From contig KV748255.1 in assembly GCA_001692895.1 (NCBI GenBank), positions 434,001 to 498,000 on the forward strand: DNA of 64,000 nucleotides, in the 5' to 3' direction. The stretch's first letter is position 1. Every line of letters starts with the position of its first letter. Positions 1-64,000 of this stretch are shown here, in pieces. The stretch is from Cenococcum geophilum 1.58. Lineage: Eukaryota > Ascomycota > Dothideomycetes > Gloniales > Gloniaceae. The notes under the pieces were generated by a model. The model ran no database searches and was not told the DNA's origin. It saw only the letters and a list, made by a program, of their open reading frames with translations. Both the position numbers and the translations under genes were made by a program.

Positions 1-742
1 ATTTGCTCTTTATTAAGCTAATTAAGTGCGATCTGGTTTAGTAATCGGTCTTTAATCTTGCTAATAATCCAGCATATACGCTCTTTAGTATTATTTTATA
101 TTATTAGTATCTTAAAGAAGTTGTCTACCTTATAAACCCAATCGTCTAACTACTGGGCGTTAGGTCTATGGCGGAGTTCTAAACTACTAAAGGCCTTAGC
201 TAGTTAGTCTATATCCTTTTTCCGTTTATAGTATAGATAACTCTTTAAGTCTTCTATACCTCCTTAGGTAGGTACTAAGTAGCTTTTAGGAAGCCCTTAG
301 CCTTAACTAGGTTGTAAAAGAATTTACCTAGCTTGAATTAGACCCTACTAGATTTAAATTTGCCCTTAGAGGGTTCTAATATATTTATTAGTAGCTTCCT
401 CCTATATAGCTTCTGAGAGCCTTATAATAGCTTCCCAATATCCATCTTAAAGGAGATTAGTATAGGGCTCTTAACCTTCTAAACTTAGGCCTAGGGAGGC
501 TCCTACTATAGAGGTAGTGTTAGTACTAGTAGCTAGTATAGGCTTCCCAATGAGGCTCGGGTCTTAAGTTAGTGATTAGCTTAGATTACCTAAAGGGGTA
601 GGCCCGCTTAGCTTGTAAGTAGTTTATACACCGCTACTATACTAATTATGGGCCAGTGGTCTTCTAGAAGGGTTCCAGTTAGTTCCCTAGTCAGACGCGT
701 TAGTATATTCCTCTGGCATTTCTAGCTTAAGGAAATATCTTA
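1..742 (-). pseudogene. RIP-decayed gag-like coding fragment (first part; split by element K)
   Basis: On the minus strand a protein-like frame runs from about 742 to 1. It includes readable stretches such as LDDWVYKVDNFF followed by a W-I-I-S-K-I-K segment near 40-170, which resembles the core of retrotransposon gag proteins. Stops are TAG/TAA in RIP-type contexts. The frame resumes beyond 22,193 after the 21-kb element K, whose 8-bp target duplication lies inside it. The fragment leaves the window at position 1, so its family was not determined. It could also be another mobile-element ORF of gag type. Confidence 0.5.
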
Positions 743-840
743 GAGTCGCCCAGTGCTTTAATCTATATTCAATATTAATTAAAGTTATTAAATATTAAAT
801 ATTAATCATTTAATATTCAATATCAATACAAAAAGTGTTA
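743..840 (+). repeat. Left TSD (743-750) and AT-rich terminal inverted repeat of K
   Basis: GAGTCGCC is followed by CAGTGCTTTAATC and then very AT-rich sequence built of TTAATATT-like words. The first ~30 bases match the inverted right end with about two differences, and beyond that only the AATATT-rich character is shared. Confidence 0.8.
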
Positions 841-964
841 ATATTTAATATATTAAATATTGAAAAAATATATACATATACTAAGAATATTTAATTTTAT
901 AGCTAAATAGGCCTATATTATGCCCATATATATACTAGGCTATATGCATAGGTGAATAAACATC

Positions 965-1124
965 AGGAAATTTTTTTTTGGCCCCGTTATTGTAAGCGAA
1001 AATCAGGGTCTACAAAACCTGCGTAAGTCGCAATTTTGGCAATTTGCGGGCAATTTACAGCAATTTACTACAAACACACAACCCTAATTTTCGGCCACAA
1101 CAACGTGGCTAAAAAAAATTTCCT
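965..1124. mobile_element. 160-bp MITE-like inverted-repeat element inside K
   Basis: The segment starts AGGAAATTTTTTTTTGGCC and ends with its inverse, GGCTAAAAAAAATTTCCT. A second inverted match lies inside it: GCGAAAATCAGGGT against ACCCTAATTTTCGGC. The arms therefore span roughly 45 bases. It keeps many CA/TG dinucleotides, unlike its surroundings, as expected for a repeat too short for RIP or for a later arrival. No clean target duplication is visible, although ATGCATAGG occurs on both sides (946-954; 1130-1138). A fragment with the same terminal motif occurs at about 21,930-21,957 near the other end of K. Confidence 0.65.
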
Positions 1125-1129
1125 AATGC

Positions 1130-2050
1130 ATAGGAAGTGTAACCGTAGGGGCAGGCCAGTAGACCTCTCTTATTAAATACGAAATTGCCATATATTAATA
1201 GGCACACTCCTAGTTCTTTAAGCGGCAAGTTAGCAGACTTCTATTATTAAGTATAAAATTGCCGTATATTGCCTGGCATATTGCCCAGTTTCTTAAGTGG
1301 CAAGTTAGTATACTTTAGTCATTGGGCACAAAACTGCCACACATCGCCTGGCACATCGCCTAGTTCCTTAAGCTGTAAGCTAGTAGACTTCTATTACTAA
1401 GCGCGAAACTACTATACATTACCTAGCACATTGCCCAGTTCTTTAAGCGGTAAGCTAGTAGACTTCCACTACTAAGCATAAAGTTGCCGTATATTGCTAG
1501 GTATATTGCCCAATTCTTTAAATTACAAGCTAGCAGGCGTCGCCCATTAGTAGAGTATTCTAATATATTAGCTTACATATTACCTAGTTCCTACGTTATA
1601 AGCTAGTAGACTTATTATATTAACAGAGCACCATAATATATTGCCTGGCGCATTACTTAGGTCCTTAAATAGTAAGCTAGCAGTTGTTACTTATTACTAG
1701 AGCACTGCGATATATCCAGTCGCTTATTGCCCAGTTCCTTAAATAGCAAAATAGTAAACTTCTCTTATTAATATAAGAATTGCGGCATATTGCCGATATA
1801 TTGCCCTATTCTATAAAAAACAACCTAATATACCTTCCATTAACTGTAAGAATACAGTATATCGCTAAAAAACATTGCTTACTCCATTAAAAAAAAACCC
1901 CAGTATATACCTTCTATCAGCCATAAGACTGCGGCATATTGCCCACTATATTGCCCAATTCTCAAAACAACAGCCTAGTATACTTCTTTTACCAAATAAG
2001 ACTTTGCAGCAAATTGCCTAGCATATTACTTAATTCTGCGCTAAAATATT
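1130..2050 (-). repeat. Array of ~12 tandem 75-bp units (25-residue protein repeat), copy 1
   Basis: The junction word AGTTCYTTAAGCGGYAAGCT recurs every ~75 bases, at about 1209, 1283, 1358, 1433, 1508, 1582, 1656, 1730, 1803, 1877, 1948 and 2028, decaying toward the high-coordinate end. Because 75 is divisible by three, the unit reads as a 25-residue repeat on the minus strand, with recognisable pieces such as KELGN.PGN and QFRA. TAG/TAA stops fall at likely Gln/Trp codons. It follows the helicase domain in the same orientation, so it is most simply the C-terminal tail of that protein. Confidence 0.75.
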
Positions 2051-5000
2051 AAAAATACCTCACTAGAACACTTCCACTAGCTGCTCCTTTAAACTCCCTA
2101 GCTTATTCATATCTACGTCTAGTATCTCGTCTACAGCAGTCTTTTTAAACTTATGCTTATTTAGAATTCCAACCTTAATACAGGAAGCCGTGTTATATAA
2201 AATATATGCTGTTATAAGAGGGTTTTCTTAGCTAATTCGGTAGATGCGGTATATAAACTGTTCCTATTTACTAAAGGACGGATTAAGCTCTATAAGTACA
2301 ATAAAGTATACCTTATTAAGGGTAATACCCTCTGTAATAGCCTTTAGAGATAATAAAAGAATCTATAGTCTGCTTAGCTGCTTCTACGAGTTATAGATAA
2401 TATAGTTCTTTTACTTTGGTAATATTCCTCTAGGGAGATATATAACAGCGTTCTCGCTATATTTAGCAACTAAGGCCTAAAATAAGTATTAACTTAGAGT
2501 TCTGGTTAAGTAAGCTGCTGTTAAGAGGTAAAAAGATAAAGTGTTTTGTTACTTACTGCTATATATACCGCCCTAATAGTTAGGAAATTAGTGCCAATAA
2601 CAACCTTACTATAATACCCCCCAACGTTTTTTAATTATATAACTTCTTTATAGATAGCTAAAAGCGCCTCAAACTTTATATTACCGTAAAGAATTTCCTC
2701 TTTATTCTTATCCAAGATGCTTCTAATAGGAGATTTAATTAATTTTGCGTGAAATTTTGCTTATATATCAATTTTGTTGTCATTTAGCAGATCCTTATTA
2801 CATCTATCCTTCTATAAAAGTAACCCAGGCGTTATTACTGCAACACAGCACGCAAAGTAGGTGCTTAAGGAGGTACCAGCTATTTATACTGGTTGGTTCC
2901 CCTTAAAACAACTATCTTCTTTCCATTTAACCATTTTCTACTAAAATGCCTCTTCTATTTCTAACGCCATTATACTTTCTATACCCTATAGCAATTTAAT
3001 TTCTATAGTTCTATACTTATAGTTTAGGTAGTAAATTTAGAGCTCGCCTAAAACAACTTTTAATTTTCTTCTATCAAAGCCGATGGTATTTAAGGTATGG
3101 CGAATTTTAAAGTTTATAAATATTTCTCCACTAACCTAAACCGATTCTTTATATACCGTAAACTATAAAACCCCTTTAGGGTTGCTCTTTCCTTATTTTA
3201 AAAAATAACTCTATAGCTTCGCCATTTTTTTAACTTTAACGGACGTGCATTTTTTAAGAATGCTATTATCTTAGGCGCTTGCCCAATCTAGATCTAAAAG
3301 GCCACTTATAATAAACTAACATATATCTACAACACCATTCTCTATTAGAGTCCCTAATATAGCCCAAATAAAGAATCTGAGGCGTTTTAGTATAGTACTT
3401 TTATAGAAATAAAGAAATTGGTTAACTATAGTCTCTTTATTCTTCTTATTATAAAACTTATCCTATAAAACCCTACTAAAAAACGTGGTTTTAACCAACT
3501 ACTAACCTTTATCCTCTTACTTACCGTTAGATAAGAAGCGGTAGACTCTTCTAGTAATTATGAAGTTATTAATAACACGCTATTTTAGGCATTTGGATGT
3601 TATAATTATAACAAATCTTATTACTAAGGCAGCCGGGGTACTAACTAAAGGATTACCCTTTTTAAGTAGTAGGATACTATTAGAGAACCATAGGCAAGGG
3701 GTTTTTACTTTATCTATAAGAGCCTAACGAGTATTTAAAGTATTATGGGCGGTTTAGTTTCCTAACGTTTTTATTTCTAGCCACTTATCTAAAGTCGGCT
3801 ACTCTATGCCTGGAGAAACATCTGCCGTTAAATAGTATATTATAACTCTTAGCGGTGCCTGCGCTTGCGTTACAAGTAGTAAGTCTTTAAATAATAAGAT
3901 ATAATTATCTCTCCAGGTAGTAATAATATGTGGAACTACGATAACTAGGCTAGTACTATACTGTTTACGTATTATAGATATAGCGTTATAATTTACGCAC
4001 AAGTATAGTAGAGGCACTCTATCCTAGCTAGGACACTTAATACTATTAGCCTAGTGGCCCTCCGGTAGATATTAAGTAGCATTTCTAGCCGCTTAATTAG
4101 TAGCTACTTTATCTAGGTTTATAGTATAGTAGTAGTTAAGGATAATAGTTAAGTATGCGGTTACTATTTTACCGGTCCCCATGCCGTCTATAAGAACCCC
4201 ACTATTTAGCTCTATACGTTCCTGGTAGAACATCTTAGATATACTATATAGCTAGTATAGGAACGCTCTAAACTCTAAATTTAGACCCTATCTACAGGAA
4301 ACAGGGACCATATTATTCCCTAGGAGGGCCCCTTTAGAAACCCCCTATAGCTTAGCTAAGCGTTTATATATTTACTACTCTATTCTCTTAACCTTACCGC
4401 CTACTTTTGCTATAGCGGCTTCTTAAAATCTAAAAAAAGCTAACGTTAGTCTAATTTAAGATGTACTCTATATGCTTATATACCCATACCTTTACTTAAT
4501 ATAATTAGTAGCCTCTGCCTCCCTATCGGCTTCATTTATCGTATCTTTAAGGGCCTTTTTTTCTAGGTTATCGTCTTCTACAGAAACCTATATGGTGTTA
4601 CTAGCTAGATTGTCTACGGTTATAACCTATAGTTAAGCTAGTTTAGGATCCGGAGCGGTTACGCTTTAGAGAGCATTATAATTGTCTTTATTCTCCTTTA
4701 TACTATTAGGACCCCCTATAGGCTAGATAGTTAGACTACCGCGGCCGTCCTTAGCAGCTTGCCGCAATTTGCCTTTAGATACTCTAGTAGGTTACTCCCT
4801 TTTATAACTATATTTCTTCCAACCTAATAAACTTAGAATGCTGTTATACGCTAATAAGGTTAATAAAGCATCGCTTTTACTTTTAATATCTTTATTAACG
4901 AACTTATTATCTAAGTACTCTAAGTGCTTACGGGTCTGCTTAGATATAGTCTTCCGCCATTTCTTATGTATAGGCTTACCGCGCAAAGACTGGCGAATTA

Positions 5001-6250
5001 GGGTATTAGCGATGCTAGGAGGGTTTATACTCTACTTGCGCGGTATTTAGTATAATATTTCTATAATTAAATGCTCGGCTGCAATTATTAGTATATAAAT
5101 AGCCAGATGTTGTTAAAAGAACTTATAATCGGTACTCTTAAGTATAAATTCTACTTTACTTCTATGGTATAGTATATATTGCTAAAATGCGGCTTATAAT
5201 GCCCCTTGCTAGGCAATATAAGCCTCCTTATAGGATTTAATATTAACCTATATAATTTAATCCTTATCTAAGTTAAACCCTATTAATACTGCAACCTCTT
5301 AAAATAGCGAAAAACTAATTTCTTTAATTGTTAGAGTTTCTGTATTAGCTTCTATAATGTTATAGATTATATAAAGCTCTATAGTATTTTAGGTGGTTAA
5401 GTTTATTCTTTAAAATTAGAAGGTTATATTTTTAAACAAAAGCGGCTTGCCTAATAATATAGGGCCTAGTGATTCCGAGATTTGCTTGGGAGTAAATATA
5501 GGCGTTGGCGTTATTATGGGTTTGAATTTAGGTTAAGTCTAACTTCTAGGTTCTAACTTATTTTGCCGTTTTATAGTATTAGTTCTCTAAGATATTATTA
5601 AAGTAATAATAGTATCTTTAGACTAGCTCTCTAAAATACCTTCCCTCTTAGGTAAGTTACTAAGGACCTTCTAAACAAAGTTATTGCGTAGTATTTTATC
5701 TTTAGCAGTATAAAACGCGACTTTATTAAGCCTGGCCTCTACTATATTATCTAAGATTATCTTCTTAATTTCCTTAAGGCGATAAGTATTAATTTCCTAT
5801 CCATTTATAATATCCAAGTCCTTTATAGTAATATGTAAAGATACTAAAATAGGATAAAGAAGAAGTAAAGCGTTATTATATAAGAGCGGAAGAATCTAGT
5901 TAGTATTTAGTAAAGGTATAAGTCTAAAGTAGGTAGGTAAGACAAACTAATTATAAAAATGAATTAACTGGGTAGATTACCGCAGTTCTGGGGTATAAAT
6001 CACGGCTTAAAGCAGTAATTAGCGGTTAAACTAATTAATTAACTAATTAATGTCGCGTAGAGGTGCCGTGCGAGAGTTAGTTAAGGTAGTAGAGGTAAGG
6101 AGTTAGGCAAAGTAGATATTAAAGTTAAGTGCTCCCGCAGTAACGCTAGTAGGCAAATTACCGTCATCTAATGCTTATTAATGGCAAGGTAAATTAAGAA
6201 GTTCTAGTAAATACACAGAATGCCGAGTCTAGCGGCATTTTGCGGCAGAT
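1130..6250 (-). pseudogene. SNF2-type helicase pseudogene with C-terminal 25-residue repeats, copy 1
   Basis: Read on minus, the Walker A/motif I region is at about 4,160-4,200 (GVLIDGMGTGK, then a T-A-Y-L-T-I-I-L helix). The C-terminal helicase lobe lies at about 2,090-2,370, with LLLSLKAITEGITL, a V-Y-F-I-V-L-I-E-L-N-P-S stretch and an arginine-bearing YRIYRI corresponding to motifs V-VI. SNF2-family proteins are DNA-translocating ATPases. A short relatively intact stretch, rich in Lys, is at 4,792-4,986. The protein ends in the 25-residue repeats at 1,130-2,050. Stops occur throughout, so it cannot make a full product. A paralogous copy at 8.5-13.4 kb aligns along the same length. The start codon was not resolved, and the N-terminal part (~5.0-6.25 kb) contains no domain I recognise. 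Confidence 0.7.
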
Positions 6251-8525
6251 TGCCTTAGGTAGTATAAGTCTTATATAGTTATAATTTTTAGGATTTAAGA
6301 ACTAAACTAACTTATTAGTTTATTAAACCTTGTAAATCCTGCCTTAACTACTAATATAAAAAGGTAATAACTTAGCTAAGTATAGAATTTACGTATTATT
6401 TTTAATTATTTTTTAATAGGAGACTAGGTAAAGCTAATTAAGCCTTTACTATAGCCTCCTTTAAGCCCTTTTATACCGCCCTTAATTGATCCTCTATATT
6501 AAACAGCCGCTGGTTAAACTATTTAACCACTTATAGCACTTAATATACCTCATTTAGCGTATATAGTACGTCCTCCCTTATAACCTTAAGCTGGTCCTTT
6601 ACTAAAAGCTCTTAAAACATTACCTTTCTTTAATTTATATTATGCGCTTCGGTTAGTTGCGAATATAGTTTTATAACCTTAGAGATAATCCTACTTTGTT
6701 ACTTAGGCGTCCTAGATTAGATTAACAATAGATATATTTTAAGCCTTTTTAGCTTTTTAAAGTTCCTTAATTTCCGTCTTTAAACTCTCTATTCTAGTAA
6801 TTAGTAGGTAACGCAGTCTGCAAAGCATCCTATCCCTCCTTTATACGACTAATTATCTAACTTACAACATTAAAAAGGTCCCTCTTTATAGTTTTCTAGT
6901 TTCCATAACAGCTATCTCCACAGCACTGTTTTTATTTAACTCGGTTCTCCCTAGACTATATATAGCGGCATTTCTAGCGGCTAGTAGGACAGAATAGGTT
7001 AGCAGAGGCTTCTTAATAGGTAGCTAAGCTGTCTTTATAGCTTTAGCTACCTTACCATTCTTCTCCTACTTAATTAGAAACCCTCTAATCTCCTTCTAGC
7101 AACTATCCGCCGCTTTTCTTCTTTCGCGGCTTTAAAGCTGGCTTAGTGGTCCTATCTCTGTTCTTTAGTAACGCCTTTTTAATATAGGGACGCTTAGTGC
7201 GCTTAGCTAGGGTAGTTATATACCTAGGGTTTTTATTTATCTATAATAGCCGATTAGCGTAAGATATCTATAACTTTTTATTGGCATATATACTATTGCG
7301 ACGTTTACTTTAAAAATAGGTTAAGGGCTAGTATATGGTTAAGTTAAGGGGAAATTGGTTCTAATGCAGAGAGTAGGTAATAAATAGATGGATAGTGTTT
7401 AGTAGTAAGATCTAAGAGGGAAGCTTATCCTTATTAACGTTAAGAATGCGTATAAAGCGGATAGGTGGTAGTAATTTAGGGGAAGACTTTAATAGAGGAT
7501 TATCCTATATAATCGGCAGCTAATTAATAGAGGAAGGGTAGAAACCTATAGTTATAATATTATATATTATAATATTTTGCCTAACTTCCTTAAATATATA
7601 TATAGGTAGTGGCCTTCTGTAGCATTTCATCGGCATCACAAGTTAACGCGTTTTAGTAAGGCTTACTAATAAAATCACGCTAGCTAAAGTACCTGCAGTA
7701 TACTAACCTAGGTAAGAGCGCCCAAAGCGCCTAATATAAAAAGTCTCTTTTACTAGATAAAGGGATATAGAGCTTAAAGCTCCTCACTATTCGGTTATAA
7801 ATCGCCTCTATATTATAACTATTTAATCTATATACCTTTTAGTATTACCTATTTTATAATTAGTAGCGGCTACTACTATAGCTTATTTAAATCTGTAATT
7901 AAGTTAATTATTTAGTAAGGCTCCAAAATAAGGCTCTAGATTTAACTTCGCATATTAATACGTAATTAATGTTAGTAAATAATTTAAAAGAGCCCCTTTC
8001 TGCCACTAGGCCTCTATCGCGACTCCCTACTTTAGTATAGTAATAGAGCCTCCTCCTTAACCAACGTCCTCTCTATAATTGGCGTTTCCTATATCTTTAC
8101 CCACCTCCTGTACGAACCCCCTAGAAATAAGCTTATCGCGATTAAGAAGGTTAAGATAATAATATTATATAAGGCATGCAAACGCGACTATAGTATCGCG
8201 ATTAGGGCATGTATCTAAAACGAGCCGTATACTAGTATAAAGAGAACAGCAGCAGAATAAGCGGGTGTTCTAGATTCTATAGCTAATGCGCCCCTTAATA
8301 GACACTAAGTTAGTAGCAGAGCTCTAGGAGTTACTAATTGGCCTTATATTAAGCACGGAGTTACTAGTAATCTATTCTTCCTCAGCCACATTTTAAATTA
8401 GGTATAGATCTAGAGCTCTAAGAGCTATATTAACTTTATATTCACTCCGCTCTACTAATTAAATAGTTAGATCTAAAGTCTATATTAATTATAACTCTAG
8501 CTAGGAGCTCCAATCTAATAAGATT
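6251..8525 (-). pseudogene. Unidentified decayed coding block(s) between the helicase copies
   Basis: No named domain is recognisable. On minus, about 6,420-7,150 gives charged, helix-prone peptide (for example SLKTEIKELQKAKKA, and a basic segment near 7,060-7,140), suggesting a coiled-coil or basic protein. A second protein-like stretch lies at about 7,660-8,300 (for example NRDTIVAFACL and GSITILK.GVAIEAQW.KGA). Both contain many RIP-type stops. The block has no counterpart after the second helicase copy, so it was not part of the duplicated unit. Function is unknown and the limits are approximate. Confidence 0.35.
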
Positions 8526-8529
8526 ACTG

Positions 8530-9575
8530 CCTTAAAGAGTAAACTAGTAGACTTTAATTACTAAGCGCGAAATTGCCATATATTGCCTAGTATACGCCCA
8601 ATTTCTTAAGCGGCAAGCTAACAGACTTCTATTACTAAGCGAGAAATTGTTATATATTGCCTGGCATATTACCTAGTTTCTTAAGCGGCAAGCTAGTAGA
8701 CTTCTATTACTAAGCGCGAAATTGCTATATATTACCTAGTATACCGCTTAGTTCCTTAAGCGGCAAGCTAGTAAACTTCTATTACTAAGCGTAAAATTGC
8801 TATATATTACCTAGTATACCGCCTAGTTCCTTAAGCAGTAAGCTAGTAAACTTCCATTACTAAGTACGAAGTTGCTATATATTACTAGGCATATTACCTA
8901 ATTCTTTAAATTATAAGCTAGCAGGTGTCGCCTATTAGTAGAGTATTTTAATATATTAGCTTATATATTACCTAGCTCCTACGCCATAAGCTAGCAGACT
9001 TGCTATATTAACAGAGCACCATAATATATAGCCTGGCGCATTACTTAGGTCCTTAAATAGTAAACTAGTAGGCGCTGCTTATTAATAGAGCACTGTAATA
9101 TACCTAATTATACATTGCCTGGTTCCTATATTATAAGCTAGTAGGCTCCTCTTATAAGTAGAGTATTCCAAATATTGGCTCGTATATTACCTAGTTCCTA
9201 CGTCGCAAGCTAGCGGCTTCTTTTATTAACGGAGCACTGCGATATATCACCCGCGTATTACCCGGTTCCTTAAATAGCAAAATAGTACCTTCTTTTATTA
9301 ATGAAAGAATTATAGTATATTGCTAATATATTACCCAGTTCTACAAAAAACAACTTAGTATATGCCTTCTATTAGCCGTAAGACTGCTACATATTGCCGA
9401 GTATATTACTTAATTCTATAAAAAAAACAATCTAGTATTTACCTTTTACTAACCGTAAAACTGCGGAATACTGCCTACTATATTGCCTAATTCTAAAAAT
9501 AATAGTCTATTATACTTCTTCTACTAAAGAAGAATTTACGGTAAACTACCTAGTATATTACCTAATTCCGCGCTA
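8530..9575 (-). repeat. Array of ~14 tandem 75-bp units, copy 2
   Basis: The same 75-bp unit as at 1,130-2,050, with junctions at about 8602, 8677, 8751, 8825, 8900, 8972, 9047, 9119, 9193, 9268, 9340, 9411, 9487 and 9563. The order of degenerate units parallels the first array but with extra units inserted, so unit number has changed since the duplication. It sits directly after the C-terminal helicase lobe of copy 2. Confidence 0.75.
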
Positions 9576-12500
9576 AAAGGATTAAAAATATATCGCTACT
9601 ATAATCTATAACATTTGTATTAGCTACTTCTTTAAATTTCTAGGCTTATTTATGTCTATGTTTTTCTTAAACTTAAGCTTATTTAGAATTCCACTTTCGA
9701 TATAGAAAGCCGTTAATAGTAACACCCTCTATAATAGCCTTTAGAAATAATAAGAGAATTTACAGTCCATTTAGCTGCTTCTATAAGTTATAGATTATAT
9801 AGTCTTTTTACTTTAGTAATGTTCCTCCGGGGAGGTATATAACGGCATTCTTGCTATATTTAGCAACTAAGGCCTAAAATAAGTATTAGCTTAGAGTTCT
9901 AGTTAAGCGTACTACTATTAAGAGGTAAAAAGATAGAGTGTTTTACCACTTACTGGTATATATACCGCCCTAATAAATAAAAAATTTGCTATAATAGCCT
10001 TTAACATATAGTGCTGCTATAATTTCTTTATAGATAGCTAAAAGCGTCTTAAACTTTGCGTTATTATAAAGAATTTCCTCCTTATTCTAATCTAAAATAC
10101 TTTTAATAGGATTTTTAACTGCGTTAGTGTAGTATTAAACTAGATATTTATTTTTTTTATTATCCGGAAGATCCTTATTAAATCTATCCTTCTATAAAAG
10201 TAACCCGGGCGTTATCGCTAGATCATAGTATATAAAGTAGCTGCTTAAGGAGCTGCTGGCCATTCATACTAGTTTTTTCCCAGTAGGAAAACTATCTTCT
10301 CTCTATTTAACCATTTTCTACTAGAATGCCTCTTCTATTTCTAATACTATTACACCTTCTATACTATATAGGAATTTAAGTTCTTTAGTTTTATAATTAC
10401 ACTTTATATGTTAAATTTAGAGCTAGCCTGGGACAGCTTTTAGTTTTCGGTTATTAAAGTTAATAGTATCCCAGTTACGGCGAATAAGAAAATTTACAAA
10501 AATTAGGCCACTAACCTTAACCGATTCTTTATATGTCGCAAACTACAAGGCACTTTTAGGGTTGCTCCTTCCCTGCTTTAAAAATTGGGTCTATAGTTTA
10601 GCTATTTTATTAACTTCCGCGGACGTGTATTTTCTAAGAATACTAGGTTAGCTTAAGTGGTTACCTAATCTATATCTTTAAGGGCGCTTATAATAAACCA
10701 GCATATATTTATAACACCATTCTCTATTACTATGCTGGAAATGGCCTAGGTAAAGAATCTTAGGTGTAGCGGTACTATATTTTTTTTTAAGAACAAAGGA
10801 ATTAGTTAATATAAGTTTCTTAATTTTTTTTATTATAAAACTTATCCTATAAGATTCTGCTAAAGAGTGTAGTTATAACAGTCTATATACTTTTATAGAG
10901 GACCGTTAGAGAACTATAAGCAGGGCGTTTTCTTTTTACCTATAAGAGTCCAACTATTATTTATCGTATTATAATCTGACTAGTCCCCTAAAGTCCCCAT
11001 TTAAAGCCATTCCTAAGGGTTTAGTCGCGCTATTCCTTTAGATATACCTTTTGTCTTATAGTATATTACAAACCATAGTAGCGTCTGCTCTTTTATTATA
11101 AGCATAAAGTCCTTAAATAATAAGATATAATTATCTCTCTAGCTAGTAATTACACTTAGAATTATAATAACTAGATTTACACTATGCTGTCTTTACATTA
11201 TAGATATAGCGTTTTAATTTACATATAAGTATAGAAAAGGTATCTTATCCTAGCTAGGACACTCGGTATCTTTAGCCTAGTTATCCTTCTATAGATACTA
11301 ATTTGTATTTCTAACCGCTTAATTAGCAGCCGCTTTGTTTAGGTTTATAGCATAGTGGTAACTAAGGATAATAGTTAAGTACGCGGTTATAATTTTTCCG
11401 GTTCCTACACTATTAGTAAAAACCCCACCGTTTAGTTACGTGCGCTCTTAGTGGAATATCTTAGATGCGCTATATAGCTAGTATAGGAATAATTTAAACT
11501 TTAGATTTAGACCCCATTTACTAGAAACGGGGACTGGGTTCTTCACTAAGACGGCCTTTTTAGGAACTCTGTATAGCTTAGCTGAATATTTATATATCTA
11601 CTACTCTATTTGTTAAACCTTACCTCCTACTTTAGCTATGGCGGCCTCTTAAAATCTAAAAAGAGCTAATATTAGTCTAATTTAAGATGTACTCTATATA
11701 ACTATATGCTCATACCTTTACGTAATAGGCATTATAGCCTATATCTCCTTAGCTTAGGTTATATTATCCTTAGGTATATTTTTACCTAAGGTATTTTAGA
11801 TTATATTAGTTTCTATAATTTTACTAAGGAAAGCTTTTACGGGTATAGTGTTAAATTATTATATAGAGTTTAAGCTAATTAGGGATATAAAGCAGTTTTG
11901 CTCTAGGGAGTATCGCAATTATCCTTACCGTGCTCTATATTATTGGGATTGTCCGTAGGCTGGATAACTAGATCATTGCGGCTATTCCTAGCAGCTTACC
12001 GTAGTTTACCGTAGTTTGCCCATAGATACCTCTAGTAGGTTGCTTTCTTTTATAATTATATTTCTTCGGACTTAATAGACTTAGAATACCGCTATATATT
12101 AATAAAATAAATAAAGCATTACTCTTATTCTCGCTGTCTTTATTAATAAACTTAATATCTAAGTACTTGCAGATCAGCTTAGGCGTAATCTTCTGCCGTT
12201 TCTTAAGTGCGGCCTTAGCGCGCGAATACTGTAGGTTAGAGTATTAGCAATTCTAGGAGGGTTTATACCCCACTTATTTAGTAATTAGTACAGTGCTTTT
12301 ATAATTAAATGCTTAGCTGTAATTATTAGTATATAGATAGCTAGATATTATTAAAGGGACTTATAATCCGTACTTTTAAGTAGAAATTCTACTCTGCTCC
12401 TATTATATAGCATATATTACTAAAATAAGGCTTATAATGGCCCTTGCTAGGTAATATAAACCTCCTTATTAGTGACTACGTTGAGCTAGGTAATTTTATT

Positions 12501-13430
12501 CTTATTTAAGATAAAACCTACTAATACTAAGACCTCTTAAAATAGCGAGAAACTAATTTCTTTAACTATCAGAGTTTCTATATTACCTTTTAAAATTTAT
12601 AGACTATATAAAGCTTTACAGTGCTTTAGGTAATTAGGTTTATTCTTTAAAACTAGAAAGTTATATTTTTAAGTAAGAATGGCTTATTTAGTAATGTAAA
12701 ACTATATAATTCGGAGATTGGCTTAGAAGCAAATGTATATACTAGCGTTATTATAGGTTTAAATTAGGTTTAACTTCCGACTTTATATTATTTTGCCGTT
12801 TAGTGGTATTAGTCCTTTAGGATAATATAAAAGGAATAATAGCCTATCTAGACTAGCTGTTTAAAGCACGTTCTTTCTTAGTTAAGTTACTAAGAATCTT
12901 CCAAATAAACTAATCGCACGGCACTTTATCTTTAGCAGTATAAAATATGGGTTTTTTAAGCCCGGCCTCTTATATATTATCTAAGATTATATTTTTTAAT
13001 TTCCTTAAGGCGACGAGTATTAATATCCCATCCCTTTATAATATCTAAGTCCTTTATTATAATGCGTAAAGATATTAAAACGGAATAAAGAAGGAGTAGA
13101 GCGTTGCTATATAAAAGTAAAAGAATCTAATTAGTGATTAGTAAAGGTGCGAGTCTAAAGTAGGTAGGTGAGACAAACCGATTATAAGAGTTAATCTACT
13201 AGGCAAATTGCTATAGTTTTAGGGAGTAAGTTATAGCTTAAAGCAGCAATTAGCGGTTAAACTAATTAATTAACTAATTAATATCGCGTAGAGGCGCCGT
13301 ATAAGAGTTAGTTAAGGTAGTAGAGGTAAAGAGTAAAGTAAAGTAGATAAGCCTAAGGTAAATGCTCTTGCTAACGGAATATAATGCGCGCGAGTTAAAG
13401 GGCAATTTACTATAGTAGATTGCCGCTAAA
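8530..13430 (-). pseudogene. SNF2-type helicase pseudogene with C-terminal 25-residue repeats, copy 2
   Basis: This is a paralogue of the 1.1-6.25 kb gene, in the same orientation and alignable from the repeats through the N-terminal region. Motif I on minus lies at about 11,385-11,435 and reads SVGTGK followed by I-I-T-A-Y-L-T-I-I. The acidic/Gly segment preceding it in copy 1 is altered here. The protein is broken by many TAG/TAA stops. It ends in about 14 of the 25-residue repeats. Most differences from copy 1 are C/T or G/A, with some indels; for example, sequence at 2,150-2,290 in copy 1 is missing around 9,700 in copy 2. The duplication therefore predates much of the RIP. RIP itself is triggered by duplicates like these. 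Confidence 0.7.
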
Positions 13431-13449
13431 TATGCTTCCTCTAGTTATA

Positions 13450-14560
13450 GAAAATATTCTTTATAAAACTAGTATAATGGGCGGAGCTAGAAGTACATTA
13501 GAATATATAACCTAAGAATAAGGGTTGATACGCCTAGGACGTTTTGCCTATCTAGGATTAATGTTTTAGCTTAATTAAGACTGCTTTAATATACCCTTTT
13601 AAGTAGGGCTCCTAGTAAATAATTAAGACTCTAAATAGTATTAGATTTAAAGCTATAAGGACTAATATTATATACCACGTATATTCGCAACTACGAAAAC
13701 AATTATATCCTTAAAGGCTTTAAGCGTTTATTATATTGCATACTTTAAAAGTCCCACATTCCAAACTGGCATAATTATTAGTATATCTACCCATAACTCC
13801 TCCGTCTCTAGGTTAACTTTAGCGTCCTAGGCAATATTAAGAAATTTGGGGAAATCTAGAAGACTCGTCCACCCTTCCACTAAGTTAGTTTAAAGTAGAC
13901 TAGTACCTAAGTCTATATAAATTATAGACCGTGGTATATTCTCTAAATCTCAGCATATATAGATTATAAGACCCTAAACGTTATATTTATTAACATATTT
14001 AGGTAAAAGAGATTAATATACGTCCTAAGGCTCTGTATAAGGGTACCCTATAGCAGAATTTATAGCTCTATACCGAAGTCCTAATTTAGCATTGGCCTAG
14101 CTAGCTTTCTTACGCATATTTAACTGCGTGCGAGTAAGGAGATATTAGGCCACTTCCTTAATCCACCCAACTGGAGCATTACTAGACTCTAGGATTTAAT
14201 TAACGATTTTAGCTATAATCTTACTTTAAATAGCGTAATTTATTTAGTCTTGGAAGTATATGGATATTACATTACTCTTATTTACAATGTCCTTAACTGT
14301 CCCTTTAATCTCGTATAAACGAGCGCTGCTGATACTAAACCTAGATATAATCTGCTCATCCTTCCTAAGAGTTTTACCGGTAGACTTATACCATACCTCC
14401 TCTATAGTATGCACACTATTTAATTGTATTATTGCCATACTAGGTGCGTATAGTATTAGCGAGGGATATGGGATTAAAGGTTTATAAATATTTAGCGGTT
14501 GTAAATTAATTATAATAGGTACTATAGGATATAATACTGCTTTATATATTATTAGCGCTT
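13450..14560 (-). pseudogene. Unidentified protein-coding remnant, comparatively lightly mutated
   Basis: On minus, a coherent reading frame starts near MAIIQLNSVHTIEEVW at ~14,438. It continues through KGTVKDIVNKSNVISIYFQD (open 14,244-14,438), an R-T-Q-L-N-M-R-K-K-A segment and a hydrophobic L-W-V-D-I-L-I-I-M-P stretch, down to about 13,450. Stops are few and RIP-like. I recognise no family. It lies between helicase copy 2 and the plus-strand transposase, with which it diverges, so it may be a third gene of element K or captured host cargo. The true start could lie upstream, since protein-like sequence rich in Pro/Ile precedes the Met. Confidence 0.4.
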
Positions 14561-14959
14561 AGGATAATATACTACTTAGTATATTTAACTTACAATTTAA
14601 AAGGAGTAAGCCGTTACAGTTATTAGGATGGCTAGTAAATCGCCGCAGATTACGGCTATTGGATTAGTTATATAATGTACTGCCCTTTTTAGGCATAAAC
14701 CCACCTATTAAATCTTAATAACAACATAAGGAGCCGTATTTGTCGCTATTATAATAGGCTTAATAAATTGCCAGTGCCCTAAATGCAAGCGCACGATTTC
14801 TACTATAGGTAGATTGGTGCGATATAAGCTGTACTATAAAGCTATAGGTATAGACTATCTTAACTAATAGGATGATGTCTATTCTATAATTTAGGCTTAA
14901 GTAGATATATATAAAGACGACGAATTTACTATAGAATAATAGGTACACGACCTTATAGC

Positions 14960-17900
14960 AACTAACACCGCTGTTAACAATACTTTACTAACCATTACAG
15001 GAAATATTAGCTTAATATTAGTAGAGGAGCTAAGTAATATAGCACCGGTAGAATAACTAACTAGTACCAAAACATACAGTTACGCGGTAATAAGCCTCTC
15101 TACCTTAAATATTTATTATACCCAAACTTATTATAAAGTAACTGGCCGCTATATAGGAACCCTACTTAACCACCTAGAGGGGAACTCTAATTAGCAGTCT
15201 ACCACGGATCGCGACCACCCGCTAAGGCCTAGCTAGCTAGCAGATGGAATAAATAAAGGCAATAACATATTCTACCCTTTTATAAGCTCTATAGAATAGG
15301 CACAAGTTGCCTAGTAGGTACACAATAACATATTAGTAAAAGAAATAGACACATAGCTATAAGACCCCTATATTAAAAATATAAGGGACGGATATATATT
15401 ATGCCGAAATATAAAAGAAGTTAAGATAAAACTATATTCTATTTCTAAAGGTGTAAGTAATAAGAGCTGGCGAATTATAGAACTTAATATATACGGCAAA
15501 AACCTAAAGATATACCACCGTGATATACTTAGCGTGGTGGCCTTCCTAATCGGTTATTTCCCATTTAAAGATAATATGGTTTATTCTCCTATTTATTAGT
15601 TTAACGTAAAAGGTAATAGAGTGTATAACGAGGTATATACGGCTAACCGTTAATAGGAGATCTAAGATTAATTACCTAATAGTGCGACGGCTATTATAGT
15701 AATACCTAGTAGCGACTAAACTAAGCTAACTACACTATTTAGAGATAAAAAGGCGTATCCGGTTTATATTACGATACTTAATATCCTATTAAAGACTTAA
15801 CATGCGGCTAGTAGGCTAGTAATACTTCTTCTAGGTTATATACCTACGGACTTACTAAGTAATTAGATGAATAAGCTAGATATATACTATTAAGTAATAA
15901 GCATTATATTTAAACGTAAGTATTTACCTTAGTAGTGTATAGGTACTTAAGTTAATATAAAAACTAGCCCTTAAACACGCTGCTAGGCGCGGCATACTAA
16001 TGTGATGCGCGGATGGGTTTATCCGGCAATGCTACCCTATACTTACTGGGTTTATGGCAGATTATAAGGAGCAGGTTATATTAATAGGAGTAAAATTAGG
16101 GTAATACTGCATAATGTATTATATACCGCCTTATAAATAAGGTAACCTACTAAGTACTATATCCGGTAAATAGCCGCGACGGATATATAAATTAACTATT
16201 AAGCAACTTAAACGACAGTAAAACTTATAGCTAGATCGCAGTAACCCTAAGTATATTAGGCCAATTTAAAATTTTACTTAATCCCATTATATAGCGGATA
16301 TACACGCTATAATGGCCCCTAATTTACTACACTAGCTATATAAAGGTGTTACGGAGCATTTAATAAGCTAGCTTCGGGCACTACTACTTAATATTAAGAA
16401 AAGGAAAGGGAAGGTTCTAATAACTAATTAGAGTGGTATAAAAACCCTATTATCTACTAAGGATAGGGTAGAATGTCTTCTAACTGTATAATTTGCTAAG
16501 GTTAAACCCTTTTAGGGTATAATTAGATGGGATAACTTCGCAGAGTTAAGCTAATAGACTGGAAAGATATACAAGTCCCTTCTTCGTTAGATTATACTAG
16601 TTATGGCACCATTGCTATATAGGCATAAGGGGGCAATGCTGTTTATTTATACTATAATTAACTTTATATTATTAGCCGAATATAAATTATATAATAAAGA
16701 TACAATTAAATATCTTAAAGCTATATTATATTAAATGGATAAGACTAAGGAGGCGTTCTTACTGTACTAACCTAATAACAAAAACCTACCCAATTTTAAT
16801 ATACCTAAACTTTATGCAATTTCCCACTATCCGGAGATAATTTGTATATTTAGCGCCCTAATAGGAACTATAATAGAGTATAGCAAAAGGGTATATATTC
16901 CTTAGAAGAATTTCTATTAAAGATTAAATAAGCGTAAAGGGTATAAAGAGCAAATAATTTATCTTAATACGGAATTAATAAACACTATAGTAATATAAGA
17001 GATGGAGCTATAGGAAAACATAAGGCTAATACCAGCAGCTAATACTATAGAAGATTTATACATTGTATTATTATTAGGCATAGTTAACCTAATAGACGAG
17101 CCGTATAGATGGGATTACTGCCAGTTAACTAACTAAATGTTTTCAATATGCGGAATAAACCCAAATTTATAGCGCAGAGCCTACGAAATTTAGACTAAGC
17201 TAGGTATTAATAAATTTATTATAAAACTAGCTTTGTTTGTACGGGAATGTTATAAGCGAGTTAATAGTATATAAGCAACGGATTTAGACGTTAAGCGCCT
17301 TAAAAGGGATGCAGCCTAGGCATAAGATTTACCTATTAGTATTTATTACTCTATAATATGCTATATTTAACGCGGTAAAGACTTTTATAATCTTAATCGA
17401 CTATATAAAGCACGGGTACGCTACAATCCAGTCTAGATACGGACTACTGCCCTATAAAGGGACTAAGTTCTTATATAAGAATATAAGAACGTAATAGATG
17501 GAATAAAGGGAACGCGGGCTGCCTGTTTAGAATTACTGGTATTAGTATAAAACTTAAATCGTATAGGTAAGAATAGTAGATACTAAGTGTACTATAGAGC
17601 ACTTCTTAAGCTATTCCGTCTATATAATAAAGGTAAGGTAGATCCTTTTAATAGGATAATTAAAGTAGAACGATTTCTTATAAATATAGCGTAAAATAGA
17701 CAAAACCTAAACGGCCACCAAATATACAATATTTCCTATATTAAGAGACCCATATAACTAATACTAACTTCGCTAAATAAAAGAAGAACGTTCTAGATAA
17801 ACTTATATACAGATTAGGACATATATAATCGATTCTATAATAATAATTTTCTTTAGATTAACAGTATACGCGTAGATAAGTTTATAAAGAAATAAAAATC

Positions 17901-18120
17901 TAAAACTAAGCTTTTAATTAAATTATGGGAGGCCTTAGAATAAAAACAAAAACGGCTAACGTAATAGGGAATCCGGCATATTTAATCCCTAGGAATTTAA
18001 GTAAACTAGCTGCAAGATAAGGTAAGACAGAAAGAAGTTAAAAAAGCCATTAGTTAGCTTAAAGGTAAAGGCGGCATATCTAATATGTGGGTAAATTAAG
18101 TAGTAGAGGGGCTTATTAGA
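14960..18120 (+). pseudogene. Plavaka-like transposase pseudogene
   Basis: On plus, about 15,220-15,760 contains the ordered landmarks of Plavaka-type transposases: an N-x-F-Y-P-F segment followed by an A-Q-V-A motif, a long acidic/Lys region, then NEVYTANR, a W-x-E-I-Q-D-like segment, LPNSAT, a P-S-S-D-x-T-K-L-T motif, and KAYPVYITI with the following N-I. The D in the SDxTKL segment is a likely catalytic acidic residue. About 16,010-16,070 reads as the A-D-G-W-V-x-P-A-x-L-x-Y block. About 16,800-16,970 carries an I-P-K-hydrophobic-H-Y-P-E block and a later N-K-R-K-G-Y-x-E-Q. Many stops are TAG at Gln/Trp positions. Such enzymes cut and paste DNA between short inverted repeats. It is taken as the enzyme of element K. 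The exact start and end were not resolved. Confidence 0.65.
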
Positions 18121-18149
18121 GTAAGAGGCTAGCTAGCTATACGTATTTT

Positions 18150-18600
18150 TGCGGATTTTATATTAGCAGAGTAGTATAATAACCCCCCCTCTTTTGCCTT
18201 TTTCTTCCGATTTACCGCACGTTTTTCTTTAATAGGCTTTATTTTTATAATAATCTCTACCTTTATAGTCTGAGCTTCTTTTAACTGTTCGCAATTAAGT
18301 ATATTAACTCTATTAATACTTAGGGCTAAATTAATAGCTAATCTTTATAACCGCCGCTTCTCAACATATAGAATAGCCTTATGTTGCTCCTCTACAAAGG
18401 CTTTCCTTAAGTTTTAAACATAAAACGACTTTATTAGCTTATTACCTAAGCTAATACGCTTTAAGGAAGATTCTAGGTAGAAAAAGGCGGAAATAGCGCA
18501 ATTAAACTAACTCTGCGTCTTAGGTGTATCTATAGGCTAACTAGGTATAAAGGGGAGCTCCAGAGTACGTCTTAATAAGGGAGGAGAATAAAAATAACCG
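18150..18600 (-). pseudogene. Possible C-terminal fragment of a pogo/DDE-type transposase
   Basis: On minus, a nearly open frame gives a Pro/Thr-rich linker (L-E-L-P-F-I-P-S-Q-P), then SLKRISLGNKLIKSF and a Lys/Arg-rich helical region ending K-K-K-A-K-E-G-G. This order resembles the region after the catalytic domain in fungal pogo-like transposases. No catalytic domain was recognised upstream of it, so a solitary fragment or an unrelated coiled-coil protein is equally possible. Confidence 0.3.
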
Positions 18601-19090
18601 TTAAGCACTTACTGCTTAGGTAGTGTTAACCTACCAAACCACTAAAAAAGGTTAGCTATATCTATATAAATTAGTTAAATTCTTATATTTTTACAGGCGG
18701 TTATAACGCTCTTACCCATAAAGATTAGCTCTAGTACTTGCTTATTAGTAGGAATTCTTAATATTACGCAGCTAACGGCAAGATATGCGGCAATCTGCTA
18801 CAATTTGCCCTAAGTAGGCTAGTAACAGGTCCAAGCTTCCTAGCAGAACCTTAAAATCTCCCCCTTTACTCCTCTATTTCATTAACTGCATCTATACTAG
18901 CAAATATATAATTTAAAAGTATTATACTTTATCTTTATATCTTTATTAACTTCTTTAACTTCTTCTATATTAGTTATGCCAAAGGTTTACCAACCTCTAC
19001 TATCCTAAAAAAATATAACTACAGCTTCTAAAAAAAATAAGGTATAGACTACCCTCTATATAACTGCTCAAAATACTAATATATACCTAC
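18601..19090. other. No recognisable gene; contains a GGCAA-type dyad cluster
   Basis: AT-rich, RIP-like sequence without a frame I can support. At 18,775-18,812 there is a cluster of GGCAA / TTGCC words (GCGGCAATCTGC, CAATTTGCC) that recurs elsewhere in the window. Confidence 0.4.
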
Positions 19091-21410
19091 CACCAAGGTA
19101 AAGGTAAAAGAAATAGCACTACTAGTATAAGAAGAATCTAGAAACGTATACGCGAACGGCAGTTAGGCTAAAGTATTATAAATAGTATATACACGGTAGC
19201 ATGCAGCTAACTTTAGTAGACGGCTATATATAGCGATAGAGTATCTAGGGATAGTATTCTAAAACGTTAGTTAGATATAAATAGCGATTCTAAAGAAGAT
19301 AGAGGCTTAATGCCCTAGGGAAGAGCGTATTATTAATAACTCCAGCAGAGTTTAGATAAAGAATCTCTAGATCTATATATATAGAATTTAACTATGGTAT
19401 CTATTACATAGACTCTATTCCTTTATACCCGCTTACGCTTTAATAGCGGTTATAAGTCCTAAATCGCCCCAATAAGCGGCTCTAATGCTACCGTCCCTCT
19501 ACTAAAGAGTTTATCTCTAGTGCCGAAGATAACTCTATAGCCGAGTCGTTTTATATAGCGCCTATACACAGTAATAAACCATAGAAGTCTTAATACGGTA
19601 TATATACAGTTAGAAAATGGTAAGAAATAAAACATAGCAGTAAACCTAAATTAAAACTTATGGATAAACTAATATTAAAAGCTGCTGTGCGCTTCTTTTT
19701 AATATTTATAATATTAGGTAAGGCTTCTAAAGGTCTTTCTCTTACGCTATAGCCGGAAGGGAATATAAAGACTTTAAAAAAGACGATGGACTTAGCATAG
19801 GATAAAGCAGTGGAGTATAATAGGGTTTCCAAAGGCGACAGTTCTAGCGAGGCTATACAAAAACCGTCGCCATTAATGTGTCGCATAGTAAGCTACCTCT
19901 TATTACTTTTATATATACTAACATAAAATAGATATATAATAGCATTAGCTAGTTCTAGTCTTACCTATTAAGACGCATACAAGATTACGTAAAGGCTAAG
20001 TACTTATTTAGAAAGCTCTCTAAGTAGGAAACAATTGCTAAAGTAGAAGAGCTACTCTATATAGATGACTTTTAATGCTTTAAGACAGTATATATAGTTA
20101 TACTACCTTAGCACTCTCCTAACTATTTATAGGGCGAGTAATCCCGCTTTATAGCACCGGTTATTATAGTCAGTCTCTCCAAGTCATTCTTTAAAGGAAG
20201 GTGGCAATTTAGGTTCAATATAGATATATAGCACTTTCTACGCCTAATTAGCCCCGGGGCTGTTATACTAATTTATATAATAATCCGCCACATTATTAAT
20301 AAATGGAAAAGTGGTAGTTTTACCTAATAAAAGCTTAAAGCAGGTGCTAATATTAATAGTAATTTATTCTTTCTTTACCCTCATTCTAACTACCTAGGCT
20401 ACGCTATAACTAACTCTAATATTAGCCATATAGGAACGGATAAAGGCTATATAGGCGGATTAGTTAACAGAGCACCAAAACTGGATTTTAGGGCTTCTGC
20501 GACAGGGCGTCTTAAAAAGACATTAAGTAACTATATATAGTAACGACCCTACTGTATAAGTAATTCCAAATCCATTTAAATATAGTCTTAATAATCTTTC
20601 TAACCTAGATTCTAACTATAACGCAGGATTTAATAAGCAGCGCTTTAATATACTTCTACTGGTATATAACTACTTATAATAACAGTTCTGGACTAATACT
20701 TATATCTAGGTACTTAACGCGTCCCTTTCCTTAAACCTAGACACCTCCTGTCCTTCCGGCACTGTTACTTAGCCTAATATACCCCATAATATGTCGCCTA
20801 ATTAGACCAACTATAGTACTAATTACTAAGGCGGTAGGCCTAACAATATTAGCGACCCTAACAGCGGCATAGATAGCGGGACTAATATAAATAAGTGTTG
20901 TAACGGATATAGTGGAGTTAATATAGATAAAGATGGCGATACGGATAATAGAACGGATATAGCTCTAGGTAGAAATATAGATGATTGGAATAGTGTAAGA
21001 AAGGGGGGCAACGAATATAATGGAGTAGACATAGGCAATAATGCCGGCGTAAATAGTGGAGAAGATATAGATAAGGATAATAGCGCCGGCAATAATTTCG
21101 GAAATAGTACCTATAAGCTTATCTTTAAAGGTATAAAATCGCGGAATCGGAAACGTACTATTAATATACCATATCGCTAGAATTACGAACAGTTAATAGC
21201 TGTAGTTAAGCTATTTAAAAAGACGCTTAGGGCTAAACCTAATATAAGTCTTTAGTATACTATTAGAAAAGGGGTTGAGTCTGTACTATTTAATAATAAG
21301 GATTTAGATATCTTTAGAACAAGGGTAAAAAAGGGGCTAGGTAAGGTAAATACTTTATAGTCTATAATAGGTTTAGAGAAATAGCTATTTTATATAGTAG
21401 TTATAATATA
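19090..21410 (+). pseudogene. Unidentified decayed coding region at the right end of K
   Basis: The plus strand holds long protein-like runs with few stops. About 19,280-19,900 includes SSAEDNSIAESFYIAPI and a Lys-rich segment. About 20,470-20,830 is followed by an open run at 20,829-21,180 rich in Asn, Asp and Gly, then a basic K-G-I-K-S-R-N-R-K-R patch and an alpha-helical tail to ~21,410. The low-complexity acidic/Asn region beside a basic patch suggests a nucleic-acid-associated protein, but I recognise no family. Stops are TAG/TAA in RIP contexts. Whether this is one gene or two was not resolved. Confidence 0.4.
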
Positions 21411-21489
21411 AATATATTTTTAAAGGCATATTATAGCAATTTATGGCAATCTATAGCAATCTGTGGCAATCTGTAGCAGTATATTATAA

Positions 21490-21672
21490 TTTATACAGTT
21501 CATACAGTTTGTATAGTTCGTACAATTTATACAGTTCGTATAATTTGTATAGTTTATATAATTTATACAGTTCGTACAGTTCGTACAGTTCGTACAGTTC
21601 GTATAGTTCGTACAGTTCGTATAGTTCGTACAGTTTGTACGGTTCGTACAGTTCGTATAGTTTATACAGTTT
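21490..21672 (+). repeat. 9-bp minisatellite (unit TTCGTACAG), ~20 copies
   Basis: Tandem units of TTCGTACAG with RIP-like variants (TTTATACAG, TTCGTATAG, TTTGTATAG). The central copies (about 21,567-21,640) are the most regular. The array is in frame as a Tyr-Ser-Ser repeat on plus, but with no credible gene around it I treat it as noncoding subterminal sequence of K. Confidence 0.85.
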
Positions 21673-21739
21673 ACGCGCTATTTATTTATAGGGTAGCAAA
21701 AAGCTAGCATTAGTTTGGTAGTTAAGCGTTTTGCTATAA

Positions 21740-21860
21740 TTTGCTATTAGATATTATAAACTTATTACAAAACGCGTGGTTTACTATCAGATGCTGTAAA
21801 CTTATTACAAAACGCACGGTTTGCTATTAGGGTGCTATAAACTTATTACAAAACGCACGG
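21740..21860 (+). repeat. Three tandem 40-bp units
   Basis: Three copies of a unit beginning TTTGCTATTAGATGCT and ending ACAAAACGCACGG, differing mainly by C/T and G/A. They lie between the 9-bp array and the right terminal repeat of K. Confidence 0.8.
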
Positions 21861-22084
21861 TTTGCATAATTCGCTAACAACTATATCTACCTACCGCAAC
21901 CGTATAGTTTGCGGCAATTTGCCGTAAACCGTAACAACCAGCCTAAAAAAAAATTTCCTAATAAAGGGGTATATAGGTAGGAGTAATAGAGAAATAGAGT
22001 GTATCCTAAAGGGGGGGGAAGGTCTTCGACGTGATTATATCATCAGGTACACGGTCCTTACTTTATATTTATATAGAGGCTTGG

Positions 22085-22192
22085 CAAAATTTTTAATATT
22101 TAATATAATATTAATATTAAATGCATGTTTAATATCAATATCAATACGACCCTATATTAATATTGAATATTAATTAAAGCACTGGAGTCGCC
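22085..22192 (-). repeat. Right AT-rich terminal inverted repeat of K and TSD (22,185-22,192)
   Basis: Read on minus it starts CAGTGCTTTAATTAATATTC, the counterpart of the left end at 751. It is followed outward on plus by GAGTCGCC, identical to 743-750. Confidence 0.8.
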
Positions 22193-22560
22193 TCTAGCGC
22201 TTAATCTTCCGATTGGCCTAGGTGGGGCTAAAGGGGTTCTAGCTGCTTTTTAGTAGTATTATAACCGTTATAGAGGGTATCTGTATTTTCCTTAGCGTTA
22301 CTAGTAACCATAGGTATGCGAGAGTCTTCGAGCTCCTAGAGCATCTAGGTATTAGGGCTTATTTAGCCGTCTTACCTAGAGGGTTATATTGTTATAATCT
22401 CCCGCTATTAAAGGGACCTTCCTGCCTTTACGCGACGGCTTTCTATAAGGTATTTGTAGAGTTTCCGTTTAGGTCGTCGCGAGATTTTAAGGGAGGATAG
22501 TGGTTGTAAATAAAAGATATAAATAAACAATCTGGTCCTTAAAGCCGACTACCCTTTTAA
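22193..22560 (-). pseudogene. RIP-decayed gag-like coding fragment (second part)
   Basis: This is the upstream half of the frame interrupted by K. Removing K and one TSD copy joins it to 1-742. It is Pro- and Arg-containing on minus with RIP-type stops. No start codon or domain was defined. Confidence 0.35.
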
Positions 22561-23012
22561 AAAAGAGTAGAAAGGATTTAAATATAAGGGGATTTTATAG
22601 ATAGGGGGCTATAAGGACACGATTAGAATAGGATAGATTGGTAAGAGAGACAAATCCTTAAGAAGGTAAGGCCTCTAGAATTGTAGAGACTATATACTAT
22701 AGGCACGTGCCTCTAGTACGTAACCGGCGACTATCTAAGGGGCGTCCGGGGGTTGTCCTGAGGGTAACCTAAGGTGTCCGCAATAATATCCCTTACACTT
22801 ATATTTACCAAGTTTACTATAATAATTCCGCCTTAAAAACTATAAAGGTCTCCTTATTTCTAGCTAACTATAGCTAGTATCTATAAATAGGTTTTAAACC
22901 CTTTAGAAATATTTTTCGCCCTACTTATTACGCCTTATAAGTTATAAAAATTAATATATTTATAAAGAAAATAGAAAAACTATAATAGTTCTTTACTAAT
23001 AAAATAATATAG
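22561..23012. other. No gene recognised
   Basis: RIP-like AT-rich sequence. A slightly GC-richer patch at 22,690-22,790 contains GGCACGTGCC (22,701-22,710), a perfect 10-bp palindrome. No frame or repeat partner was seen. Confidence 0.4.
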
Positions 23013-23602
23013 TATAAGGTGATAAGCTCCGCACTACTTAGCTACACAAACCCATAAAAGGTAAACGAGTGACTGGCTTAATACTAAACACGGCTGTACG
23101 GAACAATATATATAGGCGAGGTGACTTCGTTACCTGATAATGTATCCCTTCTAATAGCGACTGTCTACAGGCGCAATTCCCTATCCCGTAGTAAGGCTTA
23201 GGAGCGCGGCTTAGTGCTAAGCTTTAGTTGCAATGCTGGCTCGCAGATATGTATATCGCGTATAATATATACTAGACCTCTAGCAGCTATAGCGCGTTGC
23301 CCTTATAATGCAGCTGGACTTATAGGCGGTCGGGCCTAGCCAATTACAATACCGCCGCCGACCCTAAGTTTATAAGGCTTTGCGCTTTAGTTGTAGACTA
23401 GTAAAGGCTGTCCCTAAGTTAGCCTGGGGTATAAACGAGGTTTAAACCTACGAGGCCTTGGGTATTAAGCCAGTCACTATATAAGGTAATAAGCTCCGCA
23501 CTACTTAGCTATACAAACCTATAAAAGGTAAACGAGTAACTGGCTTAATGCTAGGCACGGCTATACAGAACAATATATATAGGCAAGGTGACTTCGTCAC
23601 CT
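23013..23602 (+). mobile_element. Small element with 123-bp terminal direct repeats
   Basis: 23,013-23,135 and 23,480-23,602 are direct copies of one 123-bp sequence (TATAAGGTGATAAGCTCC to GACTTCGTCACCT). They flank a 344-bp spacer of higher GC without coding potential. Each copy begins AGGTGA.AAG and ends with a hairpin, AGGTGAC-TTC-GTCACCT. The last ~20 bases of the spacer (TATTAAGCCAGTCACTA) are the inverse of a segment inside each repeat. The layout resembles a miniature terminal-repeat retroelement (TRIM), but TG..CA ends, primer-binding site and polypurine tract are not evident. Confidence 0.5.
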
Positions 23603-24216
23603 AATATATAGGCCTAATATATTTATAAAGCCGTAGTAAATAAAAAAACAAATCCTAGTACTGGTCTACTAGATTAATAATTTCATTTAGCTAAATATAA
23701 GAAATCTAAACACAAAATAACCTACTAAAAAACTTAATTAGAAAAATGCTAGCCCTTATAAGGTTAAAAAGTTTATCTTTCCTTATACCTACTAATTAAA
23801 GCTCCCTAATATGGTTAAAACCCACCCCGTATTTTATATGTTAGTTCTTTACCCTACTGCCCCTATATTAAACGCCCTACCTAAACAGATATAGGACCCT
23901 CTTCTACTAGTTAAAGTAGATAGTAAAAATAAGTACTTTGTTAAAAGAATTAATGACATTAAGTATAATAAGCGGAAACGTTAATATATATACCTTATAA
24001 AATAGAGAGGCTTTGCTATACCTTTATAAGAACCTGTTAATTTTATAGGACTTATATAAGCCGCAGAAGACTTTTATAAACTTTACTTAGAACTACTATA
24101 GCCCTATTTTATAGAAGCTTAAGTCTAAAAGGGGGGTACTATTATAGGATATCCCTATAATACCTTATATACGTCTACCTATTTTCACTAATTTAGCATT
24201 TAAAGACTAACTATAA
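23603..24216 (+). pseudogene. 3' end of a Gypsy chromovirus (integrase tail and chromodomain) with polypurine tract
   Basis: On plus, 23,725-23,860 contains the integrase C-terminal landmark ending in M-V-K-T-H-P-V-F. About 23,905-24,110 reads as a decayed chromodomain: V-K-R-I-N-D-I, a basic linker, L-I-K-x-R-G-F-A, E-P-V-N-F and A-A-E-D-F-Y-K-L. A polypurine tract AAAAGGGGGGT at 24,127-24,137 marks the junction with the 3' LTR. The 5' parts of this element are absent. The chromodomain would have tethered integration to marked chromatin. Stops are RIP-type. Confidence 0.65.
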
Positions 24217-24403
24217 TGTTACGGCACTGACCTAACGCATTGTTATAACTTGGTGTTGCTATAATATAAGTACAGACCTAACCCCTAAGCGACACGTATA
24301 TATACTACCTTACCTCCTATATAGCTCCTTACACGATATTGTTTGTTAATAATATACAGTTACCTTATACCTCGTACCTTGACAGTCGGCACGTACTGTG
24401 ACA
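24217..24403 (+). mobile_element. Solo LTR, family E, copy 1
   Basis: Begins TGTTACGGCACTGACC and ends TACTGTGACA. Flanks are TATAA (24,212-24,216) and CATAA (24,404-24,408), a 5-bp duplication differing by one C/T change. It is about 187 bp and strongly similar to the copy at 24,470. Confidence 0.7.
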
Positions 24404-25084
24404 CATAAGACTATAATTTGCCGCAACTTATAGCAATCTAACTATAAGGCATATTGCCTAAGTATATAGTGTTACGGCACTGACCTTACGCGTTGTTGTG
24501 GCTCGGCTAAGCGTATGCGTATGTATGAGCACGGACCTAACCCCTAAGCGACGTGTATATATACTACCTTACCTCCTACATAGATCCTTACACGACATCG
24601 TTTGTTAATTATATACAGTCACCTCGTACCTCGTACTATGATAGTCAGCACGTACTATAATATATAGTAGGGAGTAGATAAGCCAATTATAAGTTATAAG
24701 GAGAGTTAAACTAATAAGAAGGAAAGGGCTGTAAGCCTAAGGAGCTTATAAGGAGGTACTAAGCCTAGCCTTTAGCTAGGCCTTAGCTACCCCTAAGAGC
24801 TTCTAGGTAATGCAGCCAGTAAGGGGCTAAAAGATCCCTTACACTAACGGTAATTTACTATATTCTGCTATATTCTGCTAAGTTTTACTAAATCTTATTA
24901 AGTTCTGCTAAGACTACTACCTAAACCCTATTCTGCTTTGTGTACGTATTAACTAAGTAACTAAACTAACGATATATACCCTTTCTTCCTATTTTCCTAC
25001 ATTCTTTCCTTATATAACGTCTTAACTTTATTATATAGTTTATATACATAGCATAATAGTATCTACTCCGCTATATATTATTGC
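24404..25084 (+). other. LTR remnant sequence (repeat D2) and AT-rich leader, no gene
   Basis: 24,444-24,469 plus 24,663-~24,750 together match the repeat at 26,003-26,161 (ATAAGG.ATATTGCCTA, then AAGTTATAAGRAGAGTTAA). They are split here by solo LTR E2. The rest (to ~25,085) contains repeated TTCTGCTA words (24,862-24,905) and no coding frame. It precedes the reverse transcriptase of element C. Confidence 0.5.
24470..24662 (+). mobile_element. Solo LTR, family E, copy 2, with perfect TSD
   Basis: Begins TGTTACGGCACTGACC like copy 1 and ends TACTATAATA (the RIP-converted form of the other copy's end). It is flanked on both sides by TATAG (24,465-24,469; 24,663-24,667). It is 193 bp because of a short extra segment near position 50. 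Confidence 0.8.
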
Positions 25085-26329
25085 CGCTTATACTTACTCC
25101 GTAATAGGAGTTAAAAGTACTTAAGGAGTTTATCCAAGATAACCTATAAAAGGGATATATTTAACTATTATAGTTATTAGTAGAATATCTAGTACTATTC
25201 GTACTGAAGAAAAACGGAAAACTTAGGCTATATATTAACTATAGATAGTTAAATAGTATTACTAGAAAGGATATATATCTTTTACCCTTAATTAGTAAAA
25301 CTTAGGTTAGGGTTAATAATATATAAATCTTTATAAAAATATATCCAAGATAGACGTATTATTAGATTAGGATTAAGAAAGGCAATAAATAAAAGGCAGC
25401 CTTTAGGTTAAAAGGAAGACTATATAAACTATTAGTTATATAATTCGGACTTATAAATGCGTATATAACGTTTTAAAAGCAAACTAATAGTATTAGGAGA
25501 ATACCTTAATTAATTAATTATAGTATATATTATTATTATTATTATTATCTACCTAATTACTAAGGAAGAATATAGAGAGCATATTAAATAGGTCTAAAAG
25601 AAACTATAAGAAGAGTAGATACTAGTAGTAATTAAGAAATATAAGTTCTTTATAAGGAAGACTTATTTTATTTATTATTAAACTAGGACATATTAATATA
25701 GATCTAAAGAAAGTTAGAGCTATAGTAAGTTGGTAAGAACTAGAGAGTATTATTTAATTAAGATTGTTTTTATAATTTTATAACGACTATAGAAGGTTTA
25801 TTATATAATGGTTAAAGAATATTAAGCCGTTTACTTAACTAATAAAGAAAGAGGAACTATAGGTATGGAGTAATAAATAAATAAAAAGCTATTTAAGGAA
25901 CTTAAGGAATTGTTTACCTAGGATCTAATCCCAAAATCTACTAACTAATTTTAGAGATAGTAGTTAAAACGAATATATTAGACTTTACACTAAGAGCGTG
26001 CTATAAGGTATATTGCCTAGGTATATAGTAAGAAGTAGGTAAGCTAAGTATAAGTTATAAGAAGAGTTAATAGAAGAGGACAATATAGTAATAAGGGTAG
26101 GCAATAGCCTAGTACAGAGACAAACTAGTAAGGAGGGAAAGGGTTAAAATAACCCTTATATATGCTTACTATTAAAATACTAGGACGTATAGCACCTAGT
26201 AATATACTATAGTAGAAAAATAATACTATTAGAGTTAAACTATAATATCTATAATAAGGTGTTATTAGCTATAGTTATAACACTTAAGAAATAGAGAGTA
26301 TTCTTATAAGATATAAATACGCTATTTAT
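25085..26329 (+). pseudogene. Element C: reverse transcriptase and start of RNase H
   Basis: Plus-strand landmarks in order: E-L-K-V-L-K-E-F-I-Q-D-N-L near 25,110-25,150, V-L-K-K-N-G-K-L-R-L near 25,200, and INYRxLNSITRKD near 25,240-25,270. A palm segment with F-G-L-I-N-A follows near 25,445. At the place of the catalytic YxDD there is an ATT trinucleotide run (about 25,528-25,549). RNase H begins near 25,960 and continues at 26,162 after the small insert D1 (N-x-L/I-x-Y-Y-S-R-K near 26,200; L-N-Y-N-I-Y-N-K near 26,240). Many RIP stops. Confidence 0.7.
26003..26161 (+). mobile_element. 159-bp insert D1 in RNase H of C (LTR- or MITE-like)
   Basis: Begins ATAAGGTATATTGCC and ends with the inverse CCTTATAT. 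Flanks GTGCT (25,998-26,002) and ATGCT (26,162-26,166) differ by one G/A. Removing it restores RNase H. A diverged relative lies at 24,444-24,750. Confidence 0.5.
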
Positions 26330-26530
26330 TGTTGGACTCACAAGGGGATATTATATAGCTACGGTTCGTAGATAGTATGATGGTTATTATTCTTATTTTC
26401 ATAGATAGGGGTAAGGGTCGAGGAACTTAAGGTTCCTCGCTACGGTAGTGCCGCGGCAACACATGACGGCAACTTGCCTCACGTGACGGCAATTTACCTT
26501 ACATGGCGGCAATTTACCCTATTCCCAACA
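26330..26530 (-). repeat. Element B 3' LTR
   Basis: 201 bp with TGTTGG..CCAACA ends. At ~26,459-26,518 it contains three tandem 20-bp units of the form CACGTGACGGCAACTTGCCT, the last two decayed. Differences from the other LTR are mostly transitions. Confidence 0.85.
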
Positions 26531-26691
26531 CTGGCAACTCTTCTTTTTATAGTTGCTATTTATATATATATAAACAGACAGGATATAACAATACTAGATA
26601 GTATACAATAAGACTAAACACTATATAATAATATAGCAGTTGGCGAAAACGGGTAGGCCGTTAAGGCGCTAGCAGTAAGCAAGCCAATGGC

Positions 26692-26718
26692 GATTTTCTA
26701 TCCCGGGGATAGAAAATC
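26692..26718. repeat. Perfect 27-bp palindrome P1 (internal to B)
   Basis: Arms GATTTTCTATCCC and its exact inverse around one central G. It is preceded by GCGCTAGCAGTAAGC and AAGCCAATGGC. The same palindrome-plus-block arrangement occurs in other families at 33,500, 42,986 and 48,749. Confidence 0.9.
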
Positions 26719-26797
26719 CTAATTAGCTAGATTAAGTTAGGGTTTACAGAATGTTATACTCTAAAAAGTCTTAGTAAGAGAATCTAACCAATTAGAT

Positions 26798-26820
26798 AAC
26801 TTTAACCGCCGGTTAAAGTT
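26798..26820. repeat. Perfect 23-bp palindrome P2 (internal to B)
   Basis: Arms AACTTTAACCG and CGGTTAAAGTT around one C, preceded by CCAATTAGAT. It lies ~270 bp inside the 3' LTR. Counterparts are at 33,625, 41,367 and 55,115. Confidence 0.9.
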
Positions 26821-29800
26821 CCTAGATATTTTAAGACCTTACGTAACTAAGAAATTTCTAGGGATTCCCTTTTAACCTAACCTTTAACTTATATACGTAG
26901 AGTATTCGTGTTAATAAACGTCTCTAGTGCCTTATTTAGGTTTGCCTTTATTATCACATCTACTAGGTTATCTTAGCCATTAATTTATTAAATCTTAAAG
27001 AGTTTTTAACGCTTGTAGGATTGCTAAAGTGCCATAATATTAATTATAAGGCGCTTTTTTTTTATAGTACCGAGCTTAACTAAATACTTATAGAGGGAAT
27101 ATAAGTTAGTGCATACGATTATAGGGATAACGGAAAGTTCGAGTTGATTTATAATTATCTTTAGGGTAGTTTTAATTGTAATTGCTATATTAACTCCGCT
27201 AACTATTCTATATATCTCTAACGCTAAAACACTTTAGGTAACGCGCTTGCTCTTAGTTAAGCTCTAATAAATAAAATTGCTATAGATTATAAAGTTATTC
27301 TCTCTAGTAAATTTATTTATAATAATAATCTTATATCCTAATTGGGAGCTAAAATCTTTATTATTTATAAATGATCTATTAATAAATATAAAGAGCTTAG
27401 CGGTAGGAAAATTAATAGATATATAGAGTAGTCCCCAATTAAGATGGTTTATTTACCAGAAAAGACGCTTATTTAGGGCAAGGACATTATCCTTAGTTAG
27501 TTCCTGGTATTGGGCGGCAATAGAGAGATTAAATAAAGCCTTAGGTTAACAAATAGAAGTAATATAAGCTTCGCGAGCGCGTTGCTCTACGTATCCTTGC
27601 TTTAAAGAATTAGCGTTAATAACGTTAATTTTCTTACCTTAACCCTTTTGGCGCAGAGCAATAGAATCCTTATTTAGGGAGAGGATGCATCTATTAAAGA
27701 GTAATGGTGTTATTAAACTAAGCTTTTCCTTTAGCTTTGCTATAAGATTTACCTTTACTAGCTTGTCTTCTTTAAGAGCTAAAAATTAGTCGTCTTTTAA
27801 GATAATTATATTATTAGTTTACATGCCGATAATTCTAAATAGAGTTCCCGTAGTTATAATGAGGAAGTAGGGATTAAATATAGAAGTAGTTATTAAAAGC
27901 TTCTCTTTGTGGTGCTTGCTATAGGTAGCCTACTAATAAGTTCCTACTTCTGCAATTTTATATAGTGGCTTAAGCATAACCATAATCGTATCTTCGGGAT
28001 ATTAGTGGCGAATTTACTCTGGAAGGTATGCTAGTATTAAGCGCTAAAGGCGCGTCTCTAATTGGGTATAGGCTTAAGTAATATCTCGTAAATAAACTGC
28101 TATTCCGTTCTTTATTAAGGAGGGAGCTAGTGTAATAATAACTTGCTGACTAGCTCGTTGTATTATAGGAGATTGCGTAAGAATTACCTCCTTACTATTA
28201 TTGTTATAACCTTAGATAATAAGCCTTAATTTCTTAAATAGGGCGTTAGTAGCTTTGCCCTTAATCTTNTTAACNATNCTTAACTTAAAGATGCGAANTN
28301 TATTNAACTTNGTAGGGTTATACTTCTTAAATTTAAAGACTCCTNTTATNATAAGACCGTCGATCTCCTGCTTATTGGATGCTTGGAAAGGAGCTCCTAG
28401 GGTTATAATACGACCTTCCTTTTAGAGCTGTTTTGCGAGCTTAAAGTTAGCCTTCTCTTTAGCTGTTATAAAGGCTATTAATAACTTAACTTTATTCTTA
28501 ATGGCGGCAACAAATTGTTCTTTAAAATTAATAAGGTATTAGTAATTTTGTAATCCCTTCGGGCGACCTCTACCGCGTTATAGTTGTGGCGTATCTACTA
28601 CAATTATATCGGGATTATAGTCGCCTTCTAGAGCATATTAGTTGTGGTTCTCTTCTAGGGCATCTTCTAGGGCATCCTGTAAAGGCTCAGAATTGTTATC
28701 TTTATAATAAGGCTTAATAATAGTTAAACGGAATTAGGTGGGTCTGTAAGGCATTTAAATAGTATAAGTTTAACCATTAATTATAATAAGTTAATGTGGG
28801 CCTAACTATCCTCCCCTTTTACGCCATACGCGTACTTTAGACTGGAGTAGCAGATTAAGCGCAGTTAAGGTATTTGGGCCATTTCTTATTCCTAGTACGT
28901 TATTAACCTAGCGTATAGTATAGAGGCGTCGTACCTCCTTTATTGCCTTATGAATTGCCTTAGCTTATTGCATAATAGAGGGAAATAGTAGAGAATTATT
29001 AGTTATTCGTGGGTAGGCGCTAAAGACTAGTAATATAGGTATGAGTCTATCTGGGCTAGCGGAATTGTTAATAGCTTTAATAGCCATTTATAAGGTAAGT
29101 TCTTTGCTAGCGTCCTTTAGTTCTAAAGAGATAATCTTATATACGCGGCGTAATGGCGCGTAATATTGCTCTACTTTTTTAATACTATTATGTGCCTTAA
29201 CAGGGACTTCCTTAACCTTAATTGCTATTGCCTTTATTTATTATTGGAACTCTATAGATAAGAAGTTCTTTTCTATATCGTAGACGATTTAATTAGGGGG
29301 TCCTAAGTAGATATTAATCTAGTATAACTAAAGGGTATCTTATACGTTCCTAGCTAATATATCCTTTAAGAATCGTGCGGCTTGGAAGGAGGTTAAGAAG
29401 TTAATAACTTAGAGTACTGGCTTGCCGCTAAGGTATATAACGTTAATAATGATATAGAAGTTAAAGTTGTAGTTATCTTTAAGGGTGAACTTAAATCGGC
29501 TAGGGGACCTCTGGTTTATTTAGCAGTAGTAGCAGTATTTTATAAGATGCTTAATTGCCTTAACCTTAACTTTATAGCCTACTCGCTAAAGAACCCTAAG
29601 TAATTAGTAAACTAATAGGTGACTAAAACGACGGTGTAATTGGCGTAACTTTAACTTAGTTAAATGGCTTTAAGCAACACTCTTTTCTAGTTATTAAAGG
29701 AGCAGCTAAGGGTAACCCTATTTACGTATAATAGGCACCTAATTATCTCCCTGCACGAGTATATTCTTAAAGTTATTAAGCTTAACGCTTAGTTTATTTA

Positions 29801-32105
29801 TATCTCTAATATAAAATAGAAATGGGGTGTTTATAGGAATAACGTGAAAAGTAATGTACCCTAAGGGGGTTTGAACCCTAATTGTGCCAAAAGAGATTAT
29901 AGTACCTTTACTAAAACGAATCGTGTGTTGGCCTACCGTTAAATAGTTAATCTAAACAGAGCTATTAAGCTGCTAAAGGGCTTAAACTTGAGGTTCTCCT
30001 ACTATAGATACTCCTGCGGCTCTAGTATCCGGTATAATACTATAGAAGACGTTCGCCAAGTATCTATCATTAAAGGAAAACGCGGAGCTCTCCTTTGGCT
30101 CGTTAAAGATATCTAACTTCGTGATAAAATGGAGCGTAAATTAGTTATTAAGAATAGCGACGGTTTGTGTGCTATTTACCTTACTATACTTAGTAAAGTA
30201 TTAGTTAGGTAAGTAGTCCTTAATTTCCATATCTATAAAGAGCTGTTTAGTCTTATTAACCTTACCCTTAAGGTCTTCTACGCCTTTATATTAAACTAGG
30301 AAGCTTTAAAAGTAGGCCGCAGTAACCTTATAATTTCCAACATTTTTTATACTCTAACGGAACTTATTATATACCTCTTTTCGCTTATTAAGGGAGTGTT
30401 TAGTTAACTAGTAATTTAGCTTTTTATAAACGTAGCACTTCTTCTAGCAATTACTTCGAAATAAACCTCCACGAGGACCTCTATAATTATCTTATAGTTA
30501 ACGTTAATTATACCCTTTACTATATTCCCTACTACGGCCGCCATATATTCGATTAGTCTAGTTATAATCATATTAGTTAGAAACGCTTGGTTAGGTAGGG
30601 CTTTCGGTATAGAGCTGTTAAGATTCTTATATTCGCATTACAGTACCTATAGCGGAGCGTAGCTCGGCATATACTCCTTTAAACGTGTCTATAGGTTTAT
30701 ATAGCGCTAAGTTGCACTTAGGAATGCTATAGCATGCTAAGATAACTTAGTCCCTTAGGCTGTTCTTATTTTAGTAAGTTTTAGTAAGTCCGCGTTAGAT
30801 TTTCTGGAGTTTATTAAAGAGTAGTTAAAGGCACTCTAGGCGAGTCGTTATTAGGTTAAAAGTGATAACTCTCTAAAATATAGTCTCCCGCCATTTAGAT
30901 ATATAGAGTTGGCGGTTTTTATTAGTTTTAAAGTGGGCTCTAATAAGCTAAAGCATTATATTAAAGTTATAGTTTTTACCTATAATATAGTTGTAATAGA
31001 ACGTTGCCGCCCGTCCCTTTAATATAATAGAGAAAGCATAATAAAACTAGTGGCGTTAAATTCCGACCTTATTACAGCAGTTATAAAAGACTTATAGTTT
31101 TACTCCGAGTATATTATACAATTCTCCTCTAAACTTCTTCTCTTCGTCCAAATATACCTTTATTAGATTCGTGACTTTTTAAAATAAAGGCTTATTGGTT
31201 AGCTGGGATAGAGGAGTTAAAGGTAGTAAAGGTAGAGGAAAAGTACCTCTAGGTGGTAGAGCACCTCTAAGTAGGAGAGTAGCGTTCTAGGGGTTTCGTT
31301 CCGAATTAAAGTTACCTTCCAAAGAATATAGGTTAGTTTTAGGTTTCCGTAGTTAATATATAATCTCAGCTTCCGTCCATACTGGTTTTTCTATACTAGT
31401 AAGAACGGCGTAAATATTACTGGTAATTAGGTTACCGTCCTTAGCAACATATACCCTATTCCTTTAGAGGGAGTCTTAAAAATTCTAAATAATATTAATA
31501 TTGCTAAGTGCCTAGGTATTAGCGGTCCATTCTATAAAATCCTCCCTAAAGTATTCCTATAACTATAAATCGGCGTAGTAGCTATCTTAGTAGAATAGAA
31601 TATAGTATAGGAGAAAGCCGTTAACTTATTTTGCGGTACAGGTTGTTATATTAAAGGTAAATGCGTCCTAATCTTTATTAATGAGTTTCGCGTATATAGC
31701 TACCCCTAGTAGTAAGGAGTCTCTCTAGTTATTTGGAGTGGCCATAGTTATATCTTTAGAGGAAGGGAATATTAGTGGTGTAGGGATTGTTGTTTAGTAC
31801 GCGTTTGTGATATATATTTACGATTATAGGGCTTAGGACTAGTTTTGGCCTTAAATCGCGAAGACTCGTAAAGCGTGTTGTTCTGCGTAATGGACGCAAG
31901 AATCTATAATCTGGGGAAGGCTTAGGACTAGTTCTGGCCTTTAGATCCTTAGATTTGTGGAAGAGTTCTATTTAAGGTTTAGGACCAGTTCTAACCTTAA
32001 AAGACAGCTTCCCTTAGCATAAGTAGCACTAGTATAGTAGCTTGTCTCTTCTTGGTGAATACCTAGCTGTTCTATAGTATAACTATAAAGTTAACTACTA
32101 ATTAG

Positions 32106-32306
32106 TGTTGGACTTATAAGGGGATATCACGTAGCTACGGTTCGTAGATAGTATAATGGTTGTTGTTCTTATTTTTATAGATAGGGGTAAGGGTCAAGGA
32201 ACTTAAGGTTCCTTACTACGGTAGTGCCGCGGCGACACGTGACGGCAACTTGCCTCACGTGACGGTAATTTGCCTTACATGGCGGCAATTTGCCCTATTC
32301 CTAACA
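32106..32306 (-). repeat. Element B 5' LTR
   Basis: 201-bp partner of 26,330-26,530, with the same three 20-bp CACGTGACGG-type units at ~32,234-32,293. It is followed by TTTAT, the duplicated target. Confidence 0.85.
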
Positions 32307-32993
32307 TTTATAGTTAAGATAGATTATAAAAACCTAATAGGGTTTTTAATAACAAAAGAACTTAACCGGAGATATATTAAATAGGTAGAGATACTAATAG
32401 AAGACTATTTTAAAATTTAGTATATTAAGGGTACTAAAAATATAAGAGTAGACGCGCTAAGTAGGAAGACGGAACTATAAAATAATAAGCAGTTATTAGG
32501 AATAATATTATAAAAAGACAAGGATATATTAATTAGATATAATTATCCTAAAATAGTAGTAACGTAAGAAGAAGAACTAGAGCAAGTCTATAAGATACTA
32601 GAAAGCTTTTAGGTATAAAGGATTTTAGAAATATAGCTAGAAGATCTAAGTATAGAATAATATACGCACTAAAAAGCATTACGGAATAATTTAATAAGGG
32701 TATAATAGAGCTATAGGCTTAGTGTTAGGACTTTAAGAAGAATATATTATTTAAGAAATTTAGGGATTAGTAAGATAAGTTATAAGGGAATATCTAGATT
32801 GTTAAAGAAATAAGCTAGTAAAGTATAAATCATATAAAAAGCTATAGGTAGTAAAGGTAGTAAAACGACTATAAAAACCAATATTATAGGACTTTATTAT
32901 AAAGTTATTAAAGTTAAAAGACCCTGTTACCGGATAGGAGTATAACGTAATTTTAATAATAGTAGATAAGCTAACTAAGTAAGGCTATTTTAT
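32307..32993 (+). pseudogene. Element C: RNase H end and integrase zinc-binding region
   Basis: Continues C after B. D-Y-F-K-I-x-Y-I-K-G-T followed by I-R-V-D-A-L-S-R-K at ~32,400-32,470 is the classic end of Gypsy RNase H. It is followed by the integrase N-terminal region and, near 32,935-32,990, the start of the core (V-D-K-L-T-K-x-G-Y-F), where F inserted at TTTAT. Confidence 0.7.
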
Positions 32994-33181
32994 TATTACG
33001 GCTTATATAAATGCTTCTAAACTAAAGCTTATAGAATGCTGTATTACAAAGATACTAAGCTAAAAAGAAGGAAAAAGGGGTCGCTAGGACCGATGTAAAT
33101 AAATATATAGGGTAAGCCGCTAAGGCGCTAGCTTTAGGCGGGCTAATTATAAGTCGGCAGAATATAGCAGAATTTAGTAAG
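32994..33181 (-). repeat. Element F left LTR, main part (interrupted by A)
   Basis: Begins TATTACGGCTTATATAAATG, with TA in place of TG as RIP would give. It aligns base by base with 52,914-53,100. The remaining ~29 bases lie beyond element A at 41,121-41,149. Confidence 0.8.
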
Positions 33182-33368
33182 TGTTACAGTGCTGCAATAA
33201 AGTAGACTAAATAACTACGTTATAGTATAAAGAGGGGAAGAAGGTAGAGAGGGGGTATTATATATAAATAGTAGGGCTAGCCGCTAAGTTGCTAGTGGTA
33301 GGCTAGCTAATAGTAGGAAATAGTATAAGATAGTATAAAATAGTATGCGTTAGGTTAGTGCCGTAATA
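33182..33368 (-). repeat. Element A 3' LTR
   Basis: 187 bp. Contains the shared block GCCGCTAAGTTGCTAGTGG followed by TAGGCTAGCTAAT. Differences from the partner LTR are mainly C/T and G/A. Confidence 0.85.
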
Positions 33369-33499
33369 GTACTCCTTTCTCCTAAATAGTTTTGTTCCTA
33401 AACTAAATAGATAACTTAAAAATAGGTAGTATATAGGGTTGCCTATTTTTTACCGCAAAGATATTAGTTCCGCTTACCGCCCTTAACTAAGCTAATAGC

Positions 33500-33526
33500 G
33501 ATTTTCTATACCGGGCATAGAAAATC
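33500..33526. repeat. Palindrome P1 in element A
   Basis: Arms GATTTTCTATACC and GGCATAGAAAATC around G; one transition breaks perfection. It lies 130 bp inside the 3' LTR. Confidence 0.85.
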
Positions 33527-33624
33527 CTAATTGGTTAGTTTAGTAAATAAGGTTAGCAGAACTCTATACTACCACCTAAATTAATCCGTGTGGCGTTTCT
33601 TAGCAAGAATTTGGCCAATTAGAT

Positions 33625-33647
33625 AACTTTAACCGCTGGTTAAAGTT
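33625..33647. repeat. Palindrome P2 in element A
   Basis: AACTTTAACCG, then C, then TGGTTAAAGTT, preceded by GGCCAATTAGAT as in B. One C/T difference from a perfect palindrome. Confidence 0.85.
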
Positions 33648-35005
33648 TTATAACATTTTAACCACCATAAATTTTAATACAGTGGTCGGCCGCGACCTTG
33701 GCGTAATTTTTCCTTATCTTATACCTAGTCTAAGGGTTCTAGCTTCTTAGGGTATTACTTATAAAAGCGCTATATAGCTTATTTATAACCCTTTAGGTCT
33801 TCCTCTAGCTACTAGGTTATATCCTTATAATATTTCCATTTAATCTTATAAGTTAGGCCCTAGGGGTCTTTATTGTATACATTAAGGATTTTCTTAAACT
33901 CCCATTTATCTTCTATATTACCGTTATTATCTCTCTTTATTACTCGTCCTTATATATTACGGCGCTTTACAGTATTAATATTTACTTAGCTAGGGATCTC
34001 TTTAGCAGCCTAGAGGCGGACTTTAAATATATAAAAGGATTTATTTACTTAGATATAGTCTAAAAAGTCTACTATAACTACCCTTTAGTATACTACGAGT
34101 ACGGGGTATAGGCTATCCTATTTATCGTCCCATTTCTTTTTAGGTCTATTTATCTTTATATTTTCTAAGCTAACCATAACTATATTACCTTCGTAAAATA
34201 ACACGCTTTCATTCCTATAGGTATTAGTATTATCTTTATAGCGTTACTATAAAATCCAGGCTAGGGCCTTAAGCTATATTAATATCCGCTTAAAGTAGTT
34301 AGCTATAAAGTCTGCGCAGAAGAACTCCTTCTTTACTTATACTAATAGTATTAGTAGGTAGGGGCCAGCAGGCTTAATTCTAAGGCAAGGGTTAAAGCCA
34401 TAGTTTGCAAAAAATAGAAAGATGCCTATGCTCTTATTAACTTAGTTATTTATAGTAAACTTAGTAAGCGGCAGGTAGTTAACCTAGTTATCCTATATAA
34501 AGCTAATAAAAGTATAAAGGTATTTATTTACGGCAGCGTTAATAATTTCGGTTTAGCCGTCCATTTTTAGGTACTAGGCTAAGCTTAGTTATAAAATTGT
34601 CTTAAGGCGTTTACTTAGTTATCGCCAGAAGTCGCTAATAAATTATATACCGCAATTAAAGATAATTATACTTAGTACACTATAGAGTTTATATATATTA
34701 TTAATAAAGCCATTAACTAGCTCCTTTATTAAGAGTTCTATTACTAAAATAAGGTATTACATTTTAGTTAGGTGGTCTATAATAATAAGGATATATTTAT
34801 ATACCTTACCATAGCATTAGTATACTAGTAGCGTTATAATATAGTTAATTAAGATATTGGTCTATAGGCAGGTGGGTAATTTTAATAGCTTTAGAAAACC
34901 GGGCGGGGTAAAATAGGGGGTCTTAGTATAAAAGTATAGGGCATAGTTTTTAATAAAAGTAGCCGTGAACTGGGAGATTTCTAGCTACTAGTATATTTAG
35001 TTTAA

Positions 35006-36017
35006 GGCCGTCGAAACCGGACTCTGCACCTGTACGTGGTGACGGCTACGAACCTGGTCTTCGAAGTTCAGATCCAGAGCCAACGCAGAGACGTCGCACA
35101 GCGCGTGCTGGTGGGCCTGGTGGTGGTTGTATGCGTTGTGGGGCGTAGTGAAAAGTTTTTATATAGGATGGTAAGATCTCAAAAACCACTATAGACGGTA
35201 CCCCTTCACAATACAGCCATTACTGTTCCCCTACTAAGCACCTATATAATCCAACATGGATATACGGCATTCGATAGCATCCCCTAATCCCTAATAAAAA
35301 GCATTAACGACCTCATATTAACGAACGAGCAATTGCGAGCAAGTAACGAGCAAATATACGGCCCCTCCTAACCCCTAGGGCGATCACCCGCGGAGCATAC
35401 AGTCACTCGCCATTAACTATTAAATACTACCTAGCAGCCTAAACAACACCGTACGGTTTTCCTATCTCCTCTTAAGGAGTGGTAACCCTTGGCGAGGGCC
35501 TAGCAACTAGGGCCTAGGCGCAAAAGATACCCAAGCATATACATACGTCCCGCTCGCCTTTTGGTATAATAGTAGTTTATAAATAAATCCCCCTTACGCC
35601 TTTAATAGGCCTTAGGGGGGGGGGAGGCATAGCGTATATAGCAATGGTTAAACAAGAGATAGTATACGGGGGATGGCTAAGATATGGGAAACAATAGTAT
35701 AGCAGTTAATTGGCAAGGCCTAGCTAGGACGTAGTAAACCCCAGCTAGGATAAGCTAGAGAAGGAAGCAGCGGTTCCCAAGGAGTTCGAACATCTAAGGA
35801 GGACAGGACGTAGCCGTAGGCCCGCAGGGCCGCCGCTATGGACGGACATGGCAAAATAGGGGTTTTTCATCCTACTGAGGTGGCTCATAGGGTTTTTCCG
35901 TCCCCTATATTAACAAGGGTTTTCTTCTTGTTAATTTATAAGTTTCCCTTGTGTATAGAGTAGTCTGCGTGGGCCTAGATAGGATCCGTATCAGACGTTA
36001 ATCAAAGAACTTACTAC
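35006..36017. mobile_element. ~1-kb non-RIP island inserted into element A, with 14-bp flanking duplication
   Basis: The sequence TATATTTAGTTTAA occurs at 34,992-35,005 and again at 36,018-36,031, and deleting the island plus one copy rejoins the Gypsy sequence. The inside differs sharply from its host: CA and TG dinucleotides are common and the first ~155 bases are GC-rich. A plus-strand open stretch of ~58 codons (about 35,018-35,197) starts R-T-L-H-L-Y-V-V-T and has a Val-rich middle, but I recognise no family. The rest shows no frame. A 14-bp duplication is unlike LTR (5 bp) or Tc1 (2 bp) elements and nearer to target-primed retroposition, yet there is no poly(A) tail. Identity unknown. 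Confidence 0.6.
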
Positions 36018-39000
36018 TATATTTAGTTTAAAAGGTTAAGGGTTTTAACCCGGCTAGGGTAACTAGTGGGGCCGCTACTATAAAAGTAATAGGTAACTTC
36101 TAGGCGGAGGTCTAGGGCGTTAAAAATAAAGAGATGTTAGTAGAAGTAGATCTGTCTATTAATAATACTATATTTTAACTTATTGTAATAGAGTAATTTC
36201 CTAATCTTTTTTAGCTAATGGCGAGCTTTCTAATTACGTAGGGCTGCTACTATATCTCCTATAAGTTTGTTCTCCTAGTATCCTAGCTAAATTAACTTAT
36301 CTAGTAACTTTTTAGCTATTTTAGGGTCTAGAGCGGCTATAAACTTCGCCTTATTAGAGTTATGGGACTTATATAGTAATTCTTCTAAGATTATAAGGTT
36401 AACTTTCTAGGGCGGTATAACGACTTAGGCTTAGTAACGGAGGCGTTTATTATTAACGTCCTTAGGCCTTATTCCTAGTAGCTAGCTTAGGGCGTTAGGG
36501 AGCGTAGCTTTACTACTAGGTCTATATATAATTATAAAGTTAAACTATAAAAGGAACTCTACCCACTAGACTTAGCGCTAGTTTAGCTACTTAGTAGTTA
36601 TAAACGTTTATAGGTTTTTATAGTTGGTAATAATTTTAAACGGCTCCTTAGTCCCTTATAGCTTAGGACGCTATTCCTCTAAAGCCTTAATAATAGCTAA
36701 GAGTTCTTTATTATAGATCTTGTAGTTATACTCTAGCGTAGAGTACTTTATAGAGAATAATGCAACCAGTTTTAATTTTCCATTATTATTATACTAGGAA
36801 AGGACTCCGCTAGAAGCCTAATTTAATACATCTATCTCTACTATTATTTTCTTCGTGTAGTTATAGTATGCTAGTACTAGTACTAAAGTAAAGGCTCCCT
36901 TAAGGGCCTTAAACGATTTAGCTTATTCTAGTCCCTATAGCCATCTAATATTCTTTTTTAGGAGTTTTGTTATAGGTATAGTAATAGCAAAGTAGCCTTA
37001 GATAAATTGTTAGTAAAAGTTTGCGAAGCCAAGAAATTATTATAGTTCTTTAATTAATATTAGGTCCTTCTATTCCTATAAGGCCTATACCTTTTTAGGG
37101 TCTATAGTTATGCTATTAGTTAAGATAATTAAGCTAAGGTATTTTATTTTAGTAGAGTAGAACTTAGACTTATTAATATTAATCTAAAGTCTAGCATTGC
37201 CAAGTCTTTAGATAACTTTATTTATATACTTAGTATACTTAGCGCGTATTTTAGAAAAGATAAGGACGTCATTAAGGTAGGCGGTATAGTAGTTATTAAG
37301 GGCGTTATATAGAATATAGTTAATATAGTTCTAAAATATAGCGGGTGCGTTATAGAGGCTAATTAGTATAATTAGTATCTTATAGAGTCCGAACTAGGTA
37401 ATAAATGCTATAAGCTACTTATAGCCCTCCGTAATTTAGATCTGGTTAAACGCAACAATTATATTAAGTTTAGTAAAGTACTTAGCACTATAAAGTGCGT
37501 TAAGTGTCTCGCGGATTAGTAGCAGTGGGTATTAATTCTTAATAGTAACTATATTTAGGCCTTAGTAGTTATAGTAGATTTATATACCGCCGCCGGGCTT
37601 AGTAGCGAGGAGGAGTAGTACAGTAATTAGTAAGGTTAATTCGCGAATAAAACCCTATCTAGTATCTTATTAATCCACTTCTTTACATACCTAAGTTTAG
37701 TAGGTAAGAGTGGTCTATTTTTATAGTATAGGGCCTAGTTTCTAGGGGTAATCTTAATTTTATAGTCTTATGGTTAGTAAGGGGGCAGCTTATCTATATT
37801 CTTAGGGAGAAAGTGCTTAATATATTTACTAAACTCCTTTAGTAGGCGTTGTAGAATATCTTCGCGGGTTAATCCTAGTTTGCCTTTTAGGAATTTTTTA
37901 ATATTAGTATCGACTATCTTCTAACGTAAAAGCTTAGGTTTAGTTTTTAGATTTATTTTAAGNAAGTNNTANAAATAGGGGGGNANTACTTTANNGGCTT
38001 CCTTTATTNTATAGTTGCCTTCNACTAGCCNGTANAAAGACCTTTTTAATAGGTTCGGTACTTCTATTAGGCCTATAGGCAGCTCTTTAAGTAGCTGTCG
38101 GTGCTTATTTTATTTAACCAGTTCTACTAGCTCCGCTATATAGATCCTTATTACCTTTACGTCTTTTTATTTATAGAACTAGGTAAAATTAATAGTATAA
38201 GTATATTTAATATCGTCTAGGTTAGGGCGTATCTAGTTCTCTAGTGCTACGGCTAGGCTAACACAGCTTAGTTAGCCTAGGAGGGCGGAAACGAGGCGGC
38301 GGCCCTATACGGTACGCGCGGGAGATGGGTATAAGGTTAGGCGTTATAGTGGCGCGGTTTCTATTATCTGGGTCTTAGTAGTTTTATAGCTAGTCCTTAC
38401 TATAATATAAGCTATAGTGTGCGTATATAGTATATAGCTTAGTTCTAGGTATTAGGCTAGGCGGCTAGGGTTTAAATAGTGCCTAGGTTAAGGTTAGATT
38501 CTTAGTAGTGGCGGCGTAAAGCGGACCTTCTTTCTTAGTCTTGGTAGGGCTAGCTGGCCTATCATTTTGGTTTTAAGTGCTAGGGTAGTCCAGTCTTCTA
38601 CTATCTCATTTCTTTGCAGCTATATAAGCTCCCCTTTATTAGGAACGTCTTTTACTATTAGGGCTTTATATATAGTCCTAGGCACTAGGCTTAGTAGTAC
38701 TAAGTATCTACATAGGGCGTCCCTACTAACGTTGGTTATCCCCTATAGGAGGTAGTGCCTAAAGTAGTAGTCTAAGTTAAAGCGGATTTTAAGTTTCCTA
38801 AAGCTAGAATAGGGCTTATACTTCTAAAGCTAGGGCATACCTAGGATAATTAGGGTAGTAGGTAAAAGTTTAGTAATAAAAAAGAGTATAGCTTTAGTAT
38901 AGAGGCTAATTAATATTTAGGCAGTAAAGTAGTCTATAATAAGCGAAGTTAGGATACTATCTATAAGGCGTAGTAGCCTAGGTACTAGCAGCTTCTTAGT

Positions 39001-40933
39001 TATAATATTATACTTTCTTATAATAGACTTTATATTAGTAAATGCTATTATAGTACTACTAGAGTCTACTAGGCTTACTATATTAATATAAACTTAGGGG
39101 TATAGGTTACGTAATAAGGAGAGTTAGGTTTAAATAAGAATTAATTTCTTATTACTATTTACTAATCTAAAATTAAGTAGTAGTTTACTAATAAAAAGGA
39201 CTAATTAATCTAGTAATAGGGACCTAATCTTCTTGTCTTCCTCCTTATATAGTTTAAACCCTTAGGCGCAACTTAGTTTAAGGGTTTACCTTTTAACAAC
39301 TAGGGTATAGAGCTATCTTAGTAGGGTAGTCTAGTGTCCATCTAGCTAGTAGTATTAGTCTTAGTTTTAGTTGGGGTATAAGAAGATAATACCTTACCGA
39401 TAACGTGGCCGTGTTTATATTCGCTAGCGCAAAGTTGCTAATACTAGGCGTTGTTAACGGGTTAGGCTCCTATATAGGGTATATTTTAGAGTAACTAAGC
39501 CATAGGGTTAAAGGGGGGGGTCGTCCGCCGCGGCTATAATAGGCTCCGTGGTTGCCGCGTCTATAATAGACTTTATAGTTACCATATCCGCGGTTATTAG
39601 TTTATATCGTTTAACGGGGTAGTATTAGGACTAGGTTTGCTATCTTAGCGGGGTTATAAGTATCCTTTTAATAGCCGGGTAGGCTATAGGTAAGGCACAG
39701 TCTATTATTAATACGGCGCTTACGCTCCGTGTTTAAGATTCTATTAAGGTCTATAGGTTCTTTAGTTACTACTAGGGTTAGGGTTAATATAGGGGCAGGG
39801 GCTTAGGCAGGTAGGCGGTAGTTAGCGTTCTTCTTAAGGTTAGCTTAATATACATAGTTTATAAGGTTTTTAGCAAATATATCCATCTACTTGCTCTAAC
39901 TTATATAGTTACTATTATTAATTTTATAGGTAAGCCTAAGTACCAGCTCTTCCATCTTTAAAGAGATAAACTTTTAAAGTAAGTTTACCTTCTATTTATC
40001 TATCTTCTTAATGCGGATTATTAGCTTGTTAAGCTCTCCCTTCTAGGACTAGTAATTACGCTCGCCTTAGGGGAAATAGTTAAGCTTATTCTTTACGACC
40101 TAGGTTATATTAAGGACCTTATAGTAGGCAGTAAGGTCTTTAAGCATATTTTCCTTAATAGGCCATTTCTACGTAGATATGTTGTTTAGGTTCTTGTATA
40201 TAAGCTTTAGGCCCTACTTAATAAACTTATAGGCTTTATTCTCTAGTATATTTAAGATATAAAGGATCTAGGACTAAACTATATTAAAGTAGTCCTAGTC
40301 CTGGTTAAAGACTCCCTTAATCTTAATATACTAGGTCTTAAAATTAGCTTATCGTTCTAGCAGGGTACCTTTTCCGCTAAATATTAGCGGGTCTTTAGAT
40401 CTCCGTTTTTTCTGCTAGGTTACTACTATTATTATAGGGGTTAATTGTTTTAGAACGGTGATAGTCTTTATTTAGGAGTTAATAGTTCCTATCTAGGAAG
40501 CGATAAGGGTACTAAGGTTTTTATTAGCTTTCTTATTAGCGGTGTTTATATTATATATACACTATAGTCCTACTTTAATATTATTAAGGAACTCGTTAGT
40601 ATAGTTAATAAGGGTAAGGTAAGCTTTACTAGGCTTAAAAGTCTTAGGGTATAGTAGGGAGCGGCAGATTATCTACATAATATTAGGGTATATCTCTATA
40701 AAGAGGTCTACAAAAACGTCGCGGGGGTTTTAGGTTTCGGCTATTTCGGCGTTATTAGTATTGCCTATCTAGGCGCTAGGTAAAAACTAAGGATTATTTT
40801 AGGACTATACTAGGGACGTGTTAGTTTTAGTAAAGGCGCGCGTAGGTTGTAATTACTTTAGGGTAGAGGTTAACTAGCTAGGGTACGGGGAATTAGTGAT
40901 CACGATAGGGCGCAAATTAAAGATACCATAAAC

Positions 40934-41120
40934 TGTTATAGTGCTGCGATAAAGTAAACTAAATAACTACATTGTGGTATAAAGATGGGAAGAAGGTGGA
41001 AAGGGGGTATTATATATAAATAGTAGGGCCGGCCGCTAAGTCGCTAGTAGTGGGCTAGCCAATAGTAGGAAATATTACAAGATAGTATAAAATAGTATAC
41101 GTTAGGTCAGTGCCGTAATA
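40934..41120 (-). repeat. Element A 5' LTR
   Basis: 187-bp partner of 33,182-33,368. It carries GGCCGGCCGCTAAGTCGCTA and GGGCTAGCCAATAGTAGG, a less mutated form of the block shared with other LTR families. Confidence 0.85.
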
Positions 41121-41149
41121 GTAGGTAACGTATAATAGCGGCGTTTTTA
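41121..41149 (-). repeat. Element F left LTR, remaining end
   Basis: GTAGGTAACGTATAATAGCGG and the following T-rich bases match the last ~29 bases of the right F LTR. It is followed by the polypurine tract of F. Confidence 0.7.
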
Positions 41150-42840
41150 TTACCCCCCTCTTTAAAAGAAAGCCTGCCCTTAGGCTTAGTTAGAAATAGG
41201 GTAGCACTAGGCTTATAAATATAGAATTATAAAATATAAGATAAGGAGATAAAGGGGATATAAGTATATCTAGACTAAGTATAAAGGGCAATTATAGGCT
41301 AAGTAGAAGCACTAGGCTAGAAAGAGTAGCTATTAAAAGTCTTAGCACAGATCTAACTAATTAGATAACTTTAACCGGCGGTTAAAGTTCCTAGATATCT
41401 GAAATTTTACGGTACTGGTAGAAAACGGCAGAATATAGCAGACAACTATATTAGGGCTTTAGGGCGTTTTTATCCCTATATTCTTCTAGTAACTTATTAT
41501 CTTTATTATACTAGTATTCTATCTATTTATCTAGGTACTTTAGGGGTCTAGGCGTATTAGGGTATTAGTTATAGAATTTTTTAAGCTTTTAAGGATAGCT
41601 TATAAAGTTCTATATAGGGTACTAGGTTAGGTTAGGATTGTAGCCCTTCTATTAGATATAGTATTTTAGCATTCCCTATACTATTTTATAGGCTAGTATT
41701 TTGTTAACCTCTTATTTATTATTACCGTTTACTTAAACTAGTAGGGGAGGCTTGTTCTTTTATCTAGGTAATAGGTTATTTATAGCTTTCTATAACTTAT
41801 CTAGTAAGAAAATAGGGTAGACCCTAATTAAATCTAAAAGCTTTATCTTATATAAGTTGCCTATCTTTTTAAGAACCTTATATAGTCCTGCTATCTAGTA
41901 GTCTAGCTTATAGCTAGGTCGTTTAGTCTTCTAATTCCTTATTATAACCTAGACTATATCGCTAGGGGCAAAATCGGGCTCTTAACGGTGTTTGTTCACC
42001 TACTGTTTTATTAACCTTTAAGCTTTTTTTAGGTTCTCGCGGGCTACTATCTAGACCTCCTCTAATCGTTTAGCGTACTATTGGGCCTTAATATAGGATA
42101 GCTTCTCTTATATAGTCTAGGGTTCTTCTAGCCTTTTTTAGTTAAAGCTTATACGGGGTAAGTATCCTATTTCTAGCTAAATCGGGCCAAACCCTATAGA
42201 GTTGTAGGGTAGGGTTGCTTGCACGTAGTCTATTAAGGGTAATAGTTTAGACTAGTTGTCTTAGAAATAGTTAATAAGGGGCCTAAGCCTCTAGTTTAGG
42301 TACTAATTTATAATCTCTATCTAACCGTCTATTTAGGGGTAATAAGCTATAAAAAGCTTTAGCTTAATACTTAGAATCTAGGTAAACTTATTTTAGAAGG
42401 CCGATATAAACAATGGCCTATAATTAGATATAATAGTATCTAGTAGTCCGTAAATTTGGTAGACGTAATAGATATAGCTAGGCTACCTCTTTAGTATTAA
42501 TCTTCTTATAATAAGGAATTAAAAACGGGCGTTTACTAAAGTAATTAACTATAACTATAACTATATTATATCCGTCACGGTCCTTAAGTAGTTTATAAAA
42601 GTCTATAAAGATATACTATTAAGGGCGCTCTAGTATTAGGAGTGGCTTAAATAGTCCTAGGGTCTTATCCTATGGGATTATAGCTTTCTAGTAGTCTTTA
42701 CAGTTCCGTATATATTAATTAATATCTATAACTATTTTTAGCTAGTAATAGCGGCAGTTAATAATTTTACGGGTTTTATTCTTACTAGGGGGTACTATAA
42801 AGACTTAGTAATAAGCTTTATAGATTAGTTTATATTGGTA
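41150..42840 (-). pseudogene. Element F: integrase and C-terminal region
   Basis: Minus-strand Gypsy integrase and tail, decayed. A related minus-strand sequence recurs at 55.2-55.6 kb (compare 41,760-42,050), which helps define it as retroelement coding. Element G inserted at its upstream edge. Many RIP stops. Confidence 0.6.
41367..41389. repeat. Perfect 23-bp palindrome P2 in element F
   Basis: Arms AACTTTAACCG and CGGTTAAAGTT around G, preceded by CTAATTAGAT. It lies ~215 bp inside the 3' LTR. Confidence 0.9.
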
Positions 42841-43078
42841 TGACTTTTATAACGTGCAGAATATATATATCACAATGATATATACTATACGGTGTTATAG
42901 ATAGATGATTAATTCTCTAAGATCTACGCGTCACGAGAGGTAAGGCTTGTCACGTATTCTCCTATGACCTCTATTAACCAATTACGATTTTCTATACCTG
43001 GCATGGAAAATCGCCATTAGCTCGCTTACTACTAGCGCCTTAGCCGCCCTCACAATATATCTAACACTTCTAGCTATA
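42841..43078 (-). repeat. Element G 3' LTR
   Basis: 238 bp. Contains palindrome P1 (42,986-43,012) followed by GCCATTAGCTCGCTTACTAC and TAGCGCCTTAGCCGCCC. Confidence 0.85.
42986..43012. repeat. Palindrome P1 in the G 3' LTR
   Basis: GATTTTCTATACC, T, GGCATGGAAAATC; two transitions from perfect. Confidence 0.85.
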
Positions 43079-46000
43079 CTAGGAATACTTTAGAAAACGT
43101 AAAGATCCGGTATCCTACAACTATACAATTCAAAAATCTATATACGCACTTCTCCTTCCTTCCTTCCTTACTATTATTGTACAGGCCGTAATAGTACTAG
43201 GTAGTGTTATAGGTGCAGGCAGATTACTATAGGTTGCCGTAGATTGCTATAGATTGCGGTTACGTAACACAGAGATCGTATATACCCTCTTTGCTATATT
43301 TACACGTCGATTAACTAGGTTACTAATATAGTACATTTTACCTATTCCACTGTCTTTAACTTGATTCGGTTTGTGTTAATAAGTTGCTTAAGAGCTAATA
43401 ATGGTTTGCTTTTAGTCATAGCGTCTATAGAGTTGCTGTCTCCGTTAATTTATTTAACTTCCGCTATTTTACGTCTTTTATATAACTGGCGTAGGTATAT
43501 AACATTAATTATAAGTCTCTTCTCTTGTGTAGTTCCTAGTTTGACAAGGCATTTATAAATTAACTTAGAATCAGTATAAAGAATAAGCGGGAGGCTAATA
43601 TTAAGTTACAATTTGATTATAGCCTTAATTATAGCGCCAATATTAAAACCATAGGCCATAGTATATAATTCGGAGGCTAGTACGCTTCTAGTAATTCTCT
43701 TACACTTAACTAAGAACCAGTGGACAATATTCGCCTTATTTAATAAGTCTACTAGTACTAGGATATATCCAATCTATAATAAGAGGTCTTTATTATTTGC
43801 GAATGAGGAATTAGTAAATATAAGTAGTTAAAGTGTCTTTATATTAAGCTTAACAAAGCTTAAGCCTCTTATTAAGTTCTTAATTTGCCACTAAATTCTC
43901 TTATTAAGTAGTTTTATATTTTTCTTATTAGGGTTAATTACCTAAGCAGCGTAGGATAAATTAAAAGAAGCTTTAGGCTGGCATATAGACGTAATATAAG
44001 CTCCTCTTGCTTGTTGGGCGATATATTAGTCCTTAGGTATAAGTGCTGTACGAATAGTGCCTTTAGAACTAGTTATTGTAGTAGCTTCCTTAATATTAAT
44101 AAGGGTCAAGTTTTAGCATTAGCGCTCTTATATAAGCGTAATTATATAATTCTATTATTAGATAATGCCTCTATTAAACTTAATTGGGTGTTCCGGTATA
44201 AGTTGCTCGCGTTCTTTAATTAGGAACTTAGCTTTTTTAATCTTCTCCTATTCCGAAGCTGTAAAAACTAAGTTAGCTAGTAAGAGGGTGTTATTAGTTT
44301 ATAAACCAACTATTCCGAAACTTATAGTATTATTAAGGTAAAGTAGGCAGGGGTTATAAGTGAATTAGCTTATGTTTAGTTCTTTAATATAGTAGTTATA
44401 GTAAGTCTTAAACCAATAATTGCCTACCTTAGGAATACCGTATAAAGGTCTGACGACCTTTAGAATTGTGCCTTATAAGACTCTAAGTGCTATACTAAGT
44501 TTAAGAGGTGCTTTAATATAAAAGTCTTGGTTTAGTTTTATAGTTAATTATATATAGGCCTATAAAATGTCTTATAAGTAGAGATATATACTATCGTTCT
44601 AAGTTATAGCTGTGATGCAAAGAATAAGGCGTTAGCTAACTCGTTAAATTGTAGGTAATTAGGTTAGTACAAGGTCTTTCTTTAGGTCGTTATAGGCCTA
44701 TATAACTAGTCTTAACTTCTTAAAGGCTTTATTAGTGCTAGGGTTCTTAATCTCGTTAACAAATCTAGAGTTAAATACTCTATTGCCTTATAATATATCC
44801 TTAGGGTTAACTANTTTAAAAACTCCTTTNTTAAGNAATCCCTTAATCTCCTTCTGGCNTAATACTGTAAACTAATTAGGATTTATAAGTTAATTATTAT
44901 CCTCATCCTATAAATAAATTAAGATATTCGCGGTATTTGCTTTAATAGGGTACTTATATAGTTTACCTCTTCCGTGTTTAACGGGTTAAGGTTTAGGCTT
45001 AGTTTAAGGTTAAGGTTTAGGCTCGGTTTAAGGTAAAGGTAATTTAATATTATTATCTTCTAGTTGCGTATCTTCTGTAATTTCGGGGTCTACTATATAT
45101 AGTTTAACAACTATGCTACGGAAGTTAGTAGGTTTGTAGAAAAGTTGTATAGTACAGGTCTTATTTTTAATGCTAAGCAGGTTGTGCGGACTAGACTAGT
45201 AGCTAGGTTAGCTTATAGATCCTTCTCTCTATACTAATATAGGTGAGTTAAGCGGTAGGTTATAAATCGTGGTTGTCTTAGGTTTATTACGTATATTAAG
45301 GGTATCTACTACTTAGCGCTTAGCTCTAAGCTTCTTAACTTCTTCTATAGCCTTTTTAAGAGCTACTGCTCATTTTATAACCGTAGGATTGGGTGCGTCG
45401 GATTCCACTATATATAGGTAAGCTCCGAATACTAATAAGGTAGATATAAGACCATTAGGGCCTACGGAGTCGTTAATTGCTTTAAAAGCCATTTACAAAG
45501 CTATATCTTTATTAATGTCCAGTAGTTTTGTAATAATAATGTAGTATATATAACGGAGGGGGCTATAGTAACGTTCTACCATTCTAACTAAATTGTAGGC
45601 TTTAATAGGTACGCCTTTTATAACTGTTCCGAGTATTATAGCGTATTATTTAAATTCTTTGCTTATAAAGTTCTTGCCTATATTATATATAATAATATTA
45701 GGGGGTCCTAGGTATATATTAATTTAGTACATTCGTAGTATATCCTATATATGCTTAGCGCTAATGCTTTATAGCTATCTGCTGGCTTAAAATTATGTTC
45801 CTTTATTAATAATATATAGTAGAGGTATACTATTAATATATATAATATCAACCACAATTAAGTAATTAAAATTATTATTATTATATAAGGTAAATCTGAA
45901 TCTACCAGGCGACTTTTTATATTTTTAATAATAGTGGTAGTAACGTGTAAGATGGTCTAAAGTCTTACTATTAATGTCGTGCCCTAAGCGTTTAAGTGTT

Positions 46001-48603
46001 TATATAAGACGCTTAACTAAAGGGTGGCCGAAGCAACGATATAGTCGTCTCAATTTAATATTAGTTAAGTAGTAAGGGTTTTAATTAAATAATATAGTTA
46101 AGTAGTTGCATAGGGATGTGTTTTAAAGGAGGAATAGATAGCTAAAGTAACGTATAACTAGTACTTCGCTCTAAGGGGTAATTAGTATATTTTTTAGGTT
46201 GTTAAAGTATACTTATAGTTAATCTATATCTACCAGGCAGAGTAAAAATAGGGTGTTAACTTTAACAATATAAAACTCGATTATACCAATTAGGGTAGTT
46301 ACTTTAGTTAATCTAATTAATAAGGTTGATCCGATGCCAAATTATACATTAACTATACCTTATATGGTGGTATTAAGTTATATACCAGTATTAAGTCTTT
46401 AGAATGCTAGGAATTAGCTATATCCTACTATAGATTGTTTAGATACTCCTATATTAATTATTATACCTATAAAGTAGTTTACAGTATAGCGGGACGTAGA
46501 TATAGTTGCATTATAGGTAAAGGGGTCCTAGTTGGTTATAAAAGGTGTTATATTATCTATAATTATAACTAAATAGCTAAAGGCTTTATTAGCTAGGGTA
46601 GTAGCTATAAAAGTTGCTTTATGCTATTCTACTTAGCCAAAAGAGGTATAGAAGTGGTTAATATCTAGTTAAGAGTTCTTGTCGGTTGCCTCATAATTTA
46701 TATTAATAGTTAGTGCTTAGAAAGCTTTCTTAAGCTCTTCTTTTAAGTTAATATTATCATCTTTATAGTCTATAATATATTAATTAAGTTATTTATTAAA
46801 TCGGTTGTTAAATTTACCAAACTTATCTCTATTAGCGGTTCTAAACTTAGCTTTAGACTCTTCTTATTCTTCTTAGGTATAGTTCTATAATTAGTAGCCT
46901 TCCTTATTATATATAAAGCAACGTAGTTTATAACGTAGAGAGAAATAAGGGTAGGTGCGGTTATAGTTATAGTTTTAGTTATAAGTTTGGTTTTAATATT
47001 GGTTGTGGTTTTAATACCAATTATAGTTATTCTCCCTTCTAAAGTACCGATAATCTATATAGTAAGCTTAAGTTTAAGCTTACTTTAGGTTCTGTTTTTT
47101 ATAAGCCGTAATTAAGAACTATAGTTTATTAATAAGGGGGCCTAGTTCTTAAGGTGGGTCTAATATAGTGAATTAGTATATATAAATTCCCTAGCAAGAC
47201 GTAACAAGTTTGTTAGTTAGGAATAGTGTTATTTATAGTTCTAGGGTAAGGCCATACTATAGTTAGGAGAGTGTATTAATTAATATTTGGAGGTAATTAC
47301 TAGTCAATTTGTCTGTGTTCTTGTCTATTATTATCCTTAATAAGATTATATTCTATTTACTAAGGTTCTTACATTCTAAGCTAGGGCCTTTAAAGAAATT
47401 ACGAAGGTGCCTGCAAGCGTCTTTAAATAAGAGATTACTAAGTCTACTGTTAAAGTACTGGTCTAAGGCTAGACCTATTAATATAATTAGTAAAGCTTTA
47501 TTATAAGCCTCTTATAGAATATTAGATTGGTTATAGATATTATAGAAGATAGTAAGTTTGTAATTGAAGCTACTATTTATACTATTATATTTAAGTTCCT
47601 CTATATATATCTTTACTACATTAGAAATCTCTTTACTCTATCCTAGTATAGTTGGCATCTATAGGAGGGAAGCGGTTTGGGGTCGTAGGGTTGCGTACGG
47701 TAAAGGTCCTACTAGTATTCCTCTAGATAGTGGTAGGGTTATAGTCTAGATACTTAATAGTTGTTATAGTTAAAATGGAGTTATACGAACTATTAGGTCT
47801 TATAATACTTTATAGTTAAGACCGCGCTTAAGTATATTATTTATTTTATTTAACTAAAACCTATTTCTATTTAGCTTATTATATACCTTATCTAAGTTCT
47901 CTTAAGTCTAAAAATATTAGCGTTCTTCCTAGGTTAATTTAAACAAGAGTTACATATATATTGTGCGTTTCTCCTTTATACATACGTATACTCCTCTATA
48001 TTATAGGAAGGTATATATACTTTAAAGGTGCTATACATTTACTTTTAAAAATATATTAACACTAAATATTTTAAAATTGTCTTAGAAGGAGAACTAAAGT
48101 CTATTATCTATTAACTTATACTTATTATATTCCCATAACTTAAACAGTATAAAGTCTATAAGGTCTTTGCTAGTTACCGTTTATATATTAATCCCGTTCC
48201 TCTATTATTTTATTTTTACCTTCTAGTCTATAGGTATAGCCATCTTAAAAGAAATAAGGAAGATACGTAGAATAGTTTAGGGAACGGTTTAAGTAGTCGT
48301 TTAAGGGACAGTTTAAGTAGTGGTTAAGGTGGTCGCGTTCTTAGTATGGTCGCGTTCTTAACGTGGTTACGTTAACTACTGGTACAGTAGTCTGTCTCTA
48401 GTTAAGGTAGAGCGTTAGACGTCTTCTAAATCTAGGGTAAATTTAAGGTATTTCCAGGTAAGGTAGAGCGTCAGACGTCTTCTAAATCTAGAGTACTTTA
48501 ATTCTCTTTAACTGAAATAGGGCCTTTATAAGGTGGAGCGTAAACGTTTTTTAAGCAAGTGCGTATCTCCTAATCTGTGCGCGCTTACTGATTAGTATTA
48601 GTA
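43079..48603 (-). pseudogene. Element G Copia gag-pol pseudogene
   Basis: On minus, RNase H is well readable at ~43,640-43,870 (S-F-A-N-N-K-D-L, I-V-H-W-F-L-V-K-C-K-R, R-S-V-L-A-S-E-L-Y-T-M-A). Reverse transcriptase lies around 43.9-44.9 kb and integrase and gag farther right (to ~48.2 kb). A 65-residue open stretch on plus at 43,361-43,558 is the complement of this coding and not a gene. Single unresolved bases cluster at 44,815-44,860, in the same part of pol as those of element B. Confidence 0.7.
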
Positions 48604-48841
48604 TAACTTTTACAACGTGTAGAATATATATATTACAATGATATATACTATACGGTGTTGTAGATGGATAATTAATTCTCTAAGATCTACGCGTCGCGAG
48701 AGGTAAGGCTTATCGCGTGTTCTCCTGTAACCTCTGTCAACCAATTACGATTTTCCATGCCCGGCATGGAAAATCGCCATTGGCTCGCTTATTACTAGCG
48801 CCTTAGCCGCCCTTACGATGTGTCTAACACTTCTAGCTATA
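48604..48841 (-). repeat. Element G 5' LTR
   Basis: 238-bp partner of 42,841-43,078. Contains a perfect P1 palindrome at 48,749-48,775. Confidence 0.85.
48749..48775. repeat. Perfect 27-bp palindrome P1 in the G 5' LTR
   Basis: Arms GATTTTCCATGCC and GGCATGGAAAATC around C. This is probably closest to the unmutated form, since CA and TG are kept. It is followed by GCCATTGGCTCGC. Confidence 0.9.
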
Positions 48842-51800
48842 GTTTGGTTTATAAATTATTAACGTTAGGGATTATAAGCCGCTTTTAGTATAAGAGTAAT
48901 CCTTCCTTTGTCTTAAAATTAGGGTTTCCTTTTACAGCTTATTCGCGGAGGGCCCTTAGGGCATTAGCTATATGGTTTATAGTTAAAAGGCGGTTAATTA
49001 GCCCTATTAGCTTATCTAAGGACTTCTTTATTAATGCTAGCTTGTTTTACTAGGAGTCTAGCTCCTTAAGGATCTATAGGTTAAGCTGTTCTAGATAGAG
49101 AAGGGCGCGCGTCTAATATTAGGTCTTTAGCTTATCCTAGGGTTCTATATCTTATTCTCTTTAGGTTAAGGTATTAGCCTTAAAGTTTTACTTACTAAAA
49201 TAATATATAATCGTAAAGAAGAATTAGGAGAGTATTTTAGCCTATTAGGCTTATTATTTAGTAAGCTGCTTTATAGTTATAAAGTACTTTAGGGCTTTAT
49301 AATCTGTATATATCTTAATCCGGGAGTTTATACCTTTAAGCTCTACGCGCTATTAGGAGAGTAATTAAATAATAGCTAGCATTTCTTTATTATATACTTT
49401 ATAGTTATACTTAGCCGGGTTTATTATCTTTAAGAAGAAAGCTATAGGGTACTATTTGCCGTTTAGATATAACTGTAATAGGATTCCAGCTATAACCCTA
49501 TTAAAGGCATCCGTTTCTAGCATTAATTTAAGGCTTAGGTTATAGTAATAAAGGATTAAGAAAGAGATAAGCTAATCCTTTATATCTTTAAAGGCTTTTA
49601 TATAGCTATTATTAAAAATAAAAGGCGTATCCTTCCTAGTTAGTTATATAAGGGGTTTTACTATAATTCCGTAGTTATAGATAAGCTAGTAGTAAAAGTT
49701 ATAAAAGCTAAGGAAGGATTAGATTTCTTTTACTATATAAAGGGGCTTCTAGTTACGGATTGCCTCTACCTTCTTAGGGTTAACCTTAATTCCTTTTATA
49801 GTTATAATAAACCTAAGGTATTTTATATATTTTACCCTAAACTTGTATTTCTTAATATTAACTTATAAGCCTACGTTCTATAGTCTCTCTAAGACCTTTT
49901 TAATATAAACTTAATACTTAAGTTCGTTATCTAAGTATATAAGAATATCGTCTAGGTATACTGTGTAGAATTCGTTAAGGTAATTAAAAAGAATATTATT
50001 TATATACCTTTAGTACGTAGCTAGTTCGTTTATTAGTCTAAAAAAAGAACTTTATATTTATAGAAACTATAATAGGTACGGAATATTATTAAATCTTTAG
50101 ATATAAGGTCTATCCAGATTTGGTAGAAAGCTTAGCGGATATTAAGTTTAGTAAAGATCTTTACCTAGCTTAGATATATAAGGGTTTTATTAATTAAAGA
50201 AATAGGATACCAGTTCTTTTAAGTAATAGCATTTAGCTTTTAATAGTTAATACAAAAATTAAGGCCTTTATTAGGCTTTTTTATAAATAAAATAGAGGAA
50301 GTAAAAGGGGCTTAACTTAGCTCGATAAACCCTTTATCTAGGTTATTAACTAAGTACTACTTTATTACTTTTAGCTTGTCTATTAATTAATAATAGAGGG
50401 GGCTATAGCCTAGCGAGTTATTAGCTTCTAATTAAATCTTATAATTGTATATCTGGTAGGGGGATAACTTATCTAAGGCCGCCTTTAAAAATGCATCCTT
50501 ATAGTCTATATAAATAGTAAAAAAGAGGCGTTTAACTAGTTCCTTATCGGTTTCCTTAGCTGGCCTTTCCTCTCTATTATTAATAATTTAGTTAATCTTA
50601 TATGGGCTTATTATAAAGACCTTATTATCCTTCTAGTATATATTAAAGTAGAACGCTATAGCGCTAATTACGGCAATATTTACGGTAGAGGGGTTACCTA
50701 ATAATAGGGGCGTATATAACTTTAGGGACTTCTAGGGTACTAGTATTATTATTACTCCTTTTAGCTTCTATTGTATCTTTTAGAGGTTATCCCTTATATC
50801 CTATTAATACGTTATTTTCCATACTAGTTAAATCTATACGATTTATACGTTATTTATATTACTATCTATCCCACTTCTATATATAGAGTCCTCTTTAAAC
50901 GTAGCGCTTTAGGAGAGTATCTTTATTAATATAGAGTTCTTTCTAGCTTCGCGGCGGGCGTCTTTTTAGGTAAAGGCTAGGTTACGGGCCTAGATATCCT
51001 ACTAGTAGGTAGGGTTAGCCCTTATAGCTAGTATCTTATAGTTAGTTCGGATCTCCCTAATAAAGGAGGATAACCTTAGTCTATCCTCTAGCTAGATAAA
51101 CCGTCTTTATTATATGTTTAACTAAATATTAAAATAGGACATCTATTTTCGTCTAAGGATTATATTGTAGAACCCTAGGTCTAGGATACAAAAGGGGATA
51201 CTATATTAGCATTATCCGTTAAAAGCAATATATAACTTTAAGACGTGGGTAATAGGCCGACCAGCTTAGCTATTATAGCCTTTTACCTAGATAGGCTTCT
51301 CTAGTTAGATAGCTTCTGTATTTAAAAACTTAGCAATATTATTTATATAGGCAGTATTTATAAAGGCGAAGCTATTTACTTTAGTGTTAATAAGGGCGGT
51401 TATATTAACTCTATATCTATTTTAAGATACTATATATAAAACTATAAAATGCTTTCCACCTATTAACTAATTAAGATTAATCTCTTTAAGATTAATAGGG
51501 TACCCTAAGGGGGAGCCTTTCCCTAGGGTTCTTCTTTTCCTAACTTATTAGACGTTTCTCCTTCCTCTATCTCCTTAATATTGCCTATATCCTTTAGCTC
51601 CAGGCAGGATAAGGTAAAGTAATTCTACTTATTATAGTTATAGCACGTAGCCAAGGTAGGGTTAATTAGAGTATTACGGTAAATACTAGTTAATAGTGTA
51701 GTATATAACTAGTTAGGCGAGGCTTACTAGTATATAGTAATAACCGCCTTTAGTATAAGAGTAGTTATAACTTATCTTTCTACTCTAGCTCCTATAGGTA

Positions 51801-52913
51801 TAGCTAGCAAGTTCTAATTATTATAGAGTTGCTTCTACTAATTAGGGTAGGTGTTAATCCGCTTTAGTTCTAAGTCTAATAATAGGTAATAAGCTGCGAG
51901 TCTTTCGTGGGTTAGTAGGTTATTTAAGGTTATAGCGATCTTTTTTTATAGGCGGATTATTAGCTTATTATATAGGTCTAATTAGTAGTTCTTAAGGGGA
52001 ACCTAGCTTTCTCCTATAAGGTATAGGAATTAAGTCTAGAATTTAGTAAAGGGTTAATTTAGTTTTATTATTAGGCGATTATAGTTATAACAGGTATTTT
52101 ATACTTTATTTGGGTTAATATAAATAGCCGCTAGGTGCCGTATTATCTTATTAATAGATATAAATCGGATAGGGGAGTCGTCCTTAAACTTAGCTTAAAG
52201 GTGCCGTTGGGCGTCCCTAGTAGTTCGACTAAAGAGGTAGAGCATTTTAGCTTCTTTAGAAAGGAAATAGTTATAGTTAACATAGAGCTTTCCTTATACT
52301 TAAATCCTCTAATTCTTAAAAGTAGGGTCTATCTCGTTAGATAGTAGTAGGGGGTTAAGGAGCTTAACAAACTTTAATTGCATTGTTATTATATCTATAC
52401 TCCCTAGTATATCGTATTTAGTGGAGTAAATAGGTTAGCTAGGGCTTTAAGAAGGGGAAGCTGGGCTATTTTATAGGGCTGTAAGGCTTTTTAGGATCTC
52501 TTATAGGGTCTCTTATATATTTCTTACTTTAAGACAATCGGCTTCCTAGCTGGCTATAAGGGCGCGAATCTGCTTGCGTATATCTACGACGTTATTATTA
52601 TCTTTAATTTCTAATCCTAATTAGATCTTAGGTTCCTCTTAGGTAGAGGCAGCTCTCTTAAATAAGCTTACTTTAGGTGCCATTGTTAGCTTCCTAAGGT
52701 TTATCAGTATTATACGCTTTAGTTTTAATTCTAGGGGTATAGGTCTAGTCCTATCTGGCTTATAAGGTGGGATATTATCTAGGCCTTCCTAGGCAATATA
52801 GAGTTGTTTTAGTGTCTAAGTATAGTGCGTTAATGCGTCGTTATAGACAAAGTTTCTTTAGAGTAGGATATTATTAAGGCCTTCCTAGGCAAGGTAGGGT
52901 GAGCTTAGTATAA
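48842..52913 (-). pseudogene. Element F: gag, reverse transcriptase and RNase H
   Basis: Minus-strand gag begins with an ATG at 52,683 (MAPKVSLFKRAAST, then RIP stops). A short relatively intact plus-strand stretch at 52,135-52,344 is its complement. Protease lies around 51.4 kb. Reverse transcriptase shows V-Y-L-D-D-I-L-I-Y at ~49,940-49,963, so both catalytic Asp codons survive, with the Gypsy palm and thumb following toward 49.5 kb. RNase H continues to 48.9 kb, and integrase lies beyond G at 41.2-42.8 kb. Confidence 0.75.
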
Positions 52914-53124
52914 TATTACGGCTTGTATAAATGCTTCTAAACTAAAGCTTATAGAATACTGTATTACGAAGATACTAAGCTAAAGAGAAGGAAAAAGGGG
53001 TTGCTAGGACTGATGTAAACAAATATATAGGGTGAGCCGCCAAGGCGCTAGCTTTAGGCGGGCCAATCGCAGGTCAGCAGAATATGGTAGAATTTAGCAG
53101 GTAATGTGCGATAGCGCTGTTACA
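52914..53124 (-). repeat. Element F 5' LTR
   Basis: 211 bp. Begins TATTACGGCTTGTATAAATG and ends GCGCTGTTACA, then TTTAT. It contains GAGCCGCCAAGGCGCTAGC followed by GGCGGGCCAAT, the F version of the block shared with other LTR families. Confidence 0.85.
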
Positions 53125-53990
53125 TTTATAGTATATAGAAAAGAAATCTTAGTAAAGGATATAGCCATAATCTATATTAAGAAGTATTTATAAGATATAA
53201 AGCACTAATAAATATTATATTAGATAGAGATTTAAGATTTATAGTCGCATTCTAGGAGGTATTTTTGGCTAAATAAGAAGTATAGGTAGTAATTTCTACC
53301 TTATATTACCTGTAAATAGACAATTAAACAGAGAGACTAAACTAAATATTAGAATAGTACTTACGGCATTATATTAACTATATATAAAATAAATAAGTAT
53401 TGCTATTACTAGTTATATAGTTTATATATAATACAATACCGTAAGAAGGAATAGGAATAGTACTATTTAAGGCGAATTATAAATACGAGCTAAGGATATT
53501 ATTATCGCTATATTAAGTAAAGAAGATAAGTAGTATAATTAAAGAAAAAATATATATATATTAATCTTTATAAGTGCCTCTATACAATAGCTAAACTAAT
53601 ATTAAAAAGAATAAAAAGGTATTATAACACTAAGAGATCTAGGAGGCTAGATCTTAAGGAAGGAGATAAAGTATAGCTACTATATAAAAAATTTAAGAGT
53701 TAATAACTAAGTAAGAAGTTAGACCATATTAGGCTAGGACTATTTAATATTATAGTAAAAATTTCGCAAGTTATATATTAACTAAACTTACTAAAGAGAA
53801 TAAAAACCTACCCTATATAGTATATTATAATACTAAAGCTAGTATATAGAAATATTAAGCTACTAGCCTATAAAGTAAATATATATAGAGGGTAAAAAGA
53901 GAATAAATAGTAAGTTTAAAAGATTATTAGTTATAAATATATAAATAATAAAATATAGTGTAAAGTAAAGTAGATAGGCTATAATAAGGT
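53125..53990 (+). pseudogene. Element C: integrase core and C-terminal end
   Basis: Plus-strand continuation of C after F. Integrase core text with few intact blocks appears at 53,130-53,480. The tail includes R-R-L-D-L-K-E-G-D-K at ~53,640-53,670 and a G-L-F-N-I-I segment near 53,740, typical of the Gypsy integrase C-terminus. Many RIP stops. Confidence 0.65.
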
Positions 53991-54060
53991 TACTTAAAAA
54001 CTTTAAAAAAACTTTAAAAAAAACTTTAAAAAAAAACTTTATAAGAAAGGTATAGAAGTA
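53991..54060 (+). repeat. AACTTT(A)n short tandem repeat
   Basis: AAACTTTAAAA repeated four times, with the A-run growing from ~5 to 9 bases between CTTT words (about 53,997-54,040). Simple-sequence expansion at the end of element C. Confidence 0.8.
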
Positions 54061-55114
54061 CTTTTTAAAAAATTAGGTTAGATGGTTTTTTTTAAATAAA
54101 AAAATTACTAAAGAATTAGTTAGTTAAGGAGGACCTAAGAAAATACCTACAGAGCTATTTAGAGTTATTTTCCTCTCTACTTTAGATAAACCCTTTTAGT
54201 TTCCTTTAGTTTAAGTTTATAGAGACCCTACTTAGCTAGTTTCTACTTCTTTAAATAGATCTTTTTATAAGTATTACGGTCCTTATATTGGCAGTAGTGC
54301 GACTACTAAGAAGATATATAAATAGGTTAATTAAGATAGTACGAGAGGAGGTAGAACTGATCGAGCTAGAGGATAAGGGGTAAGCCGAGTTATATAGCTA
54401 GTTACGTTATAAGTTTAGAACGTAGAAACATAGGAACGTAGAAACGTAGTAGATGTACTAATATACTAATATATTAACGTACTTAGTACATTTCTTAGGC
54501 GCAGTATTATATATTTAAAGGACTATAGTCCCTACCTAGATAGTTCTCTTCTTTATAGTAAATCTTAAAATATAATTAAAGTTAATCTATTAGGCAACCT
54601 ACTCTACTAATTATATTTATATTATTGACTATTCTATACCTATATACCTAGCCCTTTAATAAGTCTATTATAGTATTTCCTATAAAGCTTTGTTATAATA
54701 AGCCTTTTTTAATATAACGCGAATAGGATAGTATAGTTTTATTAAATAAAAGAATTAAGTATAAGGATCTAATAGAAGGTATTAGGGATTAAGAAGGTTA
54801 TTAAATTAAAGATAAAAATGCTATATCTTTAAGGACGAAGATAGAGAGGATGGGAATAGTATTACAGACCTTATATTAGCAGTAGTATAGATACTTAAAG
54901 AGAAGATAGATAAACTAGGTATAATAGTATAAGAGGCGCTAAAACTGATTAAACTATAGAATAAGGGATAACTAAGTTATATAATAGATTACTTCCTTCG
55001 TCACTAGATACCTTAGATCTCGTTTTTATCTAATTAATTGGCCCTTAGCTACCTATCGTCTCTATATCTTTAATAAAGCTAGCCATGCTCGTGCTTGGGT
55101 AGTAGATATTGGGT
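54061..55114. other. Retroelement remnants with a diverged ~130-bp direct repeat; no gene
   Basis: 54,271-54,410 and 54,862-54,990 are related direct copies (AGTATTACGGTCCTTATATT versus AGTATTACAGACCTTATATT, then a shared purine-rich part). They may be parts of LTRs or a duplicated segment. 54,418-54,455 repeats ACGTAGAAAC. No coding frame is supportable. Confidence 0.45.
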
Positions 55115-55137
55115 AACTCCAACCGCCGGTCAAAGTT
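55115..55137. repeat. Imperfect palindrome P2, reverse orientation
   Basis: AACTCCAACCG, C, CGGTCAAAGTT, followed by GTCTAATTAGCT, which is the inverted flank seen at the other P2 sites. This copy keeps GTCAAAG, suggesting that the unmutated arm carries a C-A that RIP changed elsewhere. Confidence 0.75.
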
Positions 55138-55630
55138 GTCTAATTAGCTTACCGGTCCGCTTAACGTCCTTATATATAACTTTCCGAGACCTTCTAACAC
55201 ATACTCTTTTACTTCTTGTTATCACTTTTTGGCCTATCTATTAAGTCTAATATTCTATCTTTTTCGCTATTTTTCTGTTTAGGGACTACCTTATTATCTG
55301 ATACTGCCTTACTAATAATAGGGGGTCGTTATACTACCTAGGTAATAGGTTATCCGCGGCCTTCTGTAGTTAATCTAGGGAGAAGATAGAATAGATCTTT
55401 ATTAATTCTAGTAGCTTAACCCTAAAATAGTATCTTACTTTTTAAAGAATCTTATATAGGCTAGCTATTTAGTAATCTAGCTTATAGCTTAGCCTTTAGG
55501 TTTTTTAGTTCTTCATTAATACCTATACCTTATTTCCTACTTTAAAGTCTCCTTTACGACGGTATCGGTTTATATCAGATTCTTTCTTCTCTTACGCCTT
55601 TTTTATAATTACTTAAACAGTTTTCTAGGC
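55138..55630 (-). pseudogene. Gypsy integrase-tail fragment at the edge of the RIP block
   Basis: On minus this sequence parallels 41,760-42,050 of element F (for example the region reading as V-R-Y-x-F and L-L-E-L). It is a truncated, RIP-mutated copy. The AT-rich block ends within or just after it, at about 55,630. Confidence 0.5.
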
Positions 55631-55668
55631 TTCGTGTGTCGACCTGAATCAGGTTGTCTTGCCAGCCT

Positions 55669-55731
55669 GACTCAATTACCTACCCCTTCGACTCAGTCAC
55701 TTACCCCCTTGACTCGATCACCTACCCTTTG
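55669..55731 (+). repeat. Three tandem 21-bp units
   Basis: Units of the form GACTCAATTACCTACCCCTT plus one base, repeated exactly three times with substitutions, right at the compartment boundary. Confidence 0.85.
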
Positions 55732-56965
55732 TTTCTATTGCCACCCCCTCTTTTCTTTCCTATTGCCTATACCTTCCTTAGGTATATATAGAGGACCTAG
55801 AGCCACATTCAATAGACAGAGTCCTTATTCTTTGATATTCCGATCGACACCTTTGCATATTGTGAAAACGCATGCACCCCAACTTCAAGGCCTTCCGCCG
55901 TGCATGCAGTCCGGAGTGCCTTTGTCAAGGACTTCGATCCAGTGTCTAGCTCTGCATTTCGATCCAAGCCGACTTGGTCCAGGCACCCCAAGAATATCGC
56001 TAAGTTATCATGGAGTCATGAACTATGAGAGGCCGCAAATTCCTTCTAGCTACACCAGATGTAAATCTCTGATTTAGGAAAGACTCTTTGATGAAATCGG
56101 GGCTTGCTAGGCAGTGGAAATTAGCATGACAGAATTGCGAAGGTAAACGTGGACACACCAAGCAAAAATTCCCATCTCTATTGTAGAGAAGGCCAAAAAA
56201 GCGACCTAACCGTTGCCGGGTTTTCCGGGCGCATGATGACAGGTAGTGCACGTAACTCTCTCACACGTAAAATACAATAACTGCTGTGGTCCCAGCTCTA
56301 GGATCAATAGGTCTGCGTGTAGATCGCACTTCAAGCCAACCGAAACCAATATTGCAAACCATGTCGATCCCGTTGACCGAACGGTGTGAGAACGCACCCC
56401 TACGTGGTGCGGCACAGGTGTGGTTGGCCATCGAACGGGACTAACACGCGAGCAAGGGGACTTAGCCTATCAAAAATACGCCGTTAACTATGACGTACCG
56501 GCGCAAATCGAGACAAGTCTCGACGACATGGGGATAAGCGGAGCAGTAAGCCGTTGTTTTTCGCACTAAAATACTGCATATTCCAATTAATTCCCATACA
56601 AAACTTAGCGTATTGGTTTTATTAGAGGACCAGGCACCTGCGTCGCACCAGGAATCATATCCAGGATAGGCAGTGATCCCGCGAAAGGCTGTGCGTGATT
56701 AACACGCGCTATGCGACGATCTGCAAGGGGACACAAAGAGGCGGTACATGTGCGTGGTAAAGGACATCAATGCACTACAACCAGATTGCGAAGGCCTAGA
56801 ACAGTTGATGCGAGTTTCTGGTTTACAAAGGAACAGGCACTGCAGTGAAGAATTTCTCACGTTCATTATGGTGATGCTGGGAACGGTTGTGCTGCATCTA
56901 CGCTCAATTCATTTTCATATGTATTACAAGGCGCGTTACAGTAAAACCCTTTTATAACGATACGA

Positions 56966-56987
56966 GATACAACGATATCGTTGTATC
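56966..56987. repeat. Perfect 22-bp palindrome
   Basis: GATACAACGAT followed by its exact inverse. It lies within TATAACGATAC and GAGAGAGG context. A related ATCGTAATAGAGAGA word lies at 57,102-57,116, suggesting remnants of a small inverted-repeat transposon. Confidence 0.8.
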
Positions 56988-57504
56988 GAGAGAGGCTTTT
57001 TGGCCCGTGAGTTACGTTTTTAGGATAAGACTCTTCCCTATTTGTCGCGCGCATGGACGTATGTTATACCATTAGTATAACGGTACATATCGCACCAGTT
57101 ATCGTAATAGAGAGATTTTACTATCTCCTTCCAAAACCCCATGGCATCCTCCACTTGTGAAACCGAGATATCAAGACTCGTGAAAAGATAGCAATCACTA
57201 GATTCTCAAATGAGAAAGCGGTATTATACGATCATGCCGAACCCAAAACAAAACCCTAGTCCCGGTCCCATTTTCCGATCCGAGCCATTCTATGACTGAT
57301 GTATCCTGCTGGCTTGATACCAGATTACATGCTCTCAAAAGCTATGCCCAATTGTTCCTGCCCATCCCCCCAAAGTGCTTCCAGTGTATTAGACCCCTGT
57401 ACGCCGACAGAGAGAGCGTCGAATCGTGTCGTGGTATCTTTCAATGCTTACATCATTCCTCCTCTTCTTCCGTTTCCTGCTCTTCCTAAGTAGATTAAAA
57501 TATC

Positions 57505-60500
57505 TTAGATCCAACTAAGAAGATATCCCAAAGCGAGGGAAAATATCGAGAGCGCACTCCCAGAAGACTGCAGGGTGGCGGCAGCACCGTGCGACGGCTT
57601 CGCTGATCCAGTAGCCGCCGCGCCCGCGGAGGCGGAGCTTGCTGCGGTGCCCGTGTTCGTGGCTGTTGATGCGCTGTTTGTTGTTGTAGCTGGGAATAGG
57701 GTCTCCGTAGTAGTCATACTTCCTCCATTAATGATTAGTGCAGTTGCAGATGGGGAGAGCGAAATGGTTGTCCCGGATACAGTGATAACGCCTCCGGGAG
57801 TGAGAGTTTGTCCTCCGATAACGAATGTAGTTCCACCGCCTGGCAGAGCGGTATATGTTGCTGTGCCGATTGTCAAGAGCGGAGGGTTTGTGATGGGGGC
57901 TGTGGGAATAAGCGTCGTGGTAACGCCGTTCACAACGACAGCGGTTGCACCGGGTGATAGGGAGATTGTTGTGCCGGCGACGGTAATTACGCCTCCAGGA
58001 GTAAGAGCTGAGCCGCCGATTAAGTAGGTCGTTCCTGTGCCAGGGATGGCTGTGAAGACTCCATTTCCGATAGTGATTGGGGGAGGAGTAATAAGAGCGG
58101 CGGGACCGCTAAGAGTATCTGTTGCGCCGTTGATTACTACGTATGAAGCAGAAGGACCTAAAGAGATGGTGGTTCCAGCGACAGTGATAGTACCGCCAGG
58201 AGTCAATGTTTGACCGGCGATGATATATGAGGAACCTGAGATGGCAGTGTAGACGGTATTTCCCACTGTCAGGAGGGGACCGATGGTGACAGGTAGAGTT
58301 ATAACCGGTTCGGTGTTGCCATTAATGATTACACTTCCCCCAGAAGGATTGAGAGAGATAGTAGTGCCGCTCACTGTGATGACCGAGCCTGGCGCTAGGG
58401 TTTGACCGCCGATTACAAATGATAATCCGGAGTTCCCGGTGAATGTAGTGCCGCCTACCACAATTTCAGGAGCGACTGTGACTACCGGTGTTGCTGTAGG
58501 TAGGAATTGTGTAGAGCCTCCGATGACAAGGAAAGATGCAGAGGGGGCAAGGCTGATGACAGTCCCACTAATTGTAACAGCACCTCCAGGCGTGAGCGTC
58601 TGGCCAGGGGCCACAGAAAATTGAGTAGCTGCGTTGGCAGTGAGAGTTGTGGATCCAATAGTGAGAACTGGTGGTGGTGCAGCAGCGATGGTCACGGCTT
58701 GCGGCAGTTTTGATGTTGTTCCTCCGATCACAATTGCTGTAGCGGAAGGTGCGAGCGAGACTGGAGTGCCGCCGACTGTGATAACTGGTCCTCCAGGAGA
58801 CAGTGTTTGGGTACCAACTACTACTACAGAAGATGGTCCGATCCTGATAGTCTGTGATCCGACAGTCCCCACCACTTCGGCTTGAGCACTGGGAGCGCCA
58901 TTACCGTTAGCAGTTAGTCCAGCTTGACCATTTGGCTCAAGTGGTGTAGCTGCGGCTTGGCTCGACCCCTTTGTTGTCGCTTCGTTGTGTGCGAATGCTG
59001 TAATAAAAGAGTTGATCTGAGATATAAGACCAGCAAGATCTGTGGCTAAGCCAATACCGTTTGTGTCGGTAGCCCTTTGCCCAGGCCCGACAGTAGTTGC
59101 CGATGCTTCTGCGCTTGGTATAACTGAAGGTTGGATGATCGGAGCGAAAGGAATAGCTGGAGTGCTCGCGCCTGGGTTCTGTGAGGCACTATCCTCGATA
59201 TGCGGGGTGGGGACATAGGTTGGAAGAGTAGTACTTGTTGCCCCTGAATCGTCAAGGCCAGTTACGCTCGATTCGACGTGGACAAGGAAGGGATGGTAGT
59301 GGCGCTCTTGATCATAAATAAGATCTACAACTACAACGACTGTGACCACAGCTTGCCAGGTTCCAACGCTACAAGATGACTGAGGAATTTGCTGGAGAAA
59401 GTCGGCCGGGAGATCTCCGGATGCTACGATTTGGTTTTCCAATCCATCACCGGTGTAGGCGTACGCGTAAGGATTTGACAGGTTGTAAGTTTGCGTATAA
59501 GATCTGCATCCAACTCTCCCACTGTCTACAGTCACAGGGACCTGTGTTTCCACTTCATAGACAGAAAAGTAAACAAACGGCGTGGTGGAAGTACTGTTGA
59601 AATTAGTCTCTAGGACGCTTTATTTCGTGAAGATGTTCTTTCTGCTAAATCTGCTCAGTCCTTGGAATTTTTACTTTTGAATGATTTTGAATATCTTGGG
59701 TATGGATAAAAATGATATCTATTTTACTGCATCCACTTTAGAAATCCCCTGAATGAAAATTTTCACTTACGCAACAAACACAGTCCCCGAGGCACCGGTT
59801 ACGGCGACGCTCGCAGGCAAGGGGTCAAAGGACAATTTTTCAACATCGTCTACGGGGATTGTACCGGGAGAGGGAATGGGTAGGACTGCACTTCTTGAAA
59901 CGATTGATGTGATCTTAGCGGAGGGAGTGACGGTGTAAGCACCATACTCGGTGAGAGTCTGGTTGGAATTAGAGTCAAAGTAGAGACTCGCGGTGTAGGC
60001 ATAATAATCTGATATTGCCTCTGAGACATCGAAGCTGTCGGTTGCGGGTGCTAGTGTCAGAACGGGCGCACCGTTGGCGCTTGTCACATTGGAAATAAGA
60101 GTGCTTAAGGTTCCCACGGCGTATTCATATGTCGCTGCGAACCACCAGTCCACGGCAGCGTTAGGCGCATTGACCGTACATCCTCCACAGGTGTCGTTGG
60201 CAGGTGGCCCTTTACCAGTGGGTCTCGGGTGCCCTCCGGGGTTGGTGCCGCTTCCCAGTATTGGGTATGGCGGTTGAGTGATTTTTGATGAAAGAGTGGG
60301 AGCGGATGCAGCTGATATAAGAGATGCAGTTGATATAGACGCTGCAGGCGATATAGAAGACGCAGCCGAACCAGAAGACGCAGGCGATATAAAAGACGAG
60401 GTGAGATTCCAATTTGGACCTGGTGTATCAAGGTTTATCGTTAACTAACGGCTATACGATGCGGGTGATTATTGACGGAAGGCGCACCTATCGTCTCGTA

Positions 60501-60587
60501 TTTGCGAGCGAGAAATTGCTTGGGAGGCGCTGAGAAAACGACGGCGGGAAGCAGCGCGAAAAACAGGGCAAACAGCATCAGCATCAT
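57505..60587 (-). CDS. Secreted, probably GPI-anchored cell-wall repeat protein (3 exons)
   Basis: The model is exons 60,587-60,488, 60,419-59,771 and 59,593-57,505, giving 945 residues. Intron 2 (59,770-59,594) has GTAAGT, an ACTAAT branch-like site and CAG. Intron 1 (68 bp) has the weaker donor GTGCGC but keeps frame, with G|GT at both ends. Residues 1-20 (MMLMLFALFFALLPAVVFSA) are a clear signal peptide. Residues 40-80 are Ser/Ala-rich, then a Pro/Gly linker, TCGGC (110-114) and DWWFA. A ~200-residue conserved-looking region follows. Six repeats of ~50-57 residues with G-Q-T-L-T-P-G-G and I-T-V-x-G-T-x-I-S-L cores occupy ~492-876. A Ser/Thr/Ala stretch and a hydrophobic 17-residue end form a GPI-type signal. 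The likely role is a surface or wall structural protein or adhesin; no enzyme motif is seen. A GTG-started shorter form (from 59,553) would lack the signal peptide and is unlikely. Confidence 0.8.
57715..58865 (-). repeat. Six degenerate coding repeats (~155-175 bp each) in the wall-protein gene
   Basis: Each unit encodes L-T-I-G-x-x-x-Y/F-T-A, a short Gly-rich turn, then I-G-G-Q-T-L-T-P-G-G, V-I-T-V-S-G-T-T-I-S-L-x-P-S-A and a final x-I-I-N-G. The units are best preserved at the C-terminal side (low coordinates). Nucleotide divergence between units is high while the protein pattern is kept, which argues for selection on the protein. Confidence 0.85.
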
Positions 60588-61160
60588 GTGCCTCTATAGA
60601 GTGGCCAGCAGACAGGCTCTTTAGGCATGGAAAACCAAAAACGAGGGAATAATAAAGCAGAATGCAACAGCGACTGCGACAGCGAGTGGGCGTGGCTGAT
60701 AGAAAGGGCCCTGGGATGGACGACAATTTACGTGGATAGAGTTCATCCATCTAGATCAGGTCGATGCACGGTGCAATGACTTCTCGTTGCCCGCTGGGGC
60801 CAGCAGTCCACTCAGATCACTCAGTCCCTCAGTCCAGCCAGTCCAGTCGGTAGTGGCAGTGCAGCGTCGGCGCGGTGGAACAGGTCCGTGGAAAGCATAA
60901 GGTGCATCGAAATGAGCTTGTTTATCCAGGGCCAGGCCCCGTCTGCAGCAGGACCGAGCGAAATCGTCAGGCAGGCCGGGAAGAGAGCAAATCACCGCCC
61001 GCGCTGCCACTCGCAGACTCTCCGAGTAAGCCAGAGGCCCTCCGCTCCGATTTGCCCTCTGCTATGGCACCCCAACGCATTTCCCAGCAGCCTGTCATCT
61101 CCGGATCCCATTGACCATGGCATCCCCTGAGAATAACCAAGATAGCCAGGACAACTTGAT

Positions 61161-61196
61161 AACTAGGATAACTGGGATAACTGGGATAGCTAGGGG
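61161..61196 (+). repeat. Four tandem 9-bp units
   Basis: AACTAGGAT, AACTGGGAT, AACTGGGAT, AGCTAGGGG. Confidence 0.85.
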
Positions 61197-61228
61197 GTTT
61201 ATCACCATGATGCCTTCACACTTCAAAT

Positions 61229-61264
61229 CGTCAGCACCAAGGGGATCGTCAGCACCAAGGGGAG
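61229..61264 (+). repeat. Two tandem 18-bp units
   Basis: CGTCAGCACCAAGGGGAT followed by the same unit ending AG. Confidence 0.9.
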
Positions 61265-62109
61265 CGTCATAGCGCTTCATCGGGCCCGACCACGTTTTGG
61301 AACGACCAGGCTGGTGGCCCCCAAAACCCGTGCAAGCCCGCACTAGCCCTCCGCCCTCGCTGGCGATCGCCTGGGGTTGATTGCCATCATGCCCGCCAAC
61401 TGCCTGCTGACTGCCCAAAAGGGCGAGATCTAGCGAGTCCGCAATGCGTCGGCGCTGGGTGTGGCTTTATCCATGTCCGTTCCAGGTTGCCATGTCTCAA
61501 GCTAGCGTGGCCTCTCGCGCTGATTGGTTGTGTGCCGCCTGAAGGAGCTGAAGGCTAGGCAATCTCATACCGAATTCATCATCCTCCTGGTGACTCTCTC
61601 GATGAAACAGAGACGTACGCCATGGCAGGCGCTCCCCGGCTGCACATTCTTCTGCACTTCTGCAGTTCTGCAGAGGCTGCACTCACTTCTCATCGGGAAA
61701 ATCGACCGGCTGTTTGGATGCAAGCAGATGGTTCCCGGCCTCTTTCCCCTCATGGTCGCTGTTCCAGGCCTGTCCTTGCGAGCCGCGTAGACCCTTCTCC
61801 TCCCAGCACAATGACACAAGGTCCCCCCAAACGTTGCCCAGCGTACGAGCGACTCTGCATTTCGGATCCTTCAGCAGCGCCGTCGCCAAAATCGCGGCCT
61901 TGGCTTCCTCCACTCCTAACTTTTTTCTCAACACCACTATTACGCCTTGCTCTGCTGCGCTTCTTAGCCGTCTCTTCATCTTTTCGCCGTCGCACCTTAG
62001 CACTTCTGCTGGCACGGATTATGTCTCCACGCTTGCGCGCAGACTACTGTAATTTGCTATGACACTCGTTACTATAACTTTCATTTTCCCCACCCAATCC
62101 TAGACTCCA

Positions 62110-62121
62110 ATGCTCAGCTAG
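62110..62121 (+). promoter_or_regulatory. Three-codon upstream ORF
   Basis: ATG CTC AGC TAG ends 7 bases before the ATG of the pepsin-fold gene. If transcribed, it could reduce or regulate initiation at 62,129. Transcript start unknown. Confidence 0.4.
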
Positions 62122-62128
62122 AGCGGCC

Positions 62129-64000
62129 ATGCTCCGCTTCCGAGCTCCGCGCTTTTCATTCGGAAGCTTTCTTCTCTTTACAGTCTTCGCAATACGCCTC
62201 TCCTTTTGCCTTGCCGATGTGCTTGTGGAGAGGTCGACAGTAATACCCGCGCCCATATCTGTGACACCGGACCAAAATTGGGATGGAATCGACGGCCAGT
62301 GGTCAACCTTCACTTTGCGCGTAGGAACTCCACAACAGTTCGTCCGCACCTTTGTTTCTACCGCCAGCCAGCAAACGTGGGTGGTATTGGCGGAATCATG
62401 CAGCGATAAAAGCAATGTAGGGTCATGCACCCAAGCTCGCGGTTGGACCTATAACGTTTCTCAATCTTCGACATGGCACCAGATCGGTTACTATATGCTT
62501 TGGACTGAAAGAAACCTGGGATATTCTGGAAATGGGCAGTATGGCTATGACACGGTCGGACTGGGAGGACTGGGCGCCGAAGGGCCGACGCTGAAGAATA
62601 CTACCGTTGGCGGCTTCGAAACGACCGATTTCTACCTTGGAATATTCGGGATAAATCCAAAGCCCACCAATTTCTCCGATTTCAATGATCCTTCGCCAAG
62701 CTATATCACATATCTGAAGGAGGACAATCTTATTCCAAGCGTGTCGTTTGGCTATACTGCAGGCGCCCAGTACCGTGAGGCATTCCCAAAACTCGCTTTT
62801 CGTATAAGTCAACTAACCGTCAATATCAGGATTTACCAAGGTTTTAGCAAGCCTTACTCTCGGTGGCTATGACACGTCGCGATTTATTCCTAACAACATG
62901 ACCTTTGACTTCGCACCGGACAATGAGCGCGATATCGTCGTGGGACTTCAGGGTATTACTATGAACGACCAGACGAAGTCAAATATCAACCTTCTCCCGA
63001 CGCCGATATTCATGTACATTGACTCGACAATTCCAGAAATATGGCTTCCCTTAGATGCCTGCAAGGCTTTTGAGAGTGCCTTTGGGCTAACATACGACAA
63101 CGCCACTAATCTTTATCTTGTGAACGACGTCACTCACAGCCAGCTTTTAGCGGAAAGTGCTAACGTTACATTCACGCTTGGACGTAAAACAACGGGTGGA
63201 GAGACCATTGACATTGTATTGCCATATGCCGCTTTCGATCTAGTGGCCAAACCCCCGTACCGTGGCCTCCAAAACTCCTCAAACTACTTCCCACTTCGAC
63301 GCGCTGCGAATGAAAGCCAGTATGTTTTTGGCAGAACATTCCTCCAGGAAGCGTATCTGGTGGTTGATTGGGAGCGCTTCAATTTCTCGGTTTACCAATG
63401 TTCTTGGGTATTTGGAGAATCGTCTCAAATCGTTCCCATCTTATCCCCAAGCCTGGCGAACTCAACGAACACGACTATTGGCACGCCGAACAGCTCATCA
63501 TCTTCAAAACACCTTGACACCGGCAAAATTATCGGCATTGCGGTTGGCGTAGGCCTCTCTGTAGCGATAATCGCTTTCTTACTAATCTGGTGGTTCTGGT
63601 GGAGACGGCACAAGGCTAGAGTAATGGCCAAACTCGAAGCCGCAGAAGCAAACGGAGATGTGCCTTCAGAGAAATCTAAAGACGAGGCTCCCAATTCACC
63701 GAGTTCTCCAACAGGTGGAACGAACGTGTTCCCGAAAGCCGAGCTACCAGCGGATCCCCCAATCAAATACGAACTGTGCAGCGGCTCAGACGGGACGCCT
63801 AAACCAGAAGATGCCAGGCTCCCCGGGACGCCAACCTCTCCAGGTCCGGATTTCCCCAACCCGATATCGGAAGCAGAAGGGAGCGAGCGGAAGATCTACG
63901 AGATGCCAGGGGATATTCCGCCGCGACTGGAGGCTGATGGGCGACAATTGTCGGAGAAGGAGTCAATGGTGGCGAGAGAGAGGAGATACAATGGTGTCGA
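62129..64000 (+). CDS. Membrane-anchored pepsin-fold (A1-like) protein with degenerate catalytic site, partial at window end
   Basis: Exon 1 is 62,129-62,774. A 55-bp intron (GTGAGG, CTAAC branch site, ATATCAG) follows. Exon 2 starts at 62,830 and is open to 64,000, giving 605 residues so far. Residues 1-29 are a signal peptide. An aspartic-protease-like ectodomain follows (W-S-T-F-T-L-R-V-G-T-P-Q-Q, then LTLGGYD at 224-230, and the A1-like F-G-R-T-F-L-Q-E-A-Y-L-V-V-D near the end). At the first active site the expected D-T-G-S reads S-T-A-S (77-80). At the second, an Asp is kept as IDST (279-282). Asn-rich glycosylation sites and a Ser/Thr stalk lead to one membrane helix (~449-472, ending W-W-F-W-W-R-R), then a Pro/Ser-rich cytosolic tail. 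It is probably inactive as a protease and perhaps a surface receptor or binding protein; this is inference. The 3' end lies outside the window. Confidence 0.85.

Follow-up and report, generated by a model that had tools for sequence, protein, structure and literature searches.

The window, that is, the whole 64-kb stretch of DNA analyzed, very probably carries a 21.0-kb PlavakaB-type transposon with a 2-bp target site duplication (TSD) lodged inside an earlier hAT-like element of approximately 430 bp; the larger unit, in which a helicase, a DUF6532 protein, and two further proteins are co-encoded, appears to have spread in the genome and to have undergone RIP afterwards.

A sequence-only reading of the same DNA had proposed one 21.4-kb transposon bounded by CAGTGC..GCACTG ends and an exact 8-bp TSD. 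The duplication and the inverted-repeat ends proved to be real: the octamer GAGTCGCC occurs at only two positions in the 64-kb window (743–750 and 22185–22192, no strand), and the 30-nt inverted repeats beside the octamers are 93% complementary, which is what favors such a single element. However, at C7:3614324–3614773 the left part of the outer sequence (up to 960) is fused straight to the right part (from 21966) without the intervening 21 kb, and this uninterrupted copy is flanked by an 8-bp TSD of its own, GCTATGTC. Two other copies (C76 and C72) are likewise continuous across the same junction. Because of these three uninterrupted copies, the 8-bp TSD has to be assigned to the outer element and the 21-kb unit confined to 961–21963. 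The outer element, only about 430 bp long, is hAT-like and non-autonomous and consists of a left part at 751–960 (+ strand, terminus CAGTGCTTTAAT), whose final AA doubles as the left TSD of the inserted unit, and a right part at 21966–22184 (+ strand); the 8-bp TSD characteristic of hAT elements is present on it both in the window and at C7. Moreover, the flanks differ at the other 21-kb copies, where the TSDs are 2 bp long. Together with the uninterrupted outer copies, this rules out a single 21.4-kb transposon with an 8-bp TSD, which we regard as extremely improbable. The gag-like frame supposed to be restored across the insertion was not borne out either, as 10 of the 12 possible flank read-through frames had no Pfam match at E ≤ 0.01.

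The nested PlavakaB-type unit is 21,003 bp long (961–21963, + strand). Its left terminal inverted repeat, beginning with CATCAGGAAATTTTTTTTTGGC, lies at 961–995 (+ strand) and the right one at 21929–21963 (− strand), with an additional inverted copy of the terminal repeat close to the left end (1095–1128, − strand); the 2-bp TSD, AA, occupies 959–960 and 21964–21965 (no strand). A genome search with these corrected ends found both ends paired at no fewer than 12 loci beyond the window, so the expected further copies do exist, but they are detected with the corrected ends and not with those originally proposed. The paired set comprises 13 of the 18 long left-end matches (C4:3223692, C24:192278, C3:3961905, C31:1717747, and C23:889314 were left out), and two right-only ends were also kept outside the counts. 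CATYAGG..CCTRATG-type termini were present at all 13 paired loci, with the C-to-T and G-to-A replacements that RIP produces. Instead of the 8-bp duplication predicted for each copy, a 2-bp TSD was found, which was exact at 11 of the 13 loci and differed by a single C/T change at the other two. Since several genome searches scored only part of their candidates (123 of 266, 71 of 253, and 40 each in four others), such counts are lower bounds.

The 21-kb copies are collinear, and all those examined carry mutations. An alignment of six copies contained 16562 invariant columns, 4296 columns with transitions only, and 108 others; the near-exclusive transition differences between copies are those expected from RIP. 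Read-through frames of the window matched the Plavaka profile (PF18759) at E = 3.4e-25 and 1e-21, and, among the features considered for PlavakaB membership, a C-x2-C stretch is readable in the consensus. In the accessible part of the source, PlavakaB is defined by a Plavaka transposase, 5′-CATCA..TGATG-3′ termini, and a TSD of 2 or 3 bp (PMC12730594); the predicted transposase, the termini, and the 2-bp TSD fit this published group, and the assignment is made by these three features. The proposed link to the KDZ superfamily, for which a KDZ-type transposase and, for Zisupton, an 8-bp TSD would be expected, had to be abandoned: the transposase is of the Plavaka type, the TSD is 2 bp, and the current classification, as given in the same part of PMC12730594, groups Plavaka with EnSpm, outside KDZ. 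The broader proposal of a giant, multicopy Plavaka DNA transposon that co-mobilizes a helicase and further genes is upheld by the further paired loci, the Plavaka profile matches, the SNF2-type helicase, its second copy, and the repeat tails. An Rfam search returned nothing reaching the gathering score.

Two SNF2 helicases had been described as twins; both copies are present, but one of them is decayed. Helicase A (approximately 2066–5900, − strand) is gapless against P0001, an intact 616-aa relative in public data, in the window copy (aligned stretch 2524–4371) and in five of six other copies. P0001 passed the curated cut-off for the SNF2-related domain (36.9 vs. 24.9 bits). Profile searches with the consensus recovered Plavaka and DUF6532, whereas the pieces of the window family's consensus, taken separately, scored below the curated cut-offs for SNF2 and Helicase_C, leaving P0001 as the only sequence to pass. 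A whole-genome SNF2 profile search did not include the window's element among the matches listed, and in a PDB sequence search the best hit of the helicase piece was ISW1 (E = 0.16) and P0001 gave nothing at 0.01; the AlphaFold model of P0001 had a mean pLDDT of 30. Helicase B, the duplicated copy (approximately 9590–13400, − strand; P0001 matches at 9976–11597), is disrupted in its consensus by a deletion of 158 bp and two insertions of 2 bp each. Its match to P0001 ends at residue 225–234 in all seven copies examined, and a frame change occurs near residue 370 in six of the seven, the copy at C48 crossing residue 370 in one frame, with gaps. Two working helicases in the window subfamily are ruled out by the deletion and the frame breaks, and helicase B is a relic there. 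At four related loci (C60, C64, C39, and C29), where the second half of helicase B matches in one frame, its decay is less clear. When same-strand helicase matches within 20 kb were merged into clusters, and six rows of the 230-codon gene representing second pieces of a locus were dropped, 6 of 38 clusters had neither a Plavaka match within 30 kb nor a 230-codon gene within 40 kb.

The remaining predicted genes of the unit are the Plavaka transposase (approximately 14730–18140, + strand; profile matches at 15498–15866 and 15967–16368), the DUF6532 gene (approximately 19456–21381, + strand; domain match at 19923–20342), a 230-codon gene (17985–18674, − strand), of which the public data contain two intact relatives, P0002 and P0003, and a further coding block (approximately 13480–14558, − strand), the start of which resembles that of helicase A. 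The local alignment of the two starts, a pair picked by eye, scored 54 against 23.9 ± 4.5, and none of 5000 shuffles reached 54; BLASTP found no likeness between the same starts, and the resemblance may be taken as a lead only. With the DUF6532 gene as query, none of 7991 scored candidates reached E ≤ 0.001. Tandem repeats of 75 bp follow helicase A downstream (1150–1521, + strand), with a second array of 75-bp units at 8544–8885, and further repeats lie close to the right end (21494–21865, + strand; 9-bp units at 21494–21671 and 40-bp units at 21740–21865).

Genome-wide, a scored Plavaka match is found at a distance of 30 kb or less from 49 of the 76 DUF6532 matches, compared with 2.8 expected, and the other 27 have none that close. 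A second giant Plavaka family, approximately 20.0 kb long, has different ends of its own and encodes, besides DUF6532, a ZNFX1-domain gene in place of the SNF2-type helicase. Of 65 ZNFX1 matches in the genome, 55 are no more than 30 kb from Plavaka, and every one of these is on the same strand as Plavaka. DUF6532 is present in two Plavaka families of differing layout. The ends of a third layout, the element around C30:1712561, were sought but not found.

From these data the following history may be drawn. The ~430-bp hAT-like element would have inserted first, making the 8-bp TSD, and the 21-kb element would then have inserted into it, duplicating 2 bp. Judging from its family, the Plavaka transposase presumably recognizes the CATYAGG..CCTRATG ends and the nearby repeats, excises the element, and reinserts it at 2-bp targets, taking along the putative SNF2-type helicase, the DUF6532 protein, and two further proteins encoded within the same ends. 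The family probably spread as near-identical copies, which RIP would have inactivated afterwards. As for the SNF2 protein, its likeliest role might be chromatin remodeling at the donor or target site, permitting expression or movement of the element despite silencing, a suggestion that we make tentatively. It is about as possible that the helicases and accessory genes are captured passengers with no role for the element, as large elements can carry passengers, and the decay of helicase B predates the spread of the copies, with transversions of 48/40/55 by codon position showing no third-position excess; however, the gapless helicase A, the intact relatives of the 230-codon gene, and the recurrence of DUF6532 in two differently arranged families argue against this. 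Somewhat less probable is that the helicase acts directly in transposition or replication, and not on silencing, for instance by unwinding an element of such length or translocating along it. The 20–21-kb size of both families and the existence of AcademH, a lineage of helicase-bearing DNA transposons known to us by title, agree with such a role, but SNF2 proteins usually travel along DNA with the strands kept together, and RNA silencing is the setting in which relatives of ZNFX1 are known.

Returning to an action against silencing, we consider it conceivable, though doubtful, that the giant 20–21-kb Plavaka elements of this fungus form a set with a common core of transposase and DUF6532, in which each took up a different helicase-type gene (SNF2- or ZNFX1-type) from a chromatin or silencing pathway as a device against silencing or RIP, a functional counterpart of the TET/JBP genes found in other Plavaka elements. 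The ZNFX1-domain gene of the second family adds weight to the idea that helicases may stand in the place of TET/JBP. With these results, ends and TSDs are defined for two giant Plavaka families in a RIP-scarred genome, and both contain helicase-type genes at the place taken elsewhere in Plavaka by TET/JBP genes. If such genes do counter silencing, the elements offer a testable case of a transposon with its own defense against RIP, methylation, or RNA silencing. The results also put DUF6532, a functionally uncharacterized domain, in a clear genomic context as a Plavaka companion.

The closest known systems are PlavakaB transposons, some of which carry a TET/JBP dioxygenase (Kojima, 2025; PMC12730594, accessible part). 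The 21-kb element shares with them the transposase, the CATCA..TGATG-type termini, the 2-bp TSD, and an extra gene possibly acting on silencing, but differs in its SNF2-type helicase, DUF6532, two further genes, and 21-kb length; a TET/JBP search had no match in this genome and was equally silent in control genomes, so that such a gene may have gone undetected, and the term SNF2 is absent from the accessible part of that paper. Giant Plavaka repeats of Amoebidium are, according to the portion available, also very large and combine an edge-located Plavaka transposase with numerous further genes (PMC11244446), but they are arranged in tandem clusters reaching 50 kb, contain tyrosine recombinases, and belong to another kingdom-level lineage. 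In the red alga Chondrus crispus, enlarged elements are also known (16–20 kb, 4–5 ORFs, related transposase clade; cited in PMC6431247, seen in part), but these belong to En/Spm (CACTA) and not to Plavaka. AcademH, compared by its title alone, is a helicase-bearing DNA transposon found in fungi as well, but of another superfamily, Academ. Starships resemble the 21-kb element as large cargo-bearing elements of Pezizomycotina, but they employ a tyrosine recombinase where it has a Plavaka transposase.

The octamer GAGTCGCC is present at positions 743 and 22185 of the window, and the CAGTGCTTTAAT inverted repeat is also where the sequence-only reading had placed it, but neither delimits the 21-kb transposon to which that reading had assigned them. 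When the genome (177.19 Mb, 162 contigs) was searched with the left end, two match patterns were obtained: at three further loci (on contigs C7, C76, and C72) the match was confined to the outer ~210 bases, and at many others it covered chiefly the sequence inward of base ~961. Likewise, the right end gave both an outer and an inner pattern. At C7:3614324–3614773, the outer left part directly abuts the outer right part, and the window flanks fused with a single AA are 90% identical to this copy over 452 aligned positions. The C7 copy has its own 8-bp duplication, GCTATGTC, and the copies on C76 and C72 are also continuous across the junction. Consequently, the 8-bp duplication belongs to a ~430-bp non-autonomous element (751–960 and 21966–22184), which we take to be hAT-like from the duplication length and the terminal pattern, and the 21 kb entered this element later. 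The giant transposon is thus real but had been wrongly bounded, the corrected object being a giant element of PlavakaB type whose gene set is unusual.

This element begins with CATCAGGAAATTT at 961, ends with TTTCCTAATA at 21963 and is flanked by the 2-bp duplication AA. Among the matches listed, 18 left ends spanned nearly the full query, and for 13 of them (counting that of the window) a partner right end was identified that shared contig and strand. With the corrected ends, the further full-length copies that the sequence-only reading had called for were therefore found at 12 loci besides the window. All 13 paired loci have CATYAGG/CCTRATG-type ends and a 2-bp duplication, exact in 11 and with a single C/T change in two (TA/CA, TC/TT). 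Collinearity with the window extends over ~21 kb in the copies on C91, C42, C24, and C13. End-to-end spacing ranges from 20.9 to 43.3 kb, and the longer loci presumably contain nested insertions, since ~8 kb is extra in the C48 copy and ~1.3 kb in the C26 copy. An additional inverted copy of the terminal repeat lies at 1095–1128, ~135 bp inside the left end. Three short elements of 238, 269, and 268 bp (L050, L051, and L052, on C6, C31, and C18) have CATCAGG..CCTGATG ends identical to those of the 21-kb element and are probably MITE-like derivatives; no clear 2-bp duplication was seen in their flanks, one differing by C/T. No such end pair was found in two other extracted loci (L048 and L049).

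In the six-copy alignment, 16562 columns were invariant, 4296 varied by transitions only and 108 in other ways. Where columns varied between C and T or between G and A, the base after a surviving C was most often A, then G, and pairwise transversions amounted to 0.0009–0.0034 per site (15 pairs). The copies were near-identical when they spread and were mutated afterwards by RIP. At 55000–64000 of the window, G+C rises from ~0.3 to 0.4–0.57; this is probably host sequence spared by RIP next to the transposon-rich part.

The Plavaka profile (PF18759) matched the read-through frames of the window (E=3.4e-25 and 1e-21) and the seven-copy consensus readings (6.3e-27 and 1.8e-15), in which DUF6532 also exceeded its cut-off (8.5e-8). 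Helicase A (minus strand, ~2066–5900) gave separate consensus pieces, all under curated cut-offs, for an SNF2-related domain (6.3e-4 and 0.014) and Helicase_C (0.0014). The protein search with helicase A retrieved a single relative, P0001, an unbroken 616-aa hypothetical protein (source 'jgi'), 87% identical across 94% of the queried part and over the cut-off for PF00176 (E=2.8e-9). With stops read through, helicase A aligns to P0001 without gaps for 615–616 residues in the window and five other copies; the match of the C48 copy is split. The second helicase of the proposed twin pair does exist (minus strand, ~9590–13400, ~7.3 kb from helicase A) and arose by a duplication taking in the 75-bp repeat array, but in the subfamily of the window it is a relic. 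The 230-codon gene (17985–18674, minus strand) is 94% identical to an unbroken relative of 227 aa and, over 54%, 77% identical to a second of 161 aa; profile search of its consensus reading gave no credible Pfam domain. A putative coding block was read in the seven-copy consensus at 13480–14558 (minus strand). A shuffle test found its start to resemble that of helicase A, BLASTP showing no likeness; a common DNA- or partner-binding domain is possible.

The helicase, DUF6532 and the other genes lie within the element ends in the aligned copies. Genome-wide, where counts are lower bounds (123 of 266 Plavaka and 71 of 253 helicase candidates scored), helicase matches formed at least 38 clusters. 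In 25 of these a scored Plavaka match is no more than 30 kb away (zones of this size take up about 3.7% of the genome in total), and 32 have the 230-codon gene at a distance of no more than 40 kb. That gene is in turn within 10 kb of Plavaka at 28 of 34 loci. The six clusters with neither companion inside these limits (for one, on C73, the distance to a Plavaka match is 33.6 kb) are presumably fragments. Of 76 DUF6532 matches, 49 lie within 30 kb of Plavaka versus 2.8 expected by genome share, and 27 are farther away. Fourteen follow the layout of the window (strand of Plavaka, 3.5–4.1 kb downstream), as does one on C140 at 9.7 kb; in a second layout DUF6532 is upstream on the opposite strand (22 loci at 14.9–16.3 kb, eight at 20–28 kb), and four loci are arranged otherwise. 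ZNFX1 gave 65 matches, ten beyond 30 kb and 55 nearer, the latter always on the strand of Plavaka: 27 at 10.2–10.6 kb upstream, 19 farther upstream and nine at 2.4–3.1 kb downstream. An unbroken ZNFX1 domain at C16:2571026–2571322, with no scored Plavaka match closer than 1.6 Mb, is probably the host's own gene.

The second layout belongs to a second giant family, so the pattern is more than a single accident. Its ends were obtained by flank comparison of three copies, C33:1049368–1069354 (19,987 bp, TSD TA), C19:249920–269863 (19,944 bp, TT) and C1:6268551–6288516 (19,966 bp, TA), all with exact duplications and with Plavaka, ZNFX1 and DUF6532 matches inside CATCGG-type termini (3.5e-46, 5.1e-16 and 7.8e-6 at C33). 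Inspection of the scored matches placed none of the 38 SNF2-type clusters within 30 kb of second-layout Plavaka matches. Past the ZNFX1 domain, a two-copy reading contains CYTNHALDQ, which we take by eye to be a helicase-like motif, and a damaged stretch that we likewise take to be P-loop-like; Pfam detected no helicase domain in this region of the C33 readings, and the helicase identity of the gene is likely, not proven. The third layout, with ZNFX1 downstream of Plavaka, comprises nine loci. At C30:1707001–1724000 the Plavaka gene has the top profile score among scored matches (E=2.1e-66, five stops) and an unbroken ZNFX1 domain 2.8 kb downstream; the ends of this element were looked for and not found.

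In literature searched without most subscription journals, no report was found of Plavaka together with SNF2 in fungi, of Plavaka in Cenococcum or in Dothideomycetes, or of ZNFX1 jointly with transposon, fungi, helicase and RNA-dependent RNA polymerase, and novelty is not proven; the available parts of the Plavaka, transposon and helicase literature examined describe no element combining Plavaka and a helicase. The transposase would move the 21-kb element by cut-and-paste, and the repeat arrays near its ends (1150–1521 and 21494–21865) may be binding sites. Relatives of ZNFX1 act in RNA silencing. DUF6532 is named alongside Plavaka and KDZ as an extra domain in two Ganoderma species (PMC8955403). 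We favour the reading that the SNF2, ZNFX1-type and DUF6532 proteins help against silencing, because both families have genes of chromatin or RNA-silencing type and because TET/JBP genes hold the equivalent accessory position in other PlavakaB elements (PMC12730594).
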